Source: Sulfurivermis fontis
Lineage (GTDB): Bacteria > Pseudomonadota > Gammaproteobacteria > Thiohalomonadales > Thiohalomonadaceae
Length of the DNA: 64,000 nt
Direction: 5' to 3'
NCBI RefSeq assembly: GCF_004001245.1
Contig: NZ_AP018724.1
Span: 186,001-250,000 of the forward strand
Shown piece after piece: positions 1-64,000 of this stretch. Each line of letters opens with the position of its first letter. The first letter of the stretch is position 1. A program made the position numbers and the translations under genes. The notes below the pieces were generated by a model. That model was not told the DNA's origin. It saw only the letters and a list, made by a program, of their open reading frames with translations, and made no database searches.

Positions 1-482
1 CGGCCGGTGCCGGTGGCGACAACGGCCTCATCGATCCGGAGATCGCCTACATCCTGCTGCGCGATGAAAATCCGGACTTCATCCGCGTGCTGATGCGTGG
101 CGACGTGATGACCATTCCGCCCGGCAAGGACGGCGAGGGCGGCGAGCGTGATGCGGCCAGTGGACCGGTATTTTCCTATGATGCGGCGAGCGACAGCCTG
201 CACATGCGTTATACGGCGCGCAAACGCAACATCGAATGGAGCCAGGACTCGATGACCCAGGACACGGTGGCCTTCCTCGAACAACTGCTCGACAGCGCCA
301 ACATGCCCTACCGTTTCCGCGCCCGTCTCGAACCGGGCATGGGCCTGCTGTGCAACAATGTGTTGCATGACCGCAGCGGATTTACCGACCCGGCAGAGGG
401 TGAGCGGCGTCTGCTCTACCGTGCGCGCTATTTCGATCGCGTTGCCGGTACCGGACTGCGGCAGGTCTATCCGCAGCTGTAA
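1..482 (+). CDS. TauD/TfdA-like dioxygenase, C-terminal part (5' end outside window)
   Basis: The reading frame is open from base 3, so the start lies upstream; about 159 residues are visible. The C-terminal pattern, an asparagine-rich strand, then LHDRSGF and an arginine-rich stretch ending RLLYRARYFDRV, resembles the distal iron-ligand histidine and the 2-oxoglutarate-binding arginine of the TauD/TfdA Fe(II) dioxygenase fold. The proximal HxD motif would be upstream and is not seen. The substrate cannot be named. The gene ends at TAA and is followed by a hairpin at 492-566. Family call inferred from the C-terminus only. Confidence 0.55.
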   Translation, partial: AGAGGDNGLIDPEIAYILLRDENPDFIRVLMRGDVMTIPPGKDGEGGERDAASGPVFSYDAASDSLHMRYTARKRNIEWSQDSMTQDTVAFLEQLLDSANMPYRFRARLEPGMGLLCNNVLHDRSGFTDPAEGERRLLYRARYFDRVAGTGLRQVYPQL

Positions 483-491
483 CGGCTCCGC

Positions 492-566
492 GCCGCTGCG
501 CTGGATAAGCGATCGGCTTAGGAAGCTCTGAATAAGTTCAGGCCTTCCCTTATCCAGCGCAGCGGC
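492..566. repeat. Hairpin with 18-bp perfect arms carrying a MITE-like end
   Basis: Arms 492-509 and 549-566 are exact inverted repeats (GCCGCTGCGCTGGATAAG and its complement). The loop contains GGAAGCTCTGAATAAGTTC at 521-539, the same word that forms the ends of the element at 40114-40320. It may act as a terminator for the dioxygenase gene, but there is no clear T-run. The remainder of the 483-751 gap holds only the FNR-like box at 680. Confidence 0.7.
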
Positions 567-679
567 CTTCCTTGCGACATATCGCTTTCTGAATCTGCAC
601 CATCTTGGGGCGGGTTCATCCCCCCGTTGCCGCCTGCGCCGGCCCCCGCTATGCTGCGCACCCGCCGGCAGCGGGTGTT

Positions 680-693
680 TTGACCTTCATCAA
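680..693 (+). promoter_or_regulatory. FNR/Dnr-type box upstream of hemerythrin gene
   Basis: TTGAC-CTTC-ATCAA matches the FNR/ANR/DNR dyad TTGAT-N4-ATCAA with one mismatch. The centre is at 686.5. A GATCAT hexamer at 717-722 is within one base of where a class II (-41.5) promoter would place its -10. The start codon is at 752. Oxygen- or NO-responsive control of the hemerythrin/DUF2249/membrane-protein operon is inferred. Confidence 0.5.
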
Positions 694-751
694 TGCACAG
701 CGCTTCCCGCCGGCGAGATCATGCCTCTCCACAGTGTCGAGGACCCCTGCA

Positions 752-1189
752 ATGACCACTATCACCGCCTATATGGAGAACGACCATCGCCGTTGCGACG
801 AGTTGTTCGCCGCGGCCGAACGGCTGGTGGCTGCCGGCGAGTGGAGCGCCGCGGCCGAATCCTATGGCAAGTTTCATCAGGCCATCGAACATCATTTCAG
901 CATGGAAGAAGACGAACTGTTCCCTGCCTTCGAGGCGGCGACCGGCAGCACCCTGGGACCGACCCAGGTGATGCGCATGGAACACGGCCAGATGCGTTCA
1001 CTGTTTCAGCGCATGGACAAGGCCCTCACGGCCAAGGATATGGAAGAGTATCTCGGTGCCTCCGATACACTGCTGATCCTCATGCAGCAGCACAACATGA
1101 AGGAAGAGCAGATGCTCTATCCCATGAGCGAGCGTGCCCTGAACGGCGGTGATGCCGTGCTGCAGCGCATGCAGTCTATGGGGGGATGA
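752..1189 (+). CDS. Hemerythrin HHE-domain protein
   Basis: A 145-residue four-helix protein with histidines and carboxylates in hemerythrin spacing: H10 near MENDHRRC, HHFSMEEDELF in helix 2, MEHGQMR in helix 3 and QQHNMKEEQMLYP in helix 4. It probably binds a di-iron centre. Such proteins are often induced by NO or low oxygen. The start at 752 is chosen because the upstream in-frame extension to 605 runs through the regulatory region and is unlike the family. The stop overlaps the start of the DUF2249 gene (ATGA), so the two are translationally coupled. Physiological ligand (O2, NO or iron) unknown. Confidence 0.85.
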   Translation: MTTITAYMENDHRRCDELFAAAERLVAAGEWSAAAESYGKFHQAIEHHFSMEEDELFPAFEAATGSTLGPTQVMRMEHGQMRSLFQRMDKALTAKDMEEYLGASDTLLILMQQHNMKEEQMLYPMSERALNGGDAVLQRMQSMGG

Positions 1190-1482
1190 TGCCGCGCGGT
1201 GTCGAGCGCAACATCGATGTGAGTGCCCTCGGTCCACCCGAACCGCTGGTGCTGACCCTGGCGGCGGCAGAACGGTTGCAGCCAGGTGAATTTCTGCGTA
1301 TGCACCACCGCATGAAGCCCTGCCATTTGTATGGCGAGCTGGAGTGTCGCGGTTATGGCCATGATACGCGGCGCACCGTTGACGGCATGTGCGAGGTATT
1401 CATCTGGCGTCAGGGGGATGAGGTGGCGGCCGCAGCGGCGCAAGACGCGGCACAGGCCCTGGCTGCCTGGCCGGCAAATTGA
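1186..1482 (+). CDS. DUF2249-domain protein
   Basis: A 98-residue protein with the DUF2249 pattern: an N-terminal RNIDVSALGPPEPL segment followed by LQPGEFLRMHHRMKPCHLYGEL. The fold is SirA/TusA-like. DUF2249 proteins commonly accompany hemerythrin HHE proteins and denitrification or NO-handling genes, as here. Two tandem ATGs are possible starts (1186, overlapping the previous stop, and 1189). The biochemical role is unknown; involvement in redox or NO stress is inferred from context. Confidence 0.75.
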   Translation: MMPRGVERNIDVSALGPPEPLVLTLAAAERLQPGEFLRMHHRMKPCHLYGELECRGYGHDTRRTVDGMCEVFIWRQGDEVAAAAAQDAAQALAAWPAN

Positions 1483-1510
1483 TGGTCTGCCGGTTTTTCT
1501 TGTCCGAAGC

Positions 1511-2809
1511 ATGACTCCCAGTACCGCACTCCTCAGTCTGGAACAGACACCACCCCTGGCGGTGCCGCTGCGTTTTTTTCTCACGGCGCCGCTGTTCGGC
1601 CTCGCCGCCGCCCTGCTGGCGCTGTGGATCGGGCCGGGCCACCTGGGTTCGCGCTGGCAGCCGGGCGTGCTGGCCTTTACCCATCTGCTCACCCTCGGCT
1701 ATCTGGCGATGGTGATGTTCGGTGCGCTGTTCCAGTTGCTGCCGGTGCTGGTCGGTGTGCGGCTGCGCTGGCCCTTGCCTACCGCCCGGGTGATACACGG
1801 TCTGCTGGTGGCCGGGACGCTGCTGCTGGTGACGGCGTTCCTGCGCGATACCGCCGGCTGGTTCGTTGCCGCTGGGCTGGTGCTGGGACTGGCCATCGGT
1901 ACGTTTGTCGCCGTCATCGGGCATGCCCTGTGGAATGCCTGTTCGGTGCACGATACCGTGTGTGCCATGAAGCTGTCGCTGACTTCGCTCGGCGTCACCC
2001 TGATCCTCGGTCTGTGGCTGGTGCTGGGGCATGTGGACAGCGAACTGGGTCCGCGTGCCGTACTGATCGATCTGCATCTGTCCTGGGGCCTGCTGGGCTG
2101 GGCCGGCCTGCTGCTGGTGGGTGTGGCCTATCAGGTGGTGCCGATGTTCCAGATTACGGCCGAATACAAGCCGCGTCTGCGCCACTGGCTGCCCTGGGCC
2201 GTCTTGCTGTTACTCATCGTCTGGTCCCTGGCCTTTCTGCATCTGCCGCGCCTTGCCTGGGTGCCGGGGCTGGGACTCGCTGCCGTGTTTGCGATGTTTG
2301 CACTGGTGACGCTGCAACTGCAGCGTCACCGCCTGCGCCGCCTGCCCGACGTGACGGTGGACTTCTGGTATCTCGGCCTGTTGTGCCTGCTGGCGGCGGC
2401 AGGATTGTGGCTGGTACATCAGGGCTGGCCGCAGGCCATGACGGCCGCGCTGTTTCAGCTCTGGTGGGGTGTGTTGGTGGTGGTGGGGGCCGTTGTCGCA
2501 CTGATCAGCGGCATGCTCTACAAGATCGTGCCGTTCCTGGTCTGGCTGCATCTCAACAATCGCATGCAGGAGGCCGGGCGGTGGCAGGGCAATCTGCCCA
2601 CCATGCGCCAGGTGATTGCCGAGCGGCAGGCCCGCCGTCATCTCTACCTGCACGGGGCGGCGACGGTGTTGCTGTTGCCCGGCCTGGTATGGCCGTGGCT
2701 GTTCTATCCGGCATTGCTCGTGCTGGCCGGTGCCTTTGCCGCGCAGTGGTGGAACCTGCTCGGTGCAGCGCGTACCTACCGCAGCCTGCTGCGCAGCGCG
2801 GGGTTGTAG
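1511..2809 (+). CDS. Multi-pass membrane protein, NnrS/heme-copper-oxidase-like
   Basis: 432 residues with about 12 hydrophobic segments. Histidines sit in or beside membrane helices (FTHLLTLGY, GHALWNACSVHD, DLHLSWG, LVHQGWP), a pattern reminiscent of NnrS and subunit-I-like proteins associated with denitrification. The start at 1511 is used because the longer frame to 1331 lies inside the DUF2249 gene. It is 28 bp downstream of that gene and presumably in the same FNR-boxed operon. It ends 1 bp before the convergent acyltransferase gene. A role in NO or oxygen redox chemistry is inferred; an enzymatic activity cannot be assigned. Confidence 0.55.
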   Translation: MTPSTALLSLEQTPPLAVPLRFFLTAPLFGLAAALLALWIGPGHLGSRWQPGVLAFTHLLTLGYLAMVMFGALFQLLPVLVGVRLRWPLPTARVIHGLLVAGTLLLVTAFLRDTAGWFVAAGLVLGLAIGTFVAVIGHALWNACSVHDTVCAMKLSLTSLGVTLILGLWLVLGHVDSELGPRAVLIDLHLSWGLLGWAGLLLVGVAYQVVPMFQITAEYKPRLRHWLPWAVLLLLIVWSLAFLHLPRLAWVPGLGLAAVFAMFALVTLQLQRHRLRRLPDVTVDFWYLGLLCLLAAAGLWLVHQGWPQAMTAALFQLWWGVLVVVGAVVALISGMLYKIVPFLVWLHLNNRMQEAGRWQGNLPTMRQVIAERQARRHLYLHGAATVLLLPGLVWPWLFYPALLVLAGAFAAQWWNLLGAARTYRSLLRSAGL

Positions 2810-2810
2810 C

Positions 2811-4601
2811 TCAGGCCGTCTCCACCTGCACGCCGTGGCGGATGCGAAAGCGCTCCGCCGCCTCTCTACCCATGTACTTGGCCAGCACCTTGCCATCGGT
2901 CTGGCGCAAGTCGACCATGATCAGGCCATCGAGTGCGTTGTTGAACGCCTCGTCGACATTGAAGCCGAGAATCCGTCCGCCCAGCTTGAGGTATTGGCGC
3001 AACAGTACCGGCACACCCTTCTCGTCCGCCTCGATGGCGGAAACCAGTTCCGACAGCTGCTCCAGATCGGCCGGTGTGCTGCCTTGCGGCCAGGCCGGAC
3101 GCAAAGGGGCGCGGAACGGCCGGCGCGGGCGGACATAGCGCGCCAGTTGCGGCAGGGAGTTGTTGGCGCGCAGGAACTGCACCAGCAATTGCTGTGACTG
3201 GGTGGCATAGTCGCCGCTGATGCTCACCGGGCCGAACAGGGTGTGATAACGCGGGTGGCGGGCGATGAACTGGCCGATACCTTTCCACAGCAGCAGCAGC
3301 GGCGAATAGCTGCGCTGATACTCCGGGCGTACAAATGAACGGCCCAGCTCGATGGCCGGAGCGATCTGCTGCAGCAGGCGACGGTGATAGCGGAATAGCG
3401 AGTGGGTGTAGAGGCCGTGCGGGCCGAAGTGCCGCACGATCTCGTCGGCCAGGCCCAGGCGATAGGCGCCCACCACCTGCTGGTTCTGACGATCCCAGAT
3501 GAACAGGTGCAGATAGTAGGCGTCGTACAGGTCGATGTCGCGGCTGCGGCCGGTGCCTTCGCCGACGGCGCGGAAGGTGAGCTCGCGCAGGCGCCCGAGT
3601 TCCTGCAACAGCCACGGGATCTGGCCGGCGCGCGCATACCATACCTGCAGCTCGCCACTGTCATCCAGCCGTTGTTCCGGCGGCAGTGCCGCCACCTCGG
3701 CGCAGAGCAGCGGGGTGGCGACGGCATCGGCGATGGGCTCCAGCGGGCGCGTACCGTTCGCCGCCGGACGCGCGTCGCGTTGTGCCGCCAGGGCATAGCA
3801 GCGCAGGCGCAGCTGTGCCGTCAGGGCGGTGTCAGCGAGGGATTTCAGCCGGGCAAACGGGATCGGCTGGCCGATGCGCGGTGCGATGGTGCGGTTGCGC
3901 TTGTTGAGCAGTTCGCGCGGCAGCAACGCGGTGCGCAGGTGTGGGTGCACCAGGCCGGCGAGATGGAACAGCAGGCTGTTGCTGCCGGGGAAATAGACTG
4001 GCAGCACCGTCGCCCCGGTGCGGCGCACCAGTCGTGCCACCGTGGTGTGCCACTGTGGATCGGTGGTGGTGCCGTCGAGGTGACGGTGCGATACCTCGCC
4101 GGCGGGGAATACCACCAGCAGGCCGCCCTGCTCCAGATGTTGCAGGGCCTGGCGGAGCGGCCGCCGGTTGCGCCGGGTGGCATCCTCGCCACCGAACGGA
4201 TCAACGCTGAGGAACAGTTCGCGCAGTTCCGGAATGCGTTCCAGGAAATGATTGGCCAGAATCTTGACGTCACGGCGCACGTAACGCAACAACCGCGCGA
4301 GTATCACGCCCTCCAGGGCACCGAAGGGGTGGTTGGCCACCACCACCAGCGGGCCATGCACCGGTACGCGCTGCAGCATTTCCGTCGAGCAGTGCACGCG
4401 GATGTTGAAGGCGTCCAGGGCCTGTTGCAGAAACTCGTCGCAATCCGCCGCCGGCGGCAGGGCCTGGTACATGCGGTCCAGCCGCGCCAGGGCGCTGGCC
4501 TGTTCCAGTGTGCCTTCCAGCAGGCGGTCGAGTTCGGCGTGGCGCGTAAGACGCAGGCTGCCGTTGAGGCGGAAGGGATGGGCGCGCTCGCACGCGGTCA
4601 T
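2811..4601 (-). CDS. Bifunctional PlsC-like acyltransferase/GNAT protein, OlsF-like
   Basis: 596 residues. The N-terminal half is a lysophospholipid-acyltransferase domain with the motif VVANHPFGALEG (about residues 87-98), a variant of the NHxxxxD/E catalytic motif, and FPAGEVSH further on. The C-terminal half (about 310-500) resembles the OlsB/hemolysin-type acyl-ACP N-acyltransferase (GNAT) family, with DAYYLHLFIWD, GAYRLG and GRSFVRPEYQ. This fusion matches OlsF, which makes ornithine or related aminolipids. ATG 4601 is preferred to upstream TTG 4622 because GGAG lies 7 bases before it. The product lipid is an inference. Confidence 0.7.
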   Translation of the reverse strand: MTACERAHPFRLNGSLRLTRHAELDRLLEGTLEQASALARLDRMYQALPPAADCDEFLQQALDAFNIRVHCSTEMLQRVPVHGPLVVVANHPFGALEGVILARLLRYVRRDVKILANHFLERIPELRELFLSVDPFGGEDATRRNRRPLRQALQHLEQGGLLVVFPAGEVSHRHLDGTTTDPQWHTTVARLVRRTGATVLPVYFPGSNSLLFHLAGLVHPHLRTALLPRELLNKRNRTIAPRIGQPIPFARLKSLADTALTAQLRLRCYALAAQRDARPAANGTRPLEPIADAVATPLLCAEVAALPPEQRLDDSGELQVWYARAGQIPWLLQELGRLRELTFRAVGEGTGRSRDIDLYDAYYLHLFIWDRQNQQVVGAYRLGLADEIVRHFGPHGLYTHSLFRYHRRLLQQIAPAIELGRSFVRPEYQRSYSPLLLLWKGIGQFIARHPRYHTLFGPVSISGDYATQSQQLLVQFLRANNSLPQLARYVRPRRPFRAPLRPAWPQGSTPADLEQLSELVSAIEADEKGVPVLLRQYLKLGGRILGFNVDEAFNNALDGLIMVDLRQTDGKVLAKYMGREAAERFRIRHGVQVETA

Positions 4602-4802
4602 GATGTTTCTCCATGGCATCAACGATGGTGGCGCAACGGTAAAACGTCGGGATGACGGCGGGATGACGAAAATGCTGCGGTTTCGAGTCGGGCCATGTGT
4701 TGTGGTGGGAGCACTGCTTCTTGATTTCTTAACCTTTCCGTAGCGTAGCGGTCACAACGGGCAGGCACAGTCGGCGCAACATCAGCCACGGGGAGTGCCG
4801 CC

Positions 4803-5624
4803 ATGAGCCGGTTGCAGCTGCGCGCCATTTTCATCTCCGACATCCATCTCGGCACGCGTGATGCGCAGGCCGAGCATCTGCTGGATTTTCTGCGTCATAG
4901 CGACAGCGAGTATCTCTATCTGCTCGGTGACATCGTCGATTTCTGGAAGGCGCGCAGCGGCTGGTACTGGCCGCGCCTGCACAGCGAGGTGGTGCAGGCG
5001 ATACTGGAGAAGGCGCGCCATGGCACCCGCGTGGTGTATGTGCCGGGCAATCACGATGAATGGCTGCGCGATTACGCCGGAGCTGAATTCAACGGCATCG
5101 AGGTGCGTCAGGGACTGGTGCACGTCACCGCCACCGGCAAGCGCCTGCTTTTGCTGCATGGCGACGAATTCGACAGTGCGGTGCGTTGCAACCGCCTGCT
5201 CGGTCATGTCGGCAGTGGCTTTTATGATGTGCTGCTGTGGCTCAACCGTCTCTACAATCATGCCCGGCGCCGGCTGGGTTTTCCCTACTGGTCCCTGTCG
5301 GCTTGGATCAAAGGCAGGGTGAAGAATGCGGTGGCCTATGTGGCGCGCTTCGAGCAGGCAGCGTTGCACGAGGCCGAGCGGCATCACGTGGACGGCCTGG
5401 TCTGTGGCCACATCCACCAGCCGGCCCTGCGGCAGGAACAGCCGCTGTGCTACGCCAATGCCGGCGATTGGGTGGAGCATTGCAGCGCGTTGGTGGAGAC
5501 GCCGCAGGGCGAGTTGTGTCTGATCCACTGGGCCGCCGAAAGTCTGCATTGGGTGGGTGAGCCGAGTGCGCCCGCTACAGTGAGCGCGCCGGTCGGCGCA
5601 TGGGCCAAGCCACCGGCCACATAA
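4803..5624 (+). CDS. UDP-2,3-diacylglucosamine pyrophosphatase-like metallophosphoesterase
   Basis: 273 residues with the calcineurin-like metal motifs in order: ISDIHLG (about 11-17), LLGDIVDFW (about 42-50), VPGNHDEW (about 79-86), LLLHGDEFD and CGHIHQP near residue 205. These match the LpxH/YbbF family that hydrolyses UDP-2,3-diacylglucosamine in lipid A synthesis. The family also includes broader paralogues, so LpxH itself is not certain. GGGGAG lies close upstream of the ATG. The neighbouring acyltransferase gene is divergent and also concerns envelope lipids. Confidence 0.7.
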   Translation: MSRLQLRAIFISDIHLGTRDAQAEHLLDFLRHSDSEYLYLLGDIVDFWKARSGWYWPRLHSEVVQAILEKARHGTRVVYVPGNHDEWLRDYAGAEFNGIEVRQGLVHVTATGKRLLLLHGDEFDSAVRCNRLLGHVGSGFYDVLLWLNRLYNHARRRLGFPYWSLSAWIKGRVKNAVAYVARFEQAALHEAERHHVDGLVCGHIHQPALRQEQPLCYANAGDWVEHCSALVETPQGELCLIHWAAESLHWVGEPSAPATVSAPVGAWAKPPAT

Positions 5625-5705
5625 TCCTGCAAATTGCCGGTTTATTTTCGGGCCAGCGGCGCTATACTCCCGCCATTGCACGGTTGGCAGGTATGGCCTT
5701 CACGG

Positions 5706-6974
5706 ATGAAAATCTCCCCCTTCATGTCCGGGGCGGCGGTGGCGGTGACATTGCTGGCGTTGACCCTGATTCTCGATACGCAGGAGCGGCAACGGCAGGC
5801 TGAGCTTCAGCAGGCCGCAGTGGTGCAGGAGTTGCGCCTGTTGACCGCGCGCGTCGAGAGTCTGCTCGACAAGTACCTCTACCTGGGCAGCGGTATCGCC
5901 GCCTATGTCGCCACTCATCCCGATGTTTCCGCCCGCGACTTTTCCGCCCTGATGCAGCGGCTGGCCGAGGGCGATGCCCTGCTGCTCGGCATGGTATTGC
6001 TGCGCGAGGGACAGCCCAGCCACGTGTATGCCGCCCCGCCCCGGCTCACCCCCACCGCTGCCGGTGCCGTGCTGCGCCTGGTGCGGCCGGTGACCCTGCC
6101 GGACAGTGGCGGAACCCGCCTGTGGGGAATGATGGAAATCGATCTGGATCGCAATGAATTGCTGGCCCGGGCCGGTTTGCCGCGCCCGGGTACGGCGGTG
6201 GAGATCGCCGTGCGCAATGAAAACGGCCGCCTGCTGGCCGGGACGGCGGCAGTATTTGCGGCGGCACAGGCACAAGGCGCGATTACCTTCCCCGATGGGC
6301 GCTGGGAATTGGCCGGCCGCATTACGGCAGCGGCCGTCGACTGGCCCTGGTTGTTGATGCTGGGCACGGTGATCGCGGTGCTGGCCGGCCTCCTGACCTG
6401 GTGGCTGCGGCAGGAGCAGATGGCTACCCATCGTCTGGCACTGCACGATTGCCTCACCGGCCTGCCCAACCGCCGCCTGTTGCAGGATCGTGTGCAGCAG
6501 TCCTGTGCGGCAGCGGCCCGTTCACGCCGCCAGCTGGTGCTGATGTATCTCGACCTGGATAACTTCAAGCCGGTCAACGATACCTATGGTCATCATGCCG
6601 GTGATGCGGTGCTGTGTGCGGTGGCGCAGCGCCTTAAGCACTGTGTGCGGCGCAGCGATACCGTGGCGCGGGTGAGCGGCGACGAATTCGTGCTGGTGCT
6701 GGAGGACCTGGCCGAGGCCCGCGAGGCGGAGGCGGTGGCCGACAAGGTGCTGGCCATGTTTGCCCGTCCCATCATGGTGGGCGAACACGCCTTCGTGCTC
6801 GGCTGCAGCATCGGCCTGGTGGCAATGGAGGCGGGCTGTGACGTGGACGAGGCCCTGGTGCGGGCCGACAACGCCATGTATCAGGCCAAGCGTGACGGCA
6901 AGAACAGCTACCGCTGGTATGTCAACGAGCCGGAGCCGCTCAAACTAGAAGTGGCTACCGAAACGGCGGTGTGA
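5706..6974 (+). CDS. Membrane diguanylate cyclase with CHASE-like sensor and GGDEF domain
   Basis: 422 residues: an N-terminal membrane helix (about 8-22), a periplasmic CHASE-like region containing GIAAYVATHPDVSARDF, a second helix (about 213-232) and a GGDEF domain starting HDCLTGLPNRR. The active-site signature reads VSGDEF, a tolerated GGDEF variant, so c-di-GMP synthesis is plausible. No RxxD inhibitory site is obvious just before it. ATG 5706 is chosen because the upstream extension to 5634 is non-hydrophobic and overlaps the end of the intergenic region. Signal unknown. Confidence 0.75.
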   Translation: MKISPFMSGAAVAVTLLALTLILDTQERQRQAELQQAAVVQELRLLTARVESLLDKYLYLGSGIAAYVATHPDVSARDFSALMQRLAEGDALLLGMVLLREGQPSHVYAAPPRLTPTAAGAVLRLVRPVTLPDSGGTRLWGMMEIDLDRNELLARAGLPRPGTAVEIAVRNENGRLLAGTAAVFAAAQAQGAITFPDGRWELAGRITAAAVDWPWLLMLGTVIAVLAGLLTWWLRQEQMATHRLALHDCLTGLPNRRLLQDRVQQSCAAAARSRRQLVLMYLDLDNFKPVNDTYGHHAGDAVLCAVAQRLKHCVRRSDTVARVSGDEFVLVLEDLAEAREAEAVADKVLAMFARPIMVGEHAFVLGCSIGLVAMEAGCDVDEALVRADNAMYQAKRDGKNSYRWYVNEPEPLKLEVATETAV

Positions 6975-6983
6975 ACGATGTCT

Positions 6984-7102
6984 GGATACAGGAGAAAATA
7001 CAAGGAAGTGTGTGCGCTGCGCGCACGGTTGCATCGCTCAAGACAGTACTCGCGGTGCGAGTGCCTTCACGGGCACCTTTTCTCTTTCCTCTTGTAACTG
7101 CC
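6984..7102. repeat. Composite dispersed repeat, copy 1
   Basis: An intergenic element between the GGDEF gene and ggt. The outer arms are imperfectly complementary (6984-7005 with 7077-7101; words like ATACAAGG and CTTGTAAC). The inner core has GTGCGCTGCGCGCACGGT at 7012-7029, TCAAGACA at 7039-7046 and the small hairpin ACTCGCGGTGCGAGT at 7048-7062. Related cores occur at 30462-30520, 36544-36605 and 59845-59903. Function unknown. Confidence 0.65.
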
Positions 7103-8758
7103 TCAGCGCACCACGGCCGAGCCCTCGCCGCGCGGGTCGCTGGCGGCCAAGACGCGGCCGCCCTTCCTGTCCCACCACACCGCCTGCATGTTGCCCCAGG
7201 GCAGCTGTGCCTGTTGCAGGGCGTGGCCACGCAAGATCAGTTCGTCCTGTATCTCCGCAGTCAGCGCGCCGGGCTCGAACTGCACCGTGTCGGGCAGGTA
7301 CTGGTGGTGATAGCGCGGCCGCGTCACCCAGGCGGCCGGCTCGCGGCCGGCGGCAAACTCCAGAACCCCGAGCAGCACCATGGTGATGATGCGGCTGCCG
7401 CCCGGCGTGCCGAGGATCGCCGTGCCGCCGGGGCCGTCGACGAAGGTCGGCGTCATGCTCGACAGCGGCCGCTTGCCCGGGGCGATGGCATTGGCCTCGG
7501 CGCCCATCAGGCCGTAGGCGTTGGGCACGCCGGGCTTGGCGGAGAAGTCATCCATTTCGTCGTTGAGCAGCACGCCGCTGCCCTCCGGCATGAAGGCGGC
7601 GCCGAAGGGGTAGTTGATGCTCAGGGTGGCGGCGACCCGATTGCCTTCGCGGTCGAGGATCGACAGGTGGGTGGTGTGAAAACCGCCCGCTGCGGCAGCG
7701 ACGCCGGGCAGGTCGCGGCTGGGCGTGGCCCGCTGCGGGTCGATGCCGGCGCGCAGCTGTGCGGCGTAGGCCGGGTCGGTGAGGCGGGATACGGGGACGC
7801 TGACGAAGTCGGGGTCGCCGAGGTATTCGGCGCGGTCGCGGTAGGCGCGGCGCATGGCCTCCACGGCGAGGTGCACGCGGTCGGCCTCGTCCAGGGTATC
7901 CCAGTCGTAGCCGGCGAGAATGTTGAGCATCTGCAGCAGGGCGACGCCGCCGGAGGAGGGCGGGGCGGCGGTGGTGATGGTCAGTCCGCGGTACTGGCCG
8001 CGCAGCGGCGCCCGCTCCACTACCCGGTAGTCGTGCAGGTCCTGCGCGCTCCATAGGCCGCCGGCAGCCTGCACGCCTTGCAGCAGCGCCTGGGCGGTGG
8101 GGCCTTCGTAGAAGCCGGCGTGGCCGGAGCGGGCCAGCCGCTCCAGGGTGGTGGCGAGCTCCGGTTGGCGGAGGCGGTAACCCAGGGGCGGCACGGCATT
8201 GTCGTGCAGGAACGTCCGTGCCGCAGCGGGCGAGGCGCGCAGGGCCTCCAGGCGGAATGAGGCCATACGACGGTAGTGTTCGCTTACTTCAAAGCCTTCG
8301 CGGGCGTGGCGGATGGCGGGGGCAAGGCTCTGCCGCAGGGGCAGGCGACCGTAGTGTCGAGCGATATGCACCAGCGCCGCCGGGGTACCGGGGATGGCGG
8401 CGGCCAGGGCGCCGTCCATGGACAGGCCTGCTACCACGCCACCCTTCTCATCCAGGTACATGTCGCGGCGGGCCGCCAGCGGCGCCCGCTCACGGCCGTC
8501 GACCATCACTTGGCGACCGTCTTCGGCGCGGTGCAGCAGCCAGAAACCGCCACCGCCCAGACCCGAGCCGTAAGGCTCCACCACGGCCAGGGTGGCGCTC
8601 ACCGCCACGGCGGCATCGAAGGCGTTGCCGCCGGCGGCGAGGGTTTCGTGGCCGGCGGCGGTGGCGAGGGGGTGGGCGCTGGCGATGGCCGCGGCCGGCG
8701 GAGTGACGGCGTGTGCCGGTGCCAGGGCGAGCCAGAGCAGGAACAGCAGGCGGCGCAT
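7103..8758 (-). CDS. ggt: Gamma-glutamyltransferase
   Basis: 551 residues with a signal peptide (MRRLLFLLWLALAPAHA). The protein is an Ntn-hydrolase: the large subunit begins with the typical AHPLATAAGHETLAAGGNAFDAA region, and the autocleavage/catalytic threonine lies in TTHLSI, followed by NRVAATLSINYPFG. Later GTPGGSRIITMVLLGVLEF is a family signature. It cleaves gamma-glutamyl bonds of glutathione and transfers or hydrolyses the glutamyl group in the periplasm. The start lies 20 bp past a terminator belonging to the upstream ferredoxin gene, so it is probably transcribed on its own. Confidence 0.92.
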   Translation of the reverse strand: MRRLLFLLWLALAPAHAVTPPAAAIASAHPLATAAGHETLAAGGNAFDAAVAVSATLAVVEPYGSGLGGGGFWLLHRAEDGRQVMVDGRERAPLAARRDMYLDEKGGVVAGLSMDGALAAAIPGTPAALVHIARHYGRLPLRQSLAPAIRHAREGFEVSEHYRRMASFRLEALRASPAAARTFLHDNAVPPLGYRLRQPELATTLERLARSGHAGFYEGPTAQALLQGVQAAGGLWSAQDLHDYRVVERAPLRGQYRGLTITTAAPPSSGGVALLQMLNILAGYDWDTLDEADRVHLAVEAMRRAYRDRAEYLGDPDFVSVPVSRLTDPAYAAQLRAGIDPQRATPSRDLPGVAAAAGGFHTTHLSILDREGNRVAATLSINYPFGAAFMPEGSGVLLNDEMDDFSAKPGVPNAYGLMGAEANAIAPGKRPLSSMTPTFVDGPGGTAILGTPGGSRIITMVLLGVLEFAAGREPAAWVTRPRYHHQYLPDTVQFEPGALTAEIQDELILRGHALQQAQLPWGNMQAVWWDRKGGRVLAASDPRGEGSAVVR

Positions 8759-8778
8759 GAGGTTCTCCCGAAAACGAC

Positions 8779-8801
8779 AAGGCCCCGCAGGGCGGGGCCT
8801 T
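8779..8801 (-). terminator. Rho-independent terminator of the ferredoxin gene
   Basis: The 10-bp stem AAGGCCCCGC / GCGGGGCCTT has a 3-base loop. On the minus strand it is followed by GTCGTTTTC. It lies between the ferredoxin stop (8828) and the ggt start (8758). Confidence 0.8.
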
Positions 8802-8827
8802 GGATACAGCGCGGCAGCGTGGCGGGT

Positions 8828-9085
<258 letters not shown>

Positions 9086-9138
9086 CTAACCTCCTGCTGA
9101 CGGGCGCCGTGGCGCCGATGGATACGATGCGCACTATA

Positions 9139-9714
<576 letters not shown>

Positions 9715-9759
9715 TTAGGGCGGGCGCAGGGGGCTGTGAGAACAGCATGAGGGAGAGAA

Positions 9760-11013
9760 ATGAACAACAAATACAAGGTCGTCTACAGCGGGAAGCTCAA
9801 GGCCGGGGTCGAGGCCGAACAATTCATACAGTCCTTCATGCAGGCATTCAAGGTACCGGAGGAACATGCACGCAAGGTGGCGGCGATCACCCGGCCCACC
9901 ACCATCAAGGCCGATCTCGACCAGGCGGCGGCGGAGAAATACCGCCAGGTAATGGATCGGCTCGGCATGGAGGTGCAGGTGGAGGCCATGGCGGGAGCCA
10001 CGGGGCTGTCCCTGGCAGCGGTGGAGGGAGGCGCGCCGGCAGTGCCTCCCTCCGTTGCGGTGCCAGCGGCGCCGGTGGGGTCGGTGGCGGCGGGCAATGG
10101 TGAACGCTGCCCCAAATGCGGCTCGGACCGGGTGCAGGGGGATGACTGCCTGGCCTGCGGCATCATCATCTCGCGCTACCGCGAAAAGCAGGCGCGCCTG
10201 GCCGCCGAGGCCGCGGCGCAGGACAGCAATCCCTACGCCGCGCCACAATCCGACATCACCCCGCCGCGCAGCGACGATGCCGGGGCGCTGACCGGGCCGC
10301 ACGGTGTACCGGCAGGGCACGGCTGGCAGTGGATTGCCGGCGGCTGGGGCCATTTCAAACAGAACCCGCTGGCCTGGATCGGCGCCGTGGTGGTGTGGGT
10401 GGTGCTGATGATGGTGCTGTCGCTGGTGCCCCTGCTGGGGTCGCTGGCAGTCAACCTGCTGACGCCGGTGCTCACCGCCGGCTTCATGCTCGGTGCCCAT
10501 GAGCAGCGTCAGGGCGGCAGCTTCGAGCTGCGCCATCTGTTCGCCGGTTTTTCGCGCAACCCCGGCAGTCTGATCCTGGTCGGTGTGCTCTACCTGGTCG
10601 GCATGATCGGTATCTTCGTGGTCGTCGGTATGACGGTGGGCGGTGCGGTGTTTGCCATGGCGGGAGGCATGCAGGGCGGGGCGCGCGATGCCGAGATGGC
10701 GGCCATGATGTTGCAGGGACCGATGTTGCTCGCCGTCCTCATCGCCATGGCGCTGATACTTCCGCTGATGATGGCCTACTGGTTCGCCCCGGCCCTGGTG
10801 GCGCTGGAAGACATCAAGCCGCTGCAGGCCATGGGGTTGAGTTTCCGCGCCTGCCTGAAGAATGTGCTGCCGTTCCTGATCTACAGCCTGGCCGCCCTGG
10901 TGCTGATGATCGTGGCGATGATCCCCTTCGGCCTGGGGCTGCTGGTGCTGATGCCGGTGATGCTGGCGGCGATGTACGTCTCCTACCGCGACATTTTCTA
11001 CGCGCCGGAGTGA
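9760..11013 (+). CDS. Zinc-ribbon membrane protein, BPSS1780-like
   Basis: 417 residues. The N-terminal part (about 1-75) is soluble and lysine/glutamate-rich. A zinc ribbon CPKCGSD...CLACG follows at about 113-130, then a short linker and about six membrane helices from residue 205, including GGWGHFKQNPLAWIG and FRACLKNVLPFLIYSL. The latter half matches the BPSS1780-type family of proteobacterial membrane proteins of unknown function. GAGAG lies 6 bases upstream of the ATG. It is convergent with rsmD. No function can be assigned. Confidence 0.6.
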   Translation: MNNKYKVVYSGKLKAGVEAEQFIQSFMQAFKVPEEHARKVAAITRPTTIKADLDQAAAEKYRQVMDRLGMEVQVEAMAGATGLSLAAVEGGAPAVPPSVAVPAAPVGSVAAGNGERCPKCGSDRVQGDDCLACGIIISRYREKQARLAAEAAAQDSNPYAAPQSDITPPRSDDAGALTGPHGVPAGHGWQWIAGGWGHFKQNPLAWIGAVVVWVVLMMVLSLVPLLGSLAVNLLTPVLTAGFMLGAHEQRQGGSFELRHLFAGFSRNPGSLILVGVLYLVGMIGIFVVVGMTVGGAVFAMAGGMQGGARDAEMAAMMLQGPMLLAVLIAMALILPLMMAYWFAPALVALEDIKPLQAMGLSFRACLKNVLPFLIYSLAALVLMIVAMIPFGLGLLVLMPVMLAAMYVSYRDIFYAPE

Positions 11014-11020
11014 ATCCGCC

Positions 11021-11584
11021 TCAGGGGGCCTGCAACAGGCTGTAGCGCACCTGCCCGGCCTGTTTGCTGCGCAGCAGCTCCCAGTCCGGCAGCAGGGGCG
11101 GCTCGCCCAGTTCGGCCTCGCTTTCCACGTACACCCGCGCCCCCTCGGCGAGCCAGCCGGTGGCCAGCCGCTCCAGGCAGGTAGGCAGCAGATCCTTGCG
11201 GAACGGCGGGTCGAGAAACACCACGTCGAAGGGCTGTGGCGGACGTTGCAGAAAACTCAGCGCATCGCTGTGCACCACCCGGGCGCCGGAGGCGCCGAGC
11301 AGTTTCAGGTTCTGTTCCAGTTGTTGCACCGCGCGCCGGTCGCTGTCGACGAATACCGCCTCGGCCGCGCCGCGCGACAGCGCCTCCAGACCCAGCGCTC
11401 CGCTGCCGGCGTAGAGATCGAGACAGCGGCTGCCCGCGATGATCGGCGCCAGCCAGTTGAAAAGCGTCTCGCGCACGCGGTCGGGGCTGGGGCGCAGCCC
11501 CTCCACATCGGGAAAGCTGACGCGACGGCTGCGCCAGGTGCCGCCGATGATGCGCAGTTGGTTGTGTCCGTGCCGCGGCGGCAT
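11021..11584 (-). CDS. rsmD: 16S rRNA (guanine-966-N2)-methyltransferase
   Basis: 187 residues. RIIGGTWRSRR at the N-terminus, RPSPDRVRETLFNWL, the SAM-binding motif CLDLYAGSGALGLEALSRGA and the catalytic DPPF motif (VVFLDPPF) are diagnostic of RsmD. It methylates G966 of 16S rRNA in the small subunit. It lies upstream of ftsY on the opposite strand, a conserved neighbourhood in gammaproteobacteria, and follows the two M16 peptidase genes by 20 bp. Confidence 0.93.
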   Translation of the reverse strand: MPPRHGHNQLRIIGGTWRSRRVSFPDVEGLRPSPDRVRETLFNWLAPIIAGSRCLDLYAGSGALGLEALSRGAAEAVFVDSDRRAVQQLEQNLKLLGASGARVVHSDALSFLQRPPQPFDVVFLDPPFRKDLLPTCLERLATGWLAEGARVYVESEAELGEPPLLPDWELLRSKQAGQVRYSLLQAP

Positions 11585-11604
11585 GGCGTTTCCTCACAAA
11601 ACGA

Positions 11605-12909
11605 TTATTGCCCGTTGCCCACGGTGACGGTGACCAGGCGCTCCGGATCGATGCGGCGCTGGAAGGCGTCGCGGATCTGCTCCGCGGTAACCGCATTCAC
11701 CCGGTCGATGAAGCGGTCGAGATAGTCCAGCGACAGATCGTAAAAGGCGATCATCGCCAGATAGCCGGCAATGTCGCTATTGCTGTCGATGTTGAGCGGG
11801 AAGCCGCCGGTGATGTTTTTCTGTGCGGCCTCCAGCTCCGCAGCACTCGGGCCCTCGGCGCGGTAGCGCTCCAGCGTCGCGCGCATCACGTCCAGGGCCT
11901 CGGCGGCGGATTCGTTCCGGGTCTGCACTCCCATTTGGAACGGACCGGCCTGACGCATGGGCAGGAAGTAGCTGTAGGCGCTGTAGGCGAGGCCGCGTTT
12001 CTCGCGCACCTCTTCGGAGATGCGCGACACCAGGCCGGAGCCGCCCAGGATGTGGTTGCCCACATAGAGCGGGAAATAATCCGGGTCGCCGCGGCGCAGC
12101 ACCGGCTGGCCCACCAGGATATGGGTCTGGCTCGATGGGTGTGTGATGCGTACTGTTTCGCCACTCACCTCCGCCACCGCCGGCAACGCTGCCGGTGTGC
12201 TGCCTTGCGGCAATTGCCCCACCAGCGTCTCCGCCACCTGTTCCGCCGCCGAGCGTTGCAGATCGCCGACGATGATCACGATGGCATTGCGTGCCACGTA
12301 GTAGCGGCGGTAATGGCCGAGCACATCGTCACGCCGCAGCGTGGCGACGCTCTGTGCAGTGCCGAGGGGCGGCTGGGCATAGGGATGGTTGCCGTACAGG
12401 GCGCGGTAAAAGGCACGCTCGGCAAGGGCGCCGGGATTCTGCTCCTGCGCACGCAGGCCGATCAGCACGCGCTTGCGTTCGCGTTCGAAGGCGGTGGCGG
12501 GGAATGTGGGGGCGCGCAGGATCAGGGACAGGGTATCCAGCGCCGGTTGCAGCAGGGCGGGGTCGGTCAGGCTGCGCAGCGTCACGCTGGCATAGTCGCG
12601 TCCGGCACTGCTGCCGATGCGCGCGCCGAGGGCGTCGAACTTTTCCGCGATGGCATTGGCGTCCAGTGTGCCGGCGCCCTCGGTGAGCAGGCCGGCGGCG
12701 AGATTGGCGACGCCGGGTCGTGCGTCGCGGGCGCTGCCGGCATCGAATACCACCTGCACGTCCACCATCGGCAGTTCATGCGCGGCGACGAAGTACACGC
12801 GGGCACCGTTAGCCGTTTGCCAGTGTTCGATCTGCGGCAGTGCGGCGGCGAGGGCGCTCCAGCACGACAATACCAAGACGGGCAGCAGTTTCTGTATCAC
12901 AACTCTCAT
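11605..12909 (-). CDS. M16 peptidase family, non-catalytic (R/Y) subunit
   Basis: 434 residues with a signal peptide (MRVVIQKLLPVLVLSCWSALAAA). The fold is M16, but the zinc motif HxxEH is absent; the corresponding helix reads NLAAGLLTEGAGTL. The C-terminal domain keeps the R/Y substrate-binding pair in REKRGLAYSAYSY. Such proteins pair with a zinc-bearing partner to form an active heterodimeric M16B protease, and the partner is the next gene upstream (12958-14343). Acts in the periplasm. The processed substrate is unknown. Confidence 0.85.
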   Translation of the reverse strand: MRVVIQKLLPVLVLSCWSALAAALPQIEHWQTANGARVYFVAAHELPMVDVQVVFDAGSARDARPGVANLAAGLLTEGAGTLDANAIAEKFDALGARIGSSAGRDYASVTLRSLTDPALLQPALDTLSLILRAPTFPATAFERERKRVLIGLRAQEQNPGALAERAFYRALYGNHPYAQPPLGTAQSVATLRRDDVLGHYRRYYVARNAIVIIVGDLQRSAAEQVAETLVGQLPQGSTPAALPAVAEVSGETVRITHPSSQTHILVGQPVLRRGDPDYFPLYVGNHILGGSGLVSRISEEVREKRGLAYSAYSYFLPMRQAGPFQMGVQTRNESAAEALDVMRATLERYRAEGPSAAELEAAQKNITGGFPLNIDSNSDIAGYLAMIAFYDLSLDYLDRFIDRVNAVTAEQIRDAFQRRIDPERLVTVTVGNGQ

Positions 12910-12957
12910 GTCGAAAGCCTTATTCAGCAGAGTGTGTTGGGTGCGTGCGACGTACCA

Positions 12958-14343
12958 TCAATGACGGACGTGAACGGGGACGGGCGCCCGCGGGGGGAGG
13001 CCATCCAGCGGCTGCGGTTCGAGCACGGCGACGGTGAGGTTGTCGTCGGTGAAAAACTCGCGCGCCACCGCCATCACCTGTTCCGGTGTCACGGCGGCGA
13101 TGCGCTGCGGGTATTCCTCCAGCAGGCGCCAGTCCAGGCCCACGGTTTCCATCACGCCGATCTGCATCGCCTGGTAGAACACCGAGTCCAGCTCGTAGAC
13201 CTTGCCGGCGGTGACCTGGGCCTTGATCCTTGCCAGCTCCTCGCTGCTCACCGGCTCGGTCTTGAGGCGCTCGATCTGCGCCTTGATGGCCTGCTCCAGC
13301 GCCGCCACGTCATGGCCCTGCGCCGGCGTGCCGCTGAAGGCGAACAGGTCGCCGAGGCGGGCGGTGAGGGTGTAGCCGGCGGTGACGCCAGCGGCGATCT
13401 GGCTGCCGCGCACCAGTTCGCGTGTCAGCCGGGCGCTGTCGCCGCCGTCGAGCACGCCGCCCAGCACCTCCAGCGCGTAGGGCTTCCAGTCCGCATCGGC
13501 GGTTTTCAGCGTCGGCACCTTGTAACCCATGACCAGGTAGGGCAGCTCCGCCGGCGCCTTGACCACGATGCGGCGCGCGCCGCGCTGCGGCGGCTCCACG
13601 CGCGGCTTGGGCGGGGTGATGGTGCTGGGCTGGAGCGGGCCGTAGTGGCGCTCGGCCAGGGCGAAGACCTCGTTTGGCTCCACATCGCCCACCACCACCA
13701 GGGTGGCGTTGTTGGGTGCATACCAGGTCTGGTACCAGCGGCGCAGGTCGGCGACGGTGAGGTGTTCCAGGTCGTTCATCCAGCCGATGATGGGGTGGCG
13801 GTAGGGGCTGGTCTGCCAGGCGGCGGCGCCGAAGGCCTCCCAGGTGAGGGCCTGGGGGTTGTCGTCGGTGCGCAGGCGGCGTTCCTCCATCACCACCTTC
13901 AGCTCATTGGCGAACTCCTGCGGGTCCAGGGTGAGGTGGCGCATGCGGTCGGCCTCCAGTGCGAAGGCGATGGGCAGGCGCGTCTTCTCCAGTTGCTGGA
14001 AATAGGCGGTGTAGTCCTGGGCGGTGAAGGCATTTTCCCGTCCGCCGTGTGCGGCGATGAGGCGCGAGAATTCGCCCGGCGGATGGTTGGGCGTGCCCTT
14101 GAACATCATGTGCTCCAGCACGTGGGAGATGCCGGTCAGACCGTCGTGTTCATAGCTGCTGCCGACCTTGTACCAGACCTGGGATACCACCACCGGGGCG
14201 CGGTGATCTTCCTTGACGATGACCTTGAGGCCATTGGCCAAAGTGGTTTCATGTACCGGCCCTTCGCTTTTGACGGCACGCGGCGCCGTGGCGCAGCCGG
14301 CCAGCAGTGCGCCGGAAAGCAGGACAATTGCGAGTGATCTCAT
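12958..14343 (-). CDS. M16 zinc peptidase, catalytic subunit (lipoprotein)
   Basis: 461 residues from ATG 14343, which gives a lipoprotein signal peptide ending LLAGC (an upstream in-frame extension to 14442 lacks this logic). The inverted zinc motif is HVLEHM (HxxEH) with the distal glutamate in ELKVVMEERRLR. Two M16 domains follow. It probably forms a heterodimer with the R/Y-bearing subunit encoded 48 bp downstream. Anchored to a membrane and facing the periplasm by prediction. Divergent from ftsY. Confidence 0.88.
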   Translation of the reverse strand: MRSLAIVLLSGALLAGCATAPRAVKSEGPVHETTLANGLKVIVKEDHRAPVVVSQVWYKVGSSYEHDGLTGISHVLEHMMFKGTPNHPPGEFSRLIAAHGGRENAFTAQDYTAYFQQLEKTRLPIAFALEADRMRHLTLDPQEFANELKVVMEERRLRTDDNPQALTWEAFGAAAWQTSPYRHPIIGWMNDLEHLTVADLRRWYQTWYAPNNATLVVVGDVEPNEVFALAERHYGPLQPSTITPPKPRVEPPQRGARRIVVKAPAELPYLVMGYKVPTLKTADADWKPYALEVLGGVLDGGDSARLTRELVRGSQIAAGVTAGYTLTARLGDLFAFSGTPAQGHDVAALEQAIKAQIERLKTEPVSSEELARIKAQVTAGKVYELDSVFYQAMQIGVMETVGLDWRLLEEYPQRIAAVTPEQVMAVAREFFTDDNLTVAVLEPQPLDGLPPRAPVPVHVRH

Positions 14344-14458
14344 GTTCGGCCTTAGTGTTGCTTTGGTGTGGTGTGGCGAGGTGGTAGGATACCACCGCCC
14401 TGACAGGTAAACAGGACAGCAACCTTCCGCCCCAGGTTCCACAAAGAACTCCTACCCC

Positions 14459-15439
14459 ATGTTTGGTTTCGGCAAGAACAAGTCCGGCGAAAAACCGGAA
14501 CAACAGCAGGACAAGCCCGGCCTGCTGGCACGTCTGCGTCAGGGCCTGGCCAAGACCGGCCAGCTGCTCAACACCGACATCCGCGACCTGGTGTCGGTGG
14601 GGCGCAAGATCGACGATGAACTGCTGGAAGAGCTGGAGACGCGCCTGTTGATGGCCGACGTCGGCGTCGAGGCCACCACCACCATCATCCAGGACCTCAC
14701 CAAGCGCATCTCGCGCAAGCAGCTCAATGACAGTGCCGCCCTGTTCGCCGCCCTGCGCGAGGACATGGCGGCCATCCTGGCGCCGAGCAGTCAGCCGCTC
14801 ATCATCGACGCGGACAAGCGCCCCTTCGTGATCCTGATGGTCGGCATCAACGGCGCCGGCAAGACCACCACCATCGGCAAGCTGGCCAAGCGCCTGCAGG
14901 CCGAGGGCAAGAGCGTGATGCTCGCCGCGGGCGACACCTTCCGCGCCGCGGCGGTGGAGCAGTTGCAGGTATGGGGTGAGCGCAACGGCATCCCGGTCAT
15001 CGCCCAGGGCAGCGGCGCCGACACCGCCTCGGTGATCTTCGATGCCCTGCAGGCGGCGAAGAGCCGCGGCATCGATGTGCTCATCGCCGATACCGCCGGC
15101 CGCCTGCACACCCAGTCCAACCTGATGGAAGAGCTGAAGAAGGTGAAGCGCGTGCTGGGCAAGCTCGATGCGAGCGCACCCCATGAGGTGCTGCTGGTGC
15201 TCGATGCCGGCACCGGCCAGAACGCCCTGCAGCAGGCCCAGCAGTTCCACCAGGCCATCGGCGTCACCGGCCTCGCCCTGACCAAGCTGGACGGCACCGC
15301 CAAGGGCGGCATCATCTTCGCCATCGCCAAGCGCCTCGGCCTGCCCATCCGCTTCATCGGCGTGGGCGAGGGCATCGACGACCTGCGCGTGTTCGAGGCC
15401 GGGGAGTTTGTCGAGGCCCTGCTGGGGAGCGACAAGTGA
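14459..15439 (+). CDS. ftsY: Signal recognition particle receptor FtsY
   Basis: 326 residues. A short acidic/glutamine-rich A region precedes the NG domain. GTPase motifs: GINGAGKTTTIGKLA (about 128-142), GDTFRAAAVEQL, DTAGR and TKLDGTAKGG. The C-terminus contains GVGEGIDDLRVFEAGEFVEALLG, typical of FtsY. It receives SRP-ribosome complexes at the inner membrane. First gene of ftsY-ftsE-ftsX, followed by rpoH after one inserted gene. A hairpin repeat lies between ftsY and ftsE. Confidence 0.97.
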   Translation: MFGFGKNKSGEKPEQQQDKPGLLARLRQGLAKTGQLLNTDIRDLVSVGRKIDDELLEELETRLLMADVGVEATTTIIQDLTKRISRKQLNDSAALFAALREDMAAILAPSSQPLIIDADKRPFVILMVGINGAGKTTTIGKLAKRLQAEGKSVMLAAGDTFRAAAVEQLQVWGERNGIPVIAQGSGADTASVIFDALQAAKSRGIDVLIADTAGRLHTQSNLMEELKKVKRVLGKLDASAPHEVLLVLDAGTGQNALQQAQQFHQAIGVTGLALTKLDGTAKGGIIFAIAKRLGLPIRFIGVGEGIDDLRVFEAGEFVEALLGSDK

Positions 15440-15443
15440 CTAC

Positions 15444-15515
15444 AAAGTTGCAAGTGACAAGTAACAAGTCTCAAGTGGGTTTTCTTGTAACTTGCAACTT
15501 GCAACTTGGAACTGT
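15444..15515. repeat. Iterated-word hairpin between ftsY and ftsE
   Basis: The left arm runs AAGTTGCAAGTGACAAGTAA... and the right arm ...TTGTAACTTGCAACTTGCAA. They are imperfectly complementary over about 25 bp with a loop around TCTCAAGTGGGTTTT. The arms are built of the repeated words CAAGT/ACTTG. The same words occur at 32633-32745 and 36512-36633. It sits inside an operon; a processing or attenuation role is possible but unproven. Confidence 0.7.
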
Positions 15516-15521
15516 TTCTAA

Positions 15522-16193
15522 ATGATCCGTTTCGCCAACGTCAGCAAACGCTACCCCGGCGGCTACGAGGCCCTGTCCGACGTGTCGCTGCACGTCGCGC
15601 CCGGCGAGATGGCCTTTCTCACCGGCCATTCCGGCGCCGGCAAGTCCACCCTGCTCAAGCTCATCGCCCTCATCGAACGGCCCACCAACGGCCAGGTGAT
15701 TGTCAACGGCCAGAATCTCGCCAAGGTGGGGCGGCGGCGCATCCCCTACGTGCGCCGCGACATCGGCATCATCTTCCAGGACCATCGCCTGCTGTTCGAT
15801 CGCACGGTGTTCGACAATGTCGCCCTGCCGCTGATCATCGCCGGCCACGGCCACCAGGAGATCGGCCGCCGCGTGCGTGCCGCGCTGGACAAGGTGGGGC
15901 TGCTCGGTAAGGAGAAGATGTATCCCATCACCCTGTCCGGCGGTGAACAGCAGCGTGTCGGCATCGCCCGCGCCGTGGTCAACAAGCCGCCGCTGCTCCT
16001 CGCCGACGAACCCACCGGCAACCTCGACCCGGACCTGTCGCGCGAGATCATGGGGCTGTTCGAGGAGTTCAACCGTGTCGGCGTCAGCGTGCTCATCGCC
16101 TCCCATGATCTGGAACTGATCCGCCGTCTCGGCCACCGCGTGCTGCGGCTGGATCACGGCCGCCTGGTGGGTGATACGGGAAGGGCGCAGTGA
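15522..16193 (+). CDS. ftsE: Cell division ATP-binding protein FtsE
   Basis: 223 residues. Complete ABC ATPase: Walker A GHSGAGKST (about 37-45), Q-loop FQDHRLL, signature LSGGEQQR, Walker B LLLADEPTGNLD and H-loop SHD. The start MIRFANVSKRYPGG is typical of FtsE. With FtsX it activates periplasmic peptidoglycan hydrolases at the septum. Its TGA stop overlaps the ftsX ATG by one base. Confidence 0.97.
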   Translation: MIRFANVSKRYPGGYEALSDVSLHVAPGEMAFLTGHSGAGKSTLLKLIALIERPTNGQVIVNGQNLAKVGRRRIPYVRRDIGIIFQDHRLLFDRTVFDNVALPLIIAGHGHQEIGRRVRAALDKVGLLGKEKMYPITLSGGEQQRVGIARAVVNKPPLLLADEPTGNLDPDLSREIMGLFEEFNRVGVSVLIASHDLELIRRLGHRVLRLDHGRLVGDTGRAQ

Positions 16194-17182
16194 TGGCCGA
16201 GACAACACGTACCCCCAATGCGCCGGAAGGCGCCCGCGTGGTGAAGATGGGTGCCGGCGCGCTGCTGCGTTCCTGGCTGCTGCGCCACGTGCAGACCTTC
16301 TTCTACACCCTGGGCCAGATCTGGCGCCGCCCCTTCAACGCCCTTCTCACCGCCGCGGTGATCGGCATCGCCCTGGCCCTGCCCGCCGGGCTGCACGTGC
16401 TGCTCGGCAATGCCCAGCAGGTGGCGCGCGGCTGGGACGGCGCCACCCAGGTATCGTTGTTCCTCAAGCGCAGCGTGAGCGAGCAGCGCGCCGAGGCCCT
16501 GGCGCGCGAGTTGGAAGCACTGCCGGAGATCGGTAGCGTGCGCTACATCTCGCGCGAACAGGCGCTGGAGGAGTTCAAGAGCCTGTCCGGTTTCGGCGAT
16601 GTGTTGCAGGTGCTGGAAGACAATCCGCTGCCTGCGGTGCTGGTGTTGTTTCCCAAGGTGGAGCAGGCGCAGGGGCCGGAGGCGCTGGAGCAACTGCTGA
16701 CCCAGTTGCGCGCGCGCCCCGAGGTGGACCTGGCGCAGCTGGACATGCAGTGGGTCAAGCGCATCTATGCCATGATGGACATCGTCAGTCGCGGCGTGTG
16801 GGTGCTCGGTTCGCTGCTGGGTCTGGCGGTGCTGCTGGTGGTAGGTAATACGATCCGCCTCGCCATCCAGAACCGGCGCGACGAAATCGTCATCATCAAG
16901 CTCATCGGCGGCACCGACGCCTTCATCCGCCGCCCTTTCCTCTATACCGGCTTCTGGTACGGCCTGTTCGGCGGCCTCATCGCCCTCGGCATGATCCAGG
17001 TGTCGCTGCTGTTCCTCGCCGGCCCGGTGGCCGGCCTGGCCGGGCTGTACGGCAGCGATTTCCGTCTGCACGGTCTCGACCTGCTGACCGCCCTGGCCCT
17101 GTTCAGCGGCGGCTGCCTGCTCGGCCTGCTGGGTTCCTGGCTGGCGGTGGGGCGGCACCTGCGCGAGATTGAGCCGACCTAG
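16193..17182 (+). CDS. ftsX: Cell division permease-like protein FtsX
   Basis: 329 residues with the FtsX topology: a cytoplasmic N-terminus (about 45 residues), one membrane helix, a periplasmic loop rich in charged residues (about 75-200), then three helices, with the conserved IVIIKLIGGTDAFIRRPFLY in the second cytoplasmic segment. The start is taken at ATG 16193, overlapping the ftsE stop as TGATG; a GTG at 16190 is the alternative. It partners FtsE in divisome-linked murein hydrolase activation. Confidence 0.96.
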   Translation: MAETTRTPNAPEGARVVKMGAGALLRSWLLRHVQTFFYTLGQIWRRPFNALLTAAVIGIALALPAGLHVLLGNAQQVARGWDGATQVSLFLKRSVSEQRAEALARELEALPEIGSVRYISREQALEEFKSLSGFGDVLQVLEDNPLPAVLVLFPKVEQAQGPEALEQLLTQLRARPEVDLAQLDMQWVKRIYAMMDIVSRGVWVLGSLLGLAVLLVVGNTIRLAIQNRRDEIVIIKLIGGTDAFIRRPFLYTGFWYGLFGGLIALGMIQVSLLFLAGPVAGLAGLYGSDFRLHGLDLLTALALFSGGCLLGLLGSWLAVGRHLREIEPT

Positions 17183-17185
17183 AAT

Positions 17186-17220
17186 CGTTCCCCTGCGGAG
17201 CGGGCTCCTACAGGCTGTGG
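17186..17220. repeat. REP-like GTAGGAGC palindromic repeat
   Basis: On the minus strand the sequence reads TGTAGGAGCCCGCTCCGC, a GTAGGAGC-type short palindrome common in gammaproteobacterial intergenic DNA. It directly follows ftsX and could serve as its terminator. A related GTAGGAGCC stretch follows the RND permease at 45259. Confidence 0.45.
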
Positions 17221-17274
17221 TATAAAAAGCACATAATAAGTACGTGATAAGCATACGAGGGGCGGAGGAGAACG

Positions 17275-18597
17275 ATGAGCAACAGCATACTGGTGGTGGA
17301 TGGTTCCACGCTGTCACGTGAACTCATCACCCGCCGCCTGGACGAGGCCCTGCCCGGCGCGCGTGTCACTGCCGTGGGCAGCGAGGCCGAGGCGCTGGAG
17401 CGGCTCGAACAGGAGCGTTTCTCCCTGGTCACCACCGCCCTGATGCTGCCCGACGCCGACGGCCTCGACCTGTGCCGCCGCATCCGCCACAGCAAGCGCC
17501 ATCACTACACCCCGGTCATCGTCATCTCCAGCGACGCCGACCAGCGCCTGATCCGCGAGGGTTATGCCGCCGGCGTCACCGACTACTTCGACAAGTCCCT
17601 CGGCTTCCAGGCCTTCGGCCAGTTCATCAAGGCCTTTCTCGAGCGCAACGCCGCGCTGTATGGCCGTGTGCTCTACGTCGAGGACTCCCGCACCGTGGCC
17701 GCCGTCACCAAGGGCATGCTGGAACAGCACGGCCTGGTGGTGACCCACACCGTGGCGGTGGAGGATGCGTTGGATCTGCTGGGCAAGGCGCGGCAGGAGG
17801 ACGAGCGCGGTTTCGACCTGGTGATCACCGACTTCTTCCTCAAGGGCGAGATGACCGGCGGCGACCTGCTCTACGTGCTGCGCGCGCGCCAGCACTATTC
17901 CCAGCAGGAACTGCCGGTGCTGGTGATCACCGGCAACGACGATGTCTCCACCCAGGTGGAGGTGTTCCGCGCCGGCGCCAACGACTTCGTCAACAAGCCG
18001 CTGGTGGAGGAGGTGTTGATGGCGCGCGTGCGTTCGCTGCTGCTCATCAAGCACCAGTTCGACGCCATCCGCCGCCAGGCCGCCGACATGGAGCGGCTGG
18101 CCACCACCGACGCCCTCACCGGCGTGCGCAATCGCCGCTACCTGGTGGACGAAGGCCAGGGTTTTCTGAGTCGCACACCCAAGGGCTGGGTCATCATCGT
18201 CGACCTCGACCACTTCAAGCGTATCAACGACGGCTACGGCCACCTCATCGGCGACAAGGTGCTGATGGCCATGGGCGACATCCTCAACCGCCTGTTCCCC
18301 GACGGCCTGTGCGCCCGTTTCGGCGGCGAGGAATTCGTCGTTCTGCTGCACGGCGACAAGGTACCGGTGCGTGCCGAGCACCTGCGCGCCGAGGTGGAAA
18401 AGCTCAAGCCCGCCGATGTGGACGTCACCCTCAGCCTGGGACTCGCCGCCGTCGCCGAACATCCCGGCAAGGATCTCAATGCCCTGCTCGGCATTGCCGA
18501 TCAGGCTCTCTACAAGGCCAAGGCCGAAGGCCGCAACCGGGTCTACATGACCCGTGGCGATGGCCGTATCAGCCCCCTTGCTCCCGTGGCGGTCTGA
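17275..18597 (+). CDS. Response regulator with two receiver domains and GGDEF output
   Basis: 440 residues: REC1 (about 1-120), REC2 (about 125-250) and GGDEF (about 265-430), a PleD-like order. REC1 lacks the phosphoacceptor aspartate: the usual ITDLMMP position reads TTALMLP, although the later DK lysine remains, so REC1 is probably a dimerisation or adaptor domain. REC2 has VITDFFLKGEM with the aspartate and VNKPL with the lysine. The catalytic signature is GGEEF, consistent with active c-di-GMP synthesis. It sits between ftsX and rpoH, an unusual insertion into that conserved cluster. Cognate kinase unknown. Confidence 0.88.
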   Translation: MSNSILVVDGSTLSRELITRRLDEALPGARVTAVGSEAEALERLEQERFSLVTTALMLPDADGLDLCRRIRHSKRHHYTPVIVISSDADQRLIREGYAAGVTDYFDKSLGFQAFGQFIKAFLERNAALYGRVLYVEDSRTVAAVTKGMLEQHGLVVTHTVAVEDALDLLGKARQEDERGFDLVITDFFLKGEMTGGDLLYVLRARQHYSQQELPVLVITGNDDVSTQVEVFRAGANDFVNKPLVEEVLMARVRSLLLIKHQFDAIRRQAADMERLATTDALTGVRNRRYLVDEGQGFLSRTPKGWVIIVDLDHFKRINDGYGHLIGDKVLMAMGDILNRLFPDGLCARFGGEEFVVLLHGDKVPVRAEHLRAEVEKLKPADVDVTLSLGLAAVAEHPGKDLNALLGIADQALYKAKAEGRNRVYMTRGDGRISPLAPVAV

Positions 18598-18616
18598 CGG
18601 GAACTCCCGCCCCCTA

Positions 18617-18643
18617 TTGGCACTCTCATGTCGAGAGTGCTAA
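18617..18643 (+). promoter_or_regulatory. CIRCE operator (HrcA site) upstream of rpoH
   Basis: TTGGCACTC-N9-GAGTGCTAA matches the CIRCE consensus TTAGCACTC-N9-GAGTGCTAA at 17 of 18 positions with the exact 9-bp spacer. It lies about 120 bp upstream of the rpoH start. Repression of rpoH by HrcA, relieved on heat shock, is inferred. hrcA is not in this window. Confidence 0.85.
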
Positions 18644-18675
18644 AACTACCCCACTGAGGAATTTCGCAGAGGGGA

Positions 18676-18704
18676 TTGTGTTGCTAATTGTTGAGTGTTA
18701 TGGT
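18676..18704 (+). promoter_or_regulatory. Candidate sigma-70 promoter of rpoH
   Basis: -35 TTGTGT (18676-18681), 17-bp spacer, -10 TATGGT (18699-18704). It lies downstream of the CIRCE element, so HrcA would bind upstream of -35; other promoters between 18644 and 18760 are possible. Confidence 0.4.
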
Positions 18705-18761
18705 TGGTCTTAGTTGAGACTGTCACTCTGGCATGTGTACGCGAGATTTGGGGAGTAACTG

Positions 18762-19610
<849 letters not shown>

Positions 19611-19629
19611 CGGTTCTGTCTTACAGTAC

Positions 19630-19667
19630 AAACGCCAACGGCCTCCCCCGGGAGGCCGTTGGCGTTT
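19630..19667 (+). terminator. Rho-independent terminator after rpoH
   Basis: An 18-bp perfect stem (AAACGCCAACGGCCTCCC and its complement) with a 2-base loop ends GGCGTTT. It lies between rpoH and the convergent gene ending at 19682, so it may serve both directions. Confidence 0.85.
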
Positions 19668-19681
19668 CCGGCGCCTGAAAT

Positions 19682-20047
19682 TCAGCGGCTCAGGGTGAGG
19701 GCGATGGTGGTGCCGGCGGAGGTGGGCATGATGCTGATGGCGATGCTGCTCTTGTCGCGGCTGAATTCCAGGGCGCGCGCATTGCCGATGGCGGCGTCGG
19801 CGGTCTGTTTCCAGCCCTGGCCGGCGAGCTTTTCCTGGTAATAGCGCGCCGCCTGCTCCACCGAACCCTTCGCATTGAGTATGGCGCTGGCACCACGGCT
19901 GTCCTCGCTGGCGGAGTCGAGCTGCGCCTGGGGGTAGGCGGGGATTTCGCGGGCGAGGGCGGCGGGATAGCCGGCGGCGGACAGCGTGCTGGCGCTGACC
20001 AGTAGCAGCAAAAACAGCAGGGTGCGTGTGGATGAGTGCAACGACAT
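19682..20047 (-). CDS. Small secreted protein of unknown function
   Basis: 121 residues starting MSLHSSTRTLLFLLLLVSASTLSAAG, a signal peptide with likely cleavage after SAA. GGAGGGGAAAC lies directly before ATG 20047. The mature part contains a short alpha/beta region (AARYYQEKLAGQGWKQ...SIAISIMPTSAGTTIALTLSR) like small periplasmic stress-type domains in which Y/W residues follow a helix. No catalytic motif is visible and no function can be assigned. Confidence 0.6.
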   Translation of the reverse strand: MSLHSSTRTLLFLLLLVSASTLSAAGYPAALAREIPAYPQAQLDSASEDSRGASAILNAKGSVEQAARYYQEKLAGQGWKQTADAAIGNARALEFSRDKSSIAISIMPTSAGTTIALTLSR

Positions 20048-20222
20048 GTTTCCCCTCCGTGGAGTCATGGTCCGTAAGGAGTTTTTTTATACGAAATACG
20101 CCGGTTTGACAATCAAATCGCAGTAGGCGCACATCTTATAAGGGAAAGGTGTGTCGGCAGTGTGACGGCGGTAACGGCTTGGCGCCGTCGCGGCGATTTG
20201 GCGCCTTGCCGGTGGCGCGGGT

Positions 20223-21029
20223 ATGCTCGAGGCCATGGATCACGCCGTTCTATTGGCCCTGGGCCTGACTGCTCTGGCCGGTCTTGCCACCGGCATCGGT
20301 GGTGCCATTGCGCTGTTTGCCCGGCGCAGCAATGTTTCCCTGCTGGCCGCCGCGCTCGGCTTCTCCGCCGGCGTCATGATCTACGTGTCCTTCGTCGAAC
20401 TGTTCGCCGGCGGCCAGCAGTTGTTGCAGGGGCAGTACGGCAAGGGGCTCGGTTCCTGGCTGGCGGTCGCCGCGTTCTTCGGCGGCGTGGCGATGATCCT
20501 GACCATCGACTTTCTCGTCCCGGCCCACGACAACCCCCACCAGGTGCGGTTCATGGAGGAGAGCAGGCCGGGGCTGCACCGGCTGCACCGTGTCGGTTTG
20601 CTCTCCGCCCTGGCCATAGGCATTCACAACTTTCCCGAAGGCATGGCCACCTTCATGGCGGTGCTGGCCGATCCGGTGGTCGGCCTGTCGATCGCCGTCG
20701 CCATCGCGCTGCACAATATTCCGGAAGGTATTTCCGTTGCGGTGCCGGTGTATTACGCCAGCGGCAGCCGGCCCCGCGCCTTCTGGTTTGCCTTTCTCTC
20801 CGGCCTGGCCGAGCCGGTGGGGGCGCTGGTCGGCTATCTGTTGTTGCGGCCCTTTCTCGACAACGGTGTATTGGGGATGGTGTTCGCCGCCGTGGCGGGC
20901 ATCATGGTGTTCATCTCGCTCGATCAACTGATCCCCAATGCCAAGAAATACGACAGCGGCCACCAGGCCGTGTATGGCCTGATCGCGGGGATGGGGGTGA
21001 TGGCGGTAACGCTGGTGATGCTGGCGTAG
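20223..21029 (+). CDS. zupT: ZIP-family metal transporter, ZupT-like
   Basis: 268 residues with eight predicted helices. The metal-binding helices carry HNFPEG (about 138-143) and HNIPEG (about 164-169), the hallmark of the ZupT branch of ZIP transporters. It imports Zn(II) and other divalent metals across the inner membrane. The loop after helix 3 is short, and a few histidines (HDNPHQ, HRLHR) lie in it. GTG/ATG choices near 20223 are possible; ATG 20223 gives a good N-terminus. Convergent with bioD. Confidence 0.9.
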   Translation: MLEAMDHAVLLALGLTALAGLATGIGGAIALFARRSNVSLLAAALGFSAGVMIYVSFVELFAGGQQLLQGQYGKGLGSWLAVAAFFGGVAMILTIDFLVPAHDNPHQVRFMEESRPGLHRLHRVGLLSALAIGIHNFPEGMATFMAVLADPVVGLSIAVAIALHNIPEGISVAVPVYYASGSRPRAFWFAFLSGLAEPVGALVGYLLLRPFLDNGVLGMVFAAVAGIMVFISLDQLIPNAKKYDSGHQAVYGLIAGMGVMAVTLVMLA

Positions 21030-21033
21030 GCGA

Positions 21034-21705
21034 TCACCGGTTGATGGTGAGCTGTGCGGCGACGGTGTCCACGGACAAGGTGTCCATGTAGGGCACGACA
21101 CCGAGCAGCGGTGCGTCGATGCGCTGCTGGATGGAGAGGATGTTCTGCGGCAGTTTGCTCATGTGCAGGTCGAGGGTGTTGGCGACCCAACCCGTGAGTC
21201 GGCAGCCGCGGTTGCGGATGGCCTCGGCGGTGAGCAGGGCGTGACTGATGCAGCCCAGGCGCAGACCGACTACCAGGACCACTTCCAGGTCCAGATGCAG
21301 CGCAAGGTCCGCCATGGTCTCCCGTTCATTGAGCGGCACCAGCCAGCCACCCGCGCCTTCCACCACCACCGCATCGGCCTCGGCGGCCAGCGTCTGATAG
21401 TGGCGCGCGATGCGCTCCATCTCGATAGGCCTGCCGGCCTGCGCCGCGGCGAGGTGGGGCGCCACCGGCGGGGCGAAGGCATAGGGATTGATCACGGTGT
21501 AGTCCACCCTGTGGGAGCCCTGCCGCTGCAGCAGCAGGGCATCTTCGTTGCGCAGCCCATTCGCTGTCTGCTCGCAGCCCGCCGCGACCGGCTTCATGCC
21601 GAGCACGCGCAGACCCTGCCGTTGCAGCGCGGCCATCAGGCCGGCACTGACCCAGGTCTTGCCCACGCCTGTGTCGGTGCCGGTGACGAAGATGCCGCGG
21701 CTCAT
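21034..21705 (-). CDS. bioD: Dethiobiotin synthetase
   Basis: 223 residues. P-loop GTDTGVGKTWVSAGL at residues 8-22, a KPVAAGC motif after it, and VVEGAGGWLVPLNE, all typical of BioD. It carboxylates 7,8-diaminopelargonate with ATP to form dethiobiotin. Last gene of the minus-strand bioB-F-H-C-D operon. Confidence 0.96.
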   Translation of the reverse strand: MSRGIFVTGTDTGVGKTWVSAGLMAALQRQGLRVLGMKPVAAGCEQTANGLRNEDALLLQRQGSHRVDYTVINPYAFAPPVAPHLAAAQAGRPIEMERIARHYQTLAAEADAVVVEGAGGWLVPLNERETMADLALHLDLEVVLVVGLRLGCISHALLTAEAIRNRGCRLTGWVANTLDLHMSKLPQNILSIQQRIDAPLLGVVPYMDTLSVDTVAAQLTINR

Positions 21706-21738
21706 GATGTCTTCACCCTACAGTAGTCGATCGACACG

Positions 21739-22635
21739 TCAGCGTCTCTGCCTCAGTTCGGCCAGTAACTGGGCGAAGGGTATTGCGATGCTGCCGTCGC
21801 GCGTCTGTTGCTGGCGCGGCGTCAGCGGCGCCCAGGCATGGCCGTAGACGATTTCATAGCTGGCCGGCAGGCGGCCGTCGCGGCGGAACTGTTCGTAGGC
21901 GGTCAGCATGGCGTTGAGCCTGTTCTTGCCGGTGAGGCCGCCGTGGCGGCCGCGATTGACATTGTGCGCGCCGATGGTCTTGAGGTCGCTCATCAGGGTG
22001 CGCGCGTCGCCATAGGTCAGCACGATGTCCTCGCGGTCCATGACCGGATCGGCGAAACCATTGCGCAGCAGACCATCACCCAGATCATGCATGTCGATGA
22101 ACATATTCACGTGCATGGCATCGTCCACTGCACGCCAGGCGGCGCGCAACTCCTTCAGGGTGTCGGGGCCGAAGGTGGAGAACAGCAGCAGGCCGCCCGG
22201 TTTCAGCACGCGGCGGAACTCCGCGAAGGTGGCGTCGGGATCGTTGCACCACTGGAGGGTGACGTTGGAAAACAGCAGGTCCACCGAGGCCTCCATCAGC
22301 GGCAGGGACTCGGCATCGGCACAGATGAAGGCGGGGCTACGGCGCAGGCGTTGCCACCAGCCGAAGCGGGTGCGCGCGTGTCGCAGCATGCCGTGGGCGA
22401 TATCGAGGGCGATGAACTCTGCCGTTGCATAGCGCGCGGCCAACTGCGTACTGCAAAAGCCGGTACCGCTGCCCACCTCCAGCACGCGCCGGGGCGCGAT
22501 CTTCATCAGCTCCAGGCGCTCCAAAAGGCGCGTGCCGATCTCGCGTTGCAACACCGCCGCCTCGTCATAACGTGCAGCCGCCTTCTCGAAGGCGGCGCGC
22601 ACCAGGCGTTTGTCGGGCAGCGGCAGATCACTCAT
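21739..22635 (-). CDS. bioC: Malonyl-ACP O-methyltransferase
   Basis: 298 residues from ATG 22635 (the longer frame to 22899 lies inside bioH). SAM-binding motif VLEVGSGTGFCSTQL, LLFSNVTLQWCNDP and the post-II motif RVLKPGGLLLFSTFGP typify BioC. It methylates malonyl-ACP so that fatty acid synthesis can build the pimelate moiety of biotin. It overlaps the end of bioH by 8 bp, indicating coupling. bioA is not in the window. Confidence 0.94.
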   Translation of the reverse strand: MSDLPLPDKRLVRAAFEKAAARYDEAAVLQREIGTRLLERLELMKIAPRRVLEVGSGTGFCSTQLAARYATAEFIALDIAHGMLRHARTRFGWWQRLRRSPAFICADAESLPLMEASVDLLFSNVTLQWCNDPDATFAEFRRVLKPGGLLLFSTFGPDTLKELRAAWRAVDDAMHVNMFIDMHDLGDGLLRNGFADPVMDREDIVLTYGDARTLMSDLKTIGAHNVNRGRHGGLTGKNRLNAMLTAYEQFRRDGRLPASYEIVYGHAWAPLTPRQQQTRDGSIAIPFAQLLAELRQRR

Positions 22636-23389
22636 GGGCAAATTCTTCCACGGTGTGCAGGAATGCGTCGGGGTGCGACAGGAACGGCGCATGGCCGGCG
22701 CTGGCGATGACCTGCAATCTTCCCTGCGGCAGATGGGCTGCGGTGTATTCCGCCGCGGCGAGCGGTGCGAGGGTGTCGCGCGCGCCGTGCAGCACCAGCG
22801 CCGGCTGCGCGATGTTGGGCAGTGCCATGCGCAGATCGGCGTCGCGCAGGATATGCAGGCCGCCGGCCAGTGCCGCGGGCTGCGGCTTGCCGTGGGCAAA
22901 CAGGTCCTGGCGCAGGGTACGCAACTCTTCCCGCGCCCGTTCCGAGCCGCGGGCCTGGATGGCGAGGAAGCGTTGCAGCGTCTGTTCCCAGTCGTCGCGC
23001 ACCGCGGCGGCGAACTGTTCGAACTCGGCGTCCGGCATGCCGTGCGGCCAGTCGTCGCGCCGGGTGAAACAGGGGTTGGTGCCGACCAGGATCAGGCGTG
23101 CGATGGACGCGCCCTGCGCCGCCGCGGCGAGGGCGATGCGCCCGCCCAGCGACCAGCCCAGCCAGCCGGCGTTTTCCGGCACGGCGGCAGCCACGAGACG
23201 CGCCACATTTTCCAGGGTGTAGTCCGCGTCCGGCAGCGTGCTGCGGCCGTGGCCGGGCAGATCGACGAGGTGCAGACGATGGTGCGCGGCGAGTTGTGGC
23301 ACCACGCTGCGGAAGATGCCGCCATGCAGGCCCCAGCCGTGCAGCAGCACCAGGTCCGGACCCCGGCCGGTGGTTTCGACGTAGATCAT
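22628..23389 (-). CDS. bioH: Pimeloyl-ACP methyl ester carboxylesterase
   Basis: 253 residues, alpha/beta hydrolase. The nucleophile elbow is GWSLGG (serine at about 79), the oxyanion region [10 protein letters not shown], the acid in HGARDTLAP and the histidine in SAGHAPF. It frees pimeloyl-ACP from its methyl ester, ending the BioC-BioH route. Its start overlaps the bioF stop by 4 bases. Confidence 0.94.
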
Positions 23390-24564
23390 GGACCCTCGCG
23401 CAGCAGCGGCAGTGCGATGTGTTGCAGGGCATCGAGCAGTGCGTCCACCTGTGCCGCGGTGTGGGCGGCGGAGAAGGTGATGCGCAGGCGTGCCGTGCCT
23501 TCGGGCACGGTGGGCGGGCGGATGGCGCTGATCAGGATGCCCTTTGCCAGCAGTGCCTCCGACAGTTGTACCGCCTTGCCGGCATAGCCCACCAGCAGCG
23601 GCTGGATCGCCGTCGGTGACTCCATCAGCGTGAGTCCGAGTTGCAGCGCACCCTGACGGAAACGCTGCACCAATGCGGCGAGATGGCCGCGGCGCTCGGC
23701 GCCTTCGTCGGATCGGATGATGCGCAGGCTGGCGCGCGTGGCCTCGGCCACCGCCGGCGGCAGGGCAGTGGTGTAGATGTAGGGCCGCGCCTGCTGGATC
23801 AGCGTTTCGATGATCACCTCACTCGCGGCAACGAAGGCGCCGAAGCTGCCGAAGCCCTTGCCGAGGGTGCCCACCAGCAGCGGCAGTTCGTGCGGCGTGA
23901 GGCCGCATACCTCCATCGAGCCGCGGCCATGCTCTCCTATCACGCCGAGGCCATGGGCATCATCCATCATCAGCCACGCGCCATTTTGCTTTGCACTCGC
24001 GGCCAGCTCACGTAGCGGCGCGATGTCGCCGTCCATGCTGAACACGCCGTCGGTGACGATCAGCTGGCGCCGGGCCTTGCTTTCCGCGAGCCGTGCGGAC
24101 AGCGCCGCCACATCACCGTGCGGAAAGCGCTGCAGGCGCGCGCGCGACAGTAGGCCGGCATCGAGCAGCGAGGCGTGATTGAGGCGATCCTCGAACACCG
24201 CATCGCCGGCGCCGCACAGCGCACTCACCGCGCCGAGGTTGGCCATGTAGCCGGTGGAGAACAGCAGGGCGCGCGGATAACCGGTGAATTCGGCCAACTC
24301 CTCTTCGAGCAGGTGGTGCGGCGTCGTGTGGCCGGTCACCAGGTGCGCCGCGCCGGAGCCGACACCGTACTGTGCCGCGCCCTGCTGCATGGCGGCGATC
24401 ACCGTGGGGTGATTGGCCAGGCCGAGATAGTCATTGGAACAGAACGACAGCAGCGGGCGGCCATCGACCATGATCTCCGCGCCCTGGGCCGAGTCGACGA
24501 CGCGGCGGCGGCGGTACAGATGCGCCGCCTCGCGTCGTGCCAGTTCCTGTTCGAGTTCGTTCAT
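23386..24564 (-). CDS. bioF: 8-amino-7-oxononanoate synthase
   Basis: 392 residues from ATG 24564; an in-frame ATG at 24582 lies in the hairpin repeat upstream and is less likely. PLP enzyme of the alpha-oxoamine synthase family: [11 protein letters not shown] near the N-terminus, [15 protein letters not shown] and the PLP-lysine region [13 protein letters not shown]. It condenses pimeloyl-ACP with L-alanine. Separated from bioB by a hairpin repeat of about 90 bp inside the operon. Confidence 0.95.
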
Positions 24565-24574
24565 TGAAGCAAAA

Positions 24575-24662
24575 GCCTTCAACGCAAAGACGCCAAGGGC
24601 GCAAAGATCGCAAAGAGATCGCTATGAAAGCTTTGCGCCTTTGGCGTCTTTGCGTTTAATGG
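24575..24662. repeat. Iterated-word hairpin inside the bio operon
   Basis: The left arm is built of CGCAAAGACGCCAAGGGCGCAAAG-type words. The right arm has the complement (CTTTGCGCCTTTGGCGTCTTTGCG). The stem is about 30 bp with a loop near AGATCGCAAAGAGATCG. It lies between bioB and bioF, so it would be transcribed; transcript processing or stabilisation of upstream bioB mRNA is conceivable. Confidence 0.7.
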
Positions 24663-24673
24663 TCTTGGTCTTT

Positions 24674-25654
24674 TCACGCCGCCGGCGTCAGGTCGAGACG
24701 GCGGAACAGATCGCGGTCGTGGTTGATCGTTGCGTTGTCGGTGGTGAGCAGGCGATCGCCGTAGAAGATCGAATTGGCGCCGGCGAGGAAGCACAGCGCC
24801 TGCGCCTCGTCGTGCATGTTCTGCCGCCCGGCCGACAGGCGCACGTAGGACTGCGGCATGATGATGCGCGCCACGGCGATGGTGCGGATGAATTCGAAGA
24901 TGTCGAGATCGGGGCTGTCGGCCAGCGGCGTGCCCGGCACCTTCACCAGCAGGTTGATGGGCACGCTCTGCGGATGCTCCGGCAGGTTGGCCAGTTCCGC
25001 CAGCAGCGCGGCGCGATCGGTGCGCGATTCGCCCATGCCCATGATGCCGCCGGCGCAGACGTTGATGCCGGCCTTGCGCACCTCGGCCAGGGTATCGAGG
25101 CGCTCGTCGTAGGTGCGGGTGGTGACCACCTTGTCGTAGTACTCGCGCGAGGTGTCGAGATTGTGGTTGTAATAGTCGAGGCCGGCCTCTTTCAGCTTCG
25201 CCACCTGTGCGGCGGTGAGCATGCCCAGCGTCACGCAGGTCTCCAGGCCCATGGCCTTCACCTGGCGGATCATCTCCAGCACCACGTCGAGCTGTTCGTC
25301 ACGCGGGTTACGCCAGGCCGCGCCCATGCAGAAACGGGTGGCACCACTGTCCTTCGCCTTCTGCGCCTCGGCCACCACCACGTCGACCTCCATCAGGGTG
25401 TCGCGCTCCAGCTTCACCTTCTTCTCGTGGTGTGCGCTCTGCGAGCAGTAGCCGCAGTTCTCGGCGCAGCCGCCGGTCTTGATGTTGAGCAGACTGGAGG
25501 CCTGGATTACCGAGGGGTCGAAGTGCCGGCGATGTACCTGCTGGGCCTGAAACAGCAGTTCCATGAACGGCGTGCTGAACAGCGCCTCGACCTCGGCGAC
25601 CTTCCAGTCGTGGCGCAGGTCGGAAGCGGCTTGGCGATGGGCGGCCTGGGGCAT
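24674..25654 (-). CDS. bioB: Biotin synthase
   Basis: 326 residues from ATG 25654 (the upstream ATG 25681 adds 9 untypical residues). Radical-SAM motif [11 protein letters not shown] (CxxxCxxC) with YYNHNLDTS and the [2Fe-2S] ligand region typical of BioB ([30 protein letters not shown]). It inserts sulfur into dethiobiotin. First gene of the biotin operon, behind a sigma-70 promoter and a candidate BirA operator. Divergent from comF. Confidence 0.97.
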
Positions 25655-25693
25655 GGGTGTTCTCCGGAAAGGCGCATACAATAAGGGCCACGC

Positions 25694-25722
25694 AGTATTC
25701 CCAGCCCAGGAGGGGTTGTCAA
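25694..25722 (-). promoter_or_regulatory. Sigma-70 promoter of the bio operon
   Basis: Reading the minus strand: -35 TTGACA (25722-25717), 17-bp spacer, -10 AATACT (25699-25694), then about 32 bp to the bioB ATG after the likely start site. The -35 is a perfect match. Confidence 0.6.
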
Positions 25723-25748
25723 ATGGAAAGGATGTCGTGGGTTGACGA
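25716..25748. promoter_or_regulatory. Candidate BirA-type bio operator
   Basis: Half-sites TTGTCAAAT (25716-25724) and GGTTGACGA (25740-25748) are separated by 15 bp. They match the enterobacterial-type BirA box TTGTAAACC-N15-GGTTTACAA at 13 of 18 positions. The left half covers the bioB -35. Biotin-responsive repression is inferred; birA is not in the window. Confidence 0.5.
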
Positions 25749-26466
25749 CTGTATGAATTTTATACAGTCGGTCGTTTTTCCTTCCACCTGCCTGCTGTGC
25801 GGCGCACCGGGCCACGACGGGCTCGATCTGTGTCCCGGTTGCCTGCATGCCTTGCCTTGGAATAGCGCAGCCTGTGCGGTCTGTGCCGCGCCGCTCCCCC
25901 TCCCGTCCTCCCCCGCACGCGGGGGAGGAGAGCCGCATGTGTGCGGCCAGTGCCTGAGCCATCCGCCATCCTTTGATACCGCCGTGGCACCGTTGCTGTA
26001 CCGTCCGCCGCTGGACTGGCTGATACAGGGCTTCAAGTTCAACCAGCGCCTGCCGCCGGGGCGTTTGCTGGGGCAATTGCTGGCGCAACACCTGGCGGGA
26101 CAGATCATTACCCCGCCCGAACTGATCGTGCCGGTGCCGCTGCACCCGGCACGGCTGCGCGAACGCGGCTACAACCAGGCGCTGGAACTGGCACGGCCCC
26201 TGGCCCGCCGGTTCGGCATCCCCCTGGCGCACGGGTTGGTGCGGCGCGTGCGCGCCACCGCCACCCAGTCCCTGCTCCCGGCCGGGGAACGGCGCCGCAA
26301 CGTGCGCGGTGCCTTTGCCCTGCGCCGGCCCCTGGCCGCCCGGCATGTGGCGATCGTCGACGACGTCATTGCCACCGGCTCCACCGTGGCCGAACTGGCG
26401 CGAGTACTGCGCCGCGCCGGGGCGGAGCGCATCGAGGTGTGGGCGGTGGCACGGGCGGGGCGGTGA
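25723..26466 (+). CDS. ComF-family phosphoribosyltransferase-like protein
   Basis: 247 residues from ATG 25723, which has AGGAGG upstream. An N-terminal zinc finger (CLLCGAPGH...CPGC, then CAVC...CGQC) is followed by a phosphoribosyltransferase domain with [21 protein letters not shown] and the PRPP-binding loop [14 protein letters not shown]. ComF proteins aid DNA uptake or recombination in some bacteria. The second zinc-finger loop contains an extra SSPARGGGE stretch encoded by a CTCCCCCGC/GCGGGGGAG palindrome near 25912-25930. Divergent from bioB, with an overlapping regulatory region in its 5' end. Confidence 0.88.
25747..25769. promoter_or_regulatory. 23-bp palindrome in the comF 5' end
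   Basis: GACTGTAT-N7-ATACAGTC is a perfect 8-bp dyad. It lies just upstream of the bio promoter and inside the comF coding start. It could be a second operator for either gene. The spacing (CTGT-N11-ACAG) does not fit LexA. Confidence 0.4.
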
Positions 26467-26475
26467 GGAGACCTA

Positions 26476-26511
26476 TTGACACGGACAGCAATCTTAATGA
26501 GAATGGTTCGC
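26476..26511 (+). promoter_or_regulatory. Promoter with overlapping Fur-box-like sequence
   Basis: -35 TTGACA (26476-26481), 17-bp spacer, -10 GAGAAT (26499-26504). Overlapping it, 26493-26511 (CTTAATGAGAATGGTTCGC) matches the 19-bp Fur consensus at about 12 positions. It precedes the iron transporter genes, so iron-dependent repression is likely. Confidence 0.6.
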
Positions 26512-26566
26512 GCTTACATCGAAAGGCGAATCTCCGCCTGAACCTGGCCCACGGAGCAACCCTGTC

Positions 26567-27598
26567 ATGCAACTGTCCCGTCGTCTGTTTCTGTCTGCCG
26601 CCGCGCTGGCGGCCATCGTCGGCCTCAACGGTGCGGCCCTCGCCGCCGGCGAGGTGAATCTGTACTCGGCCCGCCAGGAGGCGTTGATCAAGCCCCTGCT
26701 GGACCAGTTCACCGCCGAGACCGGCATCAAGGTCAACCTGGTGTCGGCCAAGGCCGACGCCCTGTTGCAGCGCCTGAAGAGCGAGGGGCGCAACAGCCCG
26801 GCCGATGTGTTGCTCACCGTCGACGCCGGCAATCTGCACGCGGCCCGGGCGGCCGGCGTGTTGCAGCCGGTGCAATCGAAGGTGTTGGAGGCGGCGATCC
26901 CCGCCACCTTCCGCGACCCGGCGGGCCACTGGTTCGGCCTGTCCCTGCGCGCCCGTCCCATCATGTACGTGAAGGGCAGGGTGGACCCCGCCGAACTGTC
27001 CACCTATGAGGCGCTGGCCGAGCCGAAGTGGAAGGGCCGCATCTGCATCCGTTCCTCCGACAACGTCTACAACCAGTCGCTGGTGGCCTCGATGATTGCC
27101 ACCCGCGGCGAGGCCGCCACCGAGGGTTGGGCCAAGGGCTTTGTCGCCAACTTCGCGCGCAAGCCGCAGGGCGGCGACCGCGATCAGCTCAAGGCCGCGG
27201 TGGCGGGGCAGTGCGACATCGCCATCGCCAACACCTACTACCTGGCGCAGATGCTGGAATCGGACAAGGCGGACGAGAAGGCCGTGGCCGAGCAGATCGG
27301 CGTGTTTTGGCCCAATCAGGATGAGCGCGGCACCCACGTCAACATCAGCGGCGCTGGTGTCACCGCCGCCGCGCCCAATCGCGCCAACGCGGTGCGGTTG
27401 CTGGAGTTCCTTGTCAGTGAGGCGGCACAGCAGTGGTATGCCGAGACCAATCAGGAATATCCGGTACGCAGCGGCATTCCCACCAGCGCCACGCTGCGTG
27501 CCTTCGGCGAGTTCCGCGCCGACGATGTCAACATGGCCAGGCTGGGCGAGTTCAATGCGGCGGCGGTCAGGCTGATGGATCGCGCGGGTTGGCGTTAA
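26567..27598 (+). CDS. fbpA: Ferric iron ABC transporter, substrate-binding protein
   Basis: 343 residues with a signal peptide (MQLSRRLFLSAAALAAIVGLNGAALA). The mature start EVNLYSARQEALIKPLLDQF and the tyrosines in NTYYLAQM are typical of the FbpA/FutA/IdiA family, where adjacent tyrosines bind Fe(III). It delivers periplasmic ferric iron to the permease encoded downstream. A Fur-type box overlaps the promoter. Separated from fbpB by a palindromic repeat at 27603-27680. Confidence 0.9.
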   Translation: MQLSRRLFLSAAALAAIVGLNGAALAAGEVNLYSARQEALIKPLLDQFTAETGIKVNLVSAKADALLQRLKSEGRNSPADVLLTVDAGNLHAARAAGVLQPVQSKVLEAAIPATFRDPAGHWFGLSLRARPIMYVKGRVDPAELSTYEALAEPKWKGRICIRSSDNVYNQSLVASMIATRGEAATEGWAKGFVANFARKPQGGDRDQLKAAVAGQCDIAIANTYYLAQMLESDKADEKAVAEQIGVFWPNQDERGTHVNISGAGVTAAAPNRANAVRLLEFLVSEAAQQWYAETNQEYPVRSGIPTSATLRAFGEFRADDVNMARLGEFNAAAVRLMDRAGWR

Positions 27599-27602
27599 GA
27601 AC

Positions 27603-27680
27603 ACAGGTACGAGGTGCGAGAGACGAGGCACGAGGGGGGGCGCCCCCCTCGTGCCTCGTCTCTCGCGCCTGTATTCTTGA
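27603..27680. repeat. Near-perfect iterated-word palindrome between fbpA and fbpB
   Basis: The arms ACAGGTACGAGGTGCGAGAG... and ...CTCTCGCGCCTGTATTC, with ACGAGGCACGAGG and its complement, meet at a GGGGGGCGCCCCCC centre. The stem is over 30 bp with few mismatches. The words ACGAGG/GCGAG recur at 30431-30461 after fbpC. Located within an operon, it might lower downstream expression so that binding protein exceeds permease. Confidence 0.8.
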
Positions 27681-27686
27681 CCGTCC

Positions 27687-29372
27687 ATGACTTCTCTTAC
27701 TGCCGCGCTCCCCGCCATTAAAACGCTGCCCCGCCCCGACCCGTGGCGCAGCGGCGTGGTGCTGGCCGCGCTGTTGCTGGCGCTGCCGGTGATCGTGGTG
27801 TTCAGTTTCGTCTTCGTGCCGGCCGGCGAGGTGTGGCTGCACCTGAAGGAAACGGTGTTGCAGGAGTACGTCACCAACTCGCTGGTGCTGCTGTTCGGCG
27901 TCGGTGTCGGCGTGCTGGCCATCGGCATCCCGGCGGCGTGGATGGTGAGCCTGTGCGAGTTTCCGGGGCGGCGTGTATTCGAGTGGGCGCTGCTGCTGCC
28001 GATGGCGATGCCGGCCTACATCATCGCCTACACCTACACCGGCATGCTGGATTTCGCCGGCCCGGTGCAGACGCAGCTGCGCGACTGGTTCGGCTGGAGT
28101 TACGGCGATTACTGGTTCCCCGATCTGCGCACCCTGCCCGGCGCGGTGCTGATGCTGTCGCTGGTGCTGTATCCGTATGTCTATCTGCTGTCGCGTGCGG
28201 CATTTCTGGAGCAGTCGATCTGCGTGCTGGAGGTATCGCGTACCCTGGGTGCCGGGCCGTGGACGGGCTTCGGCCGCGTTGCGCTGCCGCTGGCGCGGCC
28301 GGCGATCATCACCGGCCTGTCGCTGGCGCTGATGGAAACCCTGGCCGATTACGGCACGGTGCAGTACTTCGGCCTCGCCACCTTCACCACCGGCATCTTC
28401 CGCACCTGGTTCGGCCTCGGCGACCCGGCCGCCGCCGCGCAATTGTCGGCGGTGCTGATGAGCTTCGTGTTCGTGCTGATCCTGCTGGAGCGCTGGTCGC
28501 GCCGCCGTGCGCGCTTTCATCACACCAGCACGCGCTACTCGCATCTGCCGCGCTATCAGTTGCGCGGCTGGTGGCGTGCCGGCGCCATCGTCGGCTGCTC
28601 CATTCCGGTTGCCTTCGGTTTTCTGTTGCCGGCGGCGCAGCTCGCGGCCTGGGCGGTGGATACCAACGCAGCCTGGCTCAAGATGGATTTCCTCGTCCTG
28701 GTGGGCAACAGCCTGCTGTTGGCGGCGATCACCGCGGTGCTTGCGGTGGCGCTGGCCCTGCTGATGGCCTACGGCCGTCGCCTGCGCCCGTCGCCGACGG
28801 TGGGTCTCGCCGTGCGTGTGGCGAGCATGGGCTATGCGGTGCCGGGCACGGTCATTGCCGTCGGCGTGATCCTGCCCTTCGCCTGGCTGGACAACACCGT
28901 AGACGCCTTCATGCGCGCGCAGTTCGGTGTTTCCACCGGCCTGATACTTTCCGGCACGCTGGTGGCGCTGGTGTTCGCCTACTGCGTGCGCTTTCTCGCC
29001 GTCTCGCTCAACACCGTCGAAGCGGGTCTCGGCAAGATCAAGCCATCCATGGACGATGCCGCGCGCTGTCTCGGCCTCGCCCCTGCGCGCGTGCTGCGCG
29101 AGGTGCACATGCCGATCATGCGCGGCAGCCTGCTCACCGCACTGCTGCTGGTGTTCGTCGATGTGTTGAAAGAGCTGCCGGCGACGCTGATCCTGCGGCC
29201 GTTCAACTTCAACACCCTGGCAGTGCGCGCCTTCGAGCTGGCCTCCGACGAGCGCCTGGCCGATTCCGCCAGTGCCGCGCTGGCCATCGTGCTGGCCGGC
29301 ATCGTGCCGGTGATCCTGCTGTCGCGCACCATCGGCCGCTCGCGGCCGGGACAAGACCAGACCGTGTGCTGA
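27687..29372 (+). CDS. fbpB: Ferric iron ABC transporter, permease (fused two-domain)
   Basis: 561 residues with about 12 membrane helices in two homologous halves. Each half carries an EAA loop (ARTLGAGPWTGFGRVALPLARPAI and ARCLGLAPARVLREVHMPIMRGSL are the two regions). This is the FbpB/SfuB architecture. It forms the channel for periplasm-to-cytoplasm iron import with fbpA and fbpC. fbpC starts 4 bp after the stop. Confidence 0.92.
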   Translation: MTSLTAALPAIKTLPRPDPWRSGVVLAALLLALPVIVVFSFVFVPAGEVWLHLKETVLQEYVTNSLVLLFGVGVGVLAIGIPAAWMVSLCEFPGRRVFEWALLLPMAMPAYIIAYTYTGMLDFAGPVQTQLRDWFGWSYGDYWFPDLRTLPGAVLMLSLVLYPYVYLLSRAAFLEQSICVLEVSRTLGAGPWTGFGRVALPLARPAIITGLSLALMETLADYGTVQYFGLATFTTGIFRTWFGLGDPAAAAQLSAVLMSFVFVLILLERWSRRRARFHHTSTRYSHLPRYQLRGWWRAGAIVGCSIPVAFGFLLPAAQLAAWAVDTNAAWLKMDFLVLVGNSLLLAAITAVLAVALALLMAYGRRLRPSPTVGLAVRVASMGYAVPGTVIAVGVILPFAWLDNTVDAFMRAQFGVSTGLILSGTLVALVFAYCVRFLAVSLNTVEAGLGKIKPSMDDAARCLGLAPARVLREVHMPIMRGSLLTALLLVFVDVLKELPATLILRPFNFNTLAVRAFELASDERLADSASAALAIVLAGIVPVILLSRTIGRSRPGQDQTVC

Positions 29373-29376
29373 ACCC

Positions 29377-30426
29377 ATGACGAAGCTGCTGGATGTAGAA
29401 AACATCGATGTCGGCTACGGCCACCACACCGTGGTGTTCGACGCCGCGCTGCACCTGAAGCAGGGCGCCATCGGCTGTCTGCTGGGGCCGAGCGGTTGCG
29501 GCAAGACCACCCTGCTGCGCGCCATCGCCGGATTCGAGCCGGTGCGAAGTGGCCGCATCCTGCTGGCCGGCGACGAAGTGAGCCGCGCCGGCTGGACCCT
29601 GCCGCCGGAGAAGCGCCAGGTGGGGATGGTGTTTCAGGATTTCGCGCTGTTTCCCCATCTCACCGTCGCCGACAACGTCGCCTTCGGCATCCGCCGCTGG
29701 CCCGCCGACAAGCGCGCCGCGCGCGTGCAGGAACTGCTGCAACTGGTCGGTCTGCCGCAGTACGGCAAGAGCTATCCGCACGCCCTGTCCGGCGGCCAGC
29801 AGCAGCGTGTGGCCCTGGCGCGCGCCCTGGCGCCGAAGCCGCGCCTGCTGCTGCTCGACGAGCCCTTCTCCAGCATGGACGTGGAGCTGCGCGAATCGCT
29901 GGCGCGCGAGGTGCGCACCATCCTCAAGCACGAGGGCATCACCGGGCTGATGGTGACGCACGATCAGTTCGAGGCCTTCGCCATCGCCGATCGCATCGCC
30001 GTGATGCACGGCGGCCGCATCCTGCAATGGGACACCGCCTACAACCTCTATCATCAGCCTGCCGATCGCCAGGTGGCCGACTTCATCGGCCAGGGCGTGC
30101 TGCTCCAGGGCATGGTGGTGGGCGAGACCATGGTGGAAACGCCGCTCGGCCCCATCGCCGGCAAGGTGCCGGAAGGTTGTCGCAAGGACTGCCCGGTGGA
30201 TGTGCTTATCCGCCCAGACGATCTGATGCTCGATCCGGCCAGCGCGTTGCAGGCCGAGGTGATCGACAAGGCCTTCCGCGGCGCGGTGTTTCTCTACACC
30301 CTGCGACTGCCCAGCGGTGCCACCGTGTTGTGTCAGGCGCCCAGCCATCATGACCACACCATTGGCGAGCGCGTCGGCCTGCGGCCCGACTTCGATCATC
30401 TCGCCGTGTTCCCGCGCCACCCGTAA
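29377..30426 (+). CDS. fbpC: Ferric iron ABC transporter, ATP-binding protein
   Basis: 349 residues. Walker A GPSGCGKTT (about 36-44), Q-loop VFQDFALFPH, signature LSGGQQQRVALARAL, Walker B LLLLDEPFSSMD and H-loop VTHDQFEAF. A C-terminal TOBE-like extension (about 240-349) fits the FbpC/PotA group. It energises the iron permease. Last gene of the iron cluster and followed by a composite repeat. Confidence 0.92.
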   Translation: MTKLLDVENIDVGYGHHTVVFDAALHLKQGAIGCLLGPSGCGKTTLLRAIAGFEPVRSGRILLAGDEVSRAGWTLPPEKRQVGMVFQDFALFPHLTVADNVAFGIRRWPADKRAARVQELLQLVGLPQYGKSYPHALSGGQQQRVALARALAPKPRLLLLDEPFSSMDVELRESLAREVRTILKHEGITGLMVTHDQFEAFAIADRIAVMHGGRILQWDTAYNLYHQPADRQVADFIGQGVLLQGMVVGETMVETPLGPIAGKVPEGCRKDCPVDVLIRPDDLMLDPASALQAEVIDKAFRGAVFLYTLRLPSGATVLCQAPSHHDHTIGERVGLRPDFDHLAVFPRHP

Positions 30427-30430
30427 AGCA

Positions 30431-30553
30431 GGGTACGAGATGCGAGGGACAAGGGACGAGGAATGAACTCGCGGCGCCCGAGTTGTCTTGAAGCAAGACC
30501 GCCATGTGCGCAGCGCGCTCCAACCTTGCATCTTGTATCTCGTCCCTCGTGCC
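30431..30553. repeat. Composite dispersed repeat, copy 2
   Basis: The outer arms (30431-30461 and 30526-30553) are made of ACGAG/GGGAC words and are imperfectly complementary. The core contains ACTCGCGGCGCCCGAGT, TGTCTTGA and GCGCAGCGCGC, in the opposite orientation to copy 1 at 6984. It lies between fbpC and the thioredoxin-like gene. Confidence 0.65.
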
Positions 30554-30566
30554 GGCGGTCGACCCC

Positions 30567-31103
30567 ATGCCTGTCATGAACTCAGTACTTATCCGCCTAC
30601 GCACTTGGCTCGCCCCGCGCCGCCTGTTGCGCCTCGGCGGCGAGCTGTTGTTGCTGCTGATCTTTCTGCTCGCTGTCGAGGCCTATCTCACCCGTGATGC
30701 CGCGCGTGGTCCGGCGCCGGCCCTGGCGGCAACACTGAGTGACGGCCGTGCATTTGATCTGGCGCAGCTGCGCGGTGCGCCGGCGCTGGTGTATTTCTGG
30801 GGCACGTGGTGTCCGGTGTGCCGCGCGGAACAGGGGACCATCGATGCCCTGGCGCAGGATGTGCCGTTGCTCACGGTGGCGATGCAGTCGGGCACGGCGC
30901 CGGAAGTGAATCAGTACCTGACGCAGCATGGCCTGCGCTGGGCGACGGTGGCGGATGAAGATGGTGATATCGCGCGGCAGTGGGGCGTGACCGGCGTACC
31001 GGCGGTATTCGTGATCGATGGTGCGGGCGAAATCCGTTTCGTCACCCGCGGCTATACCACCGGCTGGGGGCTGCGCCTGCGTTTGTGGTGGGCGGGTTTG
31101 TAG
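30567..31103 (+). CDS. Membrane-anchored thioredoxin-like protein (TlpA/ScsD type)
   Basis: 178 residues. One N-terminal membrane helix (about 20-38) is followed by a periplasmic thioredoxin fold with WGTWCPVCRAEQ (CxxC) and the cis-proline region VTGVPAVFVID. It likely reduces or transfers disulfides in the periplasm, as in cytochrome c maturation or copper resistance. Starts at 30567 and 30576 are both possible; the longer frame to 30504 lies in the repeat. Convergent with the UbiA-like gene. Confidence 0.85.
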   Translation: MPVMNSVLIRLRTWLAPRRLLRLGGELLLLLIFLLAVEAYLTRDAARGPAPALAATLSDGRAFDLAQLRGAPALVYFWGTWCPVCRAEQGTIDALAQDVPLLTVAMQSGTAPEVNQYLTQHGLRWATVADEDGDIARQWGVTGVPAVFVIDGAGEIRFVTRGYTTGWGLRLRLWWAGL

Positions 31104-31125
31104 GGACGGAGATAAAGGTAAAGAT

Positions 31126-31157
31126 GTTGTAGGTCGGACTGAAGTCCGACCTACAAC
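31126..31157. terminator. Bidirectional hairpin with GTAGGTCGGA repeat
   Basis: A perfect 15-bp dyad GTTGTAGGTCGGACT / AGTCCGACCTACAAC with a 2-base loop. This is a widespread gammaproteobacterial short palindrome. It lies between two convergent genes (stops at 31103 and 31192), a good place for a shared terminator. Confidence 0.6.
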
Positions 31158-31191
31158 CTGGCTGACCCGCCATGGTCATCGCGAAAGGGTT

Positions 31192-32061
31192 TTATGTCGG
31201 ACAGCGGCACAGATAGGAAAAGGCGATGCCGCAGAACAGGGCGAGGCCGAACCAGAGGTTGTTGAGCCAGGCGCGGCGGTAGCCGGTTTCGCTGGCGCCG
31301 GCCATGAGGTACTGCTGGTACAGGCCGAGGGCGAGGCCGACGGCAAGGGCGAGGTGCATGAAGACGCCCAGCTTTTCCTGGTGTACGGCGAGGCCGAGGG
31401 CGGCGAGGGCGAAGAGCTGGAGCAGGGCGATGAGCCAGCGGTCGGCGCGGCCGAACAGCATGGTGATGCTCTTGATGCCGAGGCGGGCGTGCTGTTGCAG
31501 GTGCAGCGCGGCGTACTGGATCAGGGCCGCGCCACTCCACAGCACGGCGGCGGTGTAGACCAGCCAGGCGGTCTTGCCGGGCAGGGCGCCGCTGGCGGTG
31601 AAGCCGGCCAGGGTGGCGCAGGCCAGGGCCAGGGCGAGCAGCAGTTCGCCGAGAAAGGTGCGGCGGCGCAGGACGAGAAACGCCATCCCGAGGGTTGTCG
31701 CGCACAGGGCGATCACCAGGGTGGGCCAGCCGAGCAGCAGCAACGGTACCAGCGCCAGCAGCAGTTCGCCGCCCGCCAGCCAGCGCAGCGGCAGGGGCAG
31801 TCCGCGCAGTACCTCCACGGCACTGTGGCGCGGATGGGCCAGCAGCGCGGTGGCCAGATCGTGCGCCAGCCAGCCGAGGGCACGCAGGGCGAGCAGGGCC
31901 AACAGCAGCAGGGTGAGCGCGCTCACGGCCGGCCGGCCGTCGCTGCCCAGCCACAGTCCCCACAGCCCCAGCAACCACAACAGGCCCAGGTCGGCTGGCC
32001 GGTACAGCCGCATCAGGCGCAGCCAGGGCAGCACGGGCTTGATCCGCTCCAGCGGTTTCAT
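31192..32061 (-). CDS. UbiA-family prenyltransferase homologue lacking aspartate motifs
   Basis: 289 residues with about nine membrane helices. Overall resemblance to 4-hydroxybenzoate polyprenyltransferase is clear from MRLYRPADLGLLWLLGLWGLW and LGIKSITMLFG. However, the first motif NDxxDxxxD reads HDLATALLA, and the second (DRDDD in E. coli before IKS) reads HLQQH, so nearly all Mg-diphosphate ligands are gone. It overlaps ubiC by 4 bases (ATGA), the usual ubiC-ubiA arrangement. Catalysis of the UbiA reaction is doubtful; a regulatory or structural role, or another activity, is possible. Confidence 0.7.
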   Translation of the reverse strand: MKPLERIKPVLPWLRLMRLYRPADLGLLWLLGLWGLWLGSDGRPAVSALTLLLLALLALRALGWLAHDLATALLAHPRHSAVEVLRGLPLPLRWLAGGELLLALVPLLLLGWPTLVIALCATTLGMAFLVLRRRTFLGELLLALALACATLAGFTASGALPGKTAWLVYTAAVLWSGAALIQYAALHLQQHARLGIKSITMLFGRADRWLIALLQLFALAALGLAVHQEKLGVFMHLALAVGLALGLYQQYLMAGASETGYRRAWLNNLWFGLALFCGIAFSYLCRCPT

Positions 32062-32621
32062 TCTTCGCCCACTCCCGGGAGAAACATCTCGCACACCAGT
32101 AGCGGCTTGTCGTGGAGAAAGAACAGCGAGCGCCGCCCCCACAGCTCCGCCGGCGGCGTTTCCAGCCCGGCGCAGGCGAGGCGGAACAGCGGCTGGCCGC
32201 GATGGATGCGGGCGATCTCCAGCTCACCGCGGCGCATGCTGGGGTCGCGGAACAGCAGGCCGCCCAGGGGGCGCGTGCCGAGGTGGCGGAGGCGGCGTTC
32301 ACGGCCGGTGAGGGTGGCGGCGGGAATGGCGGTGCGTGCGAACACCCAGGGCTTGTCGCCGCACAGTAGGCGTACCTCGCGTATCAGGACATGGTGTCCG
32401 GCCTTGATGCCGAGCACGCGCGCCTCGCTCAGTTGCGGCAGTTCCCAGCGTTGTTGCAGCACCTGGACGCGGAAACCATCGCCGCAGGCCCGTTGCAGGC
32501 GCCGCGTCAGCGACGAGGGGTCGAGCAGCCAGGACCAGATGGCAGCCGGCACGGCGCTGCGCAGCAGGCGGCGCGGCGCATGCCAGACGGGTTCGGTGCT
32601 GTGTTTGCCGTAGTTATCCAA
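32058..32621 (-). CDS. ubiC: Chorismate lyase
   Basis: About 187 residues if started at TTG 32621 (no ATG lies between the repeat and the conserved part; GGA is about 10 bases upstream). The family pattern is seen in EPVWHAPRRLL, SLTRRLQRAC, VLIREVRLLC and the C-terminal LLVCEMFLPGV, whose glutamate is catalytic. It converts chorismate to 4-hydroxybenzoate and pyruvate, the first step of ubiquinone synthesis. Downstream gene is the UbiA homologue. Confidence 0.85.
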   Translation of the reverse strand: MDNYGKHSTEPVWHAPRRLLRSAVPAAIWSWLLDPSSLTRRLQRACGDGFRVQVLQQRWELPQLSEARVLGIKAGHHVLIREVRLLCGDKPWVFARTAIPAATLTGRERRLRHLGTRPLGGLLFRDPSMRRGELEIARIHRGQPLFRLACAGLETPPAELWGRRSLFFLHDKPLLVCEMFLPGVGEE

Positions 32622-32632
32622 GAAATCAGTTC

Positions 32633-32745
32633 CAAGTGACAAGTGACAAGTGGCAAGTTGCAAGTGGCTGCTGACGCGGGACACGACCGCGCGATGGCGC
32701 GGAATCATTCTTGTCACTTGCAACTTGAAACTTGTAACTTCAATT
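32633..32745. repeat. Iterated-word hairpin between recG and ubiC
   Basis: The left arm CCAAGTGACAAGTGACAAGT... and right arm ...CTTGTCACTTGCAACTTGAA are imperfectly complementary. Their words are the same as at 15444 and 36512. The loop (about 32670-32708) is GC-rich and does not clearly match the composite core. Confidence 0.65.
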
Positions 32746-32751
32746 GCCGCA

Positions 32752-34836
32752 TCATACCTCGCCGTAGCGGGTCGCCGCACCGACCCAGCGGCGGATCAGC
32801 AAGGCCGCCTGCTGCGGCCAGCGCTGGAGCAGCAGATCGGCGCTGCGGGAGGCCTCGGCCAGCAGGGACTGGTCGCGCTGCAGGTCGGCGATGCGCAGTT
32901 GCAGCAGGCCGGTCTGGCGCGTGCCCAGCACCTCGCCGGGGCCGCGCAGCTCCAGGTCCTTGCGCGCAATCTCGAAGCCGTCCGCTGTCTCGCGCATCAC
33001 CGCCAGCCGTTCCCGGCCCTGTAGCGACAGCGGGCCGTGGTACATCAGCACGCAATGGCTCTCGGTGCTGCCGCGGCCGACGCGGCCGCGCAGCTGGTGC
33101 AGCTGCGCCAGCCCCAGGCGCTCGGCGTTTTCGATGATCATCAGGGAGGCATTGGGCACGTCGACGCCGACCTCGATGACGGTGGTGGCGACCAGCAGAT
33201 CGATGCGGCCGTCCTTGAAGTCGGCCATCACCCGCTCCTTCTCGTCCTGCCGGAGGCGGCCGTGCACCAGGCCGATGCGCAGATCGGGCAGCGCCGCGGC
33301 GAGCAGGGCGGCGGTATCCTGCGCCGCCTGCGCGGCCAGCGTTTCCGATTCCTCGATGAGGGTACACACCCAGTAGGCCTGGCGGCCGGCGCGGCAGGCG
33401 GAGTGCACGCGCGCCACCACCGCGTCGCGGCGGCTGTCCGGGATCACCACCGTCTCCACCGGCGTGCGCCCCGGCGGCAGCTCGTCGATGATGGAGCAGT
33501 CGAGATCGGCATAGGCGGTCATCGCCAGGGTGCGCGGGATCGGCGTGGCGGTCATGATGAGCTGGTGCGGATAGCGCCCGCCGCTCTTGCCCTTCTCGCG
33601 CAGGGCGAGGCGCTGATGCACGCCGAAGCGGTGCTGCTCGTCGATGATGACGAGGCCGAGGTCATGGAACTCGACCCCCTCCTGAAACAGGGCGTGGGTG
33701 CCGACGGCGATGCGCGTGCTGCCGTCGGCCAGACCTTGCAGTATGTCGCGCCGCGCCTTCGTCTTCAGCTTGCCGGCCAGCCAGGCCACTTCGATGCCGA
33801 GCGGCGCGAGCCAGCGCGCGAAGTTGTGGAAGTGCTGCTCGGCGAGCAGTTCGGTGGGCGCCATCACCGCCGCCTGATACCCCGCCTCCACGGCCTGCAA
33901 GGCCGCCAGCGCGGCCACCACCGTCTTGCCCGAGCCGACGTCGCCCTGTACCAGACGCTGCATCGGATGCGGCTGTTGCAGGTCACGGGCGATCTCGGCA
34001 CCGACCCTTTGCTGTGCCCCGGTGAGCGGGAAGGGCAGGGCCGCGAGAAATCTTTCCCGCAATACACCGTCGCCGTGCAGCGGTGGCGCCTTGTGCCGTT
34101 GCGACTGCGCACGCAGACGGCGCAGGCTCAGGGTGTGGGCCAACAGTTCCTCGAAGGCGAGGCGGCGCTGCGCCGGATGGCGTACCTCGGCCAGCAGCGA
34201 CAGCGGTGCGTCGGGCGGCGGGCGGTGCAGATAGGTGACGGCCTCCTGCAACGATGGAAAACCGAGTCCGCGCAACAGTTCCGGCGGCAGGTGATCGATG
34301 AGCGGCAGGCGGCCGTCGTGCAGCCATTGCAGAGCCTGGCTGGTGAGATTGCGCAGCGACGGTTGTTGCAGTCCCTCGGTGGTGGGGTAGATCGGGGTGA
34401 GGTGTTCCTCCACCGCCGTCGGTGCCGTTTCATCGACGCGGCGGAACTCCGGATGTACCATCTCCAGCCCGACCGTGCCGGGGCGTGCCTCGCCGTAGCA
34501 GCGCACGCGGCTGCCGCGGGCGAGGGACTGCTGCATGGTGGCGCTGAAGTGGAAGAAGCGCAGGGTGAGGGTGCCGCTGCCGTCGCCGATGCGCGACAGC
34601 AGCATGCGCCGCTTGCCGAACTTGATCTCGGTGAGCAGTACCTCGCCTTCGATCACGGCCTCGTCGCCGGGGCGCAGGGTGCCGATGGGCACGACGCGGG
34701 TGCGGTCCTGATAGCGCAGCGGCAGGTGGAACAGCAGGTCATCCACGGTGTGGATGCCGAGGTGTTCCAGCCGCGCGGCCAGGCGCGGTCCGACGCCCTT
34801 GAGGGCGGTGACGGGGGGGGAGTCGTTGGCGTCCAT
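32752..34836 (-). CDS. recG: ATP-dependent DNA helicase RecG
   Basis: 694 residues. The N-terminal wedge/OB domain (about 1-240) is followed by helicase motifs: I GDVGSGKTVVA, II IIDEQHRFG (DEQH box), III MTATPIPRTLAM, and IV-VI including VATTVIEVGVDVPNA and HQLRGRVGRG. The TRG-type motif region near the C-terminus is intact. It remodels stalled replication forks and Holliday junctions. It has its own upstream repeat region shared with the M48 gene. Confidence 0.97.
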   Translation of the reverse strand: MDANDSPPVTALKGVGPRLAARLEHLGIHTVDDLLFHLPLRYQDRTRVVPIGTLRPGDEAVIEGEVLLTEIKFGKRRMLLSRIGDGSGTLTLRFFHFSATMQQSLARGSRVRCYGEARPGTVGLEMVHPEFRRVDETAPTAVEEHLTPIYPTTEGLQQPSLRNLTSQALQWLHDGRLPLIDHLPPELLRGLGFPSLQEAVTYLHRPPPDAPLSLLAEVRHPAQRRLAFEELLAHTLSLRRLRAQSQRHKAPPLHGDGVLRERFLAALPFPLTGAQQRVGAEIARDLQQPHPMQRLVQGDVGSGKTVVAALAALQAVEAGYQAAVMAPTELLAEQHFHNFARWLAPLGIEVAWLAGKLKTKARRDILQGLADGSTRIAVGTHALFQEGVEFHDLGLVIIDEQHRFGVHQRLALREKGKSGGRYPHQLIMTATPIPRTLAMTAYADLDCSIIDELPPGRTPVETVVIPDSRRDAVVARVHSACRAGRQAYWVCTLIEESETLAAQAAQDTAALLAAALPDLRIGLVHGRLRQDEKERVMADFKDGRIDLLVATTVIEVGVDVPNASLMIIENAERLGLAQLHQLRGRVGRGSTESHCVLMYHGPLSLQGRERLAVMRETADGFEIARKDLELRGPGEVLGTRQTGLLQLRIADLQRDQSLLAEASRSADLLLQRWPQQAALLIRRWVGAATRYGEV

Positions 34837-34892
34837 GAGTTCAGTGAGCGCCCGGTGCGCCGGGGCCTGGGCAAAATCCGTTAAGTCTCAAA

Positions 34893-34988
34893 ATCATCAG
34901 TCCGCAAATGAACGCGAATGGACGCAAATGGGAAACGAATTTCCGAACGGGTTTTATTTGCGCCCATTCGCGTTCATTTGCGGACCCG
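34893..34988. repeat. Iterated-word hairpin between the M48 protease gene and recG
   Basis: The arms GTCCGCAAATGAACGCGAAT... and ...ATTCGCGTTCATTTGCGGAC are almost perfectly complementary over about 30 bp. They use the words CGCAAATG/CGCGAATG. The loop contains GAAACGAATTTCCG. A word family different from the other hairpins. Confidence 0.75.
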
Positions 34989-34990
34989 AA

Positions 34991-35950
34991 TCAATCATGA
35001 CGGTGCAGGTAGCGCGCCGCCGCTGGTGACACGGCGGCATTGAGGCGGAAGCCGGGGTCCTCAAAGGCACCGCGCTTCTGTGCGGCGGTGACTTCGCGCA
35101 GAAAACGCTCCTTCACCGCGGGCTGGTTGGCATAGGCCTCCAGCGGGGCGAACACGGCATCGATGAGATCGAGGCGCTGCCCCGGCGCCGGATGGGTCTT
35201 GAACAGGAAGGCGAGGGCGCCATCCTTGGGGTTCATGGCGCCGAGGGTCTGCAGGGTGGCGGGCAGGCCATAAGGGTCGTAGCCGGCACGTGCGGCGAGC
35301 ACCACTCCCTGGCGGTCGGCGGCGTGCTCGTCCTCCTTGTCCAGACCGCGGCTGTACAACTCCTTGAAGCCGCCGGCGATCTTGTCCAGCTTTTCACGGT
35401 CGCCGCCTTCCATCTGGGTTCCGGCGAGACCGACGGCGAGGTCGAGGCGGGCACCTTTCTGCACGGCCTTCAGGTGATGCCGTTCCACCACATGGGCGAT
35501 CTCATGCGCCAGCACGCCGGCCAGTTCGGCCTCGGAACCCATGCGCAACAGCAGCCCCTTGGTGATGAACACGTAACCGCCGGGCGAGGCGAAGGCATTG
35601 ATGTCCATGGAGTCGAGCACGCCGAAGCGCCAGTCCAGCTTCGGCCGTTCACTCTGCAGCGCGACCCAATAGCCGATGCGGTTGACATAGCGCTGCAGGG
35701 CCTCATCCTTCACCAACGGCACGGCGCCGAGCAGCACGGCGGCGGCCTCGCGGCCGATGGTGCGCTCCTGCTCCGGCTTCACCTCGCCGAAGGCCTCCCT
35801 GGCCGATTTGAGCAGGCCGCCCAGATCGATCTCCTTGCCGCCGCTACCACCACCCAGCAGGCCGTCGAGCGGACCGGCGCCGACGTTGCCGGCAAGTCCC
35901 AGCAGCGCGGCGATGAATACATACTTGGGCAATCTGTTCATGATGTTCAT
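34991..35950 (-). CDS. M48-family periplasmic metalloprotease
   Basis: 319 residues with a signal peptide (about 1-25). Zinc motif HEIAHVVERHH (HExxH) at about residue 147, with the distal glutamate in the DKEDEHAAD region. Upstream INAFASPGGYVFITKGLL is the M48 substrate-groove signature. It resembles BepA/LoiP-type quality-control proteases. ATG 35950 overlaps the stop of the SH3 gene (ATGA). Substrates unknown. Confidence 0.9.
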   Translation of the reverse strand: MNIMNRLPKYVFIAALLGLAGNVGAGPLDGLLGGGSGGKEIDLGGLLKSAREAFGEVKPEQERTIGREAAAVLLGAVPLVKDEALQRYVNRIGYWVALQSERPKLDWRFGVLDSMDINAFASPGGYVFITKGLLLRMGSEAELAGVLAHEIAHVVERHHLKAVQKGARLDLAVGLAGTQMEGGDREKLDKIAGGFKELYSRGLDKEDEHAADRQGVVLAARAGYDPYGLPATLQTLGAMNPKDGALAFLFKTHPAPGQRLDLIDAVFAPLEAYANQPAVKERFLREVTAAQKRGAFEDPGFRLNAAVSPAAARYLHRHD

Positions 35951-36492
35951 TCCCACGGGAAGGGGCTGGTGGTGTTCTGCTGCTGTTGCGCGGCCTTCTT
36001 CGGGTCTTTCAGATAGGCGATCTTCTGTGCCTGCAACTTGGCCTCCGCAGCGTAGCGGCGCGCGTCACCGGGTTTGACGGCGAACTTTTCAAGGTTGTCT
36101 ACCGCCATGGGATCGGGGGTGGCGTTGCTGATGTCGGCAGCATCGAGGCCGCGCACGCCGGTGGCGACGGTGACGCCGCTGGAACCGGAGCGGCCGGTGG
36201 AGAGGAATTGCAGCGCCGAACCGACGCCGGAGTCGCCCGGTTTGGCGCTGCCGTCGCCGAGGCGCAGTGCGGTCATGCGTACCCAGCCTTCCGCATTATT
36301 CACCTTGACCCGGTACCAGCCGCCCTCGCGCGCCAGCACATCCACCAACACATTTTCCGCCAGCGGCAGCAGCGTGGCGGCATCGCTGAACGGTTTGTCC
36401 TTCAGCTCGGTGGCGCGGATGACATGGGCCGGATCGGCCTGGGCGACATAGCTCAGGCCAAACAGCAGGAGGGTAACAAGCGGTCGTTTCAT
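35947..36492 (-). CDS. Secreted SH3-like domain protein
   Basis: 181 residues, signal peptide MKRPLVTLLLFGLSYVAQA. A bacterial SH3 domain (about 30-80) is seen in LAENVLVDVLAREGGWYRVKVNNAEGWV. The remainder is low-complexity and lysine/glutamine-rich at the C-terminus. It is translationally coupled to the M48 protease gene and may recruit or regulate it in the periplasm. Role inferred from coupling only. Confidence 0.75.
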   Translation of the reverse strand: MKRPLVTLLLFGLSYVAQADPAHVIRATELKDKPFSDAATLLPLAENVLVDVLAREGGWYRVKVNNAEGWVRMTALRLGDGSAKPGDSGVGSALQFLSTGRSGSSGVTVATGVRGLDAADISNATPDPMAVDNLEKFAVKPGDARRYAAEAKLQAQKIAYLKDPKKAAQQQQNTTSPFPWE

Positions 36493-36511
36493 AGCAGACC
36501 TCGCGTCAAAT

Positions 36512-36633
36512 AGTTACAAGTGACAAGTCGCAAGTGACAAGTGGAGGAGTGCGCTGCGCGCACGGTCATGTGAATACGAGAACTACACGAGCGCGGCGAT
36601 TTCATTTGCTTGTCACTTATCACTTGCATCTGC
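36512..36633. repeat. Composite dispersed repeat, copy 3
   Basis: The outer arms 36512-36543 (GTTACAAGTGACAAGTCGCA...) and 36610-36633 (CTTGTCACTTATCACTTGCA...) are complementary. The core has GTGCGCTGCGCGCACGGT at 36549-36566, identical over 18 bp to copy 1. The right arm encodes the last codons of the adenylate cyclase gene (ending at 36613), so the repeat has become coding there. Confidence 0.7.
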
Positions 36634-38469
36634 CTTGCGGCATGGCTCATACAGCCGCACTTCCTGGGTACGGCCCTTCACCTTATAGGAACCGTGGTCG
36701 ACAAAGTCAAACGCGTCGCCGCACAGGGCGCGGGTATCGGCGGAGACCAGAACGCGCGCCACACCCTTGGTCTGGCCCTCGATGCGGCTGGCGAGATTCA
36801 CGGTGTCGCCGATGGCGGTGTAGTCGAGGCGGTTGGCCGAGCCGATGAAGCCCACCACCGCCGGGCCGGTATGGATGCCGATGCCGACATCGAAGTGTTC
36901 GCCGGAGGGACCGAGATGGCGGCGGAATGTCTCCAGCGTGTCGCACATGGCCAGCGCCGCATTGACCGCGTTGACCGCCTGGTTCGGATCGTCCACCGGC
37001 GCGCCCCAGAAGGCCATGATGGCGTCGCCGATGAATTTGTCCATGGTGCCGTTGTGCTGGAAGATCACCTGCACCTGGCGCGAGAAGTAGTCGTTGAGCA
37101 GATCGACGATCTCCTCGGCGCTGTGCTGCTCGGACAGCGTGGTGAAGCCGCGGATGTCGGAGAACAGCACGGTGATCTGGCGGCTCTGGCTTTTCAGCGT
37201 CAAGGCCGATTCACCCTGCGCCACCAGATTCTGTACCACGCGCGGGTCGAGGAAACGGCTGAAGATCTGCACCGAACGTTCGCGCTCGCGCCGCTCGCGC
37301 AGCCAGGCATACAGCGCCGCGGCAAAGTAATACAGCCAGCCGAACACCAGCGGCGTGAACAGCGGCACGACCCAGCGCAATTGCAGCGCGCCGTACTGCA
37401 CCGCGGCGAACAGCGGCGTGGCGACGAGCAGGCCGAGGCCGATGCGCAGCGGATTGATATGGCGGCGGAAGGCGAGGAACAGCGCACCGAGCAGCAGCGA
37501 TGCCGCGAGTGGTGCAACAAAGGTCGGCACCGGACGCAGTGCATCACCGTGTTTCAGGTTGTCCAGGGCGGTGGCGATGATCTCCACCGCCGGATACAGA
37601 CTGCCCATCGCCGTGCTGCGCAAATCGTGCAGGCCGGCGGCGGTGGAACCGATGATCACGATCTTGCCGGTCAGCTCATCGGCGGGGCGCTGCGGCCGGC
37701 TGCGCGCCAGATCGTCGTACAGATCGAACAACGGAATGCGCGTATAGCTCAGTGCCGGGCCGCGCCAGTTGAGCAGCAGGTCGGGCGCTGGCGGAAGTGC
37801 ATAGCCCAGATCCCTTGCCACCCGCGCCGGCAGCGAGGGGATGTGCCAACCCTGCGCATCGAGGTAGAGGTGATAGCGGCGGCCGATGCCGTCGGCATCC
37901 TCGGTGTAGTTGATGGCGCCGAGCCGTCCTGTTTCCGCCAGTGCCGGCAGCGGCAGCAGCAACGCCACGCGAGCATCATCCCGCGCCTGCGGTCCGCGTT
38001 CGATGCCGAGCAGTGCGCCGTACTGGGCCAGTGGCACGCCCTGCGCATCGCCGCCCGCGAGGCGCAGCAGGGGGAAGTAGACATTGCCCTGCTGCCGCGC
38101 CACCTCCGTCAGCCAGGCATCGCCGTCCGGGTTGGCCACATCGGCGTCGGAGAACAGGATGTCGAACACAATGGCGGCCGGCCGCTGCCGCGCCATGCCC
38201 TCGATCAGTTCGGCAAAGATCGCGCGCGGCCAGGGATAGCGCCCGGCCAGCGGCGCCATCTGATCCAGGCTGCGCTCGTCGATGTCGACGATGACGATGT
38301 CCGGATCGGGCTGCTGCTGCGCCGCATGCCGGCGCAGCAGCAGATCGCCGTAGCGGTATTCCAGCGTGGACAGCAGACCGGCGCCGCCGAACTCGATGGC
38401 CAGCAGCAGCAGCGTCGCCAGGGTGAGGCGGATCAGCGGGTCGGCAGACAGCGTGCGCCAGGTGGGCAT
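36613..38469 (-). CDS. CHASE2-domain class III adenylate cyclase
   Basis: About 618 residues. An N-terminal helix, then a periplasmic CHASE2 domain (about 40-310; DIVIVDIDERSLDQMAPLAGRYPWPR is diagnostic), three further helices, and a cytoplasmic class III cyclase domain (about 420-600). Both metal aspartates are present in FSDIRGFTTLSE and FIGDAIMAFWGAP. The lysine in MDKFIGD and aspartate in LDYTAIGDTVNLAS predict ATP as substrate, hence cAMP. ATG 38469 is used; a TTG at 38481 overlaps the hepT stop. The C-terminal codons lie in a repeat arm. Confidence 0.88.
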   Translation of the reverse strand: MPTWRTLSADPLIRLTLATLLLLAIEFGGAGLLSTLEYRYGDLLLRRHAAQQQPDPDIVIVDIDERSLDQMAPLAGRYPWPRAIFAELIEGMARQRPAAIVFDILFSDADVANPDGDAWLTEVARQQGNVYFPLLRLAGGDAQGVPLAQYGALLGIERGPQARDDARVALLLPLPALAETGRLGAINYTEDADGIGRRYHLYLDAQGWHIPSLPARVARDLGYALPPAPDLLLNWRGPALSYTRIPLFDLYDDLARSRPQRPADELTGKIVIIGSTAAGLHDLRSTAMGSLYPAVEIIATALDNLKHGDALRPVPTFVAPLAASLLLGALFLAFRRHINPLRIGLGLLVATPLFAAVQYGALQLRWVVPLFTPLVFGWLYYFAAALYAWLRERRERERSVQIFSRFLDPRVVQNLVAQGESALTLKSQSRQITVLFSDIRGFTTLSEQHSAEEIVDLLNDYFSRQVQVIFQHNGTMDKFIGDAIMAFWGAPVDDPNQAVNAVNAALAMCDTLETFRRHLGPSGEHFDVGIGIHTGPAVVGFIGSANRLDYTAIGDTVNLASRIEGQTKGVARVLVSADTRALCGDAFDFVDHGSYKVKGRTQEVRLYEPCRKADASDK

Positions 38470-38477
38470 GGGTGTAG

Positions 38478-38840
38478 TCAACTATCCTGTTGCAAGGACG
38501 CGTGCAAGGCGGTGAGCTGATCAACAAGTGGGGGGAGGGCCGTTTGAACGGTTGCCCAGACGATATCCAGATCAATATCGAAATAACCGTGGGCAATGCG
38601 ATGGCGCATGCCCTTCATGCTTTTCCAGGGGGCCGAGGGGTGCCGGACGATGAAATCAGGATACTCAGTACTGATTTTCGTTGCTGCTTCGCCGATGACC
38701 ACAATATTCAGGGTGTCCGCTTGCTGGGGGCGCTTGTCGGCAAGAAAGGCCTTTTTGTCGAGGTCTGCGACATAGGAAAGGGCGAGGCGGGCCGCCTCCG
38801 ATATGTGTTCGAGGTAATCCTCCAGGCGGTTGACCGTCAT
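38478..38840 (-). CDS. HepT-like ribonuclease toxin (DUF86)
   Basis: 120 residues, all-helical HEPN protein. It carries the catalytic RX4HXY motif as RHRIAHGY (about 78-85), with KSMKGM just before it. HepT toxins cleave RNA and are neutralised by AMPylation from the partner MntA. It follows the nucleotidyltransferase gene with a 4-bp overlap, as expected for a HepT/MntA module. Toxicity not demonstrated. Confidence 0.85.
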   Translation of the reverse strand: MTVNRLEDYLEHISEAARLALSYVADLDKKAFLADKRPQQADTLNIVVIGEAATKISTEYPDFIVRHPSAPWKSMKGMRHRIAHGYFDIDLDIVWATVQTALPPLVDQLTALHASLQQDS

Positions 38841-39127
38841 ACCGGCTGGGCTTCGGCCAGGACCTGGCTGCGGAATTTGGCCGGCAAATCCCCGGGAGTC
38901 AAAACCTCGACCGGGATACCCATCATTTCTTCCAGCTCGATTTGCAGGCCACCCAGATCGAACAGGGTCACGCCGGGCAGTGGGTCCACCAGCAGGTCCA
39001 GATCGCTGTCGTCACTGTCCTGTCCGGTCAGCGCCGCGCCGAACACGCGGACGTTGACCGCCCGATGGCGGATGACCGCCTGCCGGATGGCGGCGCGATG
39101 GCGTTCCAGTGCAATAGATGGCCGCAT
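38837..39127 (-). CDS. MntA-like minimal nucleotidyltransferase antitoxin
   Basis: 96 residues. The nucleotidyltransferase motif GSx10DxD is present as FGAALTGQDSDDSDLDLLVD, with alanine replacing the serine after glycine. The two catalytic aspartates remain. MntA AMPylates the HepT tyrosine to silence it. The pair HepT/MntA forms a type VII toxin-antitoxin system. The serine-to-alanine change may weaken activity. Confidence 0.82.
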   Translation of the reverse strand: MRPSIALERHRAAIRQAVIRHRAVNVRVFGAALTGQDSDDSDLDLLVDPLPGVTLFDLGGLQIELEEMMGIPVEVLTPGDLPAKFRSQVLAEAQPV

Positions 39128-39156
39128 ATGGTGCCCCCTGTCCCAGAATCAGATAT

Positions 39157-39540
39157 TTACTCCAACTCCATCACCCCGTCCATTTCCACCGGCACGCCCT
39201 TGGGCAGGGCGGCGACCTGCACGGCGGCGCGGGCGGGATAGGGCTGGGCGAAGTATTCGGCCATCACCTCGTTGACCAGCGGGAAGTGGGTGAGGTCGGT
39301 GAGAAACACATTGAGCTTGACCACATCGGCCAGGGAGCCGCCGGCCGCCTCGGCCACCGCCTTCAGGTTGTCGAACACGCGGCGCACCTGCGCGCGCATG
39401 TCGCCCTGCACTACCTCCATGGTCTCCGGCACCAACGGGATCTGCCCGGAGAGATATACGGTGGTGCCGACCTTCACGGCCTGGGAATAGGTGCCGATGG
39501 CCTTGGGGGCCATGTCGGTATGGATGATTTGCTTGGCCAC
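39157..39540 (-). CDS. ridA: RidA family enamine/imine deaminase
   Basis: 127 residues. Typical RidA features: [23 protein letters not shown] near the N-terminus, [14 protein letters not shown], and the conserved arginine in [15 protein letters not shown]. It hydrolyses reactive 2-aminoacrylate-type enamines formed by PLP enzymes. Trimeric cytosolic protein in the family. GGAG lies upstream of the start. Confidence 0.92.
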
Positions 39541-39778
39541 GGGAAACTCCTGCTTGGGTTGTCGATGGGCGGATCATACCGCACGGCGGTTCGGGCTGCC
39601 GCCCGGGCCTGATGTCAATAAGGCTGACGTGGAATCGGGCGCTGCTGCATCACATCAACTTGAACTGGGCCGCCTTTTGCGCCTTAATGCATGAGCGTCC
39701 GGCGAGCCATGCGTCCACGGCAGCATGGCCAGGCATGGCGAAGACATAACTCAAACAATGGAACAGGGAGAATTCCGT

Positions 39779-40042
39779 ATGCAGCCCGATCGGGAAAAGG
39801 AAGCCAAAGACATCGAGCGCAAGCTGCTCTGGGTCAGCGTCATCGACACCCCCGGCGCCATCCTCGTCGGCCTCGCCTTGTACGGCAAGTTCGCCGCCGA
39901 CGGCAATGCCTTTCATCCCCTGCTCAACAACGACTCCGTCCTGGCGGCGATGTTCGCCGTGGGCGGCGCGATCATGGCCTGGGGCGTTTGGCAGGTGATT
40001 GCGCTTTCCAGGCGGAGAGCGAAGTTGCAGGGTCCGCGCTGA
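39779..40042 (+). CDS. Small two-helix membrane protein of unknown function
   Basis: 87 residues from ATG 39779, preceded by GGGAG; an upstream frame to 39725 is less likely. A charged start MQPDREKEAKDIERKLLW is followed by a hydrophobic stretch (about 24-38) and a second (about 52-72) with GGAIMAWGVWQVIAL, then a basic C-terminus RRRAK. Probably an inner-membrane protein. No family recognised. Confidence 0.55.
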   Translation: MQPDREKEAKDIERKLLWVSVIDTPGAILVGLALYGKFAADGNAFHPLLNNDSVLAAMFAVGGAIMAWGVWQVIALSRRRAKLQGPR

Positions 40043-40113
40043 GTTGACCACGCTGCTGCCGGCAGACATGGAGGTTGCCAATGCGTAGCCGCTGCATCTA
40101 CATCCCCGTATTA

Positions 40114-40320
40114 AGGAAGGTCTGAATAAGTCCATCCTGGACTTCTCAGGTCGCTCCCGCCCCTCCCTGGGCTGCGCGACATAAGTCCATCCGTGGACAA
40201 AACCACGCCAAGCGAAAAGTGTGATTTTCGCTCGGCTTCATTTTTCAACGACTTATCGTCGTTGAAAAATGGCGGCACATCCCTGTGCCGCGGAAGCTCT
40301 GAACTTATTCAGAGCTTCCC
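40114..40320. mobile_element. MITE-like element with terminal inverted repeats flanked by TA
   Basis: About 207 bp. The left end GGAAGGTCTGAATAAGT (40115-40131) and right end (complement GGAAGCTCTGAATAAGT, 40319-40303) match at 16 of 17 bases. TA dinucleotides flank both sides (40112-40113 and 40321-40322), as for IS630/Tc1-type insertion. No transposase inside. It contains stacked hairpins: AGCGAAAAGTG...TTTTCGCT, TTTTTCAACGA...TCGTTGAAAAA and GCGGCACA...TGTGCCGC. Related ends occur at 521 and 40709. Confidence 0.65.
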
Positions 40321-40583
40321 TAATCACAGTACTCCTGACGGGTTGCGCCAAAGAGCCGATCCCGGAGCGCCCGGTGGCATCATCGCGTGATCTGGTGGTC
40401 AAGTATGGCGAGGGTGACTCCATTCGCATTGGGGGCGCCGGAAACCATTTCAGATGCGACGACCCCGCCTACGCACATGTCGAAAAGGTCAGTACCTGGA
40501 GCATGGATTTTGCGGACGGTACGACGATAAACCTGTGCACATCGGCAGATGAAGCGAAGCGTATGGAGTGGTTGGCAAGGTGA
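40269..40583 (+). CDS. Small lipoprotein with MITE-derived 5' end
   Basis: 104 residues. The lipoprotein signal LITVLLTGCAKEP begins beyond 40320. The first 17 codons, including the only ATG, come from the MITE at 40114-40320. The mature part (VKYGEGDSIRIGG, FRCDDPAYAHVE, ADGTTINLCTSADEAKR) has no known family. Either the insertion replaced the original start, or the gene is a remnant. No good ribosome-binding site is visible. Confidence 0.4.
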   Translation: MAAHPCAAEALNLFRASLITVLLTGCAKEPIPERPVASSRDLVVKYGEGDSIRIGGAGNHFRCDDPAYAHVEKVSTWSMDFADGTTINLCTSADEAKRMEWLAR

Positions 40584-40708
40584 ATGAGATCATGTCTGAC
40601 CTGACCCAGGTTCCCCGGCTATTGAACGCGGCGTTGTGCGAGCAGGGAGGAATAACACGCGATTAACAGTTTGTGTGTTGATGTTGACGACTGCAATCCT
40701 GTCACCTA

Positions 40709-40738
40709 AGGAAGCTCTGAACTTATTCAGAGCTTCCC
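40709..40738. repeat. Solo palindrome of the MITE ends
   Basis: GGAAGCTCTGAA / TTCAGAGCTTCC with centre CTTA, identical over 28 bp to the right end of the element at 40292-40319. It is also flanked by TA (40707-40708, 40739-40740). This is probably a head-to-head terminal-repeat remnant. The rest of the gap 40584-40938 shows nothing recognisable. Confidence 0.65.
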
Positions 40739-40938
40739 TAGCATCAGCCCAACCCGCCCTCTGATACATCCGTTGCTGGCAGGCGCAGGAGTGGCGTAGG
40801 CGTTGCCACGGTTTCCGTTTGACCATTCCGAAGCCCGCCACTGCCCCACCCCTCGCACTTCTTTACCTTTTCTTCCCTCCCTGCCGCCCCCATTCCGGTA
40901 AAATGGCCGGCCTGCCGTACCCCTTCCCGGAGTTGTCG

Positions 40939-42138
40939 ATGAAGTTGCCGCGTATTCCCCCCAAGTTGATGCCTGTGACCCTGCTCGCCGCGGGTGTGAT
41001 GGGTTTCTTGCTGCTGGTGGTGACCCGTCCGGCGCAGATGCCGGCGGAGGTGCGCGAGCGGGCTTGGACGGTGGCGGTGGAGACGGTGATGCCGGCGCGT
41101 CATGCGCCGCTGTTGACGCTGTATGGTGTGGTGGACAGCCCGCGGGCGGCGGAGCTGACGGCGGCGGTGGCGGCCTATGTGGCCGAGGTGCCGGTACGCG
41201 AGGGGGCGGTGGTGGCGGCGGGCGAGCCGCTGGTGTTGCTCGATGAGCGCGATGCGCGGCTGGTGCTGACGCAGCGCGAGGCGCAGGTGGCCAGCGCCCG
41301 GCGCAGTCATGCCAACGATGTGCAGGCGCTGGCGCGCGAGCGCGAGCTGTTGCGTCTGGCGGAGAAGGCGGTGGAGCGGGCGCAGACGATGGTGGCGCGC
41401 AGTTTGGGGCCGCAGTCGGCGCTGGACGAGGCCAATGCGGCGCTGGAGCGGCAGCGTCTGTCGCTGGCGGCGCGGGAGCTGGCGGTGGCCGACTATCCGC
41501 AGCGGCTGGCGCAGCTGGAGGCGCAGCGGGATCAGGCGCGGCTCGATGTGGAGCGGACGCGGATCATCGCGCCGTTCACCGGGCGGGTGGCGGAGTTGCA
41601 TGTGGCGCCAGGGGATCGGGTGCGGGTGGGCGATCGCATTGCCGCCATTTATGACGTGGCGGGGCTGGAGATTCGCGCCACGGTGCCGGCGCCCTGGCTG
41701 GCCGCCGTGCGTCGCGCGCTCGATGCCGGCGAGGTGCGCGCCACGACTTCCATCGACGGGGTGTCCTATGAGCTGACGCTGAACGGGCTGTCCGGACGGG
41801 CCGGTGCCGGCGGTGCCGGGGTGGATGCGCTGTTGCGTTTCGTGGCCGGTGCGCCGGAACTGCCGCTGGGGCGTTTTGCCGAGGTGTATCTGCAGTTGCC
41901 GGCGGTCGAGCAGGCGGTAGCCCTGCCCCCTGAGGCGCTGTATGGGCGCGATCGCATCTATCGCCTCAAGGATGGCCGACTGGCGGCGCTGCCGGTGGAG
42001 CGTCTGGGCGAGACCTTGCTGGATGACGGCACCACGCGCCTGCTGTTGCGCAGTCCGGAACTGCGCAGCGGCGACCGCATCGTGATCACCCGCCTGCCCA
42101 ATGCGATGGACGGGCTGCGGGTGGTGGCGGCGGAGTAG
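40939..42138 (+). CDS. RND efflux periplasmic adaptor (HlyD/MFP family)
   Basis: 399 residues from ATG 40939 with GGAG upstream. One N-terminal helix, then a lipoyl half-motif (VAAYVAEVPVREGAVVAAGEPLVLLDERD), an alpha-helical hairpin of heptad type (about 120-195), the second lipoyl half (IIAPFTGRVAELHVAPGDRVRVGD) and beta-barrel domains. It bridges the inner-membrane RND pump to an outer-membrane channel. The pump gene starts 6 bp downstream. No outer-membrane factor gene is adjacent. Confidence 0.9.
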   Translation: MKLPRIPPKLMPVTLLAAGVMGFLLLVVTRPAQMPAEVRERAWTVAVETVMPARHAPLLTLYGVVDSPRAAELTAAVAAYVAEVPVREGAVVAAGEPLVLLDERDARLVLTQREAQVASARRSHANDVQALARERELLRLAEKAVERAQTMVARSLGPQSALDEANAALERQRLSLAARELAVADYPQRLAQLEAQRDQARLDVERTRIIAPFTGRVAELHVAPGDRVRVGDRIAAIYDVAGLEIRATVPAPWLAAVRRALDAGEVRATTSIDGVSYELTLNGLSGRAGAGGAGVDALLRFVAGAPELPLGRFAEVYLQLPAVEQAVALPPEALYGRDRIYRLKDGRLAALPVERLGETLLDDGTTRLLLRSPELRSGDRIVITRLPNAMDGLRVVAAE

Positions 42139-42144
42139 CGCGCG

Positions 42145-45100
42145 ATGAGTCACGGCCTGATCGGTCTGTTCGCGCGCCACCGCGTCGCGGCCAATATGCT
42201 CATGCTGCTGATGGTGCTCGGTGGCGTGTGGGCGTTGCAGAAGCTGAACACGCAGTTCATGCCCAGTTTCGACCTCAATTACATCACCGTGCGTGTGGTG
42301 TGGCAGGGCGCCTCGGCGGAAGACATCGAGAGCGGTATCACCGTACCGTTGGAGCAGGACCTGCGCACGGTAGACAACCTCAAGCTGCTGTCCTCCACTT
42401 CGGCCATCGGCGTCTCGGCCATCACGCTGGAGTTCTATCCCAAGACCGATATGGCGCTGGCGCTGGAGCAGGTGAAGGACCTGGTGGCGCAGCGGCGCAA
42501 CCTGCCGGAGACGGCGGAAGAGCCAATCATCACCCGCGTGATCCGCTACGAGGACATCGGCCGTATGCTGGTGAGCGGACCGGCGGACCTGCGCGAGCTG
42601 CGGCCGGTGGTGCGGCGCATCGAGCAGGAACTGCTGAGCCACGGTATCGCCCGCGTGGTGTTCAACGGCCTGCCCAAGGAAGAGGTGGCGATCCAGGTGC
42701 CGACGGCGCGCCTGCTCGAACTGGGAATGAGCCTGGATGCCGTGGCCGACAGCGTCGCACGCACCAGCCGCGACCTGCCCGCCGGCATGGCGGGGCGGGA
42801 CGATGTGGCGCATCAGTTGCGCAGCCTGGAGCAGCGCCGCACGCTGCAGGGCTTTGCCGGGATCCCGCTGCGTGGCGATGCGCAGCACGGCCTGGTGACG
42901 CTGGGCGATGTGGCGACCATCGAGCGGCGGCCGCGCGACGGCCAGCAACTGATCTTCCACAACGGCAAGCCGGCGGTGGAGTTGCTGTTGCAGCGCAGCG
43001 AGAGCGCCGATGCACTGGAATCGGCGCGTAGCGTCGCCGAGTGGATGGCACAGGGGCGGCCGCGCCTGCCGGCCGGGGTCGACGTGAAGCTCTACGACCA
43101 GAGCTGGGAACTGATCGCCGAGCGCATCGACCTGCTGCTCAGCAACGGTCTCGGTGGTCTGGTGCTGGTGCTCGGCATGCTCTATCTGTTCCTGAGTGGC
43201 CGCCTCGCCGGCCGCGTGGCGCTGACCATTCCCGTATCGTTCACGGCGGCTCTCGCCGTGCTCTGGTTGGTGGGCGGCTCGGTCAACATGATCAGCCTGT
43301 TCGGTCTGATCATGGCGCTGGGCATGATCGTCGACAATGCCATCGTGGTGAGCGAGCACGCCTACACCTTGCACCAGCGCGGCGCCAGCACGCTGCACGC
43401 GGCGGAAGAGGCGGCACACCGCATGTTCTCGCCGGTGATGTCGTCGTCGATCACCACCGTGGCGGCGTTCATACCGCTGATGCTCATCGGCGGCATCATC
43501 GGCCAGATCCTGTTCGACATCCCGCTGGTGGTGATTTGCGTGATCCTCGCTACCTTGGTGATCACCTTCCTGATCCTGCCGGCGCAGCTCGGCAAGACAC
43601 TGCAGAACATGGATGCTTATGTGCCGGGGCCGTTCCGCATGCGTTTCGACGCTGCCTTCGACCGATTCCGCGACCACCATTTCCGCCGTGCGGTGCAGTG
43701 GTCGGTGCGCAACCGCGGTATTACGCTGAGCGGTACCTTGGCGCTGCTGATCCTGTCGTTCGGCCTGCTCGCTGGCGGCCGCCTCGGTTTTACCTTCTTC
43801 CCGTCACCGGATAGCACCATCCTCTATGCCAACGTGTCCTTCGTTGCCGGCACACCACCGCAGCGGGTGGAGCGCTTTGTCGAAGATGTGCACCGCGCCT
43901 TGTGGGAAACCGATGCGCAATTCGGCGGCGGCATCGTGCAGACGGCGGTGCCGCGCCTGCGCAGCGTGATCGCCGTCGGTCCCGGCTCCGAACGCAGCGG
44001 CGATGCCTTTGGTGCGGTGCTGGTGGAACTGACTTCACCGGATCGGCGTGAGGTGAGCAATGCCGAGTTCATTCGCGCCTGGGAGGCGCGCCTGCCACGC
44101 GTGCCCGGACTGGAGACCTTCGCGGTCGGCGCGCGCATCGGCGGGCCGCCGGGGCGCGACCTGGAGATCCGCCTCACCGGTGCCGACGCCGCCACCCTGA
44201 AGGCGGCGGCGCTGGATCTCGCCGAGGTGCTGAACGACTATCCCGGTGTGTCGGCGGTGGAAGACGACATGCCCTTCGGGCGCGAGCAGCTTATCTATCG
44301 CCTCACGCCGGAAGGGCGCGCGGCGGGACTGACGGTAGAGGCCGTCGGCCGGCAGTTGCGTGCCGCCTACGACGGCCGTATCGCGCAGATCTATCAGGAC
44401 GGTCTGGACGAGATCGAGGTGCGCGTGGTGTTGCCGGACAACGAGCGCCACCGCATGAGCAGCCTGGAGCGCTTCGCCATCGTTCTGCCCGATGGGCGCA
44501 GCCTGCCGTTCGGCACTGTCGCCGCGTTGGTGGCGCGCCAGGGTTTCGAGGCGCTGCGCCACGCCGACGGCCGCCTGGCCGTGAATGTGTTCGGCGATGT
44601 CGATCGCGCGCAGAACAATGCCGGCCGCGTCATCGCCTCGTTGCAGGAAAACGTGTTGCCGCAGTTGGTGGCGCGCTACGGCATCGACTATTCATTCCAG
44701 GGCCGCGCCGCCGATCAGGCGGAGACCATCGGCGACATGCGGATGGGTCTGGTGTTCGCCCTGCTGATGATCTACGTCACCCTGGCCTGGGTGTTTGGTT
44801 CCTACGGCTGGCCCCTGGTGGTGATGGCGATCATCCCCTTCGGCCTGCTCGGCGCGGTGGTGGGGCATTGGGTGATGGGAATGGAACTGACCATCCTGTC
44901 ACTGTTCGGGCTGTTCGGCCTTACCGGCATCGTGGTCAACAACTCCATCATCCTGGTGAGCTTCTACCAGACGCTGCGCGAAGAGGGGATGGATACGGAC
45001 ACGGCCATCGTCGAGGCCTCCTGCCAGCGCCTGCGCGCCGTGCTGCTGACCTCGCTGACCACCATCGTCGGTCTGGTGCCGCTGCTGTTCGAGCGCTCCT

Positions 45101-45261
45101 TGCAGGCGCAATTCCTGATCCCGATGGCGATCTCGCTGGTGTTCGGTCTGGCCTTTGCCACCGTGCTGGTGCTGGGGGTGATCCCGGCGCTGCTGTCGTG
45201 GCACGAGCGGTGGGCGGAGCGCCTGGCCGCTTGGCGCGGCAGGGCATCAGAACAAGCGTAG
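42145..45261 (+). CDS. RND-family efflux permease
   Basis: 1038 residues with the 12-helix RND topology and two large periplasmic loops. Helix 4 lies in the region MALGMIVDNAIVVSEHAY, where the aspartate of the proton relay is present (IVDNAIV). Similarity is to the AcrB/MexF-like hydrophobe/amphiphile families rather than the heavy-metal CzcA branch, whose DFGxxxDGA motif is absent. Exported compounds unknown. Operon with the adaptor gene. Confidence 0.92.
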   Translation: MSHGLIGLFARHRVAANMLMLLMVLGGVWALQKLNTQFMPSFDLNYITVRVVWQGASAEDIESGITVPLEQDLRTVDNLKLLSSTSAIGVSAITLEFYPKTDMALALEQVKDLVAQRRNLPETAEEPIITRVIRYEDIGRMLVSGPADLRELRPVVRRIEQELLSHGIARVVFNGLPKEEVAIQVPTARLLELGMSLDAVADSVARTSRDLPAGMAGRDDVAHQLRSLEQRRTLQGFAGIPLRGDAQHGLVTLGDVATIERRPRDGQQLIFHNGKPAVELLLQRSESADALESARSVAEWMAQGRPRLPAGVDVKLYDQSWELIAERIDLLLSNGLGGLVLVLGMLYLFLSGRLAGRVALTIPVSFTAALAVLWLVGGSVNMISLFGLIMALGMIVDNAIVVSEHAYTLHQRGASTLHAAEEAAHRMFSPVMSSSITTVAAFIPLMLIGGIIGQILFDIPLVVICVILATLVITFLILPAQLGKTLQNMDAYVPGPFRMRFDAAFDRFRDHHFRRAVQWSVRNRGITLSGTLALLILSFGLLAGGRLGFTFFPSPDSTILYANVSFVAGTPPQRVERFVEDVHRALWETDAQFGGGIVQTAVPRLRSVIAVGPGSERSGDAFGAVLVELTSPDRREVSNAEFIRAWEARLPRVPGLETFAVGARIGGPPGRDLEIRLTGADAATLKAAALDLAEVLNDYPGVSAVEDDMPFGREQLIYRLTPEGRAAGLTVEAVGRQLRAAYDGRIAQIYQDGLDEIEVRVVLPDNERHRMSSLERFAIVLPDGRSLPFGTVAALVARQGFEALRHADGRLAVNVFGDVDRAQNNAGRVIASLQENVLPQLVARYGIDYSFQGRAADQAETIGDMRMGLVFALLMIYVTLAWVFGSYGWPLVVMAIIPFGLLGAVVGHWVMGMELTILSLFGLFGLTGIVVNNSIILVSFYQTLREEGMDTDTAIVEASCQRLRAVLLTSLTTIVGLVPLLFERSLQAQFLIPMAISLVFGLAFATVLVLGVIPALLSWHERWAERLAAWRGRASEQA

Positions 45262-45322
45262 GAGCCGGGGCCTCCCGGCGGCCGGTCTGGGCGCAGCTTC
45301 GCTCACGGAGTGGGCTCCGACG
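45259..45322. repeat. REP-like GTAGGAGCC region after the RND permease
   Basis: GTAGGAGCCGGGGCCTCC is followed by imperfectly complementary GC-rich segments up to GTGGGCTCC. It lies between convergent genes and may terminate both. Match to known REP families not verified. Confidence 0.35.
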
Positions 45323-45333
45323 GTGCAGCAGCC

Positions 45334-45900
45334 TTAGCGCACGCCCTTGTCGCGCAGGAACTGGCTGTAGCCCTGATCGGTGCCGTTGATGTGGCCGATG
45401 AGCCACTTCTTGAGGAATTGCACGGCCTCCTCGATGGTTTCGTGCGGTCTGGCCTGGTAGCGCTGCATCAGCTCGTTCACCTTGGCGATCATGGCCTCGT
45501 GCTCGCCCTTGTGTTCTGCATAGGTGGGATAGCCGTGGGTCTGCATCAGATCCTCTTCGCGCTTGAAGTGGGTCTTGGTGTAGTCCACCAGGGCATCGAA
45601 GGCCTCGCGCTCGTACTGTGGATCGGTCTGGTAGTGGGCCGCGGTCTGTAGCTGATTGATCAGGTTCAACAGTTTCTTGTGATCGTTGTCGATGGCCTCG
45701 ATGCCGACGCTGTAGGCGTCGCGCCATTCGACAAAGCGGTTGGCGACGATGCGCTTGTGGATGTAGGGCACCAGGGCCAGCACCACGATCAGGGTCCAGG
45801 ATACCGGATTGGTCAGGCTGACCATGAAGCCGAGCAGGATGGCGGTGATGATGACCAGCAGCAGCAGGGCCAGGCCGAACATGCTCCATTGCTTGTTCAT
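45334..45900 (-). CDS. Membrane-anchored bacteriohemerythrin
   Basis: 188 residues from ATG 45900. Two N-terminal hydrophobic segments (about 7-25 and 32-46) precede a hemerythrin domain with ligands in VGIEAIDNDHKKLL, YTKTHFKREEDLM, EHKGEHEAM and WLIGHINGTD, the complete bacteriohemerythrin pattern. It probably binds O2 (or NO) at the inner membrane. A perfect FNR box in class II position lies upstream (45994-46007). Confidence 0.88.
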   Translation of the reverse strand: MNKQWSMFGLALLLLVIITAILLGFMVSLTNPVSWTLIVVLALVPYIHKRIVANRFVEWRDAYSVGIEAIDNDHKKLLNLINQLQTAAHYQTDPQYEREAFDALVDYTKTHFKREEDLMQTHGYPTYAEHKGEHEAMIAKVNELMQRYQARPHETIEEAVQFLKKWLIGHINGTDQGYSQFLRDKGVR

Positions 45901-45965
45901 TGATGTTTCCCCCATGGAGTAGGCAATAGATGATGCGGCCGGAATGGCCTTTCGCACTTGTGGCC

Positions 45966-46007
45966 ATTGTGGGTAATGGCTGGACGCGGGGACTTGATCT
46001 GCATCAA
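45966..46007 (-). promoter_or_regulatory. Class II FNR-type promoter of the hemerythrin gene
   Basis: A perfect FNR/ANR dyad TTGAT-CTGC-ATCAA at 45994-46007 has its centre 41.5 bp upstream of a predicted start at 45959. The -10 CACAAT lies at 45971-45966 on the minus strand. The geometry is that of a class II FNR-activated promoter. Confidence 0.7.
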
Positions 46008-46027
46008 GCCCCCGCGTGGAAGAGGTG

Positions 46028-46381
46028 TTACTGCTGCGACTGATCCCGCCGTCTGTCGCGGTCCTGCGCCTGCTCCCGCACCTGGTCGCCCAGGCCGTCC
46101 TTGTCCCGTTCCTGGCTGTGGGCCTGTTCCCGGACCTGCTCACCGATACCCTGGCTCTTGTCCTCGCCGTCAGCCTTGGCTTTCGCCTTGGCCTTCTCCT
46201 TGTCCTTCTCGACATCCTTGGCGCGGTATTTTTCCTGATCCCGGTCACGATCCATGTCCCGCTCCATGCCCTTGGCCGGCATGCTGCCGCCCGCGCCACC
46301 GCCGCCGCCGGGGCCGGCGGCGAGCAGGCTGCCGGGCAGGGCGAGGGCCAGAATCAGTGCGAAAACCTTTCCTTTGTTCAT
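46028..46381 (-). CDS. Secreted highly charged repetitive protein
   Basis: 117 residues with a signal peptide (MNKGKVFALILALALPGSLLA), a glycine-rich stretch (GPGGGGGAGG), then an almost uncharacterised hydrophilic sequence of D, K, R, E and Q. The motif G[IL]G[ED]QVREQA appears twice in tandem. It looks intrinsically disordered. It lies between the hemerythrin and molybdoenzyme gene groups on the same strand. Function unknown. Confidence 0.6.
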   Translation of the reverse strand: MNKGKVFALILALALPGSLLAAGPGGGGGAGGSMPAKGMERDMDRDRDQEKYRAKDVEKDKEKAKAKAKADGEDKSQGIGEQVREQAHSQERDKDGLGDQVREQAQDRDRRRDQSQQ

Positions 46382-46569
46382 GATGCGCTCCTGTAGGTTG
46401 GCAGATAGGCCATATCACTATAGTCCTTGCCCAGGGAGGCGCGCGTGACCGCGTTTGTGAAATTGTGTGCTCCGTCAAACCGGTGTTTGGCGTGCCTGAA
46501 GGATGTGCACTGGAGGCGGCCGCCGGTGCGGCGGCGCAAAAACAGTACGCTGTTTGCCCAGGGGGGGAT

Positions 46570-47007
46570 TTATGCCGGCGACAATCCGCCCGACGAACAT
46601 CTTGTGAGATTGGCCGGGCCGGTGTGGACGATGCGGGCGTGCCGTTCGGCAGCGGAGTTCAGCGCCTGCTCCAGCGGCATGCCGGTCTCGACACCGTCCA
46701 TGATCATGCGCTGCAGGATGGCGCCGAGCATGGTGATGTTGTCGCGCATGTATTCCTTGATGGGTTGCAATACATGCACATCCAGCGGCGTTTCTTCCGG
46801 CAGGGTGGCGGCGAAGGCGGCGAAGTCGCGGCCGGTGGCCAGCCAGTAGCACATGTCGTAGATCAGGTCGTAGGACTGCTGCAGGGCGGCCGGGTCGTCG
46901 GTGCCGAGATTGGCGCGCACCTCTTCCGCCAGGTCATTCCGGAACTGCTCCAGGCCGTAGCCAACCTCGCCTTTGACGACCTCTTCCGGGGTGAAGTCCC
47001 ATTGCAT
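46570..47007 (-). CDS. Helical protein of unknown function, last gene of molybdoenzyme operon
   Basis: 145 residues, no signal peptide, predicted mainly helical (QWDFTPEEVVKGEVGYGLEQF, IYDMCYWLATGRD, IKEYMRDNITMLGAIL). No known family recognised. It lies 56 bp after the polyferredoxin gene on the same strand and probably belongs to the same transcript. GGAGAACC lies before the ATG. A role in maturation or electron transfer of the molybdoenzyme is only contextual. Confidence 0.55.
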   Translation of the reverse strand: MQWDFTPEEVVKGEVGYGLEQFRNDLAEEVRANLGTDDPAALQQSYDLIYDMCYWLATGRDFAAFAATLPEETPLDVHVLQPIKEYMRDNITMLGAILQRMIMDGVETGMPLEQALNSAAERHARIVHTGPANLTRCSSGGLSPA

Positions 47008-47063
47008 GAAGGTTCTCCTGATGGTCTCGCTCGTTGATTTGAATGGTGCGGCAGTCGGTTTCG

Positions 47064-48155
47064 TCAGCCGAAGATGGCGCTGAAGCTGTCGTTGTCATCG
47101 TTGCACACGGGGCACCCCGCGCCGGGGTTCGCGGTCACGTACAGGCGCCCGCAACGCTCGCACCGCCGCCGCGGCACCATGTGCAGGTCGCGCACCGCGG
47201 CGGTGGCGGCGATGGTTTCGGCCAGGCGCAGGGCGCCGCGGTGGCAGCTCTCCACGCACACGCCGCAGCCGACGCAGCGCGGCGGGTTGAGGCGCAGCAC
47301 CCAGGCGGTCACGGTTTCGCCGGCCAGCAGGGCGCCGGTGGGGCAGACACGGCCGCAGCTGTCGCAGGCGGTGCAGGCGGCGGGGTCGATCACCGGCACG
47401 CCCGCCGGCAGGGCGGGATGGGCGGGCAAGGTGGCATGCTCGCCGGCGCCGTTGACGAGCAGCGCCTGCAGCAATTCGCGCCGTGACGGCAGGAAGGGCG
47501 CGGCGGCGCGTATGGCCCGGGCCGGTGCCGGCGCCTGATCCTGCTGTGGCTGTTGCAACTGGTCGAGGCCGCGGCCGAACAGGCGGCGGAAGAACTGCCG
47601 CCGTTGCGGTTGCGCCTTGACGGCCTCGGGGGCGGCATCGGCCAGGGTCAGTTCGCCCCAGCGCGCCTCGGGGGCGGCGGCGCGCAGTTGCGCCACCGCG
47701 TCGAGCAGCTGCGCCAGGGCCGCGGCGCCAGTGGCGCCGTGGACACAGGCGGCACAGTGGTCGTGGCCGACGAGTTCCACCCGGGTGCCGCGCGCCAGCA
47801 GGGCGGCCAAGGTGACCGGGTCCAGGGCGCCCAGGCAGGGCGCGATGGCCGGGGCCGCGCGATCGGACGGCGCACAGGCGAGGGTCAATTGATGGTCCTG
47901 ACGCGACAACTCCAGCCAGTCGCGCCAGGGCATGTTCTCCGCCTGCAGGGCGCCGGTGGGACAGGCGCTGGCGCACAGGCCGCAGTTCTGGCAGCGCTCG
48001 TGCTTCAGTTCGAAGCCTTCTTCGGTGAGCGTCAGCGCCTCGTGCGGGCAGGCGGCGGCGCAGTTGTCGCACGCGCTGTAGCGGTAGCGATAGCGCGTGC
48101 AGCGCGTGGCGTGGGTGCGCGGATAGGCGCTCAGGTTGGGGGCGGGCGAGTTCAT
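47064..48155 (-). CDS. Polyferredoxin with C-terminal zinc-ribbon-like motif
   Basis: 363 residues. Two N-terminal cluster motifs (SACDNCAAACP and CQNCGLCASACP), a middle region with scattered cysteines (LACAPSD, APCLG, HCAAC), two more ferredoxin motifs (CTACDSCGRVCP, CVGCGVCVESC) and a terminal CERCG...CPVC pair. The first motif lacks the usual leading cysteine spacing (it uses CTRY... further upstream). No signal peptide, so cytoplasmic. Likely electron carrier for the molybdoenzyme operon. It overlaps the periplasmic protein gene by 4 bases. Confidence 0.8.
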   Translation of the reverse strand: MNSPAPNLSAYPRTHATRCTRYRYRYSACDNCAAACPHEALTLTEEGFELKHERCQNCGLCASACPTGALQAENMPWRDWLELSRQDHQLTLACAPSDRAAPAIAPCLGALDPVTLAALLARGTRVELVGHDHCAACVHGATGAAALAQLLDAVAQLRAAAPEARWGELTLADAAPEAVKAQPQRRQFFRRLFGRGLDQLQQPQQDQAPAPARAIRAAAPFLPSRRELLQALLVNGAGEHATLPAHPALPAGVPVIDPAACTACDSCGRVCPTGALLAGETVTAWVLRLNPPRCVGCGVCVESCHRGALRLAETIAATAAVRDLHMVPRRRCERCGRLYVTANPGAGCPVCNDDNDSFSAIFG

Positions 48156-48586
48156 TGGGCCTCGAAGACGTGGGCAGGTTCGCCGGGCTGGCAGGTATCC
48201 CGTGGAATGACGAAGCCGTAGGACGAGGTATCTTCCTCCGGTGCGTTGAGATAGGCCTCGCGTGCCGCTTCATAGGCCGCAGCGCCGCCTGCCGCGGCAT
48301 AGGCGCGTACCCCGGCATCGCGCTTTTCCAGCGCGCCGGCGATGGCCAGCGCCTGCTCGTCGCTGTCGCCGATCACCAGGGCCACACCGGGGCGGGTGCG
48401 CGTGGTGGGGCGATAGATCGCCGCGCCGGCCAGCGCGGTTACCGGTGTGGCCGTGCGGGCGTCGATCAGTTGCAGGCGCAGGCCATAATCGTCCATCAGT
48501 TTGATCATGATTGTGTTGTCGGCCAGTTCGGCGGCGGGCACGCCGGTGGATAACAGGAGCAAGAAGAGGGCGGGCGCTGATTTCAT
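48152..48586 (-). CDS. Periplasmic rhodanese-fold protein without active-site cysteine
   Basis: 144 residues with a signal peptide (MKSAPALFLLLLSTGVPAAE). The core VALVIGDSDEQALAIAGALE followed by VRAYAAAGGAAAY resembles the second half of a rhodanese domain, but the catalytic cysteine position reads aspartate/serine (GDSD). It ends FVIPRDTCQPGEP, carrying one conserved-looking cysteine. Possibly a sulfur- or metalloid-binding partner. It overlaps its neighbours by 4 bases on each side, so it belongs to the operon. Confidence 0.55.
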   Translation of the reverse strand: MKSAPALFLLLLSTGVPAAELADNTIMIKLMDDYGLRLQLIDARTATPVTALAGAAIYRPTTRTRPGVALVIGDSDEQALAIAGALEKRDAGVRAYAAAGGAAAYEAAREAYLNAPEEDTSSYGFVIPRDTCQPGEPAHVFEAQ

Positions 48587-49287
48587 CCGTTTTGTGTCGT
48601 AGTGGGGGCGGCCGGGGGAACGGCGGCCGCAAGCCGTTCCAGTTCGACCGCATTGCAGGCGTCGGCGTTCACGATGAGCTGGCGCACGCCACCGTGCGCT
48701 ATCCACGGCGCAGGATCGCTGCCCCCTTCGGCGAAGGTCAGCCACAGGCGGTCGCCGAGTTCTTCACTCAGTTCGGCACAGAGGCCGAGGTCGTCCGCTG
48801 TCGCCTGGTGCAGCGAGATCACCAGTTGTTCCACGCCCTGCCGGGCCATTTCGCGGGCGAACCAGGCGGCATCGGTGCCGGTCCCCGTGCCGTCTGCCAG
48901 CAGCAGCTCCCAGCGCGGCACCGGGCAGGTGGGCATGACGAAGCTGAAGTCGGCGTTGGATTCCCGATCCAGTGACCAGCTCACCGCCATGCGCCGCGCC
49001 GGCAGCCACAGGCCGATGCGCTGGGTTCCGAAGCGGGCGATGGCGTCCTGGACCATGGTGGTGTCGAGCAGTGCCTTCTCGCCCAGCAGGACGCGGCTCG
49101 CGCCGGCCGCCAGCAGTGTCTCGATGCGCGCCAGTGCGCCGCGTTCCATGACGACATGCGCCCCGGTGCAGAGCGGTGTCGCGGTTTCGTCGTCGACCAT
49201 GAACAGCGGATGGTCGGGCAGCGCAAAGCCGGGCGCCGACCAGACGCCGACGGTAAGCATGGCAGCAGTTGGCAGCGGGGCGTTCAT
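48583..49287 (-). CDS. HisA/HisF-like barrel protein
   Basis: 234 residues from ATG 49287, which overlaps the upstream stop. Segments resemble the ProFAR isomerase/HisF half-barrel: LLAAGASRVLLGEKALLD, ARFGTQRIGLWLPAR and LADGTGTGTDAAWF, then a GGVRQLIVNAD-like end. The catalytic aspartates of HisA are not retained at the expected strand ends. Histidine synthesis is therefore unlikely. A role in the molybdoenzyme operon, for example a cofactor or ligand-handling step, is unknown. Confidence 0.5.
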   Translation of the reverse strand: MNAPLPTAAMLTVGVWSAPGFALPDHPLFMVDDETATPLCTGAHVVMERGALARIETLLAAGASRVLLGEKALLDTTMVQDAIARFGTQRIGLWLPARRMAVSWSLDRESNADFSFVMPTCPVPRWELLLADGTGTGTDAAWFAREMARQGVEQLVISLHQATADDLGLCAELSEELGDRLWLTFAEGGSDPAPWIAHGGVRQLIVNADACNAVELERLAAAVPPAAPTTTQNG

Positions 49288-49670
49288 ACGGCGATCCGTT
49301 CGGTCTGGAAGGACAGGGGCGGCGCGCCCAGCCACAAGGTCTGCGACTTGCCGTCGAGGCGGTCGCGCAGCGCGCGCACGCCCTCCAGGATCGGCCCGAT
49401 GCGCAGGCCGGCATAGGCCGGGGCGAACTCGGGCAGGGTGCGCAGGGCATCGTCCACGAACAGTTCGGCGCTCTCCTCGTTGCGCTCGGCGGCGAAGTGG
49501 AAGGCCAGGGCGGCAAAGGCCATGGCCTGGAGGAAGCGCGCCAGCACATCGCGTTCGCCGCTGGTGCTTTCCTGGATGATGCGCGACCAGCGTTCGTTGA
49601 TCCAGTCGTGCACCGTGTACATGTCGCCGCTGTTCCAGTGGTCGGCCAGTTCGTCCCAGAGCAGGAGCAT
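49284..49670 (-). CDS. DUF309-like helical protein
   Basis: 128 residues. WDELADHWNSGDMYTVHDWI and NERW resemble the DUF309 pattern (a FNxGxYxxAHExxE-type segment), followed by helices with FAALAFHFAAERNEESAELF. Cytoplasmic by prediction. It starts 16 bp after torD and overlaps the barrel gene. Function unknown; DUF309 proteins often accompany other enzyme operons. Confidence 0.5.
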   Translation of the reverse strand: MLLLWDELADHWNSGDMYTVHDWINERWSRIIQESTSGERDVLARFLQAMAFAALAFHFAAERNEESAELFVDDALRTLPEFAPAYAGLRIGPILEGVRALRDRLDGKSQTLWLGAPPLSFQTERIAV

Positions 49671-49686
49671 GGTGCTGTCCTCGTTG

Positions 49687-50436
49687 TCAGGCGCCGCAGC
49701 GCATGGGTTCGTCGGCGCCGGCCAGGGGCGGCAGCTCCAGCTTGCCCTGATCCTCGTCGACCAGGTCGAGACCCAGCTGTTCCAGTTCGAACACGGCGAA
49801 GGCGTCGAGCAGGGCGGCCATCTCGCGGTAGAAGGAATGGCTGGCCGCGCGTTCCACCAGGGTCGCATAGCCGCGTACCCAGCGGCCCAGGTGCTGGGCC
49901 CAGAAACGCTTTACGGTCTTCTCCAGGCGGCGTTGTTCCTTGTCGTCGCCCTGTGCCATGGCGGTGACGATGCGGTCCATCAGCGCCGCCACGAATTGCA
50001 GCTCCACGCCGAGCTGATCGTCGAACACCTGGAAGCGTCCTGCACCGACGACAAAGCCTTCCTTGCCGTAAAACTCGCGTACGGCAAAGCACGGTGCCTG
50101 CTGGAAGCCGCCGTGCAGGCGCACCGATTCCACCGGCGGGAAGCCGCCGGAAGAGGCGAACAACACGGTGTATTCGCAGGCCAGGGTTTCCTGCAATTGC
50201 TCCAGGGGCGGATCGAGAAAGTCGCTGTCGAACGACACGCCCAGTTCGCCCAGGGCCTGCAGTGATTCCGGGCTGCGCAATGCGGCGAGATAGTCGCGGC
50301 CAGGTTCCTCGATGAAGGCGCCGGCCAGCAGGCGGTAGTGCCGGGCGCGCGCGGTGTATTCCTCGGCGCTGGCGGCGGCGGGCGCGACCGCCTCCTGGCG
50401 CACGCTTTCCAGGGGAATGGTAAACAGATCGGACAT
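49687..50436 (-). CDS. TorD/DmsD-family molybdoenzyme chaperone
   Basis: 249 residues, all-helical TorD-type protein with the family segment ACEYTVLFASSGGFPPVESVRLHGG and the distal VKRFWAQHLGRWV. It binds the Tat signal and assists cofactor insertion into the catalytic subunit encoded just upstream (50514-53147). Position D in a BCAD operon. GGAGG lies before the ATG on the minus strand. Confidence 0.88.
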   Translation of the reverse strand: MSDLFTIPLESVRQEAVAPAAASAEEYTARARHYRLLAGAFIEEPGRDYLAALRSPESLQALGELGVSFDSDFLDPPLEQLQETLACEYTVLFASSGGFPPVESVRLHGGFQQAPCFAVREFYGKEGFVVGAGRFQVFDDQLGVELQFVAALMDRIVTAMAQGDDKEQRRLEKTVKRFWAQHLGRWVRGYATLVERAASHSFYREMAALLDAFAVFELEQLGLDLVDEDQGKLELPPLAGADEPMRCGA

Positions 50437-50513
50437 GCTGACCCTCCGGTGTGACTATTGTAGTTATGCGGTGAAAAGAGCGCCCGTCCCGCCAGGGACG
50501 GGCGCCATGGCCA

Positions 50514-53147
50514 TCAATGGCCGCTGACAGGCTTGTGCTTGACGCTGTCCGGTCCGGCCCAGGAGGCCATCTCCGGATGCATCTTGCGGTGCATGTCGCC
50601 GACATAGGTGTAACGCATGCCTTCTTTGTAGAACTGCACGTGCTTGTTCCAGTCGGACACCATGTCGCCGTACTTGTCGCCGGGCTTGGCCTTGCTCACC
50701 TTCACCACCGTGTCATACCAGCCCTGCGAGCCGCCGATGGGGTCGGCGACGGCCGGAATGATGTGGTTGGGGTGCACGCCCTTGTCGTCCCACCAGACGT
50801 TCTTCAGGTCCGGGTCGTCCGCCGCGCCGAACTGGCCCGCCGCCTCCTTCAGTTTGAGCTGGGCCAGGCGGCCGTAGCCCCAGTGGCCGTGGGCGGTGGA
50901 GACGGCGACCACCTTCGGGTGGATGCCCTCGGTGACCAGGGCCTTGGTGACGATATGGCCCACCGCGCTTTCGATGCGGATCAGGTCGCCGGTCTTGATG
51001 CCCAGCTTCTCCGCCGTCTCGGTGCCGAGCCAGGCGGGGTTGGCATGGGAGATTTCGGCCAGCCACTTCACCGCCGCGGTACGCGATTGCTTGTGCACGT
51101 TGAGCTTGAAGGTGGTGAGGATCATCTCATCGTCCTTCATGTTCTCATGCCAGGGCATGCGCTTGAAGGTGGGCATCGGGTTGAAGCCGTATTCGGCCCA
51201 TTCCGGTACACGCACATGGATCAGACGATCACTGGTGGGGAAGCCCACGCAGTTCTTGCCCTTGCGCCGTACGCCGATGATCTTGCCGTTTTTGTGAATG
51301 AACCCTTGGGCATCGACGGTGGCGCCGGCCATGTCGGCGGCCGACAGTTCCTTCATATGCAGGCCGTATTCCGCGGCAATCTCGCGCCCGGACTTGTCGG
51401 AAATCTTGCCGGTCTTGGGATTGAGCTTGCCGTAGATGGGCCATACACCGTGCTTCTTGAGGAAGTCGAGGCCGCCGGCTTCCTTCAGGCCCGGAATGTT
51501 CTCGAACTGCTTGCGCATGTACTCTTCCGGGTCCTTGAAGTCCCAGTACTTCTTCATGCCGCGCGAGCCGTCCGGGTCCAGCTTGTGGATGATGTCACGC
51601 AGGTAGACCTTGGTCTCGCGTCCCTCGCCCAGCGGCTTGATGACCGGCTGGCGGATGGCCAGCCACGGCCACAGCGAGCTGGGCATGGACTCCGGCTCCC
51701 AGCGCTCCAGGTAGGGCACGTCCGGCAGGATGATGTCGGCCAGCTGCGCCTCCTCGCCCATGAACGGCGTCAGGCAGACGTAGAAGGGGATCAGCTCCTC
51801 GTTGCGGAACAGTTCGCCCCACACCGCGTCGGCGCCCGGATTGGTGTAGACCGGGTTGTCCTGATAGGAGAAGTAGACCTTGATCTTCTGTTTGCCCTCG
51901 GCGATCCAGAACGGCACCAGGTGGCTGACCTTGTGGCCGGCGAAGGGATATTCGTCGGGGTGGGCCAGGTAGGACGGGGTGGACGGCTTGGGCGGAACCG
52001 GCTGCGGCTGGTCGTAACCCATGCCGCGGGGCAGGCAGTAGCCGCCGCGCTTCTCGATGTTGCCGGTGAGGATCGGCAGCATCATGCAGGCCTTTTCGTT
52101 GTAGGCGCCGTACATGTGCTTGGCCGGGCCGCGGTAGGTGTACGTCGTTGCCGGCTTGGTGAGGGCGAACTCGCGCGCGATGCGCTCGAGGGTTTCCACC
52201 GGCACGCCCGACAGCTTGGAGGCCCACTCCGGCGTGTACTGCTTGTAGTGGTCCTTCAGCTCCTGCACGGTGACATTGGTCCAGGTCTCGATGAAGTCCG
52301 AGTCCTGCAGATCATCGCGCAGGATGATGTGGCCCAGGGCCAGGGCCACGGCGCCGTCGGTGCCCGGATAGACCGGGATCCATTCGTCGGAGAAACCGGC
52401 GGTGTTGGACAGGCGCACGTCGAAGGTAACGATCTTCATGTTGCTGTCGATACGGCCTTCGGTGACACGCTGCGAGAAGGGATTGTGGAAATAGGCAGCC
52501 TCCAGCACGTTCGAACCGAAGTTCAGCACGTACTTGGTGTTGGCGAAGTCCGGCATCTCGATGTCCGGACCCCAGGTATGCTCCATGCCGGCCTTCTTCG
52601 ACGACTCGCACACCGAGGTGTGGTTCATGATGGTGGCCGAACCCAGGGTGTGCATGAAGCGAGTCAGCACGCCACCGGTGCGGTTGCGGCCCCACTTCAG
52701 CATGATCTCGTTGGGATGGCCGTTCTTCAGCACGTCGTCCAGGCGCGCGGCGATTTCGTTGTAGGCCTCGTCCCAGGAGATGCGCTTCCACTTGCCCTCA
52801 CCGCGCTTGCCGACGCGCTTCAGGGGATAGAGGATGCGATCCGGGTCATAGGTGTACCACATGCCGGCATTGCCCTTGGCGCACAGGCGGCCGCGGGTGG
52901 ACACGTGTTCCGGGTTGCCCTCCAGTTTGACGATGCGGCCGTTTTCGATATAGGCCATGGCGCCGTCCTGGATGTTGCAGACGTGGCAGTTGGTGGGGAT
53001 GGCCTGGCGCTCCTTGAGCGTCACCGGTCCGATATCGCGGCCGCCCAGGTCGTTCTCCATGGCGCGCAGCATCGACGGTGCCGCCATGGCCGCGGCGGTG
53101 GTACCGGCGCTGGCCTTCAAAAAGGTACGGCGAGTGAGTTTCAACAT
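50514..53147 (-). CDS. Tat-exported molybdopterin oxidoreductase, catalytic subunit (A)
   Basis: 877 residues with a twin-arginine signal (LTRRTFLKAS). The cluster motif is NCHVCNIQDGAM...RLCAKG, i.e. Cx2Cx3Dx27C, with aspartate at the third position. The Mo ligand is probably the cysteine in HTSVCESSKKAG. Domains of the DMSO-reductase superfamily follow (GNAGMWYTYDPDRI, RGPAKHMYGAYNEKA, NPGADAVWGELFRN). With the NrfD and ferredoxin subunits it would exchange electrons with the quinone pool. The order B-C-A-D and the regulators recall Arx, Psr and Ttr systems. The oxidised or reduced substrate cannot be assigned. Confidence 0.85.
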   Translation of the reverse strand: MLKLTRRTFLKASAGTTAAAMAAPSMLRAMENDLGGRDIGPVTLKERQAIPTNCHVCNIQDGAMAYIENGRIVKLEGNPEHVSTRGRLCAKGNAGMWYTYDPDRILYPLKRVGKRGEGKWKRISWDEAYNEIAARLDDVLKNGHPNEIMLKWGRNRTGGVLTRFMHTLGSATIMNHTSVCESSKKAGMEHTWGPDIEMPDFANTKYVLNFGSNVLEAAYFHNPFSQRVTEGRIDSNMKIVTFDVRLSNTAGFSDEWIPVYPGTDGAVALALGHIILRDDLQDSDFIETWTNVTVQELKDHYKQYTPEWASKLSGVPVETLERIAREFALTKPATTYTYRGPAKHMYGAYNEKACMMLPILTGNIEKRGGYCLPRGMGYDQPQPVPPKPSTPSYLAHPDEYPFAGHKVSHLVPFWIAEGKQKIKVYFSYQDNPVYTNPGADAVWGELFRNEELIPFYVCLTPFMGEEAQLADIILPDVPYLERWEPESMPSSLWPWLAIRQPVIKPLGEGRETKVYLRDIIHKLDPDGSRGMKKYWDFKDPEEYMRKQFENIPGLKEAGGLDFLKKHGVWPIYGKLNPKTGKISDKSGREIAAEYGLHMKELSAADMAGATVDAQGFIHKNGKIIGVRRKGKNCVGFPTSDRLIHVRVPEWAEYGFNPMPTFKRMPWHENMKDDEMILTTFKLNVHKQSRTAAVKWLAEISHANPAWLGTETAEKLGIKTGDLIRIESAVGHIVTKALVTEGIHPKVVAVSTAHGHWGYGRLAQLKLKEAAGQFGAADDPDLKNVWWDDKGVHPNHIIPAVADPIGGSQGWYDTVVKVSKAKPGDKYGDMVSDWNKHVQFYKEGMRYTYVGDMHRKMHPEMASWAGPDSVKHKPVSGH

Positions 53148-53178
53148 GTTTTTGCCTCCAGATTCGTAACGCCGGGCG

Positions 53179-54039
53179 TCAGTAATAGGTTTGCAGGATC
53201 TGGCCGCCGTACAGGATCGAGTAGCGCAGCGCCATGCCGCCCACCAGGATCAGTACCGAAGCGGCCATCATGCCGACCTGTTGCCGTCCGAACGGCGCCA
53301 GCAACAGCGCGATGGGGAGTGCCGTGCCGGCGATGATGCCCACGCCGATGAAGATCATGCCCAGCGTGCCGGTGGTGAGGAACATGAAAGTCAGTTCCGC
53401 ACCGACGCCGCCGTAGGCGGTGGTGCCGAGCAGGGAAATGAGCATTGCGCCCACCGCACCCGCGCTCCACAGCATCAACCGGCGCAGCGCGCTGGCCAGC
53501 TTCTCGTCGCCCTGGTTCAGGAGGGTGGCCACGGCGGCGCCCGACAGCAGCGACAGGCCGACGAACAGTACCGGCATCAACGGCGTGCTCCACACCGGGC
53601 GGTGCTGGTGCACGGTGAGGTCGAAGCCGGTATAGATCGGCAGTCCCAGAGCGAGCAGGCTGCCGATCACGGCCAGCCGCTTGCTGTTGACCGCGTCGCC
53701 CTTGCGCATCATGAAGAAATACAGCACCGACACCAGGCCGAACGACATCAGGTTGAGCGCGCCCCAGGCCAGCGGCGAACGGAAGTTCATGTACGCCGGG
53801 TTGATGGTGTTGAGGAAGCGGCCCGGCTGGGAAAGGTCGCCGATCAACAGCAGACCGCCGACTGCCAGCAGCACGAAGGACGCGTAAAAGGCTTTCTCGC
53901 GCAGCGGCCGATAGTAATCTTCACGGAACCAGGACAGGGCCGAGAAGAAGAACAGCGCCGACGCGATGCCGATGACGAAGAAATAGATGGCGTAGGCACT
54001 GGGCCAAGCCATCGTGTGAAACACCGTGTATTCGTTCAT
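53179..54039 (-). CDS. NrfD-family membrane subunit (C)
   Basis: 286 residues with eight predicted helices, NrfD/PsrC type: WPSAYAIYFFVIGIASALFF at the N-terminus and later YMNFRSPLAWGALNLMSFGL, IYTGFDLTVHQHRPVWSTPL. It anchors the complex and carries the quinone site facing the periplasm in homologues. No heme histidine pairs are expected in this family. Its start is 12 bp past the stop of the ferredoxin subunit gene. Confidence 0.92.
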   Translation of the reverse strand: MNEYTVFHTMAWPSAYAIYFFVIGIASALFFFSALSWFREDYYRPLREKAFYASFVLLAVGGLLLIGDLSQPGRFLNTINPAYMNFRSPLAWGALNLMSFGLVSVLYFFMMRKGDAVNSKRLAVIGSLLALGLPIYTGFDLTVHQHRPVWSTPLMPVLFVGLSLLSGAAVATLLNQGDEKLASALRRLMLWSAGAVGAMLISLLGTTAYGGVGAELTFMFLTTGTLGMIFIGVGIIAGTALPIALLLAPFGRQQVGMMAASVLILVGGMALRYSILYGGQILQTYY

Positions 54040-54051
54040 GGTGATCTCCCG

Positions 54052-54762
54052 TCAGATATGCTTGTTGCGGTTGAACACGGCACGCTCGATATCGGCCTGC
54101 TCATCCCTCTTGTAGACCGCACGGCCATAATCGGTCAGGTTGCGGTCGGCGCCGATGTAGAACACGTGCGGCTTGGTGCCCTGTTCCGGTCGCAGCACCT
54201 GGGTCGCATGCTTGGCCACCAGCTGCGACACCTCGCTGTTGGGGTCATTGAGGTCGCCGAAGATGCGCGAGCGGCCGACGCAGGTCTGCACGCAGGCGGG
54301 GACCAGCCCCTGAATCACGCGGTGGTAGCAGAAGGTGCACTTGTCCACCACCTTGGTGATATCGGTGTAGGTGCGGTGCTCCGGCAGCATGAAGCGGGCG
54401 TTGTAGGGACAGGAGGCCATGCAGGCCTTGCAGCCGATGCAGCGGTCATAGTGCTGCAGCACGAAGCCGCCATCTTCCAGTTTGTAGGTGGCGCCCACCG
54501 GACAGGCGCGTACGCACGGGGGATCGTCGCAGTGGTTACACAGGCGCGGCAGGAATTGCTTTTTCACGGTTGGGTACTTGCCGGTCACCCGATAGGGAAC
54601 CCAGGTACGGAATACCCCCAGTGGAACGTCATACTCCGCTTTGCACGCCACCTGGCACGCCATGCAGCCGATGCAGCGGCGCACGTCGATCACCATGGCG
54701 TAGCGCCGGACGCCGGGTTTTCCCCGTGTCTCGGTCGACGACATGAGCAGTTCTTGAGTCAT
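54052..54762 (-). CDS. Four-cluster ferredoxin subunit (B)
   Basis: 236 residues with four [4Fe-4S] motifs in order: CIGCMACQVAC, CNHCDDPPCVRAC, CIGCKACMASC and CTFCYHRVIQGLVPACVQTC. Typical DmsB/PsrB/ArxB-type electron-transfer subunit. GAGGAG is 7 bases before ATG 54762. First gene of the operon, about 80 bp downstream of a strong sigma-54 promoter. Confidence 0.95.
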   Translation of the reverse strand: MTQELLMSSTETRGKPGVRRYAMVIDVRRCIGCMACQVACKAEYDVPLGVFRTWVPYRVTGKYPTVKKQFLPRLCNHCDDPPCVRACPVGATYKLEDGGFVLQHYDRCIGCKACMASCPYNARFMLPEHRTYTDITKVVDKCTFCYHRVIQGLVPACVQTCVGRSRIFGDLNDPNSEVSQLVAKHATQVLRPEQGTKPHVFYIGADRNLTDYGRAVYKRDEQADIERAVFNRNKHI

Positions 54763-54850
54763 TGTTAGCTCCTCATTGGTGGGACAAGGTGGCGCGTAGG
54801 CGCCCTCCCCGGTTATAGGCGCAGCTGCCCAGACAGCCAGCGTATCCAGC

Positions 54851-54869
54851 GTTGCAACTCGCGGGCCAA
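54851..54869 (-). promoter_or_regulatory. Sigma-54 promoter of the molybdoenzyme operon
   Basis: The minus strand reads TTGGCCCG-N4-TTGCA, matching YTGGCACG-N4-TTGCW at 12 of 13 positions. GG at 54867-54866 and GC at 54855-54854 are separated by exactly 10 bp. The predicted start near 54842 leaves about 80 bp of leader before ATG 54762. Confidence 0.8.
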
Positions 54870-54908
54870 CGCCGGGAGAGGCGAAACTCCCGGTTTCTGG
54901 AGGCCGGC

Positions 54909-54924
54909 GTTACAGTCTGGTAAT
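54909..54924. promoter_or_regulatory. Regulator dyad site 1 (GTTAC-N6-GTAAT)
   Basis: GTTAC-AGTCTG-GTAAT. One of three related dyads upstream of the operon. Centred about 74 bp upstream of the predicted start, a plausible enhancer distance for a NtrC-type activator. Confidence 0.6.
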
Positions 54925-54940
54925 GTCCATAGCGCAGGAT

Positions 54941-54956
54941 GTTACGCAGCGGTAAC
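54941..54956. promoter_or_regulatory. Regulator dyad site 2 (GTTAC-N6-GTAAC)
   Basis: GTTAC-GCAGCG-GTAAC, a perfect 5-bp dyad, 32 bp from site 1 (three helical turns) and about 106 bp upstream of the predicted start. The architecture agrees, as recalled, with the AioR motif GTTNC-N6-GNAAC. Confidence 0.7.
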
Positions 54957-55009
54957 GTTTCGAGGGGGCGAGTTGTTTCCTGCCGGTAACCAAACCCCGC
55001 CCGCATGCA

Positions 55010-55025
55010 GTTACGTAGCCGTGAC
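55010..55025. promoter_or_regulatory. Regulator dyad site 3 (GTTAC-N6-GTGAC)
   Basis: GTTAC-GTAGCC-GTGAC. Lies between site 2 and the X gene, close to the weaker sigma-54 candidate at 55030. An isolated half-site GGTAAC also occurs at 54985-54990. Confidence 0.6.
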
Positions 55026-55029
55026 AGGG

Positions 55030-55046
55030 TTGGCATGGTATGAGCA
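55030..55046 (+). promoter_or_regulatory. Possible sigma-54 promoter of the X-S-R genes
   Basis: TTGGCATGGTATGAGCA has GG-N10-GC spacing (GG 55032-55033, GC 55044-55045) and a good -24, but the -12 lacks the TT of TTGC. Start predicted near 55057, 37 bp before ATG 55094. Confidence 0.4.
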
Positions 55047-55093
55047 GGTGGTTTGGTCGTGACGGACTGTATCTGGAGGATCGAAGGGTGGTG

Positions 55094-55969
55094 ATGCGGA
55101 AAATCCGCCGGCTACTGGTGGCCGCCTGGCTGTTGCTTCCGGGGTGGTTGCCCACGGCCTGGGCGGCGGCCGCGGGGGAGCCGGTGCGCATCGGCCTGAC
55201 GCCGGTGTTTCTCGACGAGCAGACCTCGTTCGTCGAATCGTGGCGCGGCTATCTCGAAAAGAGGCTGGGGCGGCCGGTGATGTTCACCCAGCGCAGCAGC
55301 TACCGCGACATCATGGATCTGCTGTTGCAAGGCAAGCTCGATTTCGCCTGGGTGTGCGGCTATCCCTACGTGCGCTACCAGTCCGAGTTGCAGCTTACCG
55401 CCGTGCCGCTCTATCAGGGGGAACCGCTGTACCGGGCGTATCTCATCGTGCCGGTGCGCGACACCGCGACCAGGTCGCTGTCCGATCTGCGCGACAAGCT
55501 GTTCGCCTACTCGGACATCGACTCCAATTCCGGCTATCTGGTGATCCAGCACCAATTGCTGAACACGGGGTTTGGCGCGGGGACATTTTTCCGCCGCACG
55601 TTCTTCACCGGCGCCCATCGCAAGGTGGTGGAGGCGGTGGCCGCCGGTGTGGCCGATGGGGGTAGCGTGGACGGATACGTATGGGATGTATTGTCCCGCT
55701 CCAACCCGGAGCTGACCTCACGTACCCGGGTGGTCGCGCGCACGCCGGTGTACGGTTTTCCGCCGGTGGTGGCGCGGCGTGGCATAACTGCGGAATCGAT
55801 GCGTGCGGTACAGGCTACGCTCCTGTCCATGCATCAGGACGTCGAAGGGCGGGCGCTGCTGACGCGTCTCGGCCTGGATGGATTCACGACGGGAAGTCCG
55901 GCGCTGTACGACGACATACGCCGGATGATGCTGACGGTACGGGGGGCCGGTGGTGTTGCACAACCTTAG
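55094..55969 (+). CDS. PhnD-like periplasmic binding protein (X, sensor component)
   Basis: 291 residues from ATG 55094 with a signal peptide (MRKIRRLLVAAWLLLPGWLPTAWAAA). PhnD/phosphonate-type periplasmic binding domain: RIGLTPVFLDEQTSFVESW, LDFAWVCGYPYVRYQ, SDIDSNSGYLV and DGYVWDVLS. The cysteine in WVCGYPY is a candidate ligand, as for AioX. In AioXSR and ArxXSR such a protein presents arsenite to the kinase. The kinase gene overlaps its end by 20 bp. Ligand here unknown. Confidence 0.85.
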   Translation: MRKIRRLLVAAWLLLPGWLPTAWAAAAGEPVRIGLTPVFLDEQTSFVESWRGYLEKRLGRPVMFTQRSSYRDIMDLLLQGKLDFAWVCGYPYVRYQSELQLTAVPLYQGEPLYRAYLIVPVRDTATRSLSDLRDKLFAYSDIDSNSGYLVIQHQLLNTGFGAGTFFRRTFFTGAHRKVVEAVAAGVADGGSVDGYVWDVLSRSNPELTSRTRVVARTPVYGFPPVVARRGITAESMRAVQATLLSMHQDVEGRALLTRLGLDGFTTGSPALYDDIRRMMLTVRGAGGVAQP

Positions 55970-57401
55970 CCTGCGCTACAAGGTTCCCATCCGTTCCAGT
56001 CTCCTGATCCTGGTCACGGCGCTGCTGGTCACCGCAGCGCTGATGTACCGGGCCTATGACGACATGCGGCGCGATTTGTTGTTCAACGCCGAGGGCATGA
56101 GCCGCCTGTTGGTGCGTACCTTGGTACCGGCGATGCTGCATGACGATGTGTGGCAAGTATACGAGGCAATCCACGCCGCTTATCCGTATGTAGATGACGG
56201 CGCCGCACAGGAGAGCGAACTCATTCTGGTGCTGGATGTGGCCGGCAACACCTACGTATCCAATCAGCCGACCCGTTTCCCCATGCTGTCCGACCCGGCG
56301 GCGAAAGGTGCCGAGTTTGCATTGCTCCAGCGTGCTGCCTTGCAGCAGGGTGAGGTCGCTCCCGCGATCGTGGATCTCGACCTGGCGGAATATCTCTATC
56401 TGGTCATGCCGATCATCTCCGACCGTGTGCGCCTCGGCAGTCTGGTGCTGGGGTATCCGCGGGCGTTGTTCCTGCCACGTTTTCTGACCATCGCCAAGCG
56501 CGCGGCCTGGATGACGTTGCTCAGCCTGACAGTATTGCTGCCCATCACCTGGTATTGGGCACGGCGCCTGGCGCAGCCCATGGTGCAGCTGGCCAACTGC
56601 ATGGAGCGCCTGAGTACTACAACGCCGGAGCAATTGCACTGCGACTTGTTCGAGTCCCAGGACGAAATCGGGCGTCTTGGCCTCAGTTTCCGCCGTATGT
56701 TGGCGGAGTTGCAGGAAAAACAGGCGCTGGAGCGGCAGATCGTGGTGGGCGACCGGCTAAGTGCCATCGGCCGTCTCACCTCGTCCATCGCCCACGAGAT
56801 CAACAATCCCCTTGGCGGCATGCTCAACGCCATCGATACCTTCAAGCGGCACGGCAATTGCGACAATCCGCGCACCCATCGCACCATGTCGTTGTTGGAG
56901 CGTGGTCTGCTGCAAATTCGCGATACGGTGGGCGCACTGCTGGTGGAAGCCAAGGCCGGTAGCCACTCCCTGACACCGCAGGATATCGAGGATATTCATA
57001 CGCTGGTGGCACCGGAGGCGGGCAAGAAATCGGTATGCATCGACTGGCATAACAATTTACGTGTACCCATCGGCTTGCCGGCGACACCGGTGCGGCAGAC
57101 CCTGCTCAACCTGCTGCTCAATGCAGTGCATGCCGCCAACGATGGCGGTATGGTGCGTTGCCTGGTGTGGAAGGATGATCATCGCCTGCACATGCAAATA
57201 GCCAATGACGGCCAATACATCCCGGCGGAAAAGATTGAGCATCTGTTCGAACCCTTCTCGCCGCTGTCGGAACAGGGGCATGGTCTCGGTCTGTGGGTTT
57301 GCTACCAGATTGCACAGCAGTTGGGTGGTGATATTCGTGTGCATAGTGAACCGGAATACACCGTGTTCACCGTGGCCCTGCCTTATGGAGAGCAAGCGTG
57401 A
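55950..57401 (+). CDS. Sensor histidine kinase (S)
   Basis: 483 residues from GTG 55950. A membrane helix (about 17-33), a periplasmic sensor region (about 35-180), a second helix, HAMP (ARRLAQPMVQLANCMERLS), the dimerisation box with phospho-histidine SSIAHEINNPLGGML, and an ATPase domain with N-box LLNLLLNAVHAAND and GHGLGLWV. It presumably senses the state of the X protein and phosphorylates R. The GTG of R overlaps its stop (GTGA). Confidence 0.9.
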   Translation: MVLHNLSLRYKVPIRSSLLILVTALLVTAALMYRAYDDMRRDLLFNAEGMSRLLVRTLVPAMLHDDVWQVYEAIHAAYPYVDDGAAQESELILVLDVAGNTYVSNQPTRFPMLSDPAAKGAEFALLQRAALQQGEVAPAIVDLDLAEYLYLVMPIISDRVRLGSLVLGYPRALFLPRFLTIAKRAAWMTLLSLTVLLPITWYWARRLAQPMVQLANCMERLSTTTPEQLHCDLFESQDEIGRLGLSFRRMLAELQEKQALERQIVVGDRLSAIGRLTSSIAHEINNPLGGMLNAIDTFKRHGNCDNPRTHRTMSLLERGLLQIRDTVGALLVEAKAGSHSLTPQDIEDIHTLVAPEAGKKSVCIDWHNNLRVPIGLPATPVRQTLLNLLLNAVHAANDGGMVRCLVWKDDHRLHMQIANDGQYIPAEKIEHLFEPFSPLSEQGHGLGLWVCYQIAQQLGGDIRVHSEPEYTVFTVALPYGEQA

Positions 57402-58750
57402 ACAAACTTTGTCTGGTGGAAGACGATGCCATTATGGGCGAGTCGCTGTGCGACCGTTTCGAGCTGGAGGGCTTCGACGTTGATTGGTTCCAGAATGCCC
57501 CGGAGGCCTTCGACTCCATCGGCCGTATAGCCTATGGGCTGGTCATCAGCGACATACGCATGCCGGGCATGAGTGGCGAGCAGCTGTTCGAGCAGGTGCT
57601 GGAGCGCTATGCACAGCGGCCGCCGTTCCTGTTCATCACCGGATATGGCGCCATCGACAAGGCGGTGCGTCTGCTCAAACTGGGCGCCGCCGACTACATC
57701 ACCAAGCCGTTCGACCTGGATGATCTGGTGCAGAAGGTGCGTGAACTTAGCGCGTCCGCCGGAACCGCGGCCGCGGGCGAAGCGACGCCGGCGCTGGGCG
57801 TCTGTCCCACCATGCGTCACATGGAGGAGTCACTGCCGCACCTGGCGCAGCGCGCCAATACCATTCTACTCACCGGCGAGTCGGGGGTGGGCAAGGAGCA
57901 TGTGGCGCGCCTGATTCACCACTACGGCAGCGGCGATGCCGCTCCCTTCGTGGCGGTCAATTGCGGGGCCCTCACCGAGACCCTGCTGGAAGCCGAACTG
58001 TTCGGCTACGAGAAGGGCGCCTTCACCGGCGCGCTGCGCACCAAGAAGGGCGTGTTCGAACTGGCCCACGGCGGTACGCTGCTGCTGGACGAGATCGGCG
58101 AAATGCCCTTGCCCATGCAGGTGCGCCTGCTGCGCGCCATCCAGGAGCGCACCGTGGTGCGCGTCGGCGGCGAACGGCCGATCCGGGTCGACCTGCGCCT
58201 GATCTGCGCCACCAACCGCGACCTCAAGTGCATGGCGGAGCAGGGGCATTTCCGCGAGGATCTGTACTACCGCATCAATGTTATCCACCTGCGCATCCCG
58301 CCGTTGCGTGAGCGTAAGGAGGACGTGCTGTGGTTTGCACGCCGTTTCCTGCACGAGTACACCGCTGCCCATCCCGGCGAGGGCAAGGTGCTGCACCCCG
58401 AGGCCGAGCGGGCGATGCTGGATTATCCCTGGCCGGGCAACATCCGTGAGTTGCGCCATACCCTGGAGCGCGCCTGTATTCTCACCCGCGGCGAGATCCT
58501 CATGCCGCAGGACCTGTTCGAGGGCGGCATCGATGAGCCGGCACCACCGCCGCCGCCGGGCCAGCCGGCCTGCGACGATCTCGGCCAGTACATGCGCGCC
58601 TGCGAACGCGCCTACATCCTGCGCGCGCTGGATTCCCATCAATGGAAGATCGGGGATACCGCCGGCTATCTCGGCATCAGTCGCAAGAATCTGTGGGAGA
58701 AGATGAGGAAATACGCCATCCAGGCCGTACAGTCGGAGGATGCCGAGTGA
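57398..58750 (+). CDS. Sigma-54-dependent response regulator (R, NtrC/AtoC type)
   Basis: 450 residues: receiver (about 1-120; phosphoacceptor in LVISDIRMPGMSG, lysine in ITKPFD), AAA+ domain (about 135-370) with Walker A GESGVGKEHVA, the sigma-54 contact loop GAFTGAL, DEIGEMPL and arginine finger region, and a C-terminal Fis-type helix-turn-helix (DTAGYLGISRKNLWEKMRKY). It activates sigma-54 promoters by enhancer binding, most likely the GTTAC-N6-GTAAC dyads nearby. Only plausible activator of the four sigma-54 promoters found in the window. Confidence 0.93.
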   Translation: MNKLCLVEDDAIMGESLCDRFELEGFDVDWFQNAPEAFDSIGRIAYGLVISDIRMPGMSGEQLFEQVLERYAQRPPFLFITGYGAIDKAVRLLKLGAADYITKPFDLDDLVQKVRELSASAGTAAAGEATPALGVCPTMRHMEESLPHLAQRANTILLTGESGVGKEHVARLIHHYGSGDAAPFVAVNCGALTETLLEAELFGYEKGAFTGALRTKKGVFELAHGGTLLLDEIGEMPLPMQVRLLRAIQERTVVRVGGERPIRVDLRLICATNRDLKCMAEQGHFREDLYYRINVIHLRIPPLRERKEDVLWFARRFLHEYTAAHPGEGKVLHPEAERAMLDYPWPGNIRELRHTLERACILTRGEILMPQDLFEGGIDEPAPPPPPGQPACDDLGQYMRACERAYILRALDSHQWKIGDTAGYLGISRKNLWEKMRKYAIQAVQSEDAE

Positions 58751-58762
58751 CCGGGTGAGGAG

Positions 58763-58779
58763 CGGCACCGATTTTGCTT
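58763..58779 (+). promoter_or_regulatory. Sigma-54 promoter of moaA
   Basis: CGGCACCGATTTTGCTT: GG (58764-58765) -N10- GC (58776-58777) with GGCAC and TTGCT intact. Only the T before GG is replaced. The predicted start near 58789 precedes ATG 58814 by about 25 bp. It overlaps no other gene, as the R stop is at 58750. Confidence 0.7.
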
Positions 58780-58813
58780 GTGTTTTTTACAGGCAATAAC
58801 CGCGAGAACAGCC

Positions 58814-59800
58814 ATGCAAGCGTTGACCGACAACTTTGGACGCCGCATCACCTATCTGCGCCTGTCGCTGACCGACCACTGCAACCTGCGCTGCCGCTAT
58901 TGCATGCCGGAAGAGGCCCACGGCAGCGGCCGGGTCGGGCGCCTGACGGAGGAGGAGACGGTGCGTCTGATCGGCCTGTTCGCCCGCATGGGGGTGGACA
59001 AGGTACGCCTGACCGGCGGCGAGCCGCTGCTGCGGCGTGATTTGGTAACACTGGCCGGTGCCATTGCCGCCCTGCCCGGGGTGCGCGACCTGTCCCTGTC
59101 CACCAACGCCCTGCTGCTGGAAAAGAACGCGGCAGCCCTGGCGGCCGCCGGGGTGCGCCGCCTCAATATCTCCCTCGACTCCCTGCACGCGGAACGCTTC
59201 GCCGACATCACCGGCGGCGGCGATCTGACGGCTGTCCTGCGCGGCATCGAGGCGGCGCGGGCCGCCGGCATGACGCCGATCAAACTCAACATGGTGGCGC
59301 TGAACGGCATCAACGACGATGAAATCACCACCATGGCGGAGTTCGCCCAGGCGCGCGGTCTGGAGCTGCGCTACATCGAAACCATGCCGGTGGGTGGCCA
59401 GGGCGAGTGGAGCATGCGCCATCACCTGCCCGCCGAGCAGATCATGGCGCGGCTGCAACGGCATTTCGGCTCCGACCTGTTGCCGCAGCACGAAGGCGCC
59501 GGCGGCCCCGCACGCATGTACCGCGTCGGTGCCCGCGGCCCGCGCATCGGCGTCATCTCCGCGGTGTCGCGCCACTTCTGCGCCAGTTGCAACCGCGTGC
59601 GTCTCACTGCCGAAGGCGATTTGGTGCTTTGTCTGGGCAACGAACACAGCGTATCGCTGCGCGAACCGCTGCGGGCGGGGATGGACGACGCGGCGCTGTG
59701 CGGACTGATCCGCGCCGCCATCCTGCGCAAACCCGAGCGGCACGACTTCAATGCCCCCCAGGCGGCGCCGCTGCGGCCGATGTACGCCTTGGGTGGTTAA
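58814..59800 (+). CDS. moaA: GTP 3',8-cyclase (molybdenum cofactor biosynthesis)
   Basis: 328 residues from ATG 58814 (GAGAA upstream); an in-frame ATG at 58778 falls in the sigma-54 promoter. Radical-SAM motif CNLRCRYC and the C-terminal second cluster CASCNRVRLTAEGDLVLCLG, with the final GG (YALGG) essential in MoaA. It converts GTP to the cyclic precursor of molybdopterin. Its sigma-54 promoter ties cofactor supply to the molybdoenzyme regulon. Confidence 0.95.
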   Translation: MQALTDNFGRRITYLRLSLTDHCNLRCRYCMPEEAHGSGRVGRLTEEETVRLIGLFARMGVDKVRLTGGEPLLRRDLVTLAGAIAALPGVRDLSLSTNALLLEKNAAALAAAGVRRLNISLDSLHAERFADITGGGDLTAVLRGIEAARAAGMTPIKLNMVALNGINDDEITTMAEFAQARGLELRYIETMPVGGQGEWSMRHHLPAEQIMARLQRHFGSDLLPQHEGAGGPARMYRVGARGPRIGVISAVSRHFCASCNRVRLTAEGDLVLCLGNEHSVSLREPLRAGMDDAALCGLIRAAILRKPERHDFNAPQAAPLRPMYALGG

Positions 59801-59803
59801 ACG

Positions 59804-59921
59804 CAGTTACAAGATACAAGAGCCACGCTGCCAGGGGAGAAATCCGCTGCCCTCGTGCTGTTGGAAAGGCAAACCACCGTGCACGCAGCGCACTCATCCA
59901 CGTGCAACTTGTATCTACTTT
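59804..59921. repeat. Composite dispersed repeat, copy 4
   Basis: Outer arms CAGTTACAAGATACAAG (59804-59820) and CAACTTGTATCTACTT (59905-59920). The core, inverted relative to copies 1 and 3, contains at 59876-59893 the complement of GTGCGCTGCGTGCACGGT (17 of 18 matching). It lies between moaA and the rhodanese gene. Confidence 0.65.
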
Positions 59922-59981
59922 CCGTAGCTGTATGCGCTACGCATGCGCATCCTGCATAAACGTCATTACGGGACCACGACC

Positions 59982-60413
59982 ATGACCATCACCCAACACC
60001 TCGGCGAACTGACGCCGCGCCAGGCCTGGCAGATGTTGCAGGACGACCCGCGCGCGGTATTGGTCGACATCCGTTCCGCCATGGAGTATTTGTTCGTCGG
60101 CCATCCGTCCGGCGCAGTGCACATCGCCTGGATCGACGAGCCGGACTGGACCGTGAATCCCCACTTCGTAACGGAAGTACGCAAGCTGCTGCTGGGTGGT
60201 GTCGTATGCGACGGCGAAGAAGGCTGCGCGCCCGTGATCCTGATCTGCCGCAGCGGCAAGCGCTCCAAGGAGGCCGGCAAGGCGCTGCTGGAGGCCGGCC
60301 TGAAGAACGTCTATCACGTCGACAGCGGATTCGAAGGCGAACTGGACGAGCATCACCATCGCAGCACCATCAACGGCTGGCGCCACGACGGCCTGCCGTG
60401 GGAGCAGTGCTGA
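59982..60413 (+). CDS. Rhodanese-like sulfurtransferase
   Basis: 143 residues from ATG 59982. Single rhodanese domain: VLVDIRSAMEYLFVGHPSGAVHI, then the active loop ILICRSGKRSKEAG with the catalytic cysteine, and VYHVDSGFEGELDEHHHR. Cytoplasmic. It transfers sulfane sulfur; located after moaA, so it may supply sulfur to molybdopterin or the enzyme, or take part in sulfur metabolism. A partial composite-repeat core (GGCGCGCGCAGCGCGCAC) follows at about 60434-60485. Confidence 0.85.
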   Translation: MTITQHLGELTPRQAWQMLQDDPRAVLVDIRSAMEYLFVGHPSGAVHIAWIDEPDWTVNPHFVTEVRKLLLGGVVCDGEEGCAPVILICRSGKRSKEAGKALLEAGLKNVYHVDSGFEGELDEHHHRSTINGWRHDGLPWEQC

Positions 60414-60489
60414 AAGCAGATATTGGTGGAGGCTCCAAGGAGGCGCGCGCAGCGCGCACACTCTTTCATTGCGCGTGTTGTTCGTGCTC

Positions 60490-60527
60490 GCATAAAAAAG
60501 CCGGTGTGAACCAGGGTTCACACCGGC
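60490..60527 (-). terminator. Rho-independent terminator of the porin gene (distal)
   Basis: A 12-bp stem GCCGGTGTGAAC / GTTCACACCGGC (60500-60527), followed on the minus strand by TTTTTTATG. A second imperfect hairpin with a T-run lies at 60560-60599, directly after the porin stop at 60606, so the terminators are in tandem. Confidence 0.8.
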
Positions 60528-60559
60528 AAGATCCCACGGAGGGGTGGGGTGCAACATAA

Positions 60560-60599
60560 AAAAGCTCGGCCCGGCAACAGAGGCCGGACCGGCTCCAAG
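60560..60599 (-). terminator. Proximal porin terminator
   Basis: On the minus strand GGTCCGGC...GCCGGGCC pairs with one G-T wobble, then GAGCTTTTTTATG. It begins 7 bp after the porin stop. Confidence 0.65.
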
Positions 60600-60605
60600 G
60601 AAAAC

Positions 60606-61634
60606 TCAGAAGTCGTAGACGAGGCCGATGGAGAACGCCGACGGGTCCTGGCCCGGCGCGGCGACGCCAGGATTCGCGCCGTGGCCCCAGTTGAACGGGT
60701 TGGCGCTGCTGTTGGCTTCGTTGTCCACCTTGGCATAGGCGGCGTACACCGTGGCGTTCTTGAACAGCGGGTAGTCGTAGCCTATCGCCAGCATGGTGGC
60801 ATCGTCGGCCGTGCCGTTGTCGGATTCACCGGCACTGGTGTACTGGATCTTCGCCGTGCCGGCGCCGGCGGCGAAAGCGGCGCCGAGGGTGAAGATGTCG
60901 CGGTCGGCGCCATCCACGCCGCCCTCGGCCGTATTCTGTACCAGCATTGCCTTCACATCGGCGAAGCCGAAGTCGTAGCCCGCGCTGAGCGCGGCAACGG
61001 AGGCATCCTCGCTACCGCCGATCAGCCCCTTGTCAAAGCCGAGCCAGGTCAGCCCCAGATTCAGCTTGTCGATATTGAAGGTGACGCGAATGCCATTGGC
61101 ACTGCCGTCCTTGACGCCTTGCTCCATCACGTGGGTCAGCGCGACGGTGACGTTGCCGAGGGCCGGTGTCACATAGTGCAGCGCATTGTCGGCGCGGCCG
61201 GGCCAGGAACCGCCGGTCAGGTTACCGGCGTCACCGACCTGATCGGCGAACAGGTTGGCGTCGTAAACGTACTGGTTGGCGGCGGGCAGGCGGCCGGCGA
61301 GGAAGGTGCCGAAGTCGCCCTTCAGACCGAGGTAGCTGTCACGGGTGGTGCCCCAGAAGCCGTCATCGTTGTCGCCACTGCCATCAGTGTCCTTTGCCGA
61401 TGCCATGGTTACGCCGCCTTCCAGTTGGAACAGGCCGCTCAGGCCGTTGCCGAAGTCGGTGGAGCCGCGCACGCCGAAGCGCGAGGAATTGCTGGACAGA
61501 TAGGTGCTGCTGTCGGTGCCATCATCCAGGCTGTCAGCGGACAGATGCACCTTGCCGTAGATGCCGACATCGGCGCTGGCGGCAAAAGGAATCAGCGCGG
61601 CGGCAACCGCCAGTGACGTGATGGTTTTTTTCAT
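60606..61634 (-). CDS. Gram-negative porin
   Basis: 342 residues from ATG 61634 with a signal peptide (MKKTITSLAVAAALIPFAASA). Mature start DVGIYGKVHLSADSL and SSRFGVRGSTDFGNGLSGLFQLE are typical of 16-strand trimeric porins; the C-terminus ends GLVYDF with the terminal phenylalanine required for outer-membrane insertion. No selectivity loop is recognisable. A sigma-54 promoter and two GTTAC-N6-GTAAC dyads upstream place it in the same regulon as the molybdoenzyme operon. Confidence 0.9.
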   Translation of the reverse strand: MKKTITSLAVAAALIPFAASADVGIYGKVHLSADSLDDGTDSSTYLSSNSSRFGVRGSTDFGNGLSGLFQLEGGVTMASAKDTDGSGDNDDGFWGTTRDSYLGLKGDFGTFLAGRLPAANQYVYDANLFADQVGDAGNLTGGSWPGRADNALHYVTPALGNVTVALTHVMEQGVKDGSANGIRVTFNIDKLNLGLTWLGFDKGLIGGSEDASVAALSAGYDFGFADVKAMLVQNTAEGGVDGADRDIFTLGAAFAAGAGTAKIQYTSAGESDNGTADDATMLAIGYDYPLFKNATVYAAYAKVDNEANSSANPFNWGHGANPGVAAPGQDPSAFSIGLVYDF

Positions 61635-61753
61635 CTCTAGCCCCTCGATAAATTCTTGATGGTGTGCGGGCGCGAACGCCCGGTTTCTGTCATGCCGATC
61701 ACCCGCGGCGCTTCTGGGCGCGCTGCGAGGGGACCTCATGCCTCATCGACTAT

Positions 61754-61770
61754 GGCAATTACCGGGCCAA
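61754..61770 (-). promoter_or_regulatory. Sigma-54 promoter of the porin gene
   Basis: The minus strand reads TTGGCCCG-N4-TTGCC, sharing the exact -24 block with the molybdoenzyme promoter. GG 61768-61767 and GC 61756-61755 are 10 bp apart. Predicted start near 61743, 109 bp before the ATG. Confidence 0.8.
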
Positions 61771-61832
61771 GTGAAAGAACTCAGGTGGGACAAGGGTTTG
61801 TGCCGGTGTTGCGGGAACGGAGCCGGCGCCGT

Positions 61833-61848
61833 GTTACGCAGTTGTGAC
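61833..61848. promoter_or_regulatory. Regulator dyad site 4 (GTTAC-N6-GTGAC)
   Basis: GTTAC-GCAGTT-GTGAC, centred about 97 bp upstream of the predicted porin start. Shares GTTACGCAG with site 2 at the molybdoenzyme operon. Confidence 0.65.
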
Positions 61849-61865
61849 GGCAAGGTCGTTACGGC

Positions 61866-61881
61866 ATTACGCATTGGTAAC
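61866..61881. promoter_or_regulatory. Regulator dyad site 5 (ATTAC-N6-GTAAC)
   Basis: ATTAC-GCATTG-GTAAC, 33 bp from site 4, the same three-turn spacing as sites 1 and 2. Centred about 130 bp upstream of the predicted porin start. Divergent cysH lies 135 bp the other way. Confidence 0.6.
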
Positions 61882-62016
61882 GGTTGGCGGGGGGCGTGAG
61901 CCGGCCGGGAAAATCCTTAGTGCGCGGTGATCTGTGGATAGAACAATTGATTCGTTCGCGCCGGGCGGGAGATTTGCTATCACTGGCCGCACTGCCACCG
62001 ACCGAGGAATACGACC

Positions 62017-62760
62017 ATGTCCCTGCCATCCACCGCAGATATCGCCGCACTCGCGCACGACTATCACTACACCGAGCCGGAAGACATCCTGACACTTGCC
62101 TTCGAACGTCACGCCAATATCGCCATCTCCTTCAGCGGCGCGGAAGACGTCGTGCTGATCGATATGGCCTCGCGCCTGCGCCGCGAATTCAGCGTGTTTT
62201 CCCTCGATACCGGCCGTCTGCATCCGGAGACCTATCGCTTCATCGAGGAAGTGCGGAAGCAGTACGGCATCGTCATCGATGTGCTGTCGCCGGATGCGGC
62301 GGCAGTGGAGGCGCTGGTGCATGACAAGGGCCTGTACAGTTTTTACGGCGATGGCCACAAGGAGTGCTGCGCGGTGCGCAAGGTCGCGCCGCTGCGCCGC
62401 AAGCTGGCAGGGCTCGACGCCTGGATTACCGGTCAGCGCGAAGATCAGAGCAGCGGCACGCGCAGCGGCCTGCCGGTGATCCAGAACGACACGGCGTTTT
62501 CCACGCCGGAACATGCGCTGGTGAAGTACAACCCGCTGGCACGCTGGAGTTCGGCCCAGGTGTGGGACTATATCCGCCGCCACGATGTGCCCTACAACGC
62601 CCTGCACCGCCAGGGCTATATCAGCATCGGCTGCGAACCCTGCACGCGACCGGTGTTGCCCAACCAGCACGAGCGCGAGGGGCGCTGGTGGTGGGAGGAC
62701 GCGGCGGACAAGGAGTGCGGCCTGCACGCGGGCAACGTCGTCGCCGCGGCGGGGAGGTGA
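62017..62760 (+). CDS. cysH: Adenylyl-sulfate (APS) reductase, assimilatory, [4Fe-4S] type
   Basis: 247 residues. PP-loop fold with [16 protein letters not shown] and [12 protein letters not shown]. Four cluster cysteines (KECCAVRK and GCEPCTR) mark the [4Fe-4S] APS-reductase branch rather than the cluster-free PAPS type. The redox-active cysteine is in KECGLH near the C-terminus. It reduces APS to sulfite with thioredoxin-type donors. First of a cysH-trx-cysD run. Confidence 0.93.
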
Positions 62761-62763
62761 ACC

Positions 62764-63081
62764 ATGCGCCGTATCACCCTGGTATACAAGCTCAAGAGCG
62801 ACGGCCAACCATGCCGCGCCTGCGGCGAGCTGTTGGCGTCGCTGCGCCGCGGTGGTCAGCGGGCGTATATCGACCGGATGGTGGCGGCCGACGAACGCGA
62901 TCCGGCGGGGGAAGGATGGGAGCTGGCGCGCCGTTACGGTGCACGCAGCGCTCCGTTCTTTATCGTCGAGCAGGACGCCACCACGCGCGTCTACACCGAC
63001 TATCCGCAACTGCTGCGGGAGGTGCTGCATGCAGCACCGCGACCCGGCAGCGCGGCAACCGCCGGAGTCCGCTCATCATGA
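62764..63081 (+). CDS. Small thioredoxin-fold protein
   Basis: 105 residues. CxxC in [11 protein letters not shown] at about residues 14-24, and the cis-proline region [12 protein letters not shown]. The fold is thioredoxin/glutaredoxin-like. It lies 3 bp after cysH and overlaps cysD by 4 bases, so it could be the reductant for APS reductase or a related sulfur-relay protein. Not recognised as a named gene. Confidence 0.7.
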
Positions 63082-64000
63082 CGGCCAGTGCGTCCATGTG
63101 TCTGGCACCTGCGCTGCCGGCACTGACCCACCTGCAGCGGTTGGAGGCCGAGAGTATCCATATCATGCGTGAAGTGGTGGCCGAGGCGGAACGGCCGGTG
63201 ATGCTGTATTCCATCGGCAAGGACAGCGCGGTGATGCTGCACCTGGCGCGCAAGGCGTTCTATCCGGCGCCGCCGCCGTTTCCTCTGCTGCACGTGGACA
63301 CCACGTGGAAGTTCCGCGAGATGTATGCGTCGCGCGAGCGCATGGCACGGGAGAGTGGCATGGAACTCATCGTCCACGTCAACCAGGAGGGACTGGCCCA
63401 GGGCATCAACCCCTTCGACCACGGTTCGGCGCTGTATACCGACGTGATGAAGACCGAGGGGTTGAAGCAGGCGTTGGACAAGCACGGCTTCGATGCGGCC
63501 TTCGGCGGTGCGCGCCGCGATGAGGAAAAGTCGCGCGCCAAGGAACGTATCTTCTCGTTCCGCAGCGCCGCCCACCGCTGGGATCCGAAGAATCAGCGCC
63601 CGGAGCTATGGCGGCTGTACAACGCGCGCAAGCGCAGGGGCGAATCGGTGCGGGTGTTTCCGCTTTCCAACTGGACCGAGCTGGATATCTGGCAGTACAT
63701 CCATCTGGAGAACATACCCATCGTCCCGCTCTACTTCGCCGCCGAGCGGCCGGTGGTGGAGCGTGATGGCACGCTGCTCATGGTGGACGACGAACGCTTG
63801 CCGCTGCGGCCCGGCGAAGTGCCGGTCCGGCGCCAGGTGCGGTTCCGCACCCTGGGCTGCTATCCGCTCACCGGCGCCGTGGTGTCCACGGCCTCAACCC
63901 TGCCGGAGATCATCCGCGAGACACTGCTGGCGCACACCTCCGAGCGGCAGGGGCGCCTGATCGACCATGACGGCGCCACGTCGATGGAGAAGAAGAAACA
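63078..64000 (+). CDS. cysD: Sulfate adenylyltransferase subunit 2 (3' end cut by window)
   Basis: At least 307 residues from ATG 63078, no stop before 64000. PP-loop [56 protein letters not shown] and [16 protein letters not shown] are diagnostic of CysD. The visible end SMEKKK is normally only a few residues before the stop, so the gene is nearly complete. With CysN it forms APS from sulfate and ATP. Confidence 0.95.

What the first reader, a model, noticed from the sequence alone, without database searches (positions are those of the whole stretch)
46570..49670. Five-gene tail of unknown proteins behind the molybdoenzyme genes
A DUF309-like protein, a HisA/HisF-like barrel without the expected aspartates, a periplasmic rhodanese-fold protein without its cysteine and a polyferredoxin are joined by 4-bp overlaps (ATGA), and an unknown helical protein follows. 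Tight coupling suggests shared function, but none is a usual maturation factor. The barrel is the most surprising member.
Basis: partly seen in the sequence, partly recalled or inferred. Interest (0 to 1): 0.6.

Follow-up and report, generated by a model that had tools for sequence, protein, structure and literature searches.

The report
Arsenite-sensor-linked molybdoenzyme operon with odd helpers
The five odd genes are the fixed rear half of a nine-gene respiratory molybdenum-enzyme operon, found in scattered denitrifying and sulfur bacteria, that sits beside genes for an arsenite-type sensor, so it may be an unrecognised kind of arsenic respiration enzyme with its own helper proteins.

Summary
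Five genes at 46570-49670 (minus strand) follow an NrfC-NrfD-molybdoenzyme-TorD core; three of the junctions are 4-bp overlaps. A scan of 84,980 genomes found the barrel only inside this operon, in the same gene order, in 21 loci in all. The catalytic subunit forms its own clade, outside ArxA/ArrA and PsrA/PhsA. The neighbouring regulator is an AioX-type periplasmic sensor whose seven arsenic-pocket residues are all kept. In one genome the operon is followed directly by a true arx arsenite-oxidase operon; on an Azoarcus plasmid it lies next to ars genes.

The barrel is a real HisA/HisF relative (Pfam; HisA is the best fold match) with an invariant proline where HisF has Asp130. The rhodanese lacks its active-site cysteine but keeps an invariant C-terminal one. 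The polyferredoxin is a full-length homologue of ArxB2, so one tail gene is a known but unexplained arx component. A 57-60% identical sister lineage keeps the barrel, rhodanese and polyferredoxin but swaps the rest.

Best reading: an arsenite-responsive, quinone-linked arsenic oxidoreductase of a new lineage, with the tail as its dedicated accessory set. The substrate and the accessory roles are inferred, not shown.

The parts
54052..54762 (-). NrfC/PsrB-like four-cluster [4Fe-4S] subunit, 236 aa (first gene of the operon)
   Evidence: orthologue in the same place in every uncut locus
53179..54039 (-). NrfD/PsrC quinone-interacting membrane anchor, 286 aa
   Evidence: PF03916 E 1.5e-32
50514..53147 (-). 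Tat-exported MopB catalytic subunit, 877 aa, Cys ligand expected in NHTSVCESSKK, own clade
   Evidence: PF00384, TAT signal; tree; motifs
49687..50436 (-). TorD/DMSO-reductase-type chaperone, 249 aa
   Evidence: PF02613 E 4.7e-16
49284..49670 (-). DUF309-like all-helical protein, 128 aa
   Evidence: PF03745 E 4.4e-5, sub-threshold; relative above cut-off
48583..49287 (-). HisA/HisF-derived barrel, 234 aa, Pro in place of HisF Asp130, invariant SNADF loop
48152..48586 (-). Rhodanese-fold protein with predicted Sec signal, no active-loop Cys, invariant C-terminal IPxxTC motif, 144 aa
47064..48155 (-). Cytosolic polyferredoxin, 363 aa: two [4Fe-4S] pairs, central Cys domain, C-terminal CxxC..CxxC; full-length ArxB2 homologue
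46570..47007 (-). Helical protein, 145 aa, no known family or matching fold
55040..55969 (+). AioX-family periplasmic binding protein (divergent regulator), all seven arsenic-pocket residues kept
   Evidence: PDB AioX E 7.8e-69; pocket columns
55950..57401 (+). Sensor histidine kinase of the XSR module
   Evidence: conserved beside the operon
57398..58750 (+). Sigma-54-dependent response regulator of the XSR module
58778..59800 (+). MoaA-like molybdopterin biosynthesis gene; a homologue lies near the operon in some loci

Best explanation
This is one nine-gene system for building and running a periplasmic, quinone-linked molybdoenzyme that acts on an arsenic compound, switched on by an arsenite-type sensor. 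Shown by sequence: a Tat-exported catalytic subunit with an FeS subunit and an NrfD anchor, a TorD chaperone, an AioX-type sensor with two-component system, and five tail genes kept in fixed order. Inferred: the catalytic subunit oxidises arsenite to arsenate and passes electrons through the FeS subunit and NrfD to quinone, in support of nitrate or other respiration. Inferred, weaker: TorD, the ArxB2-like polyferredoxin, the catalytically dead barrel, the DUF309-like and the helical protein form the cytosolic crew that matures and proof-reads the complex before export, with the polyferredoxin supplying electrons and the barrel acting as a non-enzymatic binding scaffold. The rhodanese-fold protein serves in the periplasm, using its invariant C-terminal cysteine to hold a sulfur or arsenic species.
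For: Invariant synteny in 21 loci across beta- and gammaproteobacteria with unrelated flanks. AioX-family sensor beside the operon in nearly all loci that can be judged, with 7/7 pocket residues and the AioX V56/F57 loop ([quoted passage not shown] The operon is followed by ArxXSR plus arxB2-A-B-C-D in G646, by an Arx-type XSR in L015, and lies next to arsC-arsD-arsA-ACR3 on pAZKH. Polyferredoxin homologous to ArxB2 over its whole length, 134-147 bits for most ArxB2 against 33 or less for NrfC-type proteins; PMC6549141 describes arxB2 as apparently specific to arx clusters. The catalytic subunit shares a GR motif and C-terminal GHWxYGR with ArrA/ArxA, absent from the PhsA reference. Barrel, rhodanese and polyferredoxin recur in a sister lineage at 57-60% identity.
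Against: The catalytic subunit is outside the ArxA/ArrA clade and lacks their diagnostic motifs; its best NCBIfam match is thiosulfate reductase PhsA, below cut-off. The window's genome already has an AioA, and G646 and the L018 host have ArxA, so a further arsenite oxidase would be redundant there. Most flanks hold no ars genes. The AioX pocket is also kept in ArrX, which binds arsenate, and in sensors next to other uncharacterised enzymes (L045-L047). L023 has no XSR module in its 20 kb. No direct evidence on any tail protein.
Confidence: 0.45

Rival explanations
1. The enzyme acts on thioarsenates: it cleaves or forms the As-S bond of monothioarsenate, a structural analogue of thiosulfate, with the rhodanese-fold protein handling the sulfur. 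It is still arsenite-regulated, but complements rather than duplicates Aio or Arx.
For: Closest curated match of the catalytic subunit is thiosulfate reductase PhsA while the sensor is of arsenite type; a rhodanese-fold partner is conserved in both lineages; it co-occurs with AioA or ArxA; several hosts are sulfur oxidisers (Thiobacillus, Hydrogenophilales, Chromatiales). PMC6620896 notes the thiosulfate-monothioarsenate analogy and an unknown enzyme in thioarsenate oxidation.
Against: Hosts include non-sulfidic denitrifiers (Thauera, Aromatoleum); the rhodanese has lost its sulfur-transfer cysteine; nothing direct.
Confidence: 0.2
2. The enzyme is a PsrA/PhsA/SrrA-like reductase of sulfur or selenium species, or another oxyanion, and the AioX-like sensor recognises that compound; the arsenic neighbours are coincidental.
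For: PhsA is the best curated match and Thermus PsrA the best PDB match; XSR modules also sit by other uncharacterised enzymes.
Against: Tree places PhsA/PsrA outside the clade; seven of seven arsenic-pocket residues kept; adjacency to arx and to ars; ArxB2 homologue.
Confidence: 0.25
3. The tail makes or modifies a small molecule or cofactor for the enzyme rather than assisting its assembly: a HisA/HisF-like barrel here, and a methylglyoxal-synthase-like protein plus a glycosyltransferase in the sister lineage, look like remnants of phosphosugar chemistry.
For: PF00977 barrel; PF02142 MGS-like and GT4 genes in L043/L044.
Against: HisF Asp130 replaced by invariant Pro; the MGS-like and GT genes are absent from the window's lineage; no known arsenic enzyme needs such a cofactor.
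Confidence: 0.08

Closest known systems
Arx anaerobic arsenite oxidase operon (arxXSR, arxB2ABCD)
   Same: XSR sensor module, MopB catalytic subunit, FeS subunit, NrfD anchor, TorD chaperone and an ArxB2-type polyferredoxin; the two operons are adjacent in G646
   Different: Catalytic subunit is in another clade without the XGRGWG motif; gene order differs (NrfC-NrfD-MoA-TorD first, polyferredoxin eighth); adds DUF309-like, barrel, rhodanese and helical genes
PsrABC / PhsABC polysulfide and thiosulfate reductases
   Same: Periplasmic Cys-type MopB enzyme with FeS subunit and membrane anchor; best NCBIfam and PDB matches
   Different: 360 bits against a 694-bit PhsA cut-off; separate branch in the tree; no XSR, ArxB2 or tail in the phs reference locus
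AioX/ArxX/ArrX arsenic-sensing binding proteins
   Same: About 43% identity to AioX over 253 residues; 7/7 pocket residues and AioX-type signalling loop
   Different: Next to a new enzyme type; ligand untested
HisA/HisF (PF00977)
   Same: Detectable sequence homology and best fold match
   Different: Catalytic Asp130 position is Pro; degenerate barrel, TM about 0.6; found only in this operon type
Sister operon of L043/L044 (this work)
   Same: 57-60% identical catalytic subunit, ArxB2-type polyferredoxin, divergent barrel directly upstream of the rhodanese gene; AioX-type sensor nearby in L044
   Different: No DUF309-like or helical gene found; has GT4, MGS-like, two Mrp-type NTPases and cytochrome genes instead; an archease gene is near it in L044

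Membership tests
ArxA/ArrA catalytic subunit | Motif XGRGWG (ArxA) or (R/K)GRY (ArrA) near the pocket | tested here: not met
   Window system has GRNRTGG (15 of 16 GRNR(T/S)GG, L019 GRDRSGG); motifs from PMC6549141
ArxA/ArrA catalytic subunit | Falls in the ArxA/ArrA clade | tested here: not met
   Own 16-member clade, 100/99 support; ArrA model 191 of 1600 bits
Arx-type operon architecture | XSR regulators, FeS subunit, NrfD anchor, TorD and ArxB2 around a Tat-exported MopB subunit | tested here: met
PsrA/PhsA/SrrA | NCBIfam PhsA score above cut-off | tested here: not met
   360 of 694 bits
AioX/ArxX/ArrX sensor subfamily | Seven pocket residues Y88 C106 Y131 S161 S163 H192 D210 | tested here: met
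   All 14 sensors of the system's own module
AioX/ArxX/ArrX sensor subfamily | Binds an arsenic oxyanion | not testable with these tools
   Needs isothermal titration calorimetry
HisA/HisF enzymes | PF00977 homology | tested here: met
   18/18 members; window 24.5 bits, cut-off 23.6
HisA/HisF enzymes | Two catalytic aspartates (HisF D11 and D130 equivalents) | tested here: not met
   D130 position is invariant Pro95; the D11 region does not align
Rhodanese | PF00581 fold | tested here: met
   9/17 relatives; sister homologues above cut-off
Rhodanese | Active-loop cysteine | tested here: not met
   Replaced by Ala or Gly in the family
ArxB2 | Full-length homology with the same cysteine layout | tested here: met
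DUF309 (PF03745) | Score above gathering cut-off | tested here: inconclusive
   Window 23.5, L024 27.5, cut-off 27

The most novel reading that the evidence does not exclude
A further family of respiratory arsenic molybdoenzymes besides Aio and Arx/Arr (arsenite or thioarsenate oxidoreductase), whose assembly needs a dedicated crew that includes a repurposed, catalytically dead HisA/HisF barrel and a cysteine-relocated periplasmic rhodanese.
Probability: 0.4. Interest if true: 0.8.

Novelty: new variant of a known kind. Interest (0 to 1): 0.62.

Why it matters
If right, arsenic respiration has another enzyme lineage that surveys using arxA, aioA or arrA as markers do not see, in widespread denitrifiers (Thauera, Aromatoleum, Azoarcus) and sulfur oxidisers. 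It also gives the unexplained ArxB2 protein a wider family, and offers a case of a histidine-biosynthesis barrel turned into an accessory factor. Cultured hosts exist, so the substrate question can be tested directly.

Tried and rejected
Barrel as a normal HisA or HisF: rejected (invariant Pro at Asp130). Catalytic subunit as ArxA, ArrA or PhsA: rejected by motifs, scores and tree. L010's second enzyme (MoA2) as ArxA: not supported; its place in the tree is unsure (long branch). Central polyferredoxin domain against PDB: no match. Helical protein fold against PDB: no match at E below 1. Search for ars genes in other flanks: only a permease related to one in the Cereibacter arsenic cluster, in L014, and weak hits. 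Literature: no description of this operon found in the open library. An arsenite-induced Thioalkalivibrio jannaschii operon with a glycosyltransferase and a rhodanese beside arx and ars (PMC6620896) resembles the sister L043/L044 type, but its sequence could not be compared here, so it is a lead only. A first pass missed the sister lineage's barrel because of the ORF overlap filter; found on re-reading.

Full report
What is there. Three junctions in the tail are 4-bp overlaps, and the same overlaps recur in many relatives; dN/dS between the window and its nearest relative is 0.05-0.33 for all nine genes. Upstream and divergent lie a PhnD/AioX-like binding protein, a histidine kinase, a sigma-54 response regulator and moaA.

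How fixed it is. A search of the window's own order found the barrel in 6 of 20 genomes. A pattern scan of 84,980 genomes returned 17 loci, all in this operon. With Azoarcus KH32C plasmid pAZKH, the window itself, G018 and G646 this makes 21 distinct loci in beta- and gammaproteobacteria, including Thauera aminoaromatica S2, Aromatoleum toluclasticum, A. buckelii, Accumulibacter and Thiobacillus. Wherever the contig reaches, the gene order is the same; only L017 lacks the helical gene. Outside the operon the flanks are unrelated, so it is a discrete, transferable module. No catalytic subunit of 76% identity or more was found without the tail in two even draws of 369 and 399 genomes.

The arsenic link. 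The binding protein matches AioX in the PDB at E 7.8e-69. The seven residues that form the AioX arsenic pocket (PMC5908839) are present in all 14 sensors of the system's own module, with the AioX-type V56/F57 loop that is missing in ArrX. In that paper AioX and ArxX bind arsenite and ArrX arsenate, each the substrate of its own enzyme; the pocket alone does not separate the two. In G646 the operon is followed directly by ArxXSR and a complete arxB2-A-B-C-D operon whose ArxA is 62% identical to Sulfuricella ArxA; L015 is followed by a sensor that groups with that Arx-type sensor (99/95); on pAZKH the operon lies next to arsC, arsD, arsA and ACR3. The window's genome has an AioA elsewhere, with no XSR genes near it. 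Most other flanks carry no ars genes, and L023 shows no XSR module.

The enzyme. The catalytic subunit forms a clade of its own (100/99), sister to L043/L044, outside ArxA/ArrA and PsrA/PhsA. Long branches make the deeper order unsure. It lacks the ArxA and ArrA signature motifs but shares the GR of that motif and the C-terminal GHWxYGR with them; the PhsA reference has neither. Its best curated match is PhsA, well below cut-off. So it is not a member of these families, though the operon is built like arx.

The tail proteins. The polyferredoxin is a full-length homologue of ArxB2, with the same two FeS pairs, central cysteine domain and C-terminal CxxC pairs; most ArxB2 proteins score 134-147 bits with its profile (Cereibacter ArxB2 93), NrfC-type proteins 33 or less. 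ArxB2 has been described as apparently specific to arx clusters and of unclear role (PMC6549141). The barrel is a true HisA/HisF relative by Pfam, PDB profile and predicted fold (pLDDT 86.7), but HisF Asp130 is an invariant proline, and the invariant SNADF motif lies in a low-confidence loop. The rhodanese-fold protein has lost the active-loop cysteine and keeps an invariant C-terminal cysteine. The DUF309 assignment is borderline. The helical protein is confidently folded (pLDDT 90.5) but matches no PDB structure.

The sister lineage. L043 and L044 (57-60% identity in the catalytic subunit) keep the ArxB2-type polyferredoxin, and a divergent PF00977 barrel directly upstream of the rhodanese gene (profile comparison E 1e-5); L044 also has the AioX-type sensor. 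DUF309-like and helical genes were not found; a glycosyltransferase, an MGS-like protein and two Mrp-type NTPases appear instead. The shared accessory core is therefore barrel, rhodanese and polyferredoxin.

Interpretation. Shown: operon integrity, conservation, family relations, sensor pocket, adjacency to arsenic genes. Inferred: an arsenite-responsive, quinone-linked arsenic oxidoreductase, most likely arsenite-oxidising, with thioarsenate chemistry as the main rival. Inferred more weakly: the tail matures and services the complex. No experiment bears on any of these steps.

Noticed in passing
L010:13604-20504 and L066:9006-12372: Other uncharacterised MopB enzymes with an NrfC-like gene lie beside this operon (L010, behind a second XSR module) or behind the adjacent arx operon (G646).
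   Followed up: partly
L045, L046, L047: A further enzyme type (about 42% identity) with an AioX-like XSR module, a NapC-type multihaem cytochrome (Pfam-checked in L045) and TorD but no tail.
   Followed up: partly
L043:6382-13511, L044:2152-9143: Sister operon carries a glycosyltransferase, an MGS-like protein, two Mrp-type NTPases and a small cytochrome c-like gene between TorD and the rhodanese; an archease gene lies nearby in L044.
   Followed up: partly
window 45334-45967: Hemerythrin-like ORF just downstream of the operon; an ORF with a similar start lies downstream of the operon in L008.
   Followed up: no
window 40819-45261: RND efflux pair next to the operon; similar ORFs lie in the same place in L008.
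   Followed up: no
G000:C1:2041949-2044267 (L055, L062): The window's genome has an AioA arsenite oxidase with moaA near it and no XSR genes detected in the 19 kb examined.
   Followed up: partly
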